From: Panorpa germanica
Taxonomy: Eukaryota; Arthropoda; Insecta; Mecoptera; Panorpidae
Assembly: GCA_963678705.1 (NCBI GenBank)
Contig: OY783218.1
Span: 10,302,152-10,366,151, forward strand
DNA length: 64,000 nucleotides
Reading direction: 5' to 3'
The translations under genes were made by a program, and so were the position numbers. Below the pieces are notes generated by a model. The model saw nothing but the letters and a program-made list of their open reading frames with translations. It searched no databases and was not told the DNA's origin. Positions within the stretch are counted from its first letter, which is position 1. Every line of letters starts with the position of its first letter. Shown here in pieces: positions 1 through 64,000 of this stretch.

Positions 1-274
1 TACAGCAGCTACACCTCCCCCCACAACCCGTTCACCCCCCGCAACCTAGTTCTCCATAAAGTTTTTCCGCTGGGTCTTTGTATGGTCCCTGGCAGAGCAA
101 TGCGCGCTGGTCGGACCTCAGAGGTTTGTAGGTCAGGGACGTTCAATTGAGCTGCGAGGGGTGAAACAAGGGGGTGTGGGGAGAGGAAAAGGGAAAGAGA
201 GTGTCACTGGGTGAATTCTAGAGTTCAAAATGTGGAATGATTAGCGTAGAACTAGAATGTGTGACGTCAGAAGC

Positions 275-790
275 CTTAGAGCGTATATATATATATACGG
301 AGAGTGAATGCTGGGCCTAAAAGTGTGTCCAAAATGTGTGCGAGAGAGAAAGGTATATGTTCCTATTTGTTCTCTATGCGCATGCGTTTAAAGTGACAGT
401 TTTCAAGTCAGAGTTGTCTAGATATAATACGTGACAGTTGTTAAATATGACATTATATTGATGTAGAATAATGTAATAAATATAACTAAAAACGTGAGTT
501 CTGTTCACTCCAAATATCAACTGTTATCCCTACAGCGCCATCTATGGCGTTCATGAGTATATGTTTTGACTGAAAGGTCATTGTTTTACCGACAGAAGAG
601 CTTTGTACCAACTAAAGAAATATAATTTTTTTACATAAATTTTATTTTTTATATCTTAATAGAATATTAATATTTATTATATCTAGACAGCTGTAACTTT
701 CGACGCATGCGCATAGAGAACAAATAGGAACATATAGTTTTTCTCTCTCGCACACACATGTATATAATGTACATATATATGCTCTAAGAT
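275..790. mobile_element. Fold-back element with ~110-150 bp inverted arms
   Basis: The left arm (about 275-426) and right arm (about 677-790) are reverse complements with a few differences. Both contain a GCGCATGCG-type palindrome, a run reading ATGTTCCTATTTGTTCTC and the GAGAGAGAAA tract. The roughly 250 bp centre is unrelated AT-rich DNA containing no long ORF. The shape is that of a non-autonomous fold-back or long-TIR DNA transposon. No target-site duplication could be fixed because the ends run into TA-rich sequence. Confidence 0.6.
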
Positions 791-2875
791 AAAAGCAAAA
801 AAATTCTCTTTCAATTAGAAGGCGAAATGTCGTTGTAAAGATATATATATTGGGGTAAACACCTATAAACCGACCCCTGTTCTATGTATTTTGTAAATAA
901 ATAATTTCATATAAAACATACCAGTTATTTTTAAATAAAATATAAATATTCTGTTTTAAAATCAGAAAGTTTTTTTAGTTTGTAGGCTATTTTTAAATTT
1001 AATAATTTATTTTATAAAAAGTTAAATTTAGCTGGTTATGAGCTCCTACAATTTGTGATACACTGTGTCTGTGAATAAGAGTTCTCCAGATATAGCTGCG
1101 CCCGCGCCGTGCCGTGCTCGAACTGATGACCCCCTCGTGATCATCATGACCATGACCAAGTCATTGAGAATTCCGTGATTTAGCAACATTATTTTGTCTT
1201 TTTTATGGATTTGTTAGAAATCATAAATAAACATTAGACTTTATAAGATTTATGAAACTTCAAAATGTAGTAACTAGTTCAATGTCAACGCCAGTGACGT
1301 ACCAAGTCTTGACTTCTTGATGAAAAACGTTTAAATTTGGATTCGTAGAAAACTGTTTCTAAATTAAAAATTACTGTTAATAAACTATACTCGTATATCA
1401 AATTAAAACAAATTTTTATATCTACAAGATGGAATACAATTGCTTATGTAAAAGTGCCTGCAAAAGGGGTTGCTTAACTGTTAAAAATACATAAGAGGGA
1501 GAAAGAGTTACCGCACCACACTGTCCATCAGACAAGGACGGAGTGTGCCAGCTATTAGTTTGAGAACCATAATGAAGGTTATAAAATTTATAACAAACCT
1601 TTAGAAATGTTACCAGTCATATAAAAATTGGAGTTTAACTAGAAAATATAGCAATATTCATTTTCAAAACTTATTTTTGCGGTTATTCATCTAAATATTT
1701 CCAGCTTTAGATTTCGATTCGCGTTTATAGTTACTTACATGAAACAATTTAAACATAAAAAAAACATGTTTTTTTTTTGATAATATTTAACCTGCTGTAT
1801 AGTATCGCCATCTAAATTTCGTGAATCAAAAATGGCCAAGTATCGTTTCACCTTAAGTAGGATTAAGGGCAGGTTCAATCACATTATACAAATAGTGTTA
1901 CGGGTCTCAGCGTGTAGTACATCACACGCCATTTTTCGTCGATACCTGGTGGCAGAAATTTTAAATATGTTTAATATTTCGTGAAAGATAGCCGTGTGGT
2001 GAAACACACGTAGGTCTAAAATGGGTTAATCTTTCTTTTTGAGCATCCTTCAAGCTGTAATAAGCTGTGTTGTCGGTGCATATAACACAAGCAAAGTTAA
2101 TCCTACATCTATTATATATTTTACGTACATTCACATGGACGCAAAACGTATTAATCAAATAAAATTTGATACATAATACAAGTATTTAATATCTGTTTAT
2201 TGCCAATAGATTTTAAGTATTATTTTAATGCTGGTCTTAAACAAGCAGTGCTTTCGCAGCTTCCATGACCGACCGCGCCTGATATATACATACATACCAG
2301 AACTCCACTTGTAAGATAATGGCATCGACATAATATAATACAAGTATATTTTGATTCGGCATTGCGCTTCACGCCCCAATATGCCATACACCATACACCC
2401 TATCCTATCCCATCCTATTATATTTCCAAGTTTTGAAGTTCTACTCCTGTTTGTTCCCGGATTGTTCCCATACTTGATAGCTACTCATATTGTTTTCGGC
2501 ATTCATCTATTCTGAGGGTGACACTTGCGGCACAATCTGGCAACCCGATTCTATTTTGTTATTGCTAGTTTATACGAAATAACTTTCAAATAATCTCGAA
2601 CAAATACATGTTACATACTCATCATGCCTGTGCCCTATGCCGTCTGCCGAGTGCCGAGTGCCGTGTGAGATATCAGCTTGTCGGAATATTTTTGATAACA
2701 TCGCAAATAATGGAAACATGGAAAATAAATTGAAGTTTTATGAATGGCACGGCAGATGGTAGTTTTAGTGGAATAAATATATATCTATAAAGTAACAATT
2801 TCCCAGGTTTGATTAAGTAACTACCTCAGTATGTAATATTACACATATTTCAAGTATATTATGTATAGTCTTAAA
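791..2875. other. Intergenic, no gene seen
   Basis: AT-rich DNA with no ORF that resembles a protein and no splice-linked coding blocks. A short GC-rich patch lies at about 1091-1150, and a small run of CCGAGTG-type direct repeats at about 2645-2665. Nothing else could be supported. Confidence 0.5.
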
Positions 2876-4046
2876 TTAACAAGACTATAACCTTTAAAAT
2901 TGTCAACAAAACGAAAACTTTTTATTTTATATATTAAATACATATTCTAGCGCAGCTTTTTACGGTGATTTCAAAACTGGAAACCATTTTTAAATGTCTG
3001 CATTATTAACGACTTAATATACAGATATCTCGACAACTAAGACACTTATTTAAAAATAGATTCCAGATTTAGAATCACCATAAAAACTACGTAAAAACCA
3101 TGAAAAATTAAACAAAAAAAATTAACATTTTTTATGAAATTAACAAGACTATAACCTTTAAAATTTTCAACAAAAGCCACATTTTTAGTTTGACGTATTA
3201 AATATGTTTTGTAGCGTATCTTACGCTAATTTCAAAGTTGCAATCCACATATAAGTTCAGAATGGGCTTGTGTCCTAATAACTCCTTATATTTCAAGAAA
3301 TATTAACAATTAAAAAAGTCATTTAGTCTCTTTAATTATTAAAGGGATTCAACGTTGTACACATTCCAAGTGCATGTGATCTCACAATCCTTATGTAAAG
3401 TTACCAACCTTACAACTCATAAATCTCTGCTATATGTATTTATATATCAAAATATCAAATATTATTTACAGCTATTTCAAGGAACACTCAAATTTCAATA
3501 TTATGTCTGCCTTAGCAGGGTTTAATAAAATAAAAACTTTTAATTCTTTGATTTGACTTGACTACCAACAGCTACAAAACATTACCACAGCACTGACCTA
3601 CTCAACAAATAACTGACGTTAAAATGCATTTCACGTCATACAAATATGGCCGACCATTTCTAGCGCTAAAACTACAATTCAATCTTTTAATTGCTATATC
3701 TCCGTCAATATTTAGATATTTAATAAAATAGACACGTCAATACACATTTATTAACATCAATTTCAATCAACAATTGAAAAATCGACCACTAAAAAATGAG
3801 GACACAAGCCCATTATGCTTTAACGCGTTAATAACCCGGAACTTTAATGAAATTAAAAGGAGAACATCCAAAAAGAATATATGCAATCGTACCTCGGTGT
3901 ACCCCGTTTTTTGAAATTAAACTCTTTTTCAATATATTAAATATATTTGAAGGTGTAGTATTTTATGCCGATTTCAAAATTGCAAACCATTTTAACTGAT
4001 AACTGATATCTCGAGAACCAAGAAACCTATTTAAAAATAAAAACTC
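2876..4046. repeat. Three diverged direct repeats, with an M1 MITE between the second and third
   Basis: Blocks at about 2876-3058, 3140-3255 and 3900-4046 share an ordered set of words. The first two share ACAAGACTATAACCTTTAAA, and all three share a TATTAAATA(C/T)AT stretch, a TTTC-AAA-TGCAAxCCA block and, in the first and third, a CTTATTTAAAAATA end. They read as a degenerate dispersed or tandem repeat. The M1 copy at 3261-3814 sits directly after the second block. Confidence 0.5.
3261..3814 (-). mobile_element. M1 MITE copy 1 (internally deleted)
   Basis: Bounded by the 16 bp inverted ends AATGGGCTTGTGTCCT and AGGACACAAGCCCATT. It is the reverse of the orientation in which the end is followed by CATTTTTTAGTGGTCG. 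The sequence between the left terminus and the AATAACTCCTTAT block is deleted compared with other copies. No coding capacity. Confidence 0.85.
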
Positions 4047-4689
4047 TTCTGAAAATCTTACTCCGAATAATGTTACAAAAATGCTTCCCGAGCTGGGTAA
4101 ATCCAGTATTAAGACGGCCCCATTTTATAACACAATCTCGCCAAACAACTATTTTTACAATTAATTTTAATTAATTCTAATCGTGAGACTATTTGACGTC
4201 ACTACCGTGCAAATTAATTAGACTTTGATTACGTAATATCATTAAGTTGTTTTGAATAATTTAATTTCAATTAATTAGAACAAGACATAAAAGACATTTA
4301 TCAAACGGTTAGCTCCAGAAGATGGCCTGCGTCGCGACGCTTCTCTTCATGTGGCGTCGCGTGACAATAATGATCACATTGTGTTATTGAATCGTTGGAA
4401 ATTGCATTAAAAGTTCTTTTCTTGGTACTAGTGCTGCCTCCTACCGAGAACCGTTAACAGTTTTATTACTGAAGCTAAAATTAATTTTACAGCGAAGTAA
4501 ATTAGATTTTGAATCTGGTTGTTTCAATAGAAATACCTGTGGTTTATATTGATTTGATAGTTAAGTTATTATTAGTTCATGTCATGATTTAGAATACGTA
4601 TAATGCGATTTTGTTATTTCATCATAGATCATCTACTAAGACTATCCAAATTCATCTAAAAGTTGGTCAGTTTGTTCCCAATTTGTCAG

Positions 4690-5230
4690 TTTTTAAAATG
4701 AGAGTGTAATTAGTTATTTTTGTTTATCTTTTAAACTCAAACTCACACAAAAAAAATTAAAAGAGCTTTTTTGTAGACAGTAAAATTATCTACCTTTTTT
4801 TTAACAACTTTTTGTTGTAACTTTTATAAAGTATAAACACTTATAACTTTTTTTTGCTTATTAGGTGAGGATAAAGATAAATTAAAAATGAGAGAGTAAT
4901 CTGTAATTTTTGTTTATCTTTAAGATTGCAACTTCCACAAAAAAATTTAAAAAACTTTTTTGTAGATGATAATATTATCTACAACTTTTATCAATAACTT
5001 TTTGTTGTAACTTCTATAATAAAAAAGTTATAAGCAAAAATAAATCGAAAATTAAATGATGCTAGAGATAAATTAAAAATGATTATTTCTGTTTTTCTGA
5101 TCAGTTATTTCTTTATAATTCTAACTCCCACAAAAAAAATTAAAAGAGCTTTTTTGTAGACAGTAATATTATCTATAATTTTTCAGAATAACTTTTTGTT
5201 GTAACTCTTATATTAATAAAGTTACAAACA
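4690..5230. repeat. Three tandem ~190 bp repeats
   Basis: Units at about 4690-4880, 4881-5068 and 5069-5230 each contain, in the same order, AAAAATGAGAG or a similar start, a CTCxCACAAAAAAA tract, AGCTTTTTTGTAGA, TATTATCTA and AACTTTTTGTTGTAAC. Divergence between units is moderate. No coding potential. This is a short satellite-like array or an internally repeated non-autonomous element. Confidence 0.7.
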
Positions 5231-7390
<2,160 letters not shown>

Positions 7391-9323
7391 TGTATATATA
7401 TTTCCTTCTACCAGAACCAAAAACAAAAACCTCAATTCTCCAAAATCATGATTTACTAAACTGGTTTCGCTAAAATGTTTACATTTCATCTGAAATCAAT
7501 ACTTTAATCCATGTAAGCAGTGTAACTAGTCTGTATGAGGCTTGAGAACATATAAATCGTCTAGATCATTACTGATACAAAAGCAAGTCCTGTGGTATAC
7601 GACAAGTTTATTTGCATATAAATTTTGTTTGGTAACAATTACGAGGTATCTGAGTATTGAATCTGATAGAGGGTTCACTTTTATATATAACTGTGTACTT
7701 AACTCAAATTTCGCTTTTTATAAATAACGTTGTCTTAACTTATCTTTCTATGATAATAATAAAATTGTTTTGAGCTAATCGTGTATGTAGTATGCGGATG
7801 CCATTATTTTTCGAAAAGCAAATATATAAAATTTAAGCTTTATAAAATTATGGTATTTAAGGATGCCTTATTAAATTTATTAAACCATCAATTTCTAAAC
7901 AAAATGTATATTATTGTCCTGTCACAAAGTGCAAATGACAGGTATACACAAAGTTTATTTTTTATTATATTCGTTTTACCCACTTAAGAAAGCTGAAAAT
8001 AAAAGTCAGAATAATAAGGTTTTAATTATATTATTTATCAGATCATCTGGATCTATATGGATATGTATTGTCTGGATATATATTGTAAAACAACATCTAA
8101 ATTTTCAATTTCAGTAAAATAAATGCCTATACAGTTGCAAATACTTCATGGTTTGCTTGAGGTCTTTGTCCATAATTAATGTAAGTTTTTTCAAGAATTA
8201 TGAATGTATAAGTATATAATTTACCTAATAATATATAAATAAACCCTCAATAGATAATAACTACTACATTTTCCGATAAAATTTCCCCATTTCCCACCGT
8301 TGTCTGTGATTTAACGATTGTATTTTCCAAGTATAAGTGAAATCCATACCGCGAGCTTTTGATAGAGTCTGTAGAGATGACTTTTCCTCAGACTAAGCAT
8401 AGGAAACTACGATTTTCATTTATCAACATAATAAAGAGTATAATTACTGGTACATACATAGATTTTCACAGTTTTCCGATGTCCAAGAGCCTCAAGAACT
8501 GTTAAAGAACTCTCCAAATATAGAGCTTTCAAAAATATCCAGAAATATTTGACCGAATCACTTGGAGACACTTTTCATCATGAGCCGAACACTGTTTTTA
8601 TTCACTTATCAATTGTTTATTTATATTGGTGATCACGTTCCACGATTGGTGTTCGTTTCTAACGTTGCAGTACGTTGCGGCAGTCAATTTATTCATTCAG
8701 ATTAGATCTTATTGAGATAGGTTTCTCTCTTCGACAGAGGCTCGCTGCAGCCAGGTTTTTGATAGGATTTTTTCTGTTAATATCACGGCACTCTATCAGT
8801 AGCTAACATGCCGTACGTCGCGAGGCGAGGCGAGGGTTTGATGTGTTTCGATTCGTTTCAGTTACAGCAACATCGCTATGCTGAACGCTGTACGCTGAAC
8901 GAACCGAAGCGCCGCGCCGGGACGTCAGGCGCCGGGACGTTATGGCTACTGTGAATAGGATTTTAGAAGCGCGCGCAAGTAGAATCCATTACGTCACTAG
9001 CTATTAAGTTCCCGGGTTAACAAATGTTAAGGGAAGATATCCAGTGATGGGGTGAACTCTCAAACAATTAAGGTGGGATGCACTAAAAGTCAGTTAGTCA
9101 AATCATTGATTGTGTAATTGATGTTTTCATTTTTACGATTCAGTTCTGCACTCCTTTTACACCGTTTTGCACCAATTTTGCACTGGTTCCACTATGAACA
9201 GTTTCTACAGGTCCGCCTAGTTCGTAGTGGATCATCAAATAAAATGTAAGAGAGTGGGGAAGCAAGGAAAAGGGTATTCAAAAATCACTGACGTTTTTAG
9301 AGCTAATCTGTATGATAGGTGTA
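7391..9323. other. Intergenic, with a small GC-rich island
   Basis: No coding region recognised. At about 8805-8960 there is a CpG-dense stretch with repeated GCGCCGGGACGT-like words in otherwise AT-rich DNA. It could be an unannotated promoter or first exon, but no splice-linked coding block was found next to it. Confidence 0.4.
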
Positions 9324-9326
9324 TAA

Positions 9327-9735
9327 GGCCGTCTGCACACGGGGCGACTGATTGCAAACTAGCCGCGCAACGAAGTTTCCAACGAAAACGAAAAGCGAGC
9401 CATGTCGAGTCGTGTTTCGTGACTCTATAGATTTTTTAACAATAGCATAATAGAGGATTTTATTGTGTCGTATTTGTATGTATGTTTTTAAATACTTTTG
9501 AATAGTATTTGTGCACTTCTCTGCTCATGATGACACCATCAAAAGCATGCAATCAAGCATGAGCAGCGACATAGAAACACAGTCGCCCAAAACGTGTTCA
9601 AAACCAGTATGAAATCAGTTTCCATTCATTCGTATACACGTGCGTTCTCTCACTAACAACACAGTTGCAGTCTCATTCGGTTCGGGCAGATTCGGGGCTC
9701 GAATTTGCAACCAGTCGATCCATGTGCGGAAGCCC
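9327..9735. mobile_element. MITE with TAA target duplication (PIF/Harbinger-like)
   Basis: The left end begins GGCCGTCTGCACACGG and continues GGCGACTGATTGCAAA. The right end is its reverse complement with about six differences (imperfect ~32 bp TIRs). TAA flanks both sides (9324-9326 and 9736-9738). A 3-bp TAA duplication and GG-starting termini fit the PIF/Harbinger superfamily. 409 bp, no transposase. Confidence 0.7.
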
Positions 9736-9738
9736 TAA

Positions 9739-10813
9739 ACGTGTCAGTATTTTCTTAGAGGTTACTTCGAGGAGTAAGTAAGCAGGAACCCGTGGACCTT
9801 AATACGTCATTCAATGCACGTGACACGTGGCAACGGCCGATTGATTAAATTTAAGGCACTAGGCGTAATTTTGATTAAGGGGCCACTGCTTTTAGGATTC
9901 AATTTCGATGTTTCCTTTCAAGTGAAATACAATTCTATCACAATCTACTAACTGGTCCTTCGTGAAGCCGGATACAAATGAGCACATATTGAATAATTCG
10001 CTACTGGAAAGTATAAAAAACATTTTATGACTAGTTATGTTAAGAAATAAAGTTATTCAATTAATTCAACTTGAAGACTGCACCACGATCTTGCCATGCC
10101 TAAAGTGAGACAATAAATTAAAACCCGAACGGTGAAATATAAAGACCGGGTTGTGAACCATACAAATACATTAGTGACCAACCTAATGGAAGACTGGAAT
10201 ACCTTTAGTAAACTATAGAGGATGACCCAGGACTTAATTAAATAAAACAAAAAAAATTATTGTAAATCTATTTTTAAATGCCTATATGACAACTTCTATT
10301 ATAATCCATTATTTAAATATTGTAAAAGCAAATCGAATAAAATTGGAATAAAAATAGTTTAGCAGATTACAAAGCAGAGCTTTCAAGCTTTTCGAGCTTT
10401 TATTTTCTGTAATTATAATCCCTCTTTTCGACGTCCATGTCTATGAAACGTGAGGGCTTGATGTAGCAAATCGTTGGATTCAGTCCTCGAGTAGTCTAGA
10501 ACGAGAACCAAGTGCGAGCAGGACCGACAACGAAAACAGAATGGAAAATAGGGAAAACGCTGTGTAACGAGTAACGGGTATCGCTACGTCATTATAAAAT
10601 ACAATACAAATAGTTGAATACACGAAATAAAGTTGAACGCAGACATGAACGCAGATATGGAACGTGAACATGAATGTACCACAGTAAGCTAATTATTCTA
10701 AAACCACAGGTTAAAGTGGTTCGTGATATATGGTACACCTGGTATTTGCCACAGAGGCGAAACAAACGGCGAATCAAGAAACAATTTTGATAGATAATTA
10801 TTACATAACAGAC
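9739..10813. other. Intergenic, no gene seen
   Basis: Short chance ORFs only; none resembles a known protein. No long repeats recognised. Confidence 0.5.
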
Positions 10814-11399
10814 AATGGGCTTGTGTCCTCATTTTTGAGTGGTCGATTTTTCAATTGTTGATTGAAATTATTGTTAATAAATGTGTATTGGCGTGTCTAT
10901 TTTATTAAATATCTAAATATTGACGGAGATATAGCAATTAAAAGTTTGAATTGTAGTTTTAGCGCTAGAAATGGTCGGCCATATTTTTATGACGAGAAAT
11001 GCATTTTAACGTCAGTTATTTGTTGAGTAGGTCAGTGCTGTGGTAATGTTTTGTAGCTGTTGGTAGTCGAAATAATCGAATCAAGTTAAAGAATAATATG
11101 TTTTTATTTTATTTAACCCTGTTACGGCAGACATGATATTGAAATTTTATTGTTCCTTGAAATAGCTGTAAATAATGTTAGATATTTTGATATATAAATA
11201 CATATAGCAGAGATTTATGAGCTGTAAGGTTAGTAACCTGTAAACTTGTCAGGGTTCTGTCAAGAATATATCTCGTTGTATAAAATATATAGCGATTGTG
11301 AGTGATTGTGATAGTATCTCCTAACATATAAGGAGTAACCCACTTTATCAATATATAGTACACTTTTATAGAAATTAAGACACAGGACACAAGCCCATT
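10814..11399 (+). mobile_element. M1 MITE copy 2
   Basis: AATGGGCTTGTGTCCT at the left end and AGGACACAAGCCCATT at the right. The 5' part is conserved (AGTGGTCGATTTTTCAATTG, TTTTAGCGCTAGAAATGG, TAACGTCAGTTATTTGTTGA) and the 3' part partly deleted. No ORF of note. Confidence 0.9.
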
Positions 11400-12212
11400 A
11401 CGGTTCTGCCAGAAGGCCTATCAAAATATGGTCGCAAATACTTCTAATTAAAATTTAATTATTTCATTTTTTACTATTAAAACTACTTTCTGATCAGAGT
11501 AGTTCTTAAAGCATTATAAGATCGCTCCTTAATGTTAAGAGCAAAGAAATAACAACTAATTGTACAGTAAGTTTATCTTGACATATCGTGATTCTTTGAT
11601 GACACTGTCAGACCTTTTACTCCTCCAAATCTTGTCCTAAAAAGCAGTGCAGCCTTAATAAAGTCTAAAGTAATCTTTCGACGAATTTTTTCTACAAGGA
11701 AATATGTCACAAAGCGTCTTGTATATTAGGTACAATTGGAGAAATTAATTAATAACTTTAACTGAACTATTTCTTAAGGACACCGTCCCTAGCTTACCCA
11801 ATTCGCCCCTGGCTGATTGTTTATACTCCCACAACATCCCCCGGACTGCAGAACATTGTTACATTGCTGATATGTTGCAGCAGAGGCACGGCACATTCTG
11901 TTATTGTTTTCCTACATGGAGATAAAATTGGATTTGTAAAGGACCCTGAAGTTGAATAACAGTTATAGCAATATCTCTCGCGGTGAGAATGTGTTTATTG
12001 TACTGGCAGCATTGTTTGTTTTAAAAATAGACGTATATTCAAAAATATGTTACTATTACGGTCTAAATTCACCGTTTCATTTATTTAACAGATAAATAAA
12101 CTGAATTAATAGCGTAAACTTGTTTATTTAGGTATTAACGTATTACTTTAAGTGGTTGTTGTAAAATTTGGCAACTGCAACGTTAATGATTATGGGAGCA
12201 TATAATCAAATT
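11400..12212. other. Intergenic, no gene seen
   Basis: Unique-looking AT-rich sequence. One less AT-rich patch lies at about 11780-11900. No supported gene or RNA. Confidence 0.5.
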
Positions 12213-12919
12213 AATGGGCTTGTATCCTATGTCTTAATTTTTATAAAAGTGTACTATATATTGATAAAGTGGGTTACTAGAACCATCCATAGAAATGTCC
12301 AATTATTTTTTAATAACTCCTTATATGTTAGGAGATATTAACAATTAAAAAACTCATTTTGTCCCTTTAATTATTAAAGGGCTTCAACGTTGTACAACAT
12401 TCCAAATGCATGAAACCTCATAACCACTAGTTACTATCTCTTTTATACAACAGAGCGTAAAAGAGATATATTCTTGACAGAACTCTGACAAGTTTACAGG
12501 TTACCAACCTTACAGCTCATAATTCTCTGCTATATGTATTTATACATCAAAATATCAAATATTATTTACAGCTATTTCAAGGAACAATAAAATTTCAATA
12601 CTATATCTGCCGTAACAGGGTTAAATAAAATAAAACCTTATTATTCTTTGACTTGACTCGATTATTTGACTACCAACAGCTACAAAACATTACCACAGCA
12701 CTGACCTATTCAACAAATAACTGACGTTAAAATGCATTTCACGTCATACAAATGGCCGATATCTCTAGCACTAAAACTACAATTCAAATGTTTAATTGCT
12801 ATATCTTCGCCAATATTTAGATATTTAATAAAAAAGACACGCCAATACACATTTATTAACATCAATTTCAATCAACAATTGAAAAATCGACCACTAAAAA
12901 ATAAGGACACAAGCCCATT
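12213..12919 (-). mobile_element. M1 MITE copy 3 (near full length)
   Basis: Reverse orientation, about 707 bp, both 16 bp termini present (left end with one change). It retains the internal hairpin module in which TATCTCTTTTATAC is paired with GTAAAAGAGATA. One of the longest copies and a good reference for the family. Confidence 0.9.
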
Positions 12920-13445
12920 CAGAATATATAGCACTGGTCCGAGAAATGGTTAAGTTTCTTTAGAAAAACTTTCCAGAAATTACAATAGCTTACGTAAATT
13001 TCCTTTCAAGTGGTTATCATCTTTTCTTGAGTCACTTTTGTTAACACCGACGAAGCTATTATTACGAGTATTATGTTGACATCGATTGAGGGTTATTAAC
13101 CTTGAATATATAAATAGCAGCAGTGAATTAATAAGTTGTTTTTGTAGTTCATAGATGTCATTGATCCATTCGCCGCAGGTCATTAGCGGGTTTTCCATCA
13201 TCAAATTAATTATCATAATAATCTAAAAGCCTTAGATCAACATCAGTTGAGTCTGAAACTAAATCTAATGAACAACGGTTCATTTTTTGTCTATTTGATT
13301 TATGGTCAGGTTATTTCTCTGCCATCCAGTTGTATCACCTCCTACTTTTGGTCACAATTTTGTATGTCAGAGCTACTGCCTGATAAATTTACGATTATGT
13401 TTCTACATAATCAATTTAATTTGATAACAACCAAACTCTTTGTTG

Positions 13446-14080
13446 AATGGGCTTGTGTCCTCATTTTTTAGTGGTCGATTTTTCAATTGTTGATTGAAAT
13501 TGATGTTAATAAATGTGTATTGGCGTGTCTATTTTATTAAATATCCAAATGTTGACAGAGATATTCCGCCATATTTGTATGACATGAAATGCATTTTAAC
13601 GTCAGTTATTTGTTGAGTGCAGTGCTGTGGTAATGTTCTGTAGCTGTTGGTAGTCGAAATAATCAAGTCAAATCAAAGAATAATAAGTTTCTATTTTTTT
13701 TAACTCTGTTACGGCAGTCATAATATTGAAATTTTATTGTTCCTTGAAATAACTGTAAATAATATTTGATATTTTGATATATAAATACATATAGCAGAGA
13801 TTTATGAGCTGTAAGGTTGGTAACCTGTAAACTTGTCAAAGTTATATCTTGAATATGCTATCTCTTTTACGCTGTTATATAAAAGAGATAGCAACTAGCG
13901 GCTGTGATGTCATATGCAGTTGGAATGTCGTACAACGTTGAATCCCTTTAATAATTATAGAGAAAAAAATTACTTTTTTAATTGTTAATATCTCCTGATA
14001 TATAATGAGTTATTAACAAATAATTGAACATTTGAGGTTCTAGTAACCCACTTTATAAATATATAGTACCCAAGCCCATT
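13446..14080 (+). mobile_element. M1 MITE copy 4
   Basis: Forward copy with an intact left terminus. The right terminus has lost a few bases (CAAGCCCATT remains). Retains the hairpin module (TATCTCTTTTA...TAAAAGAGATA at about 13859-13890). Confidence 0.9.
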
Positions 14081-14708
14081 CTTTAATAGTGGCTATTGAT
14101 AAAAGGTAATATTTTAAAGAGTATGTTACTCCAGTGAAGACAGTGGAACCATAAACATATCTGCTACATAAATATTATCTAAATGTTATTTGAATTGAGG
14201 TTTGAGAAGCAGTGATTCCCTCTACGGTTCTTATTATGTCAAAAATACTCCAAAAAGACGCATAGAAAATCAATAATAAGATTGAGTTTCTGACGCAAGG
14301 TGAAACTTGGGAGTCGAACTAAAATCATCTTTAAATTTAATACTACAATTATTAAATGCTATAAAATTCGCAAAACATAAGTTCAATGTCTTATAGATGA
14401 TAAGAAATAAAGATTCACCTTGAAATGACTTTTTGAAATTTCAGAAACTACATAATAACCAAGGTCAATGTCAATTCAAATAAAATAAATAAACTGAGAG
14501 AAAAAACATGTGTCCCTTAATATCACTTATCACAGAAGTTAACGGCCTAATTTTAGGTTATTTCCATAAAGGAAACATTTACAACAGTTGACCTTTTATT
14601 GATCACATTAATCAAAATAAAATCAGTTGATTCTGTTTTAGAAAATAAGCGTTTATTTATTTAAAATGAATTAAATATGAACATTCTAAAAAGAAAAAAT
14701 AATTTGGT
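14081..14708. other. Intergenic, no gene seen
   Basis: AT-rich, no recognisable coding or repeat content. Confidence 0.5.
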
Positions 14709-14752
14709 TCTGGCTTCATTTATAGGTTGCACATAACCTGCAAATGAAGCCA
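14709..14752. repeat. Short hairpin
   Basis: CTGGCTTCATTT and AATGAAGCCAG form the outer stem, with AGGTT paired to AACCT inside it, giving a 44 bp near-palindrome. It lies about 60 bp before the Harbinger transposase remnant and may be part of that element. Confidence 0.6.
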
Positions 14753-14813
14753 GACGTATTCTGCATCTCAATTCTGTCCACGTAACGTCATACAAGCAAA
14801 TAGGGTCATTTCT

Positions 14814-15047
14814 TTGAAGTTTAGCATTGAGAAAGCACGTTTTTCCATTGGGAAAATGTTAAGTGATGAAGAAGATGTGATTATAGGATGCGCTTTTCTA
14901 AGAAGACGACGAATCAGACGTAGAATGTATTGGCTTCATTCATACATCGAAAAGAACATTAACCGCAGATTGTTTGTTGCTGCAAGAGTGTTATCAAGGG
15001 ATGATTCAGTATTTCAATCAGTATACCGAATGACTATTGTTCAATAA
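14814..15047 (+). pseudogene. PIF/Harbinger-type transposase N-terminal fragment
   Basis: A 77-codon open stretch contains an acidic DEED start, a run of Arg (LRRRRIRRRMYWLH) and then a block ending in FxSVYRMT. This arrangement (acidic residues, Arg-rich stretch, Y/W-H, then F-x-x-x-R-M) is typical of the N-terminal part of PIF/Harbinger (HARBI1-like) transposases. Full proteins are normally 350-450 residues with a DDE domain, none of which follows before the stop, so this is a truncated relic. A small domesticated protein cannot be excluded. Confidence 0.5.
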
Positions 15048-16569
15048 TATGAACAAAAGTGACTGCCGAGTCCGTCATGTTTAAAAGAATATTACGTCAG
15101 TACGCCAGAGCTATGACTTGTGTTAAACAGACGCGTACATAATCGATGCGTAAACAATATTACCTAATATACAACGTTTCGTGACCTATTTTACGACTTT
15201 TTCAGAAAGAATCAACCTTTTGCGTCCATTAACATAATTAGTTTCTTAAGAACACACTTTTAAAGATTACAGGCTTTTAAAATAACACCATTTTAAATTA
15301 AATGTTACTAGGTTTTGTTTTAGTAAAATATTAAATGAATATACGAATAAATACATAGCTTTAACATTCCTCAAATTCCATGCTAAAAGAAGCATCATTT
15401 AATGGACCCGTTTTACGCAAATAAAAAGAGTTTGGACATATTTAAATTTATACACCTGCAGTTTAATGGATTTTAAAGAGAGGAAAGTCAGTCATAAAGC
15501 CAAGCACACAAATTCCAAAGACATTTTTTGTTTCATTTTTTATGCATACTAATAAAACCTTGAGTTTAATGTGATATTTTAGGTTTAGAGTGACAGAATT
15601 CTTCGCAGAATTATTGTATGTACTCACATGTCTTTGCATTCTAATGACGTATAATTATTCATACCGCCTGTAGACAGAGACGGCGGGATATAAATGTCTT
15701 AAACAGCGAGTATCATATATTAATTCTTTTATTTACCGCAACTACTTTCGAATATTGTAATATTGTTTACTTCTTAATGAAGAAGTAGAATTGTGTCTGG
15801 ATATAAATGAATCAATGCCGACACTTAAATATACATATTTCACGTAGATAATAAGTTTACCCTGCGAAATCATAATCACAGTTACCAGTCTGTCATATTT
15901 TTATAACAATAAGTGAAAGTAAACAGAAAACCACGGAAGTACTAACCTAAATAACCTACAAATCGACACCCGGTTCATTATCTGACACACAGCGTTCGGA
16001 ATGTTCCGATAACAACCGAAGATAGTTCGTACTATTACTTTTATATTTATTTATTTATCACATAACCTTGAATTATCAATCGAATGCATGTTGTATAATC
16101 AATTACTCGCATAAGTAAACAAGTTCGAGCTGTGTATATGCGTACTAATATAAGTACGTTTGTGTATTCATATATATCACAAAACTTTCACATAATTTAC
16201 CGATTATTGTTCAAATGGAACATATGTTATTTATGTATTCATTTGCTGGTCCTTATCGTTCCGTAGAACGTTAGCAGATAAGTTAAGAACCAGTTTTGTA
16301 TAACTAATCGAGACAAAAACACAGAAGGAAAAAAACAAAACCTGTTTTAACTCCGGCGTTCTTTGCTTTTTTTCCATATATCGTTTAATCTTATCAAGTT
16401 AGTTTGTTAAAACAGACTGTGATTTGAAAGTCAGTGTCACTTCGCTTCAAACTTTCAAACAGTACACATCAAATGTAAATTTATAAAGCGTAGTATTTGA
16501 CATCTGTTTTAGTTATTTATTAATTAAAGTTTTTGAAATATTTGACAAGAGTGATATTAGTGATAAGTT
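15048..16569. other. Intergenic upstream of hexosaminidase 1
   Basis: No coding region seen. The part nearest 16570 should hold the promoter and 5' UTR of the first hexosaminidase gene. No unambiguous TATA box could be assigned. Confidence 0.5.
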
Positions 16570-19500
16570 ATGATTCGGTTTTTGTCTTTGTTTTTATTTT
16601 TAAGTTTAGGTGCCTGCTCTGAGCCGTACAGGTACATATTTTATATTTGAAATAATGTTTTCTTTTTTATGCATATATTACGTTTACACAAACATAGCAT
16701 TTATGTAGCATATACGTCTACAAAGTAAATCTAGATGTACTTAGAGTAAATTATTAGTTAAAATTATAATGTTTTCTAATTCGCTGTCGATTGAGATTTA
16801 ATTTGTTTTTTAAATATTTATTCGATAAACTTTAGCTTTAAAAATATTCCTTAATCAAAGTAGGCCCTTAAGAGTTGCTTGTGAACTCATTTTTAAGGGT
16901 CTGTTTATAATTTTTGATAGAAATAAATGTTAATATATATGGAAGTATATTGGCGATTTTATTATTTTAAATATCCAAATGTTTACGGAGTTTTAGCTAT
17001 ATCAAATTTGAATTTCACTTTAATAATTAAAAGGAAAAAATGACTTTTTTAATTGTTAATATCTCCTAAAATATAAAGTGTTAATAAAAAATAATTGGAC
17101 ATTTGAGATCCTTATAGCCAACTTTATCAATATATAGTACAGTTTTATAGAAATAATGACAAGCCCATTGAATTTGATATGAGAGCAAGAAAAGAAAGAA
17201 TCATTTAGAAAGAGGGATGCTAGGTTTTAAAATAGGTTTTTCTTTCATTTTTATATAGACAAACCGTTCTTGTTTGCTGTGCAATATATTTTAGGTCTTA
17301 CGCGAAATCAATTAATTATCTTTTAGGTATATAATGAGAACTCAGTTGTATCTACTTTTAATGTTGGCACACAAAATTGTGCGAGGCCCTTTCTTTCTTG
17401 CTACAGGTTAATTCGCATGAGCATCCATTATGGAACTGATCAAGCCTTGCTAATAAAAATGAAATTTAAAAAAGTGGGAATTTTAAAACAGAATTTGTTT
17501 ATTTTTCCAGCCCGGCTTGGAGATGGGAATGCAAATCTAATAAATGCGTCAAAGAACCAATTGGGGAAGATCGCTCAACTTCTTTGTCACTAGCAGCATG
17601 TAAATTGTTTTGCGGGGAAGCGGGAGGATTATGGCCAATACCAACGGGAGAAATTCTTCTAGGAAATACAATTTGTAAAATAAATCCATCTAAAATTAGC
17701 CTCAAAGAAACGTACGACATAGTGAACACTGGAAAACTTAAGGATATCCTTGAAGAAGTTGTTAAGGTATGACACTTAAATACAAATTAATCTAAGATGG
17801 CGAAATTTCTTTTATTTACATTTTTACCATCTCTATTAAATAGCGATTTTAATTTTATCATCCTAAATATGGTCAATTAGTCATTGATTGTAATACTTGA
17901 GTTTTCGGCGATATTTATTCCGTGACTGGAAAAAAAATTTCCTATGTATTAGTTACACAGAACAGACAGCTCCTATTGTGACCTTATTCTCTATTCGCTT
18001 CTACATTAAAGCTTCGAGTTACACTACATTTTATTAATTTTATTTAACTAACTGACACTAACGACTACATCCATGTTGGCCTTAAGTCTCGCAATTTCTT
18101 GATACACCACTGGCTACAGGAATAGAGAACGATAATTACAATCAAACCACAATTCATATTTTTTCATGGTTTTAATGCCCTTTTTTCGTCATATCATTGT
18201 CAACTTTATGACTGTATAAAGAAAGAAAGTAGAAGAATAGTATTAAGTTTCACTGTAAGATGGGAAATAGTATCTTTTTAGATCGCTTGTTCCAGTTTGC
18301 CAAATAAATACATTAACCGAATTATGTCTCAACATAACTGCCCAGAAAACATTTTGGAAAAACTTTGACATCATAATGAAGACGCGTATGACTTTTTTGT
18401 CATGGAAGAGTTCATTTACAGCTCAGTTTCTCACAGTCGTTCATATAAAATGTCTATTTTATCAGCTACAAATGGCGAAACCACTCCACCTGTCGGAATA
18501 CAAATAAAATAAAGTTGATGCGAACTATAATTGAAGTGAAATAGTGATAGAAACGTCACAAAACAGGACACTTCACCAAATTGTTTACTGGGCTGAATGC
18601 TATTGTTAATTTAAATTGAATTTATAATGGTTTTTATTTGTAACTAAATTGTTGCTTAAATTTCCAGCGTTTTATCAGCCAAGTAGTCAAGAAAGTACCA
18701 AAACCAATAGTTCTAGAAGATGGCGGAAAAGAACTTAAAATTACTGTCGTAATAGAAGATAAGAAAAATCTAAGTAAGAAAAATAATACATTTTGTGAAA
18801 TTAAGTATTTTACGCAATATCATATATCTGCTAGTTTTATTATAGGTCTCTCACTGTCAACAAATGAGTCCTACTCTCTCAAAATTGAGGAGGATGGCGA
18901 AGATGTTGTTAGTGCCACAATTACAGCACCAACATACTTTGGAGCTAGACATGGTATCGAAACTTTGAGCCAACTGGTGGTTCTTGATGATATCCGAGGC
19001 GAACTGCAGGTACTGCCGAAAATTATTATGTTTTTGTAAGACAAACTTTGCAATCGATTTTTATCTATAAGCTATCGAAAATTTTGCACACACACACACT
19101 CTTGAATACAATGCATTTAAAATGCACTGAATAATATAAAGGAAGTTGTTTGTTCAAATGTATTTGCTTAATGTTATTGTATTCATAAAATGTGTACAGA
19201 GTACACACATTGCAACAACGTTTAGATGTAAATTATTTTTACTTAGACATGGTACATTCAAGCTAAGTGATGGCTTCACAAGTGTTATTCGGAATCTGTA
19301 TGTTTCCCCATTCAAATGCAATCAACACACGAAATTAATTTTTGCATTGTTTTGAAAGTTACAAAACTAGCATCACTAAAACTATTTTAACTCGTGAAAT
19401 AGTGGTTGGAATGTCATGAAATTTTAATACATATCATTTGAAGGTTAGTACTATCTAAAAATTGTATGGATTTGTCAATAGTGTTGCCATCTATATGTCC

Positions 19501-22500
19501 TTTTACGAACTTATTGAGTAATGTGATTCAACAGTAGTAAACCAATATACTTTGTTTACTAAAGTACTCCACCGAGTTCCATAAGTGCTAAGTACTTAAT
19601 ACTTTTTGATTTGAGATAGGCTTGAAGTGTTATTAGTTCCATAAACTAAATATTAAGGTTTCTATAATTATCTAACTGGATTATTATCTTTCCATTATGC
19701 ATCCTCTTAAAACGTCAAGTTCAAATATTTCATTAGATATTTTTACCATGTTTGAAATCATATCCTAATCCTGGCGTTAGCCAGGTGCAACAAATTTTAT
19801 ATAGTAAACTACAGCATTATTTTTTTTATTATTATTTTAATCTTTTTGCCATTAGGCACTACATTATTCCGCCTTAAAACTACCTATTCTCACTCCTTTC
19901 AAAAGAATAATTAAAAATACAAACAAAAGAGATAAATTTAATCTCCTACTTATTCTCTCCTCCTGCTACTCTCCTTCATGTTTCTACTCTGCCCTTCCTT
20001 CTCTCTATCTCTACCATCCACTGCTTCCCTTCACTGCCTCCCTTTAATAACTGCACAATCTTTTTAATCTTTTCTCACATGAATACTTAATGTGCTCCAG
20101 CGTTTGTATCTCTCTAGCGCACATCTTCCACATCCTTTCCCTCTATTTGCGCAGTATCTGCTACCTTTCTCTTCGTTTCCAAATCTAAATCTTCCGATTC
20201 TTCTTATGTTTCTATATATATCTCTCTCTCTCTCCCAAATCCTTTTGTATCTTTCATTATATTTGCTATTATGAATTTTTCCCATTCTTTCCTGCTGCTG
20301 TATCTCTCTTTCTCTGTTCCTTAGCTGGTCTTCCACACTTCTTGTGTCTTCTTTTCTCTGTTTATTATAATCTAATATATTTCATTGCAATCAATTCTAA
20401 AAGGACCTTTGTCTGATTAATAAAATCATAAACATTCTTAAGAAGGCTTTTACAAGTATTAATTAATCTTAAAAAAACTTTGTTAACGTTTGAAGAATAA
20501 ATCCTTTTCAGATGGAGTATTTTTAACTTTCGCTTAAGTAAAATATTTCATAGATTTAAGGTAATATCCATGACTAGTGTTACTAGATATCGACAGTGAC
20601 GAACTGAGAGTTGAGAAAAGGAAATATTCGACCACGCCTCCAAATAGCCGTTGGGTTCTTTTGAAATTTTGTTGATAATATTTTGTAACTATATAAATAT
20701 ATTTTCAGATTGCTAATAATGTTGCTATCAAAGATGAGCCAGTGTACTCCTACCGCGGCATCTTACTAGACACAGCCAGAAATTACTTTTCTGTTGCATC
20801 CATCAAGAGAACTATAGGTAAAAACTCTTACTCATTAATCAAAACATTTACTTTAAAATCTATTTGTTACATAATTTAGTGTCATAACATGTTACTATCA
20901 TACTTATGAAAACGAAATGCAATCGAAGTGTTGTTCGTTTTAACGAGTTAAGCGAAGTATTAGTAAACTCTTTCAGACTTCTACTTCGTCTGATTTAGTA
21001 GTTTAGTACCAACAACGCACTAGCACCAACAATTCATTAAACATTCTTTTTTTATAGACGCTATGGCTAGCACCAAATTGAATACTTTCCACTGGCATAT
21101 TACGGATTCTCACAGTTTTCCTTTCCAATCTAAATCCAGACCAGAATTATATAGAAAGGGGGCTTACAAACCACATCTTATCTACACTGTGGAAGATATC
21201 ACAAAGGTAATAACATCTACTATAGATAAAATACGTTGATGATTTAATCCTCTTGAAACTTGAATACCTCTTGTTGGAAAACTACGTACTTAAAAGTATA
21301 ACGCAATGCAACGTGATATTAATTTTCTTTTCGTTAAAAATGATGATTATCTATCACAGATAATGGACTATGCATTGATTAGAGGTGTACGAGTTCTTCC
21401 CGAATTTGATGCACCTGCTCATGTTGGAGAGGGATGGCAAGATCTTGGAGTAACTGCCTGCTTTAATTCTCAACCGTGGAGCAAATATTGCGTAGAACCT
21501 CCTTGTGGACAACTTGATCCAACAAAAGATAAATTGTAAGTTATTTTTCTATGAAGAAAATAAGTGTTTATATATATTGTTTACAAATGCATTGATTTGA
21601 TTTGTTATCATTGGTTTTTTTTACATTCTAGTGATGGTAATATTGTAATCTTTTTCAGATATGAAATCTTGGAAGATATCTACATTGATATGTACGATGT
21701 TTTCCAACCTGATATATTCCACATGGGTGGCGATGAGGTAAATTTTATGGCTTAATTAAATATAGTTCAAATTACGAGAGTTCGGCGGCAACTCATACTT
21801 AAAACAAGTTGTGGGGTATTAACAGCTGATATAACTAAAAAGCACTGACCCACTTATTTTTTTGTAATGCATATAGATACGTATAAAATAAAATTCATTA
21901 TCGTATTATAGATTTATACCGCTCTTATAACCTCTTGTAAGTATAAGCCGCTGCCGAACTATCGTGATTTTTAGCGAATTTTAAGTAGGTATTTATAATG
22001 TCATACTCTGGAACTGTTATTCCAACTTTATCTTTTTCCCCGCTGCCATTTGACTACGTTTGCCATCGGTATAAAACAAGATAAGTGTAAAAGAGATGCA
22101 GAATTAAACGTCAGAGCAGTAGCAGCTATTGCGGCAACTCATAAAATTTTCCGAAAGCAAAATATTACGCAGTAAAACAAAATTCAAACTTTAAATAGAT
22201 ATATCACTCAATTTTTGGTATTTAATAAAATAAAAACGGCAATATATATTAATTAACCAATATTTCAATAAAGAAATAATAAATCAACCCATAAAAATCA
22301 ATTCATAACGCAATGGTTTTAAGAAAAACAAATATTTGTTAGGTTTCAATGTCATGCTGGAACACAAGTAAAGAAATTCAAGATTGGATGCTAGAGAAGG
22401 GATGGGGCTTAGCAGAAAAAGACTTTATCAAATTGTGGAGCGTTTTCCAAGATAAAGCACTTGAAATATTCAATAGAGTAAGTATATTTAGAAATGTATA

Positions 22501-23539
22501 TTGTCATTAATAAACTTATTTAATAATGTCATTATTTTATAATAGGTTGCTGGCAAACAAATTCCAATTATTTTGTGGACGAGCCGACTGACTGAACTGC
22601 CTTTCGTTTTGGATTATTTGCCGAAAGAAAATTACATTATCCAAGTTAGTAACCTAGTAATAATTTAAATATATCTAACCCTAGTTTTAAACCGATTTTT
22701 TGTACATGGATTCAAACCAACACGAACCACAAAGAAATATTTTTTTTTGTAGTAAAGATACTATAGTTTGAGTGTCAGATATAATTGAAATTATGTTTCT
22801 TTCGGAATATTTGTTTAAGATTAGGTTTCATTTGTTTTCTGAAATTGTTCTTAAGATACAATCGGTAATAAACGTGCGAGCATATAAGTGCTTCTTATTT
22901 CTAATTGGTATTATGATTTCTTATATGATAATATGATTTTTTCATGTGTTAGATTTGGACCACAGGGTCTGATCACAAAATTAACGACTTGCTCTCCAAC
23001 GGCTATAAACTGATCATGTCAAACTACGATGCGTTGTATTTAGACTGCGGATTTGGAGGTTGGGTCACCGATGGCAACAACTGGTGTTCTCCTTACATTG
23101 GATGGCAGAAGGTGTATGAAAACAGTCCAAAAAAAATCTCAGGAAAATATTCAGATCAAGTTTTAGGTAAAATCTATTACATTTATACCCGAAACAACTA
23201 AATTTTTGCTACAAAGTAGTGTTGCTTTATTTTCTTCAGGTGGGGAAGCTGCTCTTTGGTCAGAACAAAGCGATGAGTACTCTCTTGATGCCCGTTTGTG
23301 GCCTAGAGCTGCAGCACTAGGAGAAAGACTATGGGCAGAGCCTAAAAACGATTGGAGAGATGCACAATATCGTTTATTAACTCACAGGTAATATCAAAGA
23401 AACAAACCAATCAATTAATTTTTTTAAATGATTAAAAACTTGGGTTTTCTTTAGGGAAAGATTGGTCGAGCAAGGAATAGCTGCGGAGAGTATTCAACCC
23501 GAATGGTGCATCCAGAATGAAGGGCAATGTCCTATATAA
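16570..23539 (+). CDS. Chitooligosaccharidolytic beta-N-acetylglucosaminidase (GH20), catalytically intact
   Basis: Thirteen exons: 16570-16631, 17511-17766, 18668-18773, 18846-19009, 20709-20817, 21058-21206, 21360-21535, 21659-21737, 22343-22477, 22546-22644, 22953-23166, 23240-23387, 23455-23539. They encode 593 residues. A signal peptide of about 17 residues precedes a GH20b-type N-domain and a GH20 barrel. The catalytic set is present: D249 in HWHITD, H303 in DAPAH, D366-E367 in HMGGDEV, Y474 and D476, W489, and the WSE motif. In insects this secreted enzyme removes terminal GlcNAc from chitin oligomers made by chitinases during moulting, by substrate-assisted catalysis using the 2-acetamido group. 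Introns carry M1 and M2 transposons and a LINE tail. A poly(A) signal AATAAA lies at 23574-23579. The assignment is firm; assignment to a particular Hex subgroup is not. Confidence 0.95.
16871..17169 (+). mobile_element. M1 MITE copy 5 (decayed, internally deleted)
   Basis: A 300 bp remnant in intron 1 of hexosaminidase 1. A mutated left end (TTGCTTGTG then CTCATTTTTAAGGGTC) and an intact ACAAGCCCATT right end flank a large internal deletion. Confidence 0.75.
18341..18592. mobile_element. M2 TIR element, short form (A)
   Basis: CCCAGAAAAC at the left and GTTTACTGGG at the right (consensus end CCCAGTAAACA), 252 bp, in intron 2 of hexosaminidase 1. Its interior (TCGGAATACAAAT, GATGCGAACTATAATTG) matches the element at 61289-61500. 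Confidence 0.75.
19345..19510. repeat. Dispersed repeat shared with 57150-57330
   Basis: The reverse complement of 57150-57330 aligns over about 150 bp, including GGAATGTCATGAAATTTT, GAAGGTTAGTACTATCTAAA and ATGGATTTGTCAA. Both copies lie in introns (hexosaminidase 1 intron 4 and lysozyme-like 2 intron 1). Its class is unknown. Confidence 0.65.
19817..20390 (-). mobile_element. 5'-truncated LINE tail in intron 4
   Basis: Read on the minus strand, 20336-20064 encodes an Arg/Glu-rich stretch with the motif [17 protein letters not shown] followed by Cys-containing residues. This resembles the C-terminal end of insect non-LTR retrotransposon ORF2 proteins, where RFRxGNE...SRYW precedes a C-x-x-C element. 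The frame then decays. Downstream (plus coordinates falling to 19817) is a purine-rich 3' UTR ending in an A-rich AATAATAATAAAAAAAA tail. A dead 3' fragment; the clade is not resolved. Confidence 0.65.
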
Positions 23540-23589
23540 ACTACCTTACTGTCACCAGAAAGATATTACATTAAATAAACCTTACTTTT

Positions 23590-24174
23590 AAGATAATTTT
23601 TTAAATTACTTATGGTTACTTCTCGCTCAAGCAAAAATTAATTTTTTTTTCGCCACACCTTGTAATTTATAAGGTTTTATAAAGTCTTCTCTTTCAATAT
23701 AATTAACCGATCAAATATTTATAAACTAATGCAGTGATTTTATACGAAAATAATTTTTTAATAAATGCTAAAAATAACGAAGTCTTTTATTTGGATACAG
23801 CTTATTAGGTAGTACAAGAAAACTGTTTACAACAAACTGTCAGTAGGGAAACTGCCTACGTGTACAAAATGCACAAATAGAAAAGTGCTTACACAACACC
23901 AGCGAAATATAATAATTTTAATTACTTTTATTACTCTAGTCAGATCCTGTTTAAAATGCAACTTGGAGCAGTAATGGTCGCTCATCAGATAGAGAAAAAA
24001 GAAACTTTTGAATGTGCGCATTATGTCCACGTACGCAGTTATGTATACATTTATCCTGCTCCTGTTTTTGCACGTATAGTATTAACCAATGTAGAACCAT
24101 TTCCTCTTGAAACAAATTCCCACTTTGAATGAATTGATAAAGCTCAATGAGTGATTTTGTCTGATATCAAATAT
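23590..24174. other. Spacer between the two hexosaminidase genes
   Basis: AT-rich with no gene seen. Together with the adjoining M1 copy 6, this 1.4 kb spacer separates the stop codon of the first gene from the start of the second. Confidence 0.5.
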
Positions 24175-24758
24175 AATGAGATTGTGTCCTCATTTTTTAA
24201 TGGTCGATTTTTCAATTGTTGATTGAAATTGATGGTAATAAATGTGTATTGGCGTGTCTATTTTATTAAAGCAATTAAAAGTTTGAATTGTAGTTTTAGC
24301 GCTAGAAATGGTCGGCCATTTTTGTATGACGTGAAATGCATTTTAACGTCAGTTATTTATTGAGTAGGTCAGTGATGTGGTAATGTTCTGTAGCTGTTGG
24401 TAGTCAAATAATCAAGTCAAGTCAAAAAATAATAAGTTTTTATTTTATTTAACCCTGCTAAGGCAGACATAATATTGAAATTTGATTGTTCCTTGATATA
24501 GCTGTAAATAATAATTGATATTTTGATATATAAATACATATAGCAGAGATTTATGATCTGTAAGGTTGGTAGCCTTACACAAGGATTGTGATGTCACATG
24601 CACTTGGAATGTGTACAACGTTGAATCCCTTTAATAATTAAAGAGACAAAATGACTTTCATAATTGTTAATATCTCGTAACATATAAGGAGTTATTAAAA
24701 AGTAATTGGACATTTGAGGTTCTAGTAACCAACTTTATCAATATATAGTACACTTTTG
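24175..24758 (+). mobile_element. M1 MITE copy 6 (short subtype, 3' end lost)
   Basis: Left end AATGAGATTGTGTCCT (two changes from consensus). Lacks the hairpin module; instead it has GGTTGGTAGCC joined to TTACACAAGGATTGTGATG. The last ~25 bp, including the right terminus, is missing. Confidence 0.85.
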
Positions 24759-24961
24759 TTTAAAGAGAATGTCTCAAATGCAATAAATTTAATTTAAAAA
24801 AAACAGTGCAGTAATAATGTTTCTACACGTGGAATTAATGCCACTGTACTTCAATCTAGTAAGCAGATGTTACCTAACGCCAATTTATTATTTGCTTTGT
24901 TTTTATTAGTTTGGATAATGTATTAAAAATAATTAAATTTTTTCTATTTATCAATTTTACA

Positions 24962-27900
24962 ATGTTATTTAAATGGATCATATTATTTATTTTAAATTGT
25001 GGTAATTGTTTAAACCTTGAGTAAGTGCATTTTAATATATTAAAATGTGTATATACATATCCAGTAAAGTGAAAAGTTAAAACTAGGGTTTTAGTCGTTA
25101 ATAAATTTGAACAAAGATAACATTTATAGGTCTGTATGGAGGTGGGAATGCAGGAAGGGCTTTTGTGTCAAATTACCCATTGATAACAATACATCTAACG
25201 CTATGTCGTTGACAGTATGCAAGCTAATTTGCAGTAAAGAAGCCAGCTTGTGGCCAGCCCCTACTGAATGTATTAAAATGGATACTGCCGTGTGTCAAAT
25301 AGGACTTTCTTCAATTAACCATAAGATAAATTGTGGTGAACACTGCAAAAGCGTCGAAATAATAACTAATAAAGCTATGCAGGTATGTAGTGCCACAGGT
25401 ACATAAATATTTCATTATATGCAACATAATTTACAATAATTTTGTTGCTAATAATATTTCAATATATGTATTTACAGAGATTTAGAAATCAAATAAAGAA
25501 TAAAATTCCCAAATACTTAAAACTGTCGGAAATTGGAGTACCATTAAATATTTATTTTGAAATAAAAAACAAAAGTCTAGGTAATAAACTTTGATATATT
25601 TTAGAACATAATTAGCGCCTTATCTTTCTACTAATGGGTCTTGGTAACATTGATGCTTCTTGTAGAGATGCCATTGTATGTCAATGAGAGTTACTACCTC
25701 AAAATTTCCAAGGAAGATGAAGGTGATGTATCAGCAAATATTCAAGCGCAGACATATTTTGGCGCAAGGCATGGACTTGAAACATTGAGCCAACTTATTG
25801 TCGTGGATGACATTAATGAGGAACTTAAGGTAACAGTAGTCAGAGACGGGGCTATAATAGGTTTAAAGCATTCTAGAAATAAATTTCTACTTATACGTTT
25901 TTCTTAAAGACATTTAAGACGTGCTAAGTAGATTAAAGGTTGAGGGTAATGAGCGCTCAATGAACATATAATAAATGAAATATAACTACCACCTGTATTG
26001 AAAACTGTTTCAAGCTAAATACTTTGTAGATTGCCTGCAACTTTTCTGTTAACGATGGACCAGTCTATCCTTATAGAGGCCTTATGATAGACACAGTTAA
26101 AAGTTATTATTCTGTCAAAGCCATAAAGCGTACAATTGGTGAGTTCTGGAGCCTACATAATACATATAGGCAACACCTTTAACATTAATGTATTATATTT
26201 TCCAGATGCTATGGCTACCACTAAATTAAATACTTTTCATTGGCATATTAGTGGTCCTCAAAGCTTTCCTTTTGAAGCAACAACATTTAACCAATTCCAT
26301 TTAACAGGAGCATTTAAACCACATTTAATATACACTGTATTAGATATCCGAAAGGTAGACTCAGTAATATGTTTTTGACACATTGAAGGCGGGAGACGTC
26401 ACGTTTCCTGATGCCTACAAAGTGTTAATGAAAAAGGTTTTATAATAAGTAAAAGTTATGATGCTGTGTTTATAATTAAATCTTCAGATTGTGAGATTTG
26501 CTTTAGTTCGTGGTGTTCGAGTGTTGCCAGAGTTTGACGCACCAGGAAATGTAGGTGAGGGCTGGTTAGATTTCGGAGTAATGGCTCGTTGTAAGCAACC
26601 TAAGGCGAAAGACTGTAAAGATCCACCCTGCTGGGTTCTTGATCCTACCAATCCGTTTATGTATGTCGAATTTAAGTTCAATTGTTTTTACGAGTGGCGA
26701 ATTGACCTGGACATTATTTCTTATCTTTGTGTCTTTACAATCAATATATTCAGACCCAATGCGCCACTGATGACTACCATTATTATAAACACATAAATCT
26801 AATACTCGAAGCCCCATGCTTTTAGTATTCGTTAGTTATATGATAAATTATGTTTCATATTTTAATTAATTCAATACTAAACGCATAACAAATAAAAACT
26901 TACTGTAAAAAAAGTATTAGAGATAAAACATAACCTCATTTATAATTTAATGTAATTATATTTACTTAACGTTTAGTTATTACCGAAGTTTAACATAATT
27001 TATATTACTAAATTTTGTAAGAACAAAATGTAATTGTGTTTAAACGAGAAATAATATGTTCATTTTTAATGTTACAGGTATGTTCTTTTGGATTATATTT
27101 ACAAGGATTTGTTCGCGGCTTTCAAAAGTACAATATTCCACATGGGTGGAAGCGAGGTACTTAAAAATGTTCAGATGATCTGTATAATACCTTTTAAACA
27201 TTTGCAGTCACTTTGACATCATATTGTGTATGATTGTTTTATTGTGAAATAATTCAATTTGATTTCACTCGTTCAAGGGAAATGTCAGTGATATGAACTA
27301 CAAATGGCAAAATCACTTCACCTGGTCTTACTACCGTACCAGTTTTGAAATAAACCATTAAAGTATAACAAGGACAGATATATCTTGTTTATTTTTCTAT
27401 GATATTCTGGTGAAATTAATTTTATCTCTACTAAAATAATTATTTTCAAATGTAAAGGAGACAACAATATCTCCATTTTTTAGTATCACTCAGCTATCCA
27501 TTTCACCAAAATGTTTACTGTGATAAATACCATACCAGTTTCTATTAACTACACCATTAAATAAGTAAATACTTTAATTGTAAATACTTACTAGTTATAA
27601 GAGATGCATACTAAACAGGCGCAAATAAATTTAAAATTTCTGTACTAGGTTTCAATCAATTGCTGGAAAGAAGATAAAAATATAACTAAATGGATGCATG
27701 AGAATAGATTTTATAAAAGAAAAGCATCTTTCTATACCCTATGGGCATTTTTTCAAACCATTGCTGTAAAGAAAATACATAAGGTACATTAATATAAGGA
27801 GTGACTGATCTGAAAGAGTTATACTACCATTACTCATCCAAACTAAATGTCATATTTATAAATATGGTCATTTAACATTTCAATCTATCATATATTTCTG

Positions 27901-30900
27901 CTACTATATAAACAGCATTACTAAATTTTTGCAAATTAACACTTAAAATCATTTAACGTATGAACATTGACATACATATTGTTAGATACTATAAAAATGA
28001 TATAAGTATGCCATCTCAGTTGAACTTTGTTGTGTAATAAAGATGGCAATAGATTTGAGGAGTAGATATTTCAGTAAGTCCTTTAAATAATTAAAAATAC
28101 ATGCATAACTATTTCAATTGATTAATATATTCTGTAATATTATATCTATTTCAAAAATAATTATATAATTGAGGTCCTAATATTTTAAAACAATATTTAC
28201 GCTCCAAATCTGACTGTTAAGTTTTTGAGAAAAAAGTATATTTCTTTTGTTGGGGTTTGAGTCTTTGGTGAAATTACGAATCTATAGATTGCAGGTAAAA
28301 TTCCAATAATCTTATGGTCAAGCAGTCTAACAAAAGAACCTTATTTAAATGAATATCTTCCTAAATCCAGCTACATTATTCAAGTAAGTACAATATTAAT
28401 TTCATCAATATAACATTCCAGTAAACAATTTGGTGAAGTTCGAGTCACTCGTACAATTCTATTCTAACGCTTTACAAGTTCTCTACCTGTCACAGATTTT
28501 GTGTTAGTTATTCTTTCTAGTATTCTATATTTTTCCAACATCATTCATTAAGTATTTCTGTTTCTTTCCCACATGGATATATTTTTTTTAAGTTCACTTT
28601 CATCTCATTTATTCCAAAGTGAGAGAGAAACGAGATGCGTTAGACAAGTAAAATATATTTTTCACCGTTACACTTGTATACTTGTATAATATTTCGTTCA
28701 GTGCAGATGTTTAAAGTATATGCTATCCTTTTTCAACAAATTTTTCTTTAATGGTAATAGACAGACGCTATCTCCCTCAATCCCCGAATATAATGTATAT
28801 AAACGAAGATAGCATCTAGCGATGGTAAGACAGAGGTTTTAAACCTAACGCAGACCTGCTGATCGTGGATTTTTGAATCACCAAAACAATGTAAAAAACT
28901 AATATAACGAGTATTGTTGCAGATGAATAATATTCATTAAAAAAATCACGATCCGTACTAAAGATTACATCTATTTATTTCTTCATTTAAATATTTATAT
29001 TTTGCAGACTCTAAAAAGTAGAATTCCATTAAGTTTTATACCCCTGATAGTGTCAAGTTTATAACTCCGGTCATAAATCATAAACCGACTCCGCTTTTAA
29101 TTCAGCAGTGAACCGTCGTTGCAATGTCTATAGCTCATAAAAAGGGCCTTTCCTATGATCGACTGAATAGAAAACGAACACGTTCCAGACAAAAAATTCA
29201 TGATATGTAATAGAAATTAAGTAGAATTTACTCCAAAATGTTTACTGGGATATTACAATAATATAAAATAACTGTCTTCATTGTATAGGTACGTAACGGG
29301 ATAAATAATGAACCAGTTCAAAAATTATTACAAAAGGAGTATCATGTAATAATATCCGACCAGGACACTTTAGATCTTGACAGTGGTATAGGTGATTGGA
29401 ACTCGAATCTTAAGAAAACTGGATCAAAATTTTTAGCATGTCAACGCATTTACGAAAGTAGTCTTCAGAAAAATAATAACCATAATCACTTTATTTTAGG
29501 TATTTGGTTTGTATAAAATTATTTGAATTTCAACTGTTATTTCAATATTTGCAATGAAAGAGTTGCGTTTAAGACACGGTTGTAATGGGCTTGTGTCCTC
29601 ATTTTTTAGAGGTCGATTTTCAATTGTTGATTGAAATTGATGTTAATAAATGTGTAATGGCGTGTCTATTTTATTAAATATCTAAATGCTGACGGAGATA
29701 TAGCAATTAAAAGTTTGAATTGTAGTTTTAGCGCTAGAAATGGTCGACCATATTTGTATGACGTGAAATGCATTTTAACGTCAGTTATTTGTTGAGTAGG
29801 TCAGTGCTGTGGTAATGTTCTGTAGCTGTTGGTAGTCAAATCAAAGAATAATAAGTTTTTATTTTATTTAACCCTGCTAAGGAAGACATAATATTGAAAT
29901 TTTATTGTTCCTTGAAACAGCTGTAAATAATATTTGATATTTTGATATATAAATACATATAGCAGAGATTTATGAGCTGTAAGGTTGGTAACGTGTAAAC
30001 TTGCCAGAGTTCTATCTTGAATAACGCTCTGTTGTATAAAAGAGATAGCAACTAGCGGCTGTGATGTCACATGCATTTGGAATGTTGTCCAACGTTGAAT
30101 CGCTTTAACAATTAAAGAGAAAAAATGGCTTTTTTAATTGTTAATATCTCCTGAAATATAAGGAGTTATTAAAAAATAATTGGACATTTGAGGTTCTAGT
30201 AACCCACTTTATCAATATATAGTACACTTTTATAGAAATTGAGACATAGGACACAAGCCCATTGTAGGGCTAGCAATGAGATTGATATTTTCTTGATGGT
30301 GTGATGAACAAGAAAGTAATATATACATTATAAAAGTGCGTTATAAATGTTACAAAGAAATAACTATTAATAATTTTTAATAATAGTCCAACGGTACAAT
30401 AATGTGCTGCATAATTATGTTATATATTTAACTATTTGTTAAATAAATAAAATTATGTAAGTAAGCGTAATAGATATATGTATTCAAGTTTAGTTGAACA
30501 AAGATGTGTGACAGTTAGAAAGGAACTTAATCAAATAAGGTTGTATAATATAGTGAAATTTTAAATTTTAATTTTTATAGGTGGTGAAGCAACACTTTGG
30601 TCGAAATACAGTGGTGAAAATGTGCTCGACTTAAGACTTTGGCCAAGGGTAGCTGCACTGGGTGAAAGACTTTGGAAAGAACCCAAAAACAAATGGAGCG
30701 AAGCTCGAGATCGTTTATCCACACATAGGTAAATCTTTATCTATATAGACTGTATTCAGAAAACAACAACAGCATTCAGCAATTTCCATTATTCCTAATA
30801 TATATCTAGTTACAATTTTACTAAGAATTTGGCGATATCTATTTATTCAGTGCTTTAAGCGGCCACTATTCTCGCAGTTTCTTGAATTCTTAAGAGTTTC

Positions 30901-31190
30901 GTTAAAATAACGTGGTCTGACTAATAGATTAATAGATTTCTGATTAATAGAATATTAAGCAGAAAAAGTACAAAGCTTGAAGTAATACCAACTTTGTCCA
31001 AACAAAAAGAATCGTTAAAACAAACAAGAGGAAGGAATACATATCGTTCACCTAGATTGCTTTAATTTTAGTTGCTAATTTAATACACAATTTTCTTTTA
31101 AGGGATAGACTTCTGCAACAAGGTATTAAAGCAGATTGTATACTGCCACTGTGGTGCATACAAAATGAAGGACAGTGTGGTAACAAGTAA
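24962..31190 (+). CDS. Hexosaminidase paralogue 2, GH20 fold with degraded active site
   Basis: Thirteen exons: 24962-25020, 25130-25382, 25478-25580, 25666-25829, 26030-26138, 26206-26354, 26488-26660, 27078-27156, 27649-27783, 28288-28383, 29289-29499, 30581-30728, 31103-31190. They encode 588 residues with no stops or frameshifts. Exon boundaries and phases match gene 1, so it is a tandem duplicate. Residues needed for GH20 chemistry are changed: HWHITD becomes HWHISG (G246), DAPAH becomes DAPGN (N300), HMGGDE becomes HMGGSE (S362, with the acid/base Glu 363 kept), ALYLD becomes TLDLD, WSE becomes WSK, and the region holding the +1-site Trp ([10 protein letters not shown]) is replaced. The Arg of DTARN is Lys217. 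Frame, splice sites, signal peptide and cysteines are preserved, so a non-catalytic GlcNAc-glycan-binding or regulatory role is more likely than a plain pseudogene. That role is inference. Confidence 0.9.
27194..27526. mobile_element. M2-related element, decayed (B)
   Basis: Lies in intron 8 of hexosaminidase 2. It shares ACTTTGACATCATA, CTACAAATGGC, CACTTCACCTG and a CACCAAAATGTTTACTG right end with copies A and E. The left terminus is eroded. Confidence 0.5.
28417..29249. mobile_element. M2 TIR element, long form (C), 833 bp
   Basis: Begins CCAGTAAACAATTTGGTGAAG and ends CCAAAATGTTTACTGGG. Lies in intron 10 of hexosaminidase 2. The interior is shared with the reverse-oriented element at about 62520-63163, and its two flanks with the deleted derivative at 51822-52196. 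No transposase seen. Confidence 0.8.
29584..30263 (+). mobile_element. M1 MITE copy 7 (near full length)
   Basis: 680 bp in intron 11 of hexosaminidase 2, with both AATGGGCTTGTGTCCT-type termini and a hairpin-module remnant (TTGTATAAAAGAGATAGCAA). A good reference for the long subtype. Confidence 0.92.
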
Positions 31191-31261
31191 TTTGTTTTAT
31201 TTAAGTCTCTTATCTAAAATACTAACAATTACACAACTATTAATTCTAAAATATTCTTAAT

Positions 31262-32257
31262 ATTGGCGATATCTATTTATTCAGTGCATTAAGCGACCGC
31301 TATTCTTGCTGTTTCTAGAATTCTAAGGCCTGTCTCAGTATGGCACCGTATTTAAGCGAATTTCTGCCGGACGTATACGGGCTACTACGCTTTACCTATC
31401 CGAACCCTGTAAATGTAATGAGACCTCTCTGGTCCTCTCAGACTGCAAGCTACAAAGCCGTCCGAATACGGGCGAATTTTATCCAAGCGTTACCACTACT
31501 ACAACGATATCCTATCCGAACCTTTGTAAATGCAAACAGCCGCCTCAGACTGGAGGGGATACCTAAGATCGTTTGTTGTTACGTTGCAATACGGTTCAAA
31601 TGAGATCTATCGGCTTGTGGCGAGTATGTTCTGCATGCAGTTTATGTTTGTATTTCAGTGAATCATGGACACCGATACCGATACCGATACGATAGAACTA
31701 AATTTAAATTCACGACAACCAGAACTCAGATATATAATAAATGCTAAAGTCCCTTTAATACCAGTAGTGTATCGATAAAAATTAAAGTTAAAGTTTGCTC
31801 TCATAATAAATTATATTAGTGCTAAAGAACTCCAATACACCCCCTACAAAACACAAGTTAGTTATCTGACGACATAGGCGGTTTGCTTTGTAGCTCATCC
31901 AACCCGCCGATTTACGTCCGAATACGCCGTCGCTTAAATACAGTCCCATACTGAGACAGGCCTAAGAGTTTCAAAAAGATAACGTGGTCAGACTTATCTA
32001 CTTCCTGCTTAATATTCTATTAAGCAGAAAAAGTACAAAGCTTGAAGTAATACCAACTTTGTCCAAACAAAAAGTATCGTTTAGACAAACAAGAGGAAGG
32101 AATACATATCGTTCACCTAGATTTCTTTCATATTAGTTGCTAATTAATACACAATTTTCTTTTAAGGAATAGACTTCTGCAACATCGTGTGAAAGCAGAT
32201 TGTTTACAGTCACTGTGGTGCATACAAAATGAAGGACAGTGTGATGATAACAAGTAA
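31262..32257 (+). repeat. Tandem copy of the last exon and preceding intron of hexosaminidase 2
   Basis: The segment at about 30824-31190 is repeated at 31262-32257, split by a 636 bp MITE (31327-31962). The duplicated terminal exon is 32167-32257, preceded by TTTTCTTTTAAG as in the original. It reads RNRLLQHRVKADCLQS then [13 protein letters not shown] and a stop. Compared with exon 13 it has about eight amino-acid differences and one extra residue. It is open and in the same splice phase, so it could serve as an alternative last exon. No poly(A) signal was seen between the two exons. Confidence 0.85.
31327..31962. mobile_element. MITE with GGCCTGTCTCAGTATGG ends and TAA duplication
   Basis: The TIRs (about 17 bp) are nearly perfect complements, and TAA stands on both sides (31324-31326, 31963-31965). 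The uninterrupted duplicate at about 30885 shows the pre-insertion site. PIF/Harbinger-like. The interior has direct repeats around TATCCGAACC(C/T)TxGTAAATG. Encodes only an open stretch with no recognised domain. Confidence 0.8.
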
Positions 32258-33304
32258 TTTGTTTTATTTACACCCTATTGTTACTCAACTATTAATTCAT
32301 AAATATTCTATGAATATATTTATTCAAAGCACAACTTCCTTAATACATATTATTTCTTTTTTTAAGAAATGCCACTTTAGAGAAAAGGAAGAAGAATGCA
32401 GCTTCCACATCTTGGAGTTCTTTCACTATCATTAAAATGATAATGATTGTAATAGCATATTTGCTATTATCGTAAAAATATTCTGTGTTTGGTAAGATAC
32501 ATATATTACAGTCTCTAGTAATAGGTAAACAAATGAATTATCAAAACGAATTATTTATTATATTTTAATTAAATTACATTATTAACAAAAATTTCATAAA
32601 AAGCATACAAATCAATATTAAATCATGATAATGACTAAAATGCTTTTCACATAAATTATATTAAAATAATTTAATATGAGACTTATAATAATAAAGAAAT
32701 ATTTGTTCCAATAATACGTATTTGCATTATGATGAAATATTATTTTGTTTATTAGTAACAAAATATACATAAGATCTACTCGAAATAATAATTATATGTA
32801 ACATGTGATAAACTTATGCAAAGTAATTTTAAGTTTACATGTTTTAAATCAAGTTATAATGGAATATATTAACAAGCTAAATGCGTTTAATTATTTATAA
32901 TTAAGTTAAATTCTTCAATATTTATGAAAAATATATCATTACTTTTTTGTTTATAACTAGCCCTCTATAATTTTAAACTTTTTGTTAAATTCATTTTTGA
33001 ATTTATGGAATATTAGGGCACTGTCTAGAGTTTAAAAACAATAATTCAAAACTTGTTAAAAAGATGTTTCCATATTTCAGGAATCAGCCTTTAATATAAA
33101 CCTACAGTCTGCCAAATTGAAACCAGGAATTGTTATATAAGTAAAAGGTATTATGAATTACTTATGAATATTTAAGATAAATAATGCTATCGCCATTATT
33201 TTAATAAATAATTTAATTTTACATTGATGGTTTACTTAAAATAAAAGATACAATAAAATCTATAAACTATGAGTAGTCTTTCTTAAATCCAAGTTGTTTT
33301 TAAA
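32258..33304. other. Intergenic, very AT-rich
   Basis: Lies between the hexosaminidase 2 alternative last exon and the convergent TMEM50-like gene. It probably contains both 3' UTRs. No gene or transposon recognised. Confidence 0.5.
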
Positions 33305-34014
<710 letters not shown>

Positions 34015-34406
34015 TCTTAATTATTATTATTACAATATTTTTCACAGATTAAGTATAAAAATACAAATAAATACAAACAATATATAATGAAAATGACTAT
34101 TTTATTTTGACAATTGACAGAACAGTTCAAAATAAAGAAGAATACTAATACTGGAATTTAAGATTCGTTTAGTCTGTGTTCAAAATGGACGACAGAATTG
34201 ACAGCTAACTACCTTTTTACTTTTTTTCAATTTATTTCTGCTTCTCTCAGCTTCTCTACAATTACTGATTCTAATTATCTCTGTATCAATCTGTACCTTT
34301 GATCCCTGTTACTGTTTGGTTACTGATAGTTTTCTATATCTGAGTAAACATCGTCTTAAAAATATTAAAATCATTTTATTGTTATTGTAGAAGTCCGGTC
34401 ATAAAA
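34015..34406. promoter_or_regulatory. Likely bidirectional promoter, TMEM50-like / ALG14
   Basis: 392 bp separates the two divergent start codons. No TATA box is obvious in the expected positions, as is common for housekeeping divergent pairs. Inferred from gene arrangement only. Confidence 0.5.
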
Positions 34407-35081
34407 ATGATGTGTATGTATTTGATAACGGGTTCATTAATATTCTTGTTTTTCTTTAATAATAGAATATTATACTTAACATATAAAATTATCAGAAGAA
34501 AACGATTTCGTAATATTAAGAAAAAAAGTAATCCCGATAAACCAGTGAAAACTATGATTTGTATTGGATCAGGTGGTCACACAACAGAAATGATGAAACT
34601 TGTGGAACATTTGAACCCTAAAACATATAATCCAAGAGTTTATGTGATGGCAAGTACAGATTTAACCAGTAAGACTAAAATTGTATCTACTGAATTTAAA
34701 TTTAATGTATCAGATGATCATGATTACAAAATAGTACGTATTCCAAGAAGTAGAAGAGTACACCAAAGCTACATAAGTTCTATTTTTACAACATTAATTG
34801 CAATTTTTGCTTCCATCCCTGTTGTGATAACTAATAAACCAGATCTAATTCTTTGTAATGGACCTGGCACTTGTGTGCCTATTTGTATAATAGCTTTCTT
34901 GAGTAAAGCTTTTTTTATTAATAGAAATGTAAAAATTGTTTTTATTGAAAGTTTCTGCAGAGTTGAAACTATTTCATTAACTGGAAAAATATTAGGAATT
35001 TTTGCAGATGAAATTATTGTACAATGGAAACAATTGCAAAAAGTTTGTACGAGAGCAGAATGTTTTGGAAGACTAACTTAA
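34407..35081 (+). CDS. ALG14: ALG14, UDP-GlcNAc transferase membrane subunit
   Basis: Intronless, 224 residues. A hydrophobic helix (about residues 5-25) anchors the protein in the ER membrane, followed by a basic stretch. The glycosyltransferase-B half-domain starts with CIGSGGHTTEM (residues 52-62) and includes RVYVMAST, IPRSRRVHQSY, LILCNGPGTCVPI and FIESFCRVETISLTG, all hallmarks of ALG14. The C-terminus ends in VQWKQL...FGRLT. ALG14 recruits the soluble catalytic partner ALG13 to the cytosolic face of the ER and forms the enzyme that adds the second GlcNAc to dolichol-PP-GlcNAc in N-glycan assembly. Met1, Met2 or Met4 could all start translation. An AATAAA overlaps the stop codon (35080-35085). 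Confidence 0.96.
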   Translation: MMCMYLITGSLIFLFFFNNRILYLTYKIIRRKRFRNIKKKSNPDKPVKTMICIGSGGHTTEMMKLVEHLNPKTYNPRVYVMASTDLTSKTKIVSTEFKFNVSDDHDYKIVRIPRSRRVHQSYISSIFTTLIAIFASIPVVITNKPDLILCNGPGTCVPICIIAFLSKAFFINRNVKIVFIESFCRVETISLTGKILGIFADEIIVQWKQLQKVCTRAECFGRLT

Positions 35082-35385
35082 TAAAATGTATTGTTAAATA
35101 AAAACAAGTTTAATTTTCAAGTTGTGATTTTAAAATAATTCATAAAAAACAATATTAATTAAAATAAATAAGAATGTACATGTATTTTCTATTAACAAGT
35201 ATTTTCTATGTCAATGTCAACAATTTAAAAATTAACATAATTAACACAACAGAAACAAAAATACTTTCTTCTTAGCATATTAAAAGTATATTGCTGTATT
35301 TATAAGTATATACTCGATAATTTCAACAGAATACATATTTGTTTTCATAAAATTATTATTAGTTTTTCAATACAGCAAATAATAC

Positions 35386-38232
35386 TTAATTTAATTTATT
35401 TGTGGAAATTAAGGCAATTGAAACAATGATTAAAAAAAGAAATGGTTGATTTTTAGTAGATATACTTCTTCCCAGGCCAGGTACTAGGAGATTTTCACCG
35501 GCCTCACCATCAGCACTGATTGTGCCTCCATTATTTTTAATGCCATCACCTAAAAAAAATGTTAAAAAATCATTTAGTATATGGGTAACTGATGTATATA
35601 AATAAACATAAATAATACGTTTCCCTCACCTTCATTACATAAATCTTCAGAGCATGATCTATAATATGTTTTAAAGGTAAAATCTTCTACTTCTGTATTT
35701 ATAAACTAAAAAGGAAAATACATTTCTTTAAAATTATAGTATTCATTTAATAATTGTTAATTGATATGATCGAATACCAAAATGTTTTTCTAAATACATG
35801 ACCACGTGGGGTACTATTATTATATATGTATTCTACAATAAGTTAGATAAATTATTTCCTAGTCTATTGCTTACTTGTATAGTAAAAACATTTACGATGC
35901 AAAATAATTTGATATATAACTAGAAATGTTAAATATACTAAAATAATAACTATAAGACTTATTCAATAAAATGAAAATATAACTAATAAGACTTATTTAA
36001 TAAAATACAGATTATCTTTGTAATAAGTATATATTAAAGGCTGTTATTTTTTTTAGTTTACTAAAAAATTATTTATTGTATTTTTTTTACTCACTCTAAT
36101 CCTTGAATAAACTATACATTTCTTTAGACAATTTATTAATATAAAATAGTGTTACAAAATATTTAGATTTCGATATACAGTAAAAATTTATCACTTACCA
36201 AGGGAGCGCTTTCGCAACCTCTTTGGAAGCTCACAAGTTTTCCTTTTGGGTCCTAAAAATATTAAGAAAATAGTTTAAATTGTCTAATAATATAATATGC
36301 TAATACAATCTGTAAAATAGTAATATAAATTCACTATACACATTTATGTAGCTTAAGCTTATTAAGATTTGATCTTAATTTTGTGTAGATTGTAAGAATA
36401 CAATATTTTACATAAAATTTTATTATCTACCCACTAAACACAAAATATGAATGTTACGTTATATCATGTAATGTTTATTAAAACAAAACCTAGGTTATAT
36501 TTAATCTAAAAGTCTTCTTTTATTATTTTATAGCTACTCTACAAACCATTAATCGTTGAAATGAACTCAAAATTGTATAATTCTTAAAAGAATCTTCAAT
36601 GGGCAAAAAAAATATTCTTCAAGCCGAAAAATAAACGTTGTATCTTAAATAAAATTGGTTACCTGTAATTGCAAACTTTAAATACACCTAACTGTGTTTA
36701 GCGCATATTTAATATTATTATTTAATGTTTAGGGGATTAGAAATGTGTTAGAAATGGTCCAATAAATTAGAAACAAATAATCTAATCAGAATTAGTAACA
36801 TAACTAATAAAATATACCTAAGATTATAATATTGTTTTTAATTAAGTTTAGTGTTACAACATTCCAAGTTATTTCGATAGGAATTATAATATTACAAGAT
36901 AAAATATTATTATAAATATATCTGTACATATTTCAAAATATAATACACACAAATTCTGCGACAGCTTACGAAGACACAATAATATATTCATTCAAAGCTG
37001 AATGCACACTATATATATAAACAGAAAATTAAGAAAATGTTAATAAATTAATTGTAAATAATTCAGTGTATTAATGTAAAATTACTTTTTGTTCAATAAA
37101 AATGTTCTGAACTTGAACTTTAAATATCTCCTTGATATTGTTCGTATTTTATTAACAGTAATAATAACATATTATTTTTGTTTGTATTTCATATTATTTT
37201 GTAGTGATTTTTAATAAATGTCTTCTGTAAAAATTATAGATTTTTATATGTATTGTGTCCTCATTTTTTAGTGGTCGATTTTTCAATTGAAATTGATGTT
37301 AATAAATGAGTATTGGCATGTCTATTTTATTAAATATCTAAATATTGACGGAGATATAGCAATTAAAAGTTTGAATTGTAGTTTTAGCGCTAGAAATGGT
37401 CGGCCATATTTGTATGACGTGAAATGCATTTTAACGTCAGTTATTTGTTGAGTAGGTCAGTGCTGTGGTAATGTTTTGTAGCTGTTGGTAGTCAAATAAT
37501 CAAGTCAAATCAAAGAATAATAAGTTTTTTTTATTTAATCCTGCTAAGGCAGACATAATATTGAAATTTGATTGTTCCTTGAAATAGCTGTAAATAATAT
37601 TTGATATTTTGATAAATAAATACATATAGCAGAGATTTATGATCTGTAAGGTTGGTAACCTTACACAAGGATTGTGATGTCACATGCACTTGGAATGTGT
37701 ACAACGTTGAATCCCTTTAATAATTAAAGAGACAAAATGACTTTTTTAATAGTTAATATCTCTTAACATACAAGGAGTTATTAAAAAATAATTGAACATT
37801 TGAGGTTCTAGTAACCAACTTTATCAATATATAGTACACTTTTATAGAAATTAAGACATAGGATACAAGCCCATTCATAATGTTCGGTTTTACCTGCAAT
37901 TCCTGACGCACAATTGTACAATATTTTTTAGAACAAGCAACTATATTCTGTCCAACAACGGAATGTGGGTCAGTGAGACAACTTTGATCAGTATCACTTC
38001 CGGCAATTGAGCAAGCGAAACAATCTAAAGCTGAAAATATATTGCAAATTTAAATATTTTTGTATATAAATATACATATTTTGATTACATTTCTGATAGC
38101 ATGAGTATAATAACTAATATTAAAACTTAATAATAACTTTTACTAACTATATGTAAATAATTATAACACCTTACCATTTATTTGGCCAACGTAATATATA
38201 AACGCACTTACAAATATAAATAATTTATACAT
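35386..38232 (-). CDS. Secreted Ly6/uPAR (three-finger) protein, probably GPI-anchored
   Basis: Five exons on the minus strand: 38232-38175, 38030-37894, 36252-36199, 35705-35630, 35549-35386, encoding 162 residues. A signal peptide of about 20 residues (MYKLFIFVSAFIYYVGQINA) leads into LDCFACS, the usual first strand of a Ly6 domain. Further cysteines follow in QSCLTD, VACSKKYC and GCESAP, and the domain closes with SCSEDLCNE, the Ly6 end signature (C-N). A Ser/Gly-rich linker then leads to a C-terminal hydrophobic stretch (FLFLIIVSIALIS), which fits a GPI-anchor signal. Insect Ly6 proteins act at cell surfaces, for example in septate junctions and in channel or receptor modulation. I cannot assign this one to a named member. 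Intron 2 contains M1 copy 8. Confidence 0.85.
37247..37875 (+). mobile_element. M1 MITE copy 8 (short subtype)
   Basis: Lies in intron 2 of the Ly6-type gene. The left terminus is eroded (TATTGTGTCCTC); the right end GATACAAGCCCATT has one change. It has the TTACACAAGGATTGTGATG junction in place of the hairpin module. Confidence 0.88.
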
Positions 38233-38913
38233 TTTGAATAACTTTCGTTAATAAATAGTTAAATTAAATAAATAAATAAGGACACTTTCGTTTGACACTG
38301 TTTAAAAAATACTTTTTGTTGAATTTCAAAATATCTATTAGCAATTTTATTAACAATTGTTCGTAATCTAATCACCTTTTGATTGATAATGATGACGCTA
38401 AATAAAAAAGATAACGTAATAAATTGTTTTAATGATTATCTTTAATTACTTCGAATCTTTGTCAATTACTTATAGAGAAAGAATTTATATCCGGTGAGAT
38501 TATTGTGGTTGCATTAAATTATTGGCAGGCGTATTTAATATTTAATTAAAATTGTCACGATTTTGTATGTTATTGTCATACAACTTACTTTATTTCATTA
38601 AATAATGAATTTCATTTTGTAATAACAACAATTTTAAGAAAGAATAACATCGTGCGTGTTACAAGGGTAGACTATACACACTACAAAGAAAAAAAACGAA
38701 TTAAGTAACAATCTTTAAATATTTTTTTATTTTCAATTTATAAAATAAATATATTAGTTAATTTTTCTTAAAATTAATTAGTTTCTAATCATAAATAGTG
38801 TACTACATATATCTTATAAGTAAGGGTGCTCTAAGCATAGTTAGTTATACGTTTACAATTATTTACGGTAACATAACTGTTACGTAATTGAAATGTTTGT
38901 GTTTACAGGGTAA
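38233..38913. other. Intergenic, no gene seen
   Basis: Holds the presumed promoter of the Ly6-type gene and the 3' UTR of the YLPP-repeat gene. No other feature recognised. Confidence 0.5.
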
Positions 38914-41900
38914 TTAATATGAATTATTTTCTCGAGGATTGCTCGTCGTTGATATTGGCGGTAAATAGGTATTTCCAGAAGTAGAAGGCTTGTAGCTTGC
39001 AATGGCATTTTCTTTATAATCTGGAGTAGCAGGTGTGGTTGAAACAGAGGGCGAGTAAGACGGTGTCGTACTCACCATAGTTGGCCTCTCGTTTGATTCA
39101 ACGTTAGTGAATGGAACTTGCGTCGGTTGTTGGTTAATGTTTGTAGGTAAAAATGAATTACTGGGCTGCTGCGCAAAAATGGGTATCAGGAAAACTGGGT
39201 AAGGAAACGCTTGTGGAGGAGGCTGGCCATTTTGAGGTTGCGCATTATAAGATTGTTGTGGAAATTGAGTCTTTGTATTGTCAGGTGGTAGATATTTATT
39301 TGAAGGTGTTGTAGGAGGTGGTTGTGAAGGAATTGGAGAAGGAGGCGGGATGGAGACCGTTGGTGCAGCTTGTGGTGGAGATGTAGGAGCAGGGGGTACT
39401 GGGGGCAGATAAGTATTACTTGGAATTGATTGTGGAATAGGTGACGGTCCTGTAGGATATCCATTAGATGGTATTGGTACAGGCGGTCGTGATACTGGGG
39501 CAGGAGGAGAATAATTATTATTTGGAATAGGAGTAGGTGTTGGTCCTGCAGGATATCCACTAGAAGGTATTGACTGCGGAAATGGTGCCGGTGCTGGAGG
39601 TCGTGAAACAGGAGCAGGTGCTATAGGAGGAAGATAATTATTATTTGGAATAGGAGAAGGTGAAGGTCCTGTAGGGTATCCATTAGATGGAATAGGTTGT
39701 GGAGCAGGGGTTGGTGCGGGGGGTCTTGTAATAGGAGCAGGAGGAGAAGGAGGAAGATAAGTATTACTTGGATATGATTGAGGAATTGGAGAAGGTGCAG
39801 GTCCTGTAGGATATCCATTGGGCTGAGGAGAAGGCGTCAATGCCGGAGGTACTGGGGGAAGATAATTATTATTTGGAATGGGAGAAGGTGAAGGTTCTGT
39901 AGGGTATCCATTAGGTTGAGGAGAAGGTGATGGCGGAGGTCTTGGAACAGGCACAGAAGGTGATGGAGGAAGATATGTGTTAGTAGGTCCGGGTTGAGGA
40001 GTTATTGATGGGGCTGGTGATTGTACAAAGGGTTGCTGAGAAGAATAAGCAGGCGGTTCAGGAGCAGGATAGTTATAGCTTCCTTGAGTTGTTGAAGTAG
40101 CCTGCGGCACTCCGTAATTATATTTCTGTTTCACAAAAGTTCCTTTAACTTGTTGCGCTTGTACCTGAGAATTTTGTTGAGGATAGTTATAGGAATCGGG
40201 AACAGGAGTCGGTCCTTGTACAGCGAATGATGAAGATCCTGATGAACTAGAAGATTGGGAAGTCGTAACAGATGAAGGTGGTAAGTAAGTATTAGGAGAT
40301 GTAGGAGCCGAATAGCTCGGAGTAGGAGACGGATAGTTAGTTGGAGAAGGCGAAGATATCATAGGTTGAGGGTAACTATAAGATTCTGGCTTTACTTGAC
40401 CTTGGGTAGGCGTACTGGTTTGAGTGGTTTGAACAGAAACTGTAGGTTGCGGGTAGTTGTATGAGCCAGTTTGTGCTGGTTGTTGAGGACTTGGAGAGGT
40501 GTTGTACCCTGAGGGATTGTAACCAGCTGGATTATTTTGCTGTGGTTCTGGGTAGTTGTAAGATTGTGGAGTACTTTGGATTTGTACAGTTGGAGGCGGG
40601 GAATAAGACGGTTGTGGGGATGGTATATTAACAGTAGTTGGATTTGAGTTGGGTGGGAGATATGTGTTAGCAGGACCTGCTGATGTGGGAGCAGGATAAG
40701 ACGGTTGAGGTTGTGTTTGGAATGTCGATGATGTTGCTGTAGAAGAAGACGAGGAATAAGACATTGTTTGAGTAGTTGGGTTATTATTTGGCGGTAAATA
40801 TGAACCGCCAGGAGTAGAAGGTGGTGTATTATAGGAAGGCTGCGGTGGAGTATAAGAAGGTTCTGGACTTAGCGATGTTTGAGATCCATAATTTGTTTGG
40901 CGTGGTGATTCTTGTATGTTTGGTGGTAGGTATGTATTAGGAGGAGGTCTTTGTGGGGCTCCATATGACGGTGACGGTATGGGTGAGGTTGGATTTGGAG
41001 CAGGTGGTAAGTAGGTATTGGTTGGAAGTGAAGGCGGTCTGTAAGACGGCTGAGGGGGGCCATAAGAAGCGGTCGGTGGTGAAGTTTGAGGTGGGCTATA
41101 AGTAGCAGGTCTGGAAACATCTGGTTGTTGCTGCACTGCTGGTGGTAGATAACTTTGCGCAGGGGTTGATGGCCTCATAGTTGTTGTAGGTCTGTATGTA
41201 GTTGGCGGGGGTCCGTACGAAGGTTGCGGCTGAGCAGGCGCGAATGGCTTAGGCGTTGAAAGTGGTGCTCCATAAGATGCTTGCGGTGGTCCATACGCTG
41301 CTTGAATATTTTGATACTGTGAATTAGAATTTTGAGAAGGTGCAGGATAATTATAAGATCCTGATGTTGATTGTTGAACAGGTGGTGTTGTTGGTGTTTG
41401 GTAGGCTGATGATTGAGTAACTGCATTTTGTGGAACGGAGTATGAATAACCACCGTTTGTAGATGGCTGCTGTGGAATTTGACTAACAGGAGGTCCTGTA
41501 GGACGAGCTGTAACTTGCACCGCTTGTGAAGGATATGAATACCCTGCTTGTGGTCCTGCTGTTGAAGTTTGTTGAATTATTTCTCCGTACGAGTTTGAAG
41601 ATGGTTGCTGAGTTGTTGAACTTGGTCTTTGTTGTTGTTGTTGCACTTGTGGAGAATTGTAATTATACCCCTGTTGAGATTGACCATTTCTTCCTTGATA
41701 GTTCATAAATGGCATTTTGAATTGCGGTGCTGATGATAACGGATCTGGTTTGGGGTAACTGTATGACGGGTCAATTTGGTTTGGCCTGAACGGAGCTTCC
41801 ATATATTGCGGACGCGGTATTGAAACCGTTGTCTGTCTTGGTGACCCTGAACTGTAGCCATTTTGTTGTTGACTTGCAGGATAACCTCTTTGTTGTTGTT

Positions 41901-42312
41901 GTTGTTGTTGCTGCTGACCGGATGCGTAGCTATTTTGTTGATTAGCTGGATAACCATTTTGTACCGGAGCTGACGGATAGCCGTTTTGTTGTTCACTTCC
42001 TGATCCGTATGCACCTTGTTGTTGTTGAGTAGAATAAGTTTTTTGTTGTTGCTGACTTGCCGGATATCCATTTTGTTGTGAAACACGTTGCATTTGACGG
42101 TTTCCGTTACGCGTATCCGGCACTTCGAAACTTACAGCTGGCCGATTATAATTATAACCAGATTGTCGACGGTTTCGATGTTGAACATTATTTGAAACTG
42201 TATTTTGTGGCTGTATTAGTTGAGACAATTTATTTGCTATTAAATTAAAAGTACATGTACTTTCTTGAATATATAACACTGTTATTATAATTATAACACT
42301 TCTCAACAACAT
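38914..42312 (-). CDS. Secreted Pro/Gln/Tyr-rich repeat protein (YLPP repeats)
   Basis: One intronless ORF of 1132 residues. Residues 1-20 (MLLRSVIIIITVLYIQESTC) form a signal peptide. A basic RNRR at 46-49 is a possible furin site. The rest is low complexity. The N-terminal ~200 residues are rich in QQQ and NGYP, including an eight-Gln run. The middle repeats YNYP, SYGPP and NTYLPP. The C-terminal third alternates NGYPTGPSPSPIP with NNNYLPP. No globular domain, membrane helix or Cys clusters are visible. This composition suits an extracellular structural protein such as an elastic cuticle, apical matrix or silk-like component, with Tyr available for cross-linking. The function is inference. 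It is a real gene: it has a signal peptide, amino-acid-level repeats and a promoter-like upstream region. Confidence 0.85.
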   Translation of the reverse strand: MLLRSVIIIITVLYIQESTCTFNLIANKLSQLIQPQNTVSNNVQHRNRRQSGYNYNRPAVSFEVPDTRNGNRQMQRVSQQNGYPASQQQQKTYSTQQQQGAYGSGSEQQNGYPSAPVQNGYPANQQNSYASGQQQQQQQQQRGYPASQQQNGYSSGSPRQTTVSIPRPQYMEAPFRPNQIDPSYSYPKPDPLSSAPQFKMPFMNYQGRNGQSQQGYNYNSPQVQQQQQRPSSTTQQPSSNSYGEIIQQTSTAGPQAGYSYPSQAVQVTARPTGPPVSQIPQQPSTNGGYSYSVPQNAVTQSSAYQTPTTPPVQQSTSGSYNYPAPSQNSNSQYQNIQAAYGPPQASYGAPLSTPKPFAPAQPQPSYGPPPTTYRPTTTMRPSTPAQSYLPPAVQQQPDVSRPATYSPPQTSPPTASYGPPQPSYRPPSLPTNTYLPPAPNPTSPIPSPSYGAPQRPPPNTYLPPNIQESPRQTNYGSQTSLSPEPSYTPPQPSYNTPPSTPGGSYLPPNNNPTTQTMSYSSSSSTATSSTFQTQPQPSYPAPTSAGPANTYLPPNSNPTTVNIPSPQPSYSPPPTVQIQSTPQSYNYPEPQQNNPAGYNPSGYNTSPSPQQPAQTGSYNYPQPTVSVQTTQTSTPTQGQVKPESYSYPQPMISSPSPTNYPSPTPSYSAPTSPNTYLPPSSVTTSQSSSSSGSSSFAVQGPTPVPDSYNYPQQNSQVQAQQVKGTFVKQKYNYGVPQATSTTQGSYNYPAPEPPAYSSQQPFVQSPAPSITPQPGPTNTYLPPSPSVPVPRPPPSPSPQPNGYPTEPSPSPIPNNNYLPPVPPALTPSPQPNGYPTGPAPSPIPQSYPSNTYLPPSPPAPITRPPAPTPAPQPIPSNGYPTGPSPSPIPNNNYLPPIAPAPVSRPPAPAPFPQSIPSSGYPAGPTPTPIPNNNYSPPAPVSRPPVPIPSNGYPTGPSPIPQSIPSNTYLPPVPPAPTSPPQAAPTVSIPPPSPIPSQPPPTTPSNKYLPPDNTKTQFPQQSYNAQPQNGQPPPQAFPYPVFLIPIFAQQPSNSFLPTNINQQPTQVPFTNVESNERPTMVSTTPSYSPSVSTTPATPDYKENAIASYKPSTSGNTYLPPISTTSNPRENNSY

Positions 42313-42342
42313 ATTTATTTAAAATATTTTAAATATTGTCGG

Positions 42343-42396
42343 TTTGACACTGTTCATTAACTAAATTAGTTTCTTGGCTGTGGCATGTATATATAT
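42343..42396 (-). promoter_or_regulatory. Candidate core promoter of the YLPP-repeat gene
   Basis: On the minus strand a TATATATA box lies about 75 bp before the start codon (about 42387-42394). An ACAGTG initiator-like site follows about 35 bp downstream (about 42348-42353). The spacing is that of a canonical TATA/Inr promoter. Confidence 0.45.
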
Positions 42397-43799
42397 TCAA
42401 GTGAAAGTTTCATGATGAAATTGTAAATAAAACGTTTATTTAAATAATTATCAGCTTTGTAATTAGTTTTCTTACTATTATAATTTCTGTATGTACAGAC
42501 TCGGCTTGGAAATGCATTTTTTAATTAAATTACTTGTGAAACAGTCTTGCAGAACTATATTGTCGTCGTCTCTGAAGTTGAGATGACACACTTACGAATT
42601 ATTTATAATATAATGTAACTGTAATAGAAAAACTATTATGTCGGCAACGTTTTTATTTGTTATATAAGGTATTATATTCTTTTGTACTATATACCCGTTA
42701 CATATGTAAGGTTTATTTAATATAAAAAAAGCTCATCTGTCTAAGTGTCTGTCATCTGTCTTACATATTAATAAAAAAATTGAAGGTCTTTTGAATTTTT
42801 TTAGGGACAAAGTAGGAGAATTATGTTAAACTGGGGTGGTTAACGAAACGTAACGTAAGGTAAAAAATATTACATCAAATAATACATGGGTTTACGTATC
42901 GCGCTAATCATTTGTGAAATATAAATTGTTGGTGAAACATAAAAGTTTTTGATACTAGATACATTGCATCACTGCATTTGAAATTTATTCAGTGAAGACA
43001 CTCGGTTTTTAACGTCAACTAACTCTTACAAACGTTTTTTTTAAATTTATGTAGATACGTAGCTATACAGTTTTCTAGGTTCGGCAGATGAATTGGTTTG
43101 GGTCTTTACTATATTCATGATTACTTGAAATTATTTATTATGGTTATATATATATATAGATGAATATCTTGAAATGAATAACTTGTTTATATTGAATTGA
43201 ATTATTTTGTTGACATTCTTTGGTTGAAAGCAAAAAAAAGACAATTCGAATTAATTAGTCATCATTGCAAATCATAGCAATCTATCAATATAAAATAAAC
43301 TTTATAGAATGCAGCAGTACAAAATATGTATTTTAACGATCATGATATTGTTCACGCAGTTTATACCGATTATTTTCACAAGTTTAGAGGTAATTATACA
43401 TTTTTATAAAATATGAATATTAATTTATTGTCTTGAATATGTGATTGCTATAAAATAGATGATGTCATCTTGAAATGTGAACAAAAATTACATATTAATC
43501 TAAAAATATATTCATCATGGAAATATTAACACATTTTTAAAATTCATTGTTTCAATTATTAGTGTTTTAATCAGTTTTTGTTATAAAAAAGATGTATTTA
43601 AAAGAAATACTAAATTTTAGTTTAAATAAACACACTTTAAAATTACTTGAGTTGGCGCCAAGAGAATATTGGCCCAAGCGAAAAGTAAGAGAACTAAAGT
43701 TAAAAATAAATTATCGTTAACTGTCACTCTGTCACGATTATTAAGATTTTGAGAAATATTCTATTAAGAATCAAATTATAGTTTTTGTAAATTTTTAAG
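42397..43799. other. Intergenic between divergent genes
   Basis: AT-rich spacer between the YLPP-repeat gene (minus) and the isoaspartate methyltransferase gene (plus). No gene or known repeat recognised. Confidence 0.5.
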
Positions 43800-45791
43800 A
43801 TGGCTTGGCGTTCACACGGGAAAAATAATGCAGATTTAGTAAGACACTTAAAAGGTATGTTTCATCAAAAAACTATAAATGACACGATTATGTAAAGTTG
43901 TTTTGTATATTAATTACTGGTCCTTTCAGTTAATAATATAATTAGGACAGCTGAGGTTGAAAATTCAATGTTATTAACAGATCGTTGTCATTATTCGCCA
44001 AGTTCTCCTTACATGGATGCTCCTCAAAGTATAGGTTATAATGTAACAATCAGTGCACCACATATGGTAAGGTTACCTTATAGAACGCACTAACTTACAT
44101 ACCTGCAGATATCTAATTATTAATATTTTCAGCATGCTCATGCGTTGGAATTACTTGCTTCACATATAAAATTAGGTGGCAATGTATTGGACGTAGGTTC
44201 AGGATCTGGATATCTTACAGCTTGTTTTGCAAGAATGATCCCTCCTGGAAGTAGTGGGAAAGCTATAGGTATTGAACATGAACCTCGTTTAGTGACAGAT
44301 TCTATAAACAATATAAAAAAGGATGACCCTTCTTTAATAGAATCAGGCAAAGTGATTATATTAAGTATGAATTTTTTTATAAAGTTATACAATATTCATC
44401 TTAGAGTTTTGATTTAAGGTGTGTTGTCTGTTTCAGCTGGTGATGGACGTTTAGGATACCCAGAGTATGCACCGTATTCAGCTATACATGTCGGAGCAGC
44501 TGCACCGGCCCTCCCACAACGTGTTAGTTTATTACAAGAGTTATAGTATAAAGTATAAATCTGGCTATCAGCATCCAATTAAATGTCCAATTATTTTTTA
44601 ATAACTCACATTTTAGGAGATATTGAGAATTAAATTATTTAATTTTCCTTTAATCATTGAAGGGAATAAAAGTTATAAAAAATAGATGCGTGTCGGTTTC
44701 AGTTACTATTTACAGCTGGCTCGTATAACACATGAATTTTAGGTAAAATCGTTTACTTATTAGACGACAATTGTTTCGCGACGTCTAAACGCTGTAAATT
44801 CATAGTAGCAACATTAATTGTATCTTTTGTAGGCTACAAACAAAGAGATACAAATAATTTGTTACTAAAAAAGAAGTAGTACAACAATGGGCTTGTGTCC
44901 TCATTTTTTAGTGGTCGATTTATTAATTGTGGATTGAAATTGATGTTAATACATGTGTATTGGCGTGTCTATTTTATTAAATATCTAAATATTGACGGAG
45001 ATATAGCAATTAAAAATTTGAATTGTAGTTTTAGCGCTAGAAATGGTCGGCCATATTTGTATGACGTGAAATGCATTTTAACATCAGTTATTTGTTGAGT
45101 AGGTCAGTGCAGTGGTAATCTTCTGTAGCTGTTGGTAGTCAAATAATCAAGTCAAATCAAAGAATAATAAGTTTTTATTTTATTTAACCCTGCTAAGGCA
45201 GACATAATAATGAAATTTGATTGTTCCTTGAAATAGCTGTAAATAATATTTGATATTTTTATATATAAATACCTCTAGCAGAGATTTATGAGCTGTAAGG
45301 TTGGTAACCTTACACAAGGATTGTGATGTCACATGCATTTGGAATGTGTACAACGTTCAATCACTTTAATAATTAAAGAGACAAAATGACTTTTTTAATT
45401 GTTAATATCTCCTAACATATAAGGAGTTATTAAAGGACACAAGCCCATTCAAACAACTTTAGCTAAGATTTTCTATAACTGCTGGATATGTTTCACCACA
45501 TATTTGAAAATAGATTTATTTAGAAGTAAATAAAAATTTGAATATTACAGTTAGTGGATCAATTAAGACCTGGTGGACGTTTAATCGTACCGATTGGACC
45601 TGCAGGAGGTGAACAGTCTTTAGAACAAGTGAGATACTTTTTAAAATGGATATGCAAATAATGTAACGCTAATATGTTACTTGAAAAATTAATTCAATTT
45701 TTTATTTAAGATTGATAAGCATGCAGACGGCAGCATTCATCGAAAACCACTTATGGGGGTCATCTACGTACCATTGACTGATAAAAATTGA
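43800..45791 (+). CDS. Pcmt: Protein-L-isoaspartate (D-aspartate) O-methyltransferase
   Basis: Six exons: 43800-43854, 43930-44066, 44133-44364, 44437-44522, 45551-45628, 45711-45791, encoding 222 residues (family about 225). It starts [14 protein letters not shown], then [29 protein letters not shown] (residues 43-72 approximately), the SAM-binding motif [11 protein letters not shown] (82-92), [28 protein letters not shown] and [13 protein letters not shown]. The cytosolic enzyme uses SAM to methylate isoaspartyl residues in aged proteins as the first repair step. Intron 4 holds M1 copy 9 plus a small M1 fragment. The start matches the conserved length and motif. Confidence 0.97.
44580..44656 (-). 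mobile_element. M1 MITE fragment
   Basis: About 77 bp matching the 3' subterminal M1 sequence (TGTCCAATTATTTTTTAATAACTC, TTAGGAGATATT, CTTTAATCATTGAAGGG) in Pcmt intron 4. No termini. Confidence 0.6.
44886..45449 (+). mobile_element. M1 MITE copy 9 (short subtype)
   Basis: Both 16 bp termini are intact, with a 3' subterminal deletion (TTATTAAAGGACACAAGCCCATT). Lies in Pcmt intron 4. Confidence 0.92.
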
Positions 45792-46280
45792 CGCTATGTT
45801 TTTTTTAATTATTTTCAACTATTTATGTTTATACTTTTAGTATTTCTCCTTATTTATAAATTGTTTATATTTTTTAATAATTTATCAGCTTGATTTATTT
45901 TATATAATTATTTGAAATTATACATTTATCGTAGTAATTGTGGTGTAGTGTAATTAAAAAGAAATTATGTATGTTCTATTGTGTACAAAATGTAATTGTG
46001 TTTATAAATCCTATACTTGTGTACTCATTGTAGAATTTATAATAAATGTAAAATATATATTTCCTAAATTTGTTGCATTACTGCGCCTTATCTAAAGTAA
46101 TAATTACGTTGTTGACTTTTTCTAATTTTTCTAAATCTTCAAAAGCCAGCGACACGGTTGCATATGGTCTAGGGTCAGATACACATGCGCTGTATTCACA
46201 TCGTTCATTCACGTGCGTTATATGTGGTTATATGCGTTCGGTTGGTTTAGTTCGTTCCATTTATTCTTCAGCCCTTAAAA
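45792..46280. other. Pcmt 3' UTR and LRPPRC promoter region
   Basis: A poly(A) signal-like AATAAA lies near 46040. A less AT-rich patch at about 46145-46265 just before the next start codon is the likely promoter/5' UTR of the PPR gene. Confidence 0.45.
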
Positions 46281-49200
46281 ATGGCTTCCATACTAAGATC
46301 TAGTAAATATTTGCGATATATTGCAGGATTTGCCCGTAATATAGCATTTAACACAACAAGAGAAATAGACAGTAATTTCGTGCAGCATAGTCAATGTCTT
46401 TGCGGTTCTCTAACGCAGTGAGTAGTATTACTAATTAAGTAACCTCACTTTTTATAACACATTTATTTGAAGCGGCCTTACGCAATAGTTGCCGCTGATA
46501 TTTTTATGAAATTATGTTACAGTTAAAAGTATAGATTAGGAATTGAAGTAAAAAGAGATAGTTTTTAATTACTTATTCCACATTTTAGAGGCTTTGCTAC
46601 TTCAGTATCGTCATTAAGACCTACAGATGCAAATCTCGAACAGTCTCTTCGTAGGATCGATCAAGAATCTATAAGATCTGGAAGAATATCACGTCGCGAT
46701 ATCGAAGAAATACTTGAAGAACTTCGGAATACTAGATCAGCGACTACCTCCCAATCATTGCAAGTAATTACTTGCTGTGGTATGTGCGATTGTACAATTT
46801 TCATTTGTTTAACAAATTAAATGCCAGGTGTTTATCCTTATTTTACTATGAAATTAGGTAAATTGGTACCTGAAGAGAAACCAGAAGTTCGAACACAATT
46901 GGTTCAAGAGATCTGGCGTACTTTAAATAATTTGAATGTTCCGATGGATGTATCTCACTACAATGCTCTACTGCGAGTCTATCTAGAAAACGAGCACCAA
47001 TTTTCTCCTACAGAATTTTTGAGTGATTTAGAGAGTAAAGGTGTTGAGCCAAACAGGTACTTTTTATGTAACAATCGCATATTTATGATATTAGTTATTT
47101 TGCGGTACAGTTAAATTTTTTATAAAATAAAAAACAATATTTTATCCAGAGAAATTAATATATAACAACGAAATAATATTTAAATTTTAATAAAAAATAG
47201 GGTAACATATCAGAGATTAATTTCTCGCTATTGCCAACAAGGAGATATCGAGGGTGCAACTCGAATTTTAGAATTTATGCGAGAAAAACAGCTTCCTGTA
47301 AATGAGAATATATTTAATGCTCTTATAATGGGACATTCTAATGCAGAGTAAGCACATAATTATAAATGCTTTATATAACTTTTCATATAAGATTGGTCTA
47401 ATTCAAGTAATGATTTTTAGTGATATGGAATCAGCAAAAGGAATTCTTACTGTAATGACTCAAGCGGGTCTGGAGCCTAGTTGTGACACGTATACATCAT
47501 TATTATGTGCATACGCTAAACATGGTGATATTGATTCAATTAAATCAGCGTTCCAGGAATGTGATTCAAAAGACATAATGTTGTTGGATAAAGATTACAT
47601 GGATATTATCTATGCTCTAACAGTCAATGGTCATGGTGATAAAATCGATGTTGTCTTAGATCGTATGCTAAAATTAATGCGGTACAATAAAGATGCTGTG
47701 AACTTAATTCTTCGTCTTGTAAATAAAGGTTACGAAGATGTTGGTTTGAAAGTATTAAAGACAATGACTCGTACTTCTAAGCCTGATGGCCAGTTAAATA
47801 TCGTCGGGGCATTCTTCATAAAACAGCTAGTTAAAGCTAAAAGGCCAATAGATAAAATTATGGAAATTTGTAAGGAACTGGAGAAGGAAGACTTAAATCC
47901 GCGCGCGACGTCCATAGCTGTTGAATTTAGCTTACAGTTGGGAGATGTTTCAATGGCTTTGCCTCTGTTAAAAAAATTAAAAAATACCGGTTTACCGATT
48001 AGGCAGCATTACTTCTGGCCCTTAATTTGCGCTCAAGGAAAACTCAAAGATGATATCGGTGTTATAGAAGTTTTGAAACACATGGCAGAGTTTGATATAC
48101 ATCCAAATTCCGAAACTATACGCGAATACGTTATTGATAACTTGCAAGAGAAGAAAACCGACAACATTATGGCTTTATTACGTAGTGTAGGAGTGTCAAC
48201 AGCGGCAGCAAGTAGTAGTATTGTTCTTCACTTATTGACTAGTGGCAGAATTAAAGAAGCAGCAACTGTTGCTATGAAATATCGAGCAAGGCATGCTCCG
48301 AATCTAATACGAAAACCTTTGGTATTTGCTTTGGCTAAAACTAAAGATGTTGAATCCTATGTCAATATATTACGACAAGTATACGAAAATCTTGATCGAT
48401 ATGAGGCTGTGAACGCAAGTACACAAAATGAAGCAGAAGTTGAAACAGAAGACAGTATTAATAAGTCTGAGATTATGGGTACCTTCTTGTATGATGTAGT
48501 TCTAAATTTTCATAAAAACCAGCCTGAGGTAATTGAGCAAGTATTAAATGGTTTAGTTGAAAAGGGATTGGGTATTAGTAGCAATTACGCTAAAAAGGTA
48601 GAAGACAGATTAGGGGAAAAGCTGACCTCAGAAATGTCAACATTATTAGGTAAACTTACTTCTGGGGATCTAGAACCAGTTGCACTTAAGCCAGGACAAA
48701 TTTCATCTACACAATTGGACCAAGCCCAATTAGAAAGGTTAGTTAGTACATTATCTGCCAAAGGTGAAAATACAAAAGGAATAAAGCGACAATTACTATC
48801 CGCTTATTGCCGAAATAAAAATTTAGAGAAAGCAGAAGCTCTTGTTGCAGATCTTGAAACTGAAGGTTTTGTTTTTACTGGAGGTGTATATTCTCAAATA
48901 GTAGAACTTTACGCTCACCATGATAAGTTGGATGAAGCACTAAATTATATGGAGAAACTTAAATCTCAAGATTCTGCCTTTGCTATGGATGATACGAAAG
49001 TTATTAAACTTATAACTCTATTGATTAAAACCGGCCGTTTTGATGATGCTATCTCATTTGTCAAGGAACAGTCCCGCGAGAGAAAATTAGAAGAAAAATC
49101 ATTTGCATATAATGCTCTTTGTTGGCGATTACTAAATTCTGTAGCAGATTCCGGTGATGCGGAAAAATTACGAACATTATTTGACACTTTGGTGGAAACG

Positions 49201-50991
49201 CAATACATTGAGATATCAAATATTATGTTAGGACCTTTAATAAAGGTTCATTTAATTAATAATGATTTAAAAGCTGCTATAGATCAATTTGAACAGGCTT
49301 GTAATCAATATAGAGCTACCCCTTGGAAGAATGAGTTGGCTTGTAAATTGATTCAAGCAGAGGATGCTACGAATTTGCAGAAGTTAACTGATTTAAGTAC
49401 AAATATCCATGGAGAAGTAAATAGCTTGTATGATTTGGTTTTCGCTTTTGTTGAATGTGGGAGAGTTCGTCAGGCACGTAAAATATTAGAAACTCCTGGG
49501 TTGAGAAATAGACCTCAGCGTCTAAATTCTGCCTGTGAAAGATATAGACAAGAAGGCTTAATACAACCACTTGAAGGTTTAGTCGAAGCTACGAAAGATT
49601 TGAATCATATTAATAGAGACGATATTTACTATAATTTATTATTAAGTTACTGTAAGTCGGAAGACACTGAAAAAGCACTTGGTTTATGGACAAAAATGCA
49701 AGAAGAGAATGAGCAACCTACCGAACAATTTTTGTTTAAGTTAGGTACATATTTAAAGAATCAAAATCTGAATGTTCCATTTGTAATTCCTGAACCAGTA
49801 AGACGTGGTAATGCTGAAGATGTAATAAAACAAAAGTCATCACAACCTACTGTTGAATCACGACCTCCACGAAATGAATTAAGAAACAAAATAAGGGAAC
49901 CGGCCCATTTTTCAACATCTATTGAACCGATAACATTACTTCGTCAGGCTTTGAGGAAAGGAGATGTTGATCAAGCTCTAGATGTAAAAAGTAAGTTACA
50001 CGCAAGTGATAAATTAAACGTTTCCGATCAGTCAGCTTTAGTCGAATCTCTTGTAAAAGTTGAACGATATAACGACGCCACTAATATTATACTGGACATG
50101 CTGCAACAAGATACACATCCAATAGCAAGAGTATTTAGATTTTATTTAAATAAAATAGCTGCATCTGGAGATGTTGAAACAATGAACAAAATTGGTGCAT
50201 CTTTATCACCTGAGATAAAGAAATTGGTGTCTTTTGATAATAGATTATGTCACGCAAATATAACAGCTGGAAAATCCGATGATTACGTTAAAATGTTAGA
50301 GGATGCTATCGACACAGCAAAGGACGAAGATCTACAAAACCTTAGTGAAAAGTTTCCAAGAGGTGGAGCGGTTGGAGTTCTAGAAACTCATCCAGAGCTA
50401 TGTCCACAATGTTAGTATAGTTTTAATTATTAAATTTTCGTATTTCTGATTATTCAATAATAATATAAAATTCTGTTTACAGTCGAGAAAATGGCAGAAA
50501 AATATGCAGCCCGTGGTATTGTAGCACCAGTTAATGTATTGTGGATGCAATACTTCATATCCAATAACACTGAAGATTCTGACAGAATTTGGAACAAGTA
50601 TTTAATAAACACCCCCCGTTTAATGTTCCAAAGAGTTGTTCATATAGCTCGAGAAAGAAATGATGAAGTTTTGGCTCAGAGATTAATTGACCAATTAAAA
50701 ACAACTAAAGTATCTGAAGGGGCTATTGGCAACGCTTACAGTTGTCTCTTAGATGTATTAGTAGCACAGCACAAATATGACGAGGCTCTAGAATGTTTAA
50801 AGAAAAGTGTAAATGATGTTTGTCTTGAGAATATTAATAAAACAGCCCTTATTAGAATAAAAGACGGTTTAGCAAAAAGTGGTAAAGCATTCCCATATGA
50901 AATCCCAGCGAAAGCTGGAAAAAACTCTCGTCCTTCATCACATTCTAGTAGTTCAAGCGACGACGAGAAAGTTAGAAAAATTAAACAATAA
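46281..50991 (+). CDS. bsf: LRPPRC / bicoid stability factor, mitochondrial PPR protein
   Basis: Six exons: 46281-46417, 46589-46779, 46858-47056, 47201-47347, 47421-50410, 50483-50991, encoding 1390 residues, close to animal LRPPRC (about 1390-1420). The N-terminus is basic and hydroxyl-rich without acids ([20 protein letters not shown]), a mitochondrial presequence. PPR repeats begin with [25 protein letters not shown] and [23 protein letters not shown], which closely follow LRPPRC. Later signatures include [36 protein letters not shown] and [18 protein letters not shown] with SLIRP stabilises and helps polyadenylate mitochondrial mRNAs; the fly orthologue was also named for bicoid mRNA stability. 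The last ~20 residues are Ser/Asp/Lys-rich. AATAAA overlaps the stop codon (50987-50992). Confidence 0.96.
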
Positions 50992-50992
50992 A

Positions 50993-51454
50993 TAAGAATA
51001 CGTATTATTTAATTCACCATATTATTTCTTTATTACAAAATCATTTTAATTACATAGTGTCATTTAAAAAATATATATTCATAGTTTTAATGATAGACGA
51101 TTCTATTATATTGGCTGTTTATCAATTTAGACGATAATAGATAATAAAATATTATTTGCTTTGAATGTTTGCTTTTTGGGTGTTATCCTAAATTAACAGA
51201 TTGTTAAAATAATATATACCTATGTAATATGTTCAAATGTATATGCCAATAAAGTAGTCTGAAGCAATCACCAAGATAATGTCTTTCTTTAAGTGTGTTT
51301 ACATCCTCATACATTCCCATAGTCCGTTCCGAGAAAGATTTAAAGGAGTTGAAGACTTGAAGTTTTTTTTTTAGATAACTGCTCTCCTTTTTGTCAAAAC
51401 AATAAGGAAAAAGAAGCGGTAAAAATGTAACCTTTCGGAAAATTAAAATTAAAG
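50993..51454. other. Intergenic, no gene seen
   Basis: AT-rich. Contains the 3' flank of the PPR gene and no other recognisable content. Confidence 0.5.
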
Positions 51455-52434
51455 AATGGGCTTGTGTCGTCATTTTTTAGTGGTCGATTTTTCAATTATT
51501 GATTGAAATTGATGTTAATAAATGTGTATTGGCGTGTCTATTTTATTAAATATCTAAATATAATTCTAATTAAAAGTTTGAATTGTAGTTTTAGTGCTAG
51601 AAATGGTCGGCCATATTTGTATGACGTGAAATGCTTTTTAACGTCAGTTATTTGTTGAGTAGGTCAGTGCTGTGGTAATGTTTTGTAGCTGTTGGTAGTC
51701 AAATACTCAAGTCAAATCAAAGAATAATAAGTTTTTATTTTATTTAACCCTGCTAAGGGAGACATAATATTTTGGCTGATATAGATATTTTGAAATATAA
51801 ATACATATATAGCAGAGATTTCCCAGTAAACAATTTGGTGAAGTGTCTTATTTGGTGAAGTTCGAGTCACTCGTACAATTCTATTCTAACGCTTTACAAG
51901 TTCTCTACCTGTCACAGATTTTGTGTTAGTTTTTCAAAATAATATTCTTTCTTTTTCCAACATCATTCATTAAGTATTTCTGTTTCTTTCCCACATGGGT
52001 ATATTTTTATTATCCGGTCATAAATCATAAACCTACTCCGCTTTTAATTCAGCAGTGAACCGTCGTTGCAATGTCTGTAGCTCATAAAAAGGACCTTTCC
52101 TTTGAACGACTGAATAGAAAACGAACACGTTCCAGACAAAAAATTCATGATACGTAATAGAAATTAAGTAGAATTTACTCCAAAATGTTTACTGGGTTAT
52201 GAGCTGTAAAGTTGGTAACCGTACACAAGGATTGTGATGTCACATACACTTGGAATGTGTACAACGTTGAATCCCTTTAATAATTAAAGAGACAAAATGA
52301 CTTTCTTAATTGTTAATATCTCCCAACATATAAGGAGTTATTAAAAAATAATTGAACATTTGAGGTTCTAGTAACCCACTTTATCAATATATAGTATACT
52401 TTATAGAAATTAAGACATAGGACACAAGCCCATT
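51455..52434 (+). mobile_element. M1 MITE copy 10 with a nested M2 element
   Basis: M1 termini at 51455 (AATGGGCTTGTGTCGT) and 52434. At GCAGAGATTT|ATGAGCTG the copy is interrupted by an M2 element (51822-52196). M1 sequence resumes precisely afterwards, showing that M2 inserted later. Short subtype (GTACACAAGGATTGTG junction). Confidence 0.92.
51822..52196. mobile_element. M2 TIR element (D), internally deleted, nested in M1
   Basis: CCCAGTAAACAATTTGGTGAAG start and CCAAAATGTTTACTGGG end. The outer parts match element C with about 450 bp of its interior missing. The junctions share only TT with the M1 host sequence, so the target duplication is at most 2 bp (TT). Confidence 0.88.
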
Positions 52435-53458
52435 TTGTATGTGTGTAAAAACACATGCGTATTTAGGACAGTCTTAAAAAAATTACTATCCTGTATGGAG
52501 AGCACGTAACGTTTGTCCTTAATACCCGACTATACTTTTGCCTACGATTTTCACTAGTGAACTATCATAGCATTCTTTTTAAAGAATATTATCGGAATAA
52601 TATTTAAATTGAGTATTAAAATAACACTAATTATACGCTTAGCTTAATGAGCTGATATTGTAATTGTACTTGCAATGCTTTAATTTTGTTATCATGTAAT
52701 GTGGTAATTTATAAATAAATAATTATATTTGTGGGAAGACCAAGACTCTGACCTTTAGAAAGATATGTATAATAAATATTTTGCAGCAGTTCTATTAGCA
52801 TACGATATCATAAAAAAAAAAATGATTTGTGTATCAGGTTGAACGATATTAAGAAATATAACCTTGTGGATTTCCAAGTTTGGTTTATTTATTTCATGTT
52901 TACACTGTAAAAACCAGTTAAATAATGGTTTATAACAAATTTATTTACAAATAATGTTACATTTATATAAGTAATATGTTATGTTGTACAAGTTACCTTA
53001 AATAATTGTAACATTTTCATTAAACAAAATCTGCTATTTTTTTAACATTATTTGTTTATTGTGATAATAAAATGATTTCGTAAAAAGCATTAAAGACTTC
53101 AGTTTATTGTGATATGGTATTTAACAGTTATCCATGAGTGAATGTTTTTAAAGTAGGTATATATTTATTTAATAAACGAACAACAAGAAAGGTGCAAAAC
53201 TGCACGACAGCGAGCGAGAGCTTTGTCACTTGATACTGACTGCTGTGTTTTCGGGTTCGGTCTTTAAACCAGAGTTATATTTTCCGAGTTTGGTTGCTAT
53301 TAAGTTAAATTGATTGAGTAGAGTTCAGCACATATATGACACCACAAAAACTATCATAGGAGGTCGTCCGTAATATGACTTAGCATCGGAAATAGGCTGA
53401 CGTTAAATAATATAGTTTTACATATATGTAGTTATAATAATATAACAGTTACCTGTAT
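52435..53458. other. Upstream region of the lysozyme-like array
   Basis: No gene seen. The segment at about 52825-52895 (GAACGATATTAAGAAATATAACC, TTGTGGATTTCCA) is also present at 56085-56150 upstream of the second lysozyme-like gene. This suggests the duplication unit included 5' flanking DNA. Confidence 0.55.
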
Positions 53459-53505
53459 TGCAAACCATCCTTTTATTGTTGATAAAAATGACTTAAATAT
53501 AAATA
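53459..53505 (+). promoter_or_regulatory. Conserved upstream element and TATA box, lysozyme-like 1
   Basis: TGCAAACCATCCTTTT (53459-53474) is followed about 20 bp later by AAATATAAATA (53495-53505). The same element stands at the same place before lysozyme-like 2 (56687-56702), and a variant before gene 3 (59509-59524). Confidence 0.6.
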
Positions 53506-53591
53506 CAAGTTTTATAGTTAAGTGTCTATCATTCTGCAGACGAATCATCAACTGTAAACACAGAACTTGATATATAAATAACTTATTAAAA

Positions 53592-54403
53592 ATGGGCCGT
53601 TTGTGGTTTAGTCTTTTCGTTGTATTCTTTATTGTGTATCACAATGAAGCTAAAATATACGACAGATGCAGTCTGGCTACAGAGTTACATGATAAAGGTG
53701 TACCTGCCGATCAAATAAATAACTGTAAGTATTTAAAAGTAGTAAATAAAAATTATTCTCTGCTGACACGTTGTTTTTAGTTGATATATTATTTTATTTT
53801 AACCACTTCATGAAATGTGTGTATATTTTGGCTGTTTCATGTCGTGGCGTAGATGTTAGAAAGATTGCATACATACCAGGCGTAGCGGAGTCTGAATATT
53901 TCTCACTTTTAAATCAATAAGAACTATTGAAATATGTTTTTTGTATATTATATTTATGTTTCGAATATGATTTAGAGAAATTGTTTGAAAGATCTATTTT
54001 CTTTTCAGTTGTTTGTCTCATAGAGCATAATTCTTTTGATACAAGCTGGACCGGTGGACCTTACGGAGACGGAACTAGAAATTTCGGAATATTCCAAATT
54101 AACAATAAGAACTGGTGTGATATTGGTCAAGACGGAGGAAGTTGTGACATTGACTGCAATTGTAGGTTTATTTAATACGAATTAAACGAAAAGAAACATA
54201 CATATGAATGATTAATATTAATATCTTGTTATTTTTTAGTGTTTAAAGATGACGACATTACCGATGATTTAGCATGCGCTAAGAAAATTCTGCGTCAACA
54301 TAAATTTCAGGCATGGTGGGTATGGAGATCACATTGTAAAACCAATCTTCCAGATCTCAGTTATTGTTACTCTGGTGCAAGTGTTGATGATGAGCTGGCG
54401 TAA
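53592..54403 (+). CDS. c-type lysozyme-like protein 1 (no catalytic acids)
   Basis: Three exons: 53592-53724, 54009-54161, 54240-54403, encoding 149 residues. Signal peptide 1-20 ([20 protein letters not shown]), then a GH22 lysozyme domain with all eight cysteines: DRCSLA, VCLIE, NWC, GSC, DCN, LACAKK, SHCK and YCY. The fold motif [11 protein letters not shown] is intact. Aligned with active c-type lysozymes (CxxEHES...DYGIFQIN), the catalytic Glu is Asn52 and the catalytic Asp is Asn69 ([10 protein letters not shown]), so muramidase activity is not expected. Insect lysozyme-like proteins of this kind have been linked to immune recognition or binding to bacterial surfaces; its role here is inference. 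Short acidic tail. AATAAA at 54577-54582. Intron positions match genes 2 and 3. Confidence 0.93.
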
Positions 54404-54823
54404 GAAATGTTTGTCAGACATTGTCACAAATTGTCTTAATTAATTATAATAATCTCCAACTTGTATCCAGTAAAGTAATTACAAAATTAAATTCTAATTT
54501 TAATTAAATAACTTGATTCCACAAAATGTCACCCTACTGCAAGAGACAATGTATACAATTATTTTATATGTTAATTAATAAAAGAAGTTTTTAGGTTATA
54601 TTTTTTAATGAGCAATAATTAATAAATATGAATAAATGTTTTTGTATTTTAAAAGTGCTTTTTATTTCTGTACGATTCTAATAATACATTCTGTGGTTAA
54701 CAGCGTTTTCTATACAGAAAATGTTGCCTCCACTTTGCGATCATTTTTCATGATTCTTTCGATAGACAAGATTTAGAGATTTTGCAATAAACTTTAAAAT
54801 ATTTCAACTATATTCTTGAATAA

Positions 54824-55375
54824 AATGGGCATGTGTCCTCATTTTTTAGTGGTCGATTTTTCAATTGTTGATTGAAATTGATGATAATAAATGTATATTA
54901 GCGTGTCTATTTTATTAAACATCTAAATATTGATGGATTTTAACGTCAGTTATTTGTTGAGTAGGTTAGTGCGGTGGTAATGTTTTGTAGCTGTTGATAG
55001 TCGAAATATCAAGTCAAGTCAAAGAATAATAAGTTTTTATTTTATTTAACCCTGCTACGGCAGACATAATATTGAAATTTGATTGTTCCTTGAAATAGCT
55101 GTAAATAATATTTGATATTTTGATATATAAATACATAGCAGAGATTTATGAGCTGTAAGGTTGGCAGCGATTGTCATGCACGTCACATGCATTTGGAATG
55201 TGTACAACATTGAATCCCTTTAATAATCAAAGACATAAAATTACTTTTTTAATTGTTATCTCTTAACATTTAAGGAGTTATTAAAAAATAATTTAGCATT
55301 TGAGGTTCTAGTAACCCACTTTATCAATATATAGGACAATTTTATAGAAATTAAGACATAGGACACAAGCCCATT
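54824..55375 (+). mobile_element. M1 MITE copy 11
   Basis: Left end AATGGGCATGTGTCCT (one change), right end intact. Internal deletion around the CGCTAGAAATGG region. Lies between lysozyme-like 1 and 2. Confidence 0.9.
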
Positions 55376-56452
55376 GAAACAACAAAGTCTATCTAATATT
55401 TCAATTTCATTTATGCAACGTTGGACGCATCGTGTGGTCGATGCTGGAACTATGTGTATCCAATGTCGTATGTGCAACGTTCATGTTGGAAGAAGTTCGG
55501 GCTGTTGTCTGTCTTTTGACCCGCGTCAAAAGAGATTTTTTACCTCTAATACACACTTGATCCACATGTCATGCACTGTTGCACGAATCGTCCAACAAAG
55601 GAAGGTTTTATACTTGAAAGTTTCTTTATTTACTTAAAAGTTTTTGTTAAACAGTGTCAGTGTCATTAATATCAACAAATTAATAAAATAAATAAATCAT
55701 TCGGATCAAATATTTGTTCCACCGTGTAGTAGGAAACTTGGCTCACACGTAGGAGGCAAACATTTGTATCAAACGTTCACCGCATCTTAAGTATAGTCTG
55801 TGATGTTAACTAGGTGCGTTATCCTACATTGCGACAGTGCTGCTATTTACCAAACTATACCAACTATCTCTGGGTGTTATTCCATAATTATCTATTTGCT
55901 TGTAGTTGGTACGTCACAATAATTAAGGTTATGTTAATAGTTATCATAACAATTTAATTTTAATTAATACCTATTTGGATTTAACAGTTTAATTATATTT
56001 ATGGAAATACCTAGCCTTTAACCTTACGATTATATACTAGTTAATAATCAATATTATAATTAGCATAAGTTAGAATTTAGAGATGATTTGTGTATCGGTT
56101 TAAACGATATCAAGAAGATAACCTTGTGGATTTCCAGAATTTTGTTTTATTTCACTACAAGTCTACCACAACAAAAAAAGTTATATATATAATCTGGAAA
56201 AACCACATTGCGGTGTCAAGTACGAAGAGTGTGTTTGCAAAATATGGGTTTAATAGCTTATCAATAAATAGCTAAAAAATCGTTTGCAAACTTTCCAAAC
56301 ATAATAAATATAAATAGTAAATTGGAAGCTACATTCGCATTTAATGAGTTTTAGAATTCGAATTTAGAGTTAATTTAAGGTAATACCTTATTTATAAGCT
56401 TAAAAATTTTTGAAGAAAAAATGACTTATTTATGAGGAGTAGGATGAAAGAT
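55376..56452. other. Spacer between lysozyme-like 1 and 2
   Basis: No supported gene. Block 55985-56025 (ATTTATGGAAATACCTAGCC, TTTAACCTTACGATTAT) recurs at 63598-63638, and block 56085-56150 recurs at about 52825-52895. These are remnants of the flank duplicated with the lysozyme-like genes. Confidence 0.5.
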
Positions 56453-56615
56453 AATGGGCTTGTGTCCTATGTCTTAATTTCTATAAAAGTGTACTATATA
56501 TTGATAAAGTGGGTTACTAGAACCTCAAATGTTCAATTATTTTTATAATAACTCCTTATATGTTAAGAGATATTAACAATTTAAAAAGTCAATTTGTCTT
56601 TTTAATTATTAAAGG
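56453..56615 (-). mobile_element. M1 MITE copy 12 (truncated)
   Basis: Reverse-oriented M1 terminus and about 160 bp of 3' subterminal sequence, cut off near AATTATTAAAGG. Followed by a (GA)n tract at 56645-56668, directly upstream of the lysozyme-like 2 promoter element. Confidence 0.85.
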
Positions 56616-56686
56616 TTTTTTTATATCTTCTAGAATGTGGGATAGAGAGAAAGAGAGAGAGAGAGAGTATACACTATATATAGTGT

Positions 56687-56733
56687 TGCAAACCATCCTT
56701 TTCTTCTACATATGCAATCTGCAATTATAAAAG
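56687..56733 (+). promoter_or_regulatory. Conserved upstream element and TATA box, lysozyme-like 2
   Basis: TGCAAACCATCCTTTT (56687-56702), then TATAAAAG (56726-56733), about 23 bp apart. The element is identical over 16 bp to that of lysozyme-like 1. Confidence 0.65.
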
Positions 56734-56816
56734 CCGGTTTTGTGATTGTTATTTGTAAACACTGAGCAATTCTCTATATATAGAAAACATAAGGAAGTTT
56801 TTGTTATTATTTTAAA

Positions 56817-57928
56817 ATGTTTCGGTTGTGTTTTGGTATTTTCGTTGTTTTGTTTGTTGTGTATGAAAATGAAGCTATAACATTTGACAGATGTACTCTG
56901 GCTAGAGATTTAGATAGTAGAAATATACCCCGGGATCAAATTAATCAGTGTAAGTCTTTAAAAGTATATAACTTGTAAATATTTCTAGTCTTACTAAGAG
57001 TTAAGTTGGTAAGAGTATAACTGAAGTATAATAATTCTAAGTACAATATATTTTTACTTGTAATTAATATACTTTTACTAAAAGTGAGGTTAGAAATTGA
57101 CAGTCTGTGCGTAAACTCTAGTTTACGCCATCTGCTAAAGTCGGTGTAAAAATACTATCGCTTAATTAGTGCATAATATATAAGTGGCACCACTGTTGAC
57201 AAATCCATATTATATTTAGATAGTACTAACCTTCAAACGATATGTGTCAAAATTTCATGACATTTCGACCAGTAGTTTATGAATTACAGTAGTTTTAGTG
57301 ACGCTACTTTTATAATTTGTAAAACGATGTGATAACACATTTCCTTTAAACATTTTCTTCAAGAAATTCAAGCCAAAGCGTTTTATATTACCGCGCCAAA
57401 TTCAAATATTCGTAAATATTTTGTTTTCAGATATTTGTCTTGTTCAGCATAATTCCTTTCAAACAAACTGGTCTGGGGGACCTTATGATGACGGAACTAG
57501 AAGTTTCGGAATATTTCAAATTAACAACAGGATTTGGTGTGACATTGGCCAAGATGGAGGAATCTGTGACATTGATTGCAATTGTAAGTTTGTTAAATAC
57601 AGTATAATTATTAAATAATAATGGCAAATAAAATTGCATTGACAATAGTTAAGCTTATATTTGCCAATATTAACTAACAAATGAATATCACACTAAGACA
57701 TCAGAGAAAAAATTATATAATTAGGCCTAGATATTTATACTATCTTATTTTTTAGTATTTAAAGATGACAACATCGATGATGATATAGTTTGTGCTCAGA
57801 AAATTCGTAAAAGATTTTCGTTTGAATCTTGGCCAGTTTGGAAAGAGCACTGCAAATACAGTGAACCAGATGCAAGAGGTTGCTTTCTCGGTGGGGATGG
57901 AGAAGACGACGATGACGAATTCAGCTAA
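56817..57928 (+). CDS. c-type lysozyme-like protein 2 (no catalytic acids)
   Basis: Three exons: 56817-56949, 57431-57583, 57756-57928, encoding 152 residues. Signal peptide 1-20 ends NEA, then the GH22 domain with eight cysteines (DRCTLA, ICLVQ, IWC, GIC, DCN, VCAQK, EHCK, GCF). GIFQINNRIWC is intact. The catalytic Glu position is Asn52 (CLVQHNSF) and the Asp position is Ser69 (TRSFGIFQIN). The C-terminus is a strongly acidic tail (GEDDDDEFS) absent from ordinary lysozymes. Exon sizes 1 and 2 (133 and 153 bp) equal those of genes 1 and 3, showing tandem duplication. Non-enzymatic binding function likely, by inference. Intron 1 contains a dispersed repeat. Confidence 0.92.
57150..57330. repeat. 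Dispersed repeat shared with 19345-19510
   Basis: Reverse-complement match to the repeat in hexosaminidase 1 intron 4. No termini or coding capacity recognised. Confidence 0.65.
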
Positions 57929-58184
57929 AAATATTTTTTTAATTTAATATTTTCTAAATTTGGCTATGTATTACCCAAAACTGTTAGCCAAACTTGGACA
58001 AGTAATTTAGAAAATATAGATCTATGAAAAAATTAATGTGCAAATGTTTTTTATTTAAACGGTGGAAAATAATATCTTTACGTTCATATCTTTAGGTTCA
58101 GTGGGTCAGGGGTCACTGATTACGACTGTGCTGCAGACTGTAAATACGATTTTACAACACGCTGCAAAACCTCACTAAGCTACA

Positions 58185-58667
58185 GTAGCCTGTAGCCTAT
58201 GTCTTAATTTCTATAAAACAGTACTTTATATTGATAAAGTGGGTTACTAGAACCTCATACGTCCAATTATTTTTTAGTAAATCCTTATATGTTAGGAGAT
58301 ATTAACAATTAAAAATGTAATTTTGTCCCTTTAATTATTAAAGGGATTCAACGTTGTAAAACATGCCCACTTCCGCAAAGTTGCTATCTCATTTATACAA
58401 CAGAGCGTAAAAGAGATAGCATATTCAACACAGAAGTGTTATCCATAGAAAAAATAACTGACCTACCATTAATAGTATAAAAATGTTACGTCATAAATAT
58501 GGCCGACATCTGTAGCGCTAAAACTACAATTTGAATTTCTAATTGCTATATCTCCGTTAACATTTAGGTATTTATTAAAATTGAAAAGCCAATATACATT
58601 TATAAACATCTATTTCAATCAACAATTGAAAAATCAACCACTAAAAAATGAGTACACAAGCCCATTA
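58185..58667 (-). mobile_element. M1 MITE copy 13
   Basis: Reverse orientation, with left terminus eroded (TAGCCTGTAGCCTATGTC) and right end GTACACAAGCCCATT. Retains the hairpin module (TATCTCATTTATACAACAG...TAAAAGAGATA). Confidence 0.85.
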
Positions 58668-59507
58668 TTATGTGCTTTCATTTAACTTGCTGATAATATT
58701 TGTCTGTCATCATGGTCACAGCTTATGAATTGATTATTCAGTTATTTCTTGTAATAGCAATATATATAATCTAACTATAAATTATATGATAAATTATGCT
58801 TCTCCATTTTAATTCAACAATTAATTACTTTCTGTATATTATATACTTAAATAAAATATTTTATTATTTTAATTTTATATTCTTTCCTTTCTTTTAAATG
58901 TATACTTGTCCTAACCTGTTATTTATTTATTAGTTCATGTACTTTTAGAACTTATTGGGTGCCTTCCACTAAGCGTTAACAACGTCCAAAATATTGGAAA
59001 ACGTCGCTAATGACGTCATTAATATCGCTCATGCCAAGCTCACAACGACCCATCTGAAGAGTTGGGTCGTAGTGGTCGTTGTTGAGCATTTCGGCGCAAT
59101 ATTTAAACATAACGCAAAACTTAAAGATGACGATGCCAGAAAAATTTACTTTATATGATTCGGAAAGAGATATTTTATTGGATTTTATTTTATTATATAA
59201 TTATGTTAAATAACCTTATTAAAATTCATATTTAACTGCCATTTTTACACTTTTCCTCATACCATAACCTAACTTAATAAATAAACAATGTTCATTATCA
59301 TTTAGAATATATTTTTTTTATGAGAAATTTCAGTCTTTATAATTTGTCAGTTTATATAAAAAATTATTTGTTGTTATGTGTAAAATAAATATGGAACTTG
59401 AAATGAAATTCAATCCATACACAAAAAACAGTCGTCGCTTGCGACGGGGGTAAACTCTAGTTAAAAAGATAAAGTCTGAATGGACAGGCAAAATAGCCAG
59501 CTGGTAT
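58668..59507. other. Spacer between lysozyme-like 2 and 3
   Basis: No gene supported. The patch at 58957-59105 (starting GGGTGCCTTCCACTAAGCG, with ACGACCCA/TGGGTCGT complementary words) is less AT-rich and could be a decayed transposon end, but no matching partner end was found. Confidence 0.45.
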
Positions 59508-59508
59508 T

Positions 59509-59540
59509 GTAAACCAACCTTTCTCTCTTAACGTAAAATA
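59509..59540 (+). promoter_or_regulatory. Conserved upstream element variant, lysozyme-like 3
   Basis: TGTAAACCAACCTTTC (59509-59524) aligns to the TGCAAACCATCCTTTT element of genes 1 and 2. A weak TATA-like GTAAAATA follows at 59533-59540. Confidence 0.5.
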
Positions 59541-59635
59541 ATCCTGTTTAATTAACAGTGTGGCATTCCTCTGTTAACATCAGTAGGCAACATTTCAAAC
59601 AAGATACGCACAAGCCAGTTTATATTAGTTTAAAG

Positions 59636-61901
59636 ATGAGACGTTTGCGGTCTGTTATTTACCTTATTTTGTTTGCCGTGTATGACAATGAGGCTAAAGA
59701 ATTCAGCAGATGCAGGCTAGCTGTAGAATTAGACAATAGGAGTTTAGATGAGGACCAAATAAAAAATTGTAAGTATTTGAAACTTTGTAAACATTTCATT
59801 GATTCATTTTATAACCTTACTTTTATAAATTATTTGTTGATTTTAGTTGTGTGTAGAGTTAGTTGTTTATATAAAAAGTTAACCCTGCGTGTGAATACTA
59901 TATTGTTTGAGACATGGTGTGTACACTGGATCTTTGAGGGAACAGTTGAGTTTTTCGAGTTTTCTAAGCTTTCAAAGAACTTGAAAAAATTCTGAATTAC
60001 TTCTTGAAGTGTCTATTACATGGTCCAGAAGTTGCCAAAGTCCAAAGTTTAAAACCGTTGTTAATAGAAATTGACAAATAGTGAAAAACGTGGAAAAAAC
60101 GGAATATTGTTAAAAAATTCATAACTTTAAAACAAACAAATATTATGAAAAACGGTTGTAGACTTTTTTTTATCTTAGACTATAAGCTTTGGAAAGAATA
60201 TAGTGTCTTTGGCGTGGGCTCCAATAAGTTGAATTATTTGTGCACCTGAAAGTGTAAAAATTTTACGGATTCAGGCATGTCATAATAAACGGATTATTCG
60301 GCACAAAATAAGTTTTTATTGATGAAAATACAAAAGTTATGAAATAATAATTAATATTAGTTAATTATAATTAGTTTCAAAAAGAGAATTTACGGTGCGC
60401 AACCGTTGAATTGTCATCCATCTTCAAAAACTTATTGTAATAAAAAGATGAAGTAATAAAAAAAATCTATATATATAATCTAAGAAATAATATATTAAAT
60501 TACATACAACATTTATTTTAACTATGAAAAAACTGTAAAACAACGAGAAAAGTAAAAAAAGTACATTTACTAACATTGGAAAATACTAACGTCGTGTGTA
60601 CTGACCCTTTTAGGGAACTTTAACTGGCTCGCCTTTGCAAGTAAACTGCCAGATCCGGACGCTGCTGGAACTTTAAGTCCCTACCACTACCTAGATTTTT
60701 AGGGGGCATAGCGTGCTTCATGCTCTGTACTCATGAGAGAGAAATATGAGTTTAAAATTTCAACTGTTCCTTAAAAGACCCAGGGTACACACGTAGGGTT
60801 AACTATACTTTGATAGAAATTTCAGCCAAGTTTTAAATATTTGTTTGTATTTTGTAGTCATTTGTCTTGTGGATTATAATTCCTACTATACTGACTGGAG
60901 CTGTGGGCCCTCGAAGGACGGAACCAAAAAGCTTGGAATATTTCAGCTTAACGATAGAGATTTATGTAAATATGGTGAAAGAGGAGGAGTGTGTTACATG
61001 GATTGTAACAGTAAGTCTCTTATAGTGCGCTTTTATTTAAGACGTTGTCCTTTCAAAATTTCAATAAAAATTAAAATTTCACAATTCAACTGAATAATAG
61101 TCAATATCCCAGATAAAAAAGCAGTTTCAGATTTTTAAGGATTTTTTTAATTTTTCGGGCAAATTTTTCAATTTTTCTTTCTCTAAAAACCATTATTCAG
61201 ACTATTACGAACATCAAGGACGTCAAAAGTCTTAGAATTTTTTCTCTACGAAACAGGATATCATTATTTTCATTTGGATATGTTAATTCCCAGTAAACAT
61301 TTTGGAGTCACTTCGCCATCATATTGAAGATGCGTATGATTTTTTGTCATGAAAGAGTTCAGTTTCCCACAGTCGTTCCTATGAAATGTCTATTTTATCG
61401 GCTGCAAATGGTGAAACCACTCCATCAGTCGGAATACAAATGAAGATAAAGTTGATGCGAACTATAATTGACAAGACACTTCACTATATTGTTTACTGGG
61501 TTCAATATTGACGATTGGCTTATGCATATTATATAGTAGCAGGCATATACTTATCCAGCGAAGGGATATTTCTTTAAGGGCGTCACTTTTTACCACCTAT
61601 GTATCTTCAATGTCAGACTTGACCAGATTTACACATATAAATATCTTTTTGTATTTTAGAATTTACGGATGATGACATAACTGATGATTTGGATTGTGCT
61701 AAGGAAGTTTTAAGAAGACATGGCTACGAGCACTGGGAAGTGTGGAGAAAAAATTGTAAATTAGGTCCTCCAGATGTTAGATTCTGTTACACTGACACTG
61801 GTAACGCTGAGGAACCAAATCTTTATACTGACAACAAATCTACTTTATTCAATCGCGTAACCAGCAGACCCAGCGGTGGGCATAAGGTTTTTGATGTGTA
61901 A
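59636..61901 (+). CDS. c-type lysozyme-like protein 3 (no catalytic acids, C-terminal extension)
   Basis: Three exons: 59636-59768, 60858-61010, 61660-61901, encoding 175 residues. Signal peptide of about 20 residues (ends DNEA), GH22 domain with the eight usual cysteines plus an extra one at residue 60 (DWSCGPS). The catalytic Glu position is Asn52 (CLVDYNSY) and the Asp position is Lys69 (TKKLGIFQLN); the fold motif is the most diverged of the three (FQLNDRDLC). A tail of about 40 residues after the last Cys (FCYTDTGNAEEPNLYTDN...) is unlike normal lysozymes, which end soon after it. AATAAA at 61919-61924. Fast divergence under an open frame suggests a new role. The start was chosen by the signal peptide and by alignment with genes 1 and 2; an in-frame upstream Met at 59558 would spoil the signal peptide. 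Confidence 0.9.
61289..61500. mobile_element. M2 TIR element, short form (E)
   Basis: CCCAGTAAACATTTTGGAG to TTGTTTACTGGG, 212 bp, flanked by TT on each side, in intron 2 of lysozyme-like 3. The interior matches copy A. Confidence 0.82.
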
Positions 61902-62519
61902 ATGTCTGTATTCATTTTAATAAACCAACATTTAAAAAAATCTGAATCAATCTTTTATATTTTGAGAATAATACACGTGCAGTAAGTGCACCATTAATCT
62001 TAATCAAATTATACAAATAAGTTAAGTAGGCTTGTATCATCTTTAAGTTTTTCTGAATAAAGAGTAAGATTTTTTTACAAAATAACTAATTTACTATATC
62101 GAAATTATAAGCGCATAACCCATTTAAATAGACTTCGCAAACGCTTCCTGTTAACCCGCTTTTTGATTGCGAAACCGAAATTTATAACAGCAGTGACCAT
62201 GAATAGATCATTCTTGTTGTCGGGATACAAAGTTTAAAAAAAAGAAAAACATTGTTAGTGGCGATAAAAAGTTACGTGCCTAGGAAGCTTGAGATATTAT
62301 AAATAATAAAAAAAAAACATTTAAATTGTGACATAAAAGTTCATTCATAAGTTTCATCATGCATTATTTAACTACTCTTCCTCCTTTTAACGTTATATCG
62401 CACATAGTGGACCTCTCTCTCTCTCCCTGCCTTTGACGTTACTCATTTTTAATCATGCTCTCTTTTAGTTTTATATTCTTTTGCTTATGAAAAAGCTTAA
62501 AGCTTATGGGAGTATTTGT
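61902..62519. other. Downstream of the lysozyme-like array, no gene seen
   Basis: AT-rich apart from a short CT-rich run at about 62411-62428. No coding block. Confidence 0.5.
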
Positions 62520-63163
62520 CACACTTTGCTGATCGCTATAGCGACCTCTGTCTTAACAACGCTGGATAGAATCTTCGTTTAAATACATTATATTCGGGGA
62601 TTGAGGGAGACACCGTCTGTCTATTACCATTAAAGAAATATTTGTTGAAAAAGGATAGCATATACTTTAAACATACTGTACTGAACGAAATACTATACAA
62701 GTATACAAGTGTAACGGTGAAAAATATATTTTACTTGTCTAACCGCATCTCGTTTCTTTCTCACTTAGCACTTTGATTCTTCACTTTGGAATAAAAGGAA
62801 TGAAAATGAACTAAAAAAAATATATCCAAGTGTGAAAGAAACAACTGCTACTTAATGAATGATGTTGGAAAAAGAAAGAATATTATTATGAAAAAAATTC
62901 TAACAACTAACACAAAATCTGTGACAGGTAGAGAATCAATTTGAACTAAAAGCGACTTTTTTGTACCACTTTTGAACTATTAACGAACTTGCTAAGACTA
63001 CTTATATCAGATTTTATTTCACAAAATCTTGACAGGTAGGGAATAAATTTGAACTAAAATTGGTTTCTGTGTTGTTGCTTCGAACTTGTAAAGCATTAGA
63101 ATTGAAATGTACGAATGACTTGAACTTCACCAAGCCATTCTACTTCACTAATTGTTTACTGTA
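62520..63163. mobile_element. M2 TIR element, long form (F), reverse orientation
   Basis: The reverse complement of much of element C, including CGGGGATTGAGGGAGA, AAAAAGGATAGCATATACTT, GTATACAAGTGTAACGG and the TTCACTAATTGTTTACTG end. The other terminus is missing or eroded. Confidence 0.7.
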
Positions 63164-63165
63164 TA

Positions 63166-64000
63166 CAGTCCCTCCTTGCATGTAACGTAATTAATAGATA
63201 ACCTTTAACCAGTGTATCTTATTTTTAAATATTTTTTTGAGTGCATCAACTTTTAATAGTTATTAGCACTTAAAATAATATATACATTTATAAACATTTA
63301 CAATACATAATTTACAGCTTAGGGACACGAGTATAGGTACTTAAAATGAAGATGATTTTTAAGACTTTCTCTCCTTTCAAATATCTGCTTATAGTTTTCA
63401 GGCATATTACAGTTTTCTCTGTGCAATAAGAATAATATGTTGTCCTGTTAGTGGGTTGTTACGTTGTTCACACATTGTTTTGTATCTTTGTTATTTTAAT
63501 TTGAAATATCAATTTGAAGAAACTGTGTAATAAAGTAACCCGTTGAAAGTTTATCCAACACAAAAATTATATTTATTTAGAATTTATAACTAATCTAACA
63601 TTTACGGAAATACCTAACCTTTTGACCTTGTGATTATTTGTATAGCTTTCATAATATTTTTATAATTATTATTAAAACTTAAATATTGATAACAAATACG
63701 TTAAATAATTTATCCATGAATTACAAATTTCACATTTTCCCCATATTAATTGTCATATCCTGTCACACATTACGAAAATACGAATCTACCTGTGGCTTAG
63801 AATGTGGTTCGAAAAATCTTACTCAAACTGTAATGAGGCTGAGGCGATACGAAAAAATGTTTGTCTAGCGTTGTGGGAAAGTTATAAGCTTAGAATAATC
63901 ATTTTGAGGGTCTATAAATGTGTTTAAAATTTGATATTTAAGGAGACCCAGAACGTTCCCCCATGCAAGAAGTTTATCTCTTGGTTTTACGAAATATAAG
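63166..64000. other. Window end, flank-like DNA
   Basis: No supported gene. Block 63598-63638 resembles the flank at 55985-56025 before lysozyme-like 2, so another paralogue could lie past the window. A 60-codon open stretch at 63686-63868 has a hydrophobic start and two Cys but no recognised domain. Confidence 0.4.

Follow-up and report, generated by a model that had tools for sequence, protein, structure and literature searches.

A 64,000-nucleotide stretch of the Panorpa germanica genome (the window; positions are counted within it unless stated otherwise) carries two GH20 genes side by side, gene A and gene B. Gene B raises a simple question: what does a GH20 gene do when its reading frame is intact and most of its active site is gone? 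We consider it likely that B is a tandem group I GH20 paralogue that has lost its hydrolase function and has been retained as a folded, secreted protein, in other words a GH20 pseudoenzyme. B is a candidate gene, and its retention probably serves some function other than the cleavage of chitin.

Rebuilt from the DNA, gene B extends from 24962 to 31190 on the plus strand. It has 13 exons that encode 588 amino acids without a stop, and all 12 introns are of the GT–AG type. It starts 1.4 kb 3′ of the end of gene A, on the same strand and with the same exon plan. Exon 1 (24962–25020, donor GTAAGT) holds the start codon and the signal peptide (MLFKWIILFILNCGNCLNLE). Exon 2 (25130–25382) encodes the N-terminal part with four conserved cysteine columns (OfHex1 31, 36, 55, and 59). 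Exons 3 (25478–25580), 4 (25666–25829), 5 (26030–26138), 6 (26206–26354), 7 (26488–26660), 8 (27078–27156), 9 (27649–27783), 10 (28288–28383), 11 (29289–29499), and 12 (30581–30728) follow, and exon 13 (31103–31190) ends in the stop codon. The thirteen open exons, canonical splice sites, signal peptide, and preserved N-domain cysteines of the preliminary description were all recovered in our model. The frame it proposed, 24962–31190, is indeed open, but its end may be short, as a copy of exon 13 and a possible exon 14 lie 3′ of it. Stops, frameshifts, and lost splice sites, the marks of an old pseudogene, were not found across the 13 exons. On our own score, mean donor strength is equal in the two genes (4.83 in B, n=12; 4.78 in A, n=11), and the mean pyrimidine content of the acceptors is slightly poorer in B (0.655 versus 0.715).

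Gene A spans 16570–23539 on the plus strand and encodes 593 amino acids once the predicted exon 1 is included. Exons 2–13 (17511–23539) encode an intact group I GH20 with 59% identity to OfHex1 (reference 3NSM). All 14 of the OfHex1 pocket residues defined below are present, in agreement with the earlier view that the neighbour of B is an intact GH20. The putative exon 1 (16570–16631) was only third by score among four candidates that passed the filter, and its likeness to a signal peptide decided the choice; with it, the numbering of A matches the residue numbers of the preliminary description. Gene A looks like an insect moulting enzyme gene of the NAG1/Hex1 type. The identity between A and B is 49.7%, and that between B and OfHex1 is 43.3% (570 aligned columns).

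The family of B is clear. Residues 206–544 match the Pfam GH20 domain (PF00728) with 239.1 bits (cut-off 22.3), and the GH20b2 accessory domain (PF14845) scores 52.4 bits (cut-off 27). A, B, and OfHex1 group together in the tree (99/99 with nine rows and 100/99 with five rows), apart from NAG2, FDL, and the HexA/B types. No order among the three is supported by the tree. A and OfHex1 differ at 225 columns; of these, B agrees with A at 66, with OfHex1 at 29, and with neither at 130. We tried to place B as the sister of A from these matches, but since the branch of A is short, 66 against 29 does not settle the order. A search of the 464 Mb assembly with OfHex1, in which the best candidates were scored, yielded 29 matches, each of them in A, in B, or in one of the genes that we take, on similarity, to be NAG2-like (C14, 15.0 Mb), FDL-like (C10), and HexA/B-like (a tandem pair on C14). 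Among these best-scoring candidates, only A and B are of the group I type. For a match on C9, tblastn with A and OfHex1 against 8 kb there gave no hit at E 0.01. In probes for the insect order, TTAGG repeats were hit twice and TCAGG not at all; the 30K lipoprotein family (PF03260) gave no hit, and the control was silent too. The HexA/B-type pair lies at C14:121500–131400, and the automatic model of its second gene contains stop codons at an exon joint, probably through a modelling error. The NAG2-like gene (C14:15.03 Mb) is an uninterrupted 586-residue open frame that is intronless over the matched part, in contrast to A, B, the FDL-like gene, and the HexA/B-like pair.

To describe the pocket we used 14 OfHex1 residues: the 11 named as critical in the accessible text of PMC3741120, which we converted from OfHex3 to OfHex1 numbers, and V327, E328, and W490 of the +1 site. 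B retains four of them (E368, W424, D477, and W524) and has lost ten. In OfHex1 numbering, the position of R220 is K217 in exon 5, D249 is G246 (26253–26255) in exon 6, and H303 is N300 (26548–26550) in exon 7, where V327 and E328 are K323 and D324. In exon 8, D367 is S362 (27151–27153), and the next codon keeps the acid/base glutamate E368 as E363 (27154–27156). Exon 10 retains W424 as W418. Exon 11 is the most decayed, with W448, Y475, and W490 replaced by R442, D469, and T484 and D477 retained as D471; exon 12 keeps W524 as W517 and replaces E526 by K519. The A/B pairs listed in the preliminary description (D249/G246, H303/N300, D366/S362, Y474/D469, and R220/K217, in A numbering) are exact in our alignment. 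It was also right about the retained acid/base glutamate (E367 in A, E363 in B), the change of the WSE glutamate to lysine (E525/K519), and the replaced block with the +1-site tryptophan (W489/T484). Three further losses stood outside its list: W447 to R442 (W447 being OfHex1 W448), V327 to K323, and E328 to D324.

The catalytic D–E pair of OfHex1 (D367–E368) is thus absent from B, where it reads S362–E363. At the D249–H303 pair, R220, Y475, E526, and W448, B has G, N, K, D, K, and R and so matches none of the six, whereas each of the eight other GH20s compared has all six. With K, D, and T at V327, E328, and W490, the +1 site, a group I trait, is missing as well. Four of the changes at the sugar site (W448R, Y475D, E526K, and V327K) bring in an opposite or new charge. 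The equivalents of HEXB D196 and D208 are retained. In the GH20 mechanism, D367 and Y475 position the acetamido group, the D249–H303 pair tunes E368, and R220 and E526 hold the sugar. Hydrolysis by B is not expected, since it has neither the pair that positions the acetamido group nor the D–H support of the acid/base glutamate. We infer that B is translated and folds, and that the product would be without hydrolase activity. Roles of these pocket residues are described in the accessible parts of PMC3741120, PMC3531433, PMC3344231, and PMC2492878.

The loss was compared with the rest of the protein in an alignment of B with eight other GH20s (A, OfHex1, NAG2, FDL, HexL1, HexL2, and human HEXB and HEXA). 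HexL1, HexL2, HEXA, and HEXB are partial, and the columns counted are those free of gaps in all nine rows. HexL2 was kept among the eight although its automatic model has two stops in frame at a single joint, probably a modelling error, and the NAG2 row begins at the first methionine (541 residues), although the open frame is longer. There are 65 gap-free columns invariant in the eight. B retains 3 of the 10 that lie in the pocket and 50 of the 55 that lie elsewhere (Fisher p=1.1×10−4), the pseudoenzyme pattern of fold invariants kept and catalytic residues lost. The five missing ones outside the pocket are at OfHex1 positions 261, 332, 463, 497, and 529. Where A and OfHex1 are identical, B agrees at 4/14 pocket columns and at 212/320 others (p=0.007). 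The cysteine columns common to A and OfHex1 are retained at 10 of 12, and both losses (478 and 491) fall within the altered loop of exon 11. This exon, which carries the +1-site loop, has the lowest A–B identity of the exons of B (28%, versus 69% between A and OfHex1); the identity is 57–69% in exons 4–7, 10, 12, and 13 and 33–50% in exons 2, 3, 8, and 9. Judged from these alignments, the loss in B is targeted to the site, with the fold positions guarded, and goes beyond general divergence.

The B branch is about eight times longer than that of A (1.11 versus 0.14 changes per site). The pairwise ω (dN/dS) between A and B by codon maximum likelihood is approximately 0.05, with an upper limit of approximately 0.10, and ω=1 is worse by 129 lnL. 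As dS between the two is saturated (4 or more), an estimate for the branch of B itself relies on clock-like synonymous change; on that assumption it is perhaps 0.1–0.2. When the coding sequence of A was mutated neutrally, the mean number of stops had reached 2.7 once protein identity fell to 96%, and 16.6 once it fell to 62%. Runs without any stop made up 4.5% of 200 at 96% identity, 1% of 100 at 90%, and 0 of 60 at 62%; the score counted stops, with indels and splice sites outside the count. Neutral drift is thus rarely stop-free past 4% protein change, and any neutral phase of B must be short. Together, the low ω and the neutral stop counts suggest that B probably lost its active site under continued selection on the frame. 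This concerns the past of B and says nothing firm on whether the gene is alive today. The earlier proposal of a conserved pseudoenzyme stands to this extent: B is a secreted GH20 whose fold positions are retained, whose site is lost, and whose divergence was mostly constrained.

B is also the lone basic protein of the nine (pI 9.0 versus 4.7–6.3; net charge +17 versus −3 to −27 in the eight others, several of which are partial). We rejected this charge as a sign of a new role because neutral drift often reaches it. When A drifted neutrally with stops avoided, a net charge of +15 or more arose in 27.5–33.5% of 200 runs per setting at 49.7% identity and in 9.5–10% at 60%.

The 3′ end of B is less simple. 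A segment of approximately 370 bp that includes exon 13 occurs twice, at 30829 to about 31200 and at 31263 to about 32270. The second exon copy (32167–32257, plus strand) is open and has the same acceptor as the first. In both copies a donor-like site, AA|GTAATT, overlaps the stop codon. The main aligned block of the two (316 columns, part of it intron) is 87% identical; identity is 90% over the exon-bearing stretch and 92% over the intron stretch beside it, and by eye there are some eight amino-acid differences. We considered the second copy as a conserved alternative exon and rejected it as evidence: divergence in its exon stretch is about equal to that in the neighbouring intron, and it looks unconstrained. 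An insertion of approximately 630 bp (31326–31965) with matching inverted ends (GGCCTGTCTCAGTATGG) interrupts the second copy of the segment and resembles a small DNA transposon.

If the second exon copy were spliced to 32367, a possible exon 14 (32367–32475, plus strand) would follow, with an in-frame tail, ...KNAASTSWSSFTIIKMIMIVIAYLLLS-stop, of small residues and a hydrophobic end; the phase of the first copy is identical. Under a simple rule, such a tail follows 3 of the 256 strong acceptors in the window, that of exon 14 among them. Pro rata, about four strong acceptors are expected per 2 kb, so the chance of such a tail is approximately 3–5%. In A, the nearest AATAAA lies 35 bases past the stop. 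Neither AATAAA nor ATTAAA was found in the 500 bases past the first stop of B. The possible exon 14 itself contains an ATTAAA at 32431, at a distance of 174 bases from the second stop; 3′ of this exon, an ATTAAA occurs at 32568 and an AATAAA at 32690. These motifs leave the choice between the ends undecided, and exon 14 as a GPI-anchor exon is suggestive.

How else could B be explained? It may have been constrained for long as a non-catalytic or altered protein and be an unexpressed pseudogene today, with no disabling mutation yet. The fast branch of B would fit such a recent death, and so would the drifting exon-13 duplicate and the two copies of a repeat, one within intron 11 and one shortly before exon 1; approximately 0.02 substitutions per site could pass stop-free at the 4.5% level of the neutral simulation. 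We regard this as unlikely, as the frame, splice sites, and signal peptide are intact and the structural invariants are retained at 50 of 55. Alternatively, B could still be an enzyme with a changed chemistry or substrate, in which E363 and the tryptophans would act on a non-acetamido ligand or with another nucleophile. This is very unlikely: D367, Y475, H303, D249, R220, E526, and W448 are all replaced, even though E368, W424, W524, D477, and the equivalents of HEXB D196 and D208 remain.

Other dead relatives of glycosidases are lectins, and two tryptophans of the pocket (W424 and W524) are still present in B. The old cleft could in principle bind GlcNAc oligomers without cutting them, and the preliminary description had offered a binder of chitin oligomers as one role. 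The alignment weakens that suggestion. The residues that hold the sugar were lost alongside the catalytic ones: R220, W448, Y475, and E526 are replaced, as are all of the +1 residues V327, E328, and W490, which makes a chitin-oligomer lectin very unlikely. PMC3344231 puts the cost to OfHex1 of mutating Trp448 and Trp490 at more than 2000-fold.

If B is a pseudoenzyme, it might partner chitin-processing proteins without catalysing anything itself, enzyme A being the simplest candidate. We put this forward tentatively. Such a partner could work in solution or, if the transcript includes the possible GPI exon, attached to the cell surface, and it would not do so through the old pocket as a GlcNAc-oligomer lectin. 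Exon 11, the worst preserved, includes the region that lies near the dimer interface in human Hex, and its altered loop counts against a standard heterodimer. For the dimerising regulator suggested in the preliminary description, a partner among the Hex proteins is plausible, since BmHex3 was recovered from Bombyx moulting fluid in a pull-down with OfHex1 (PMC3741120). A partner or surface role is the mechanism that we prefer, on the thin support of two analogies, this pull-down and the GH18 imaginal disc growth factors. A more specific version is rather improbable: B as the GH20 counterpart of these growth factors, devoid of catalysis and of the old sugar binding, held by GPI at the surface of the epidermis by way of an acquired exon, and acting beside A as its docking or regulatory partner.

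B resembles the insect group I GH20s (NAG1, OfHex1, and BmChiNAG) in its domain order, its N-terminal cysteine module, its 43% identity to OfHex1, and its tandem position with a group I gene. It differs from them in the loss of 10 of 14 pocket residues and of the +1 loop with its two cysteines, and in its possible C-terminal GPI tail and its pI of 9.0. OfHex3/BmHex3, the sperm-plasma Hex that is also present in moulting fluid, offers the precedent of a second GH20 as a partner of Hex1 (PMC3741120). It is, however, active and has the catalytic residues that B is without. Human HEXA and HEXB share the catalytic domain family, whose invariants B mostly retains outside the pocket (50/55), but they have all 10 invariant pocket columns, of which B has 3. 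The inactive GH18 relatives that became growth factors in insects are a likeness in another family, as a chitin-enzyme fold was reused there too (PMC3097210, accessible part); they occur in several insects, whereas B is a GH20 known from one genome.

The accessible part of a silkworm survey (PMC8998872) covers nine HEX genes; it locates the conserved catalytic sites within the GH20 domains and speaks of no loss. Among the open-access matches listed, we found no report of an insect GH20 without the catalytic residues. B may be a parallel, in the partner enzyme family of chitin breakdown, to the GH18 case. If expressed, B would provide, next to a moulting-type enzyme, a naturally occurring separation-of-function variant and with it a direct test for non-catalytic roles of Hex-type proteins in the cuticle. 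The Ostrinia relative of the moulting-type enzyme is under study as an insecticide target.

The window contains several further features. A repeat of approximately 600 bp is present in three copies (24198–24789, 29630–30263, and 37286–37875); one ends 170 bp upstream of the start codon of B and one lies in its intron 11. A fragment of it was seen by eye near 17000–17170, in intron 1 of A. Downstream of B, an ALG14 gene is present as a single frame at 34407–35081 (Pfam Alg14, 209.2 bits). On the minus strand, 38914–42312 is an open frame of 1132 residues rich in Pro, Ser, Gln, and Tyr, with a start like a signal peptide. It matched no Pfam family at E 0.001, and its product is possibly a cuticle or silk-like protein. 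At 47341–50991 there is a PPR-repeat gene in two adjacent open frames (Pfam on the first frame), presumably LRPPRC/bicoid-stability-factor-like.
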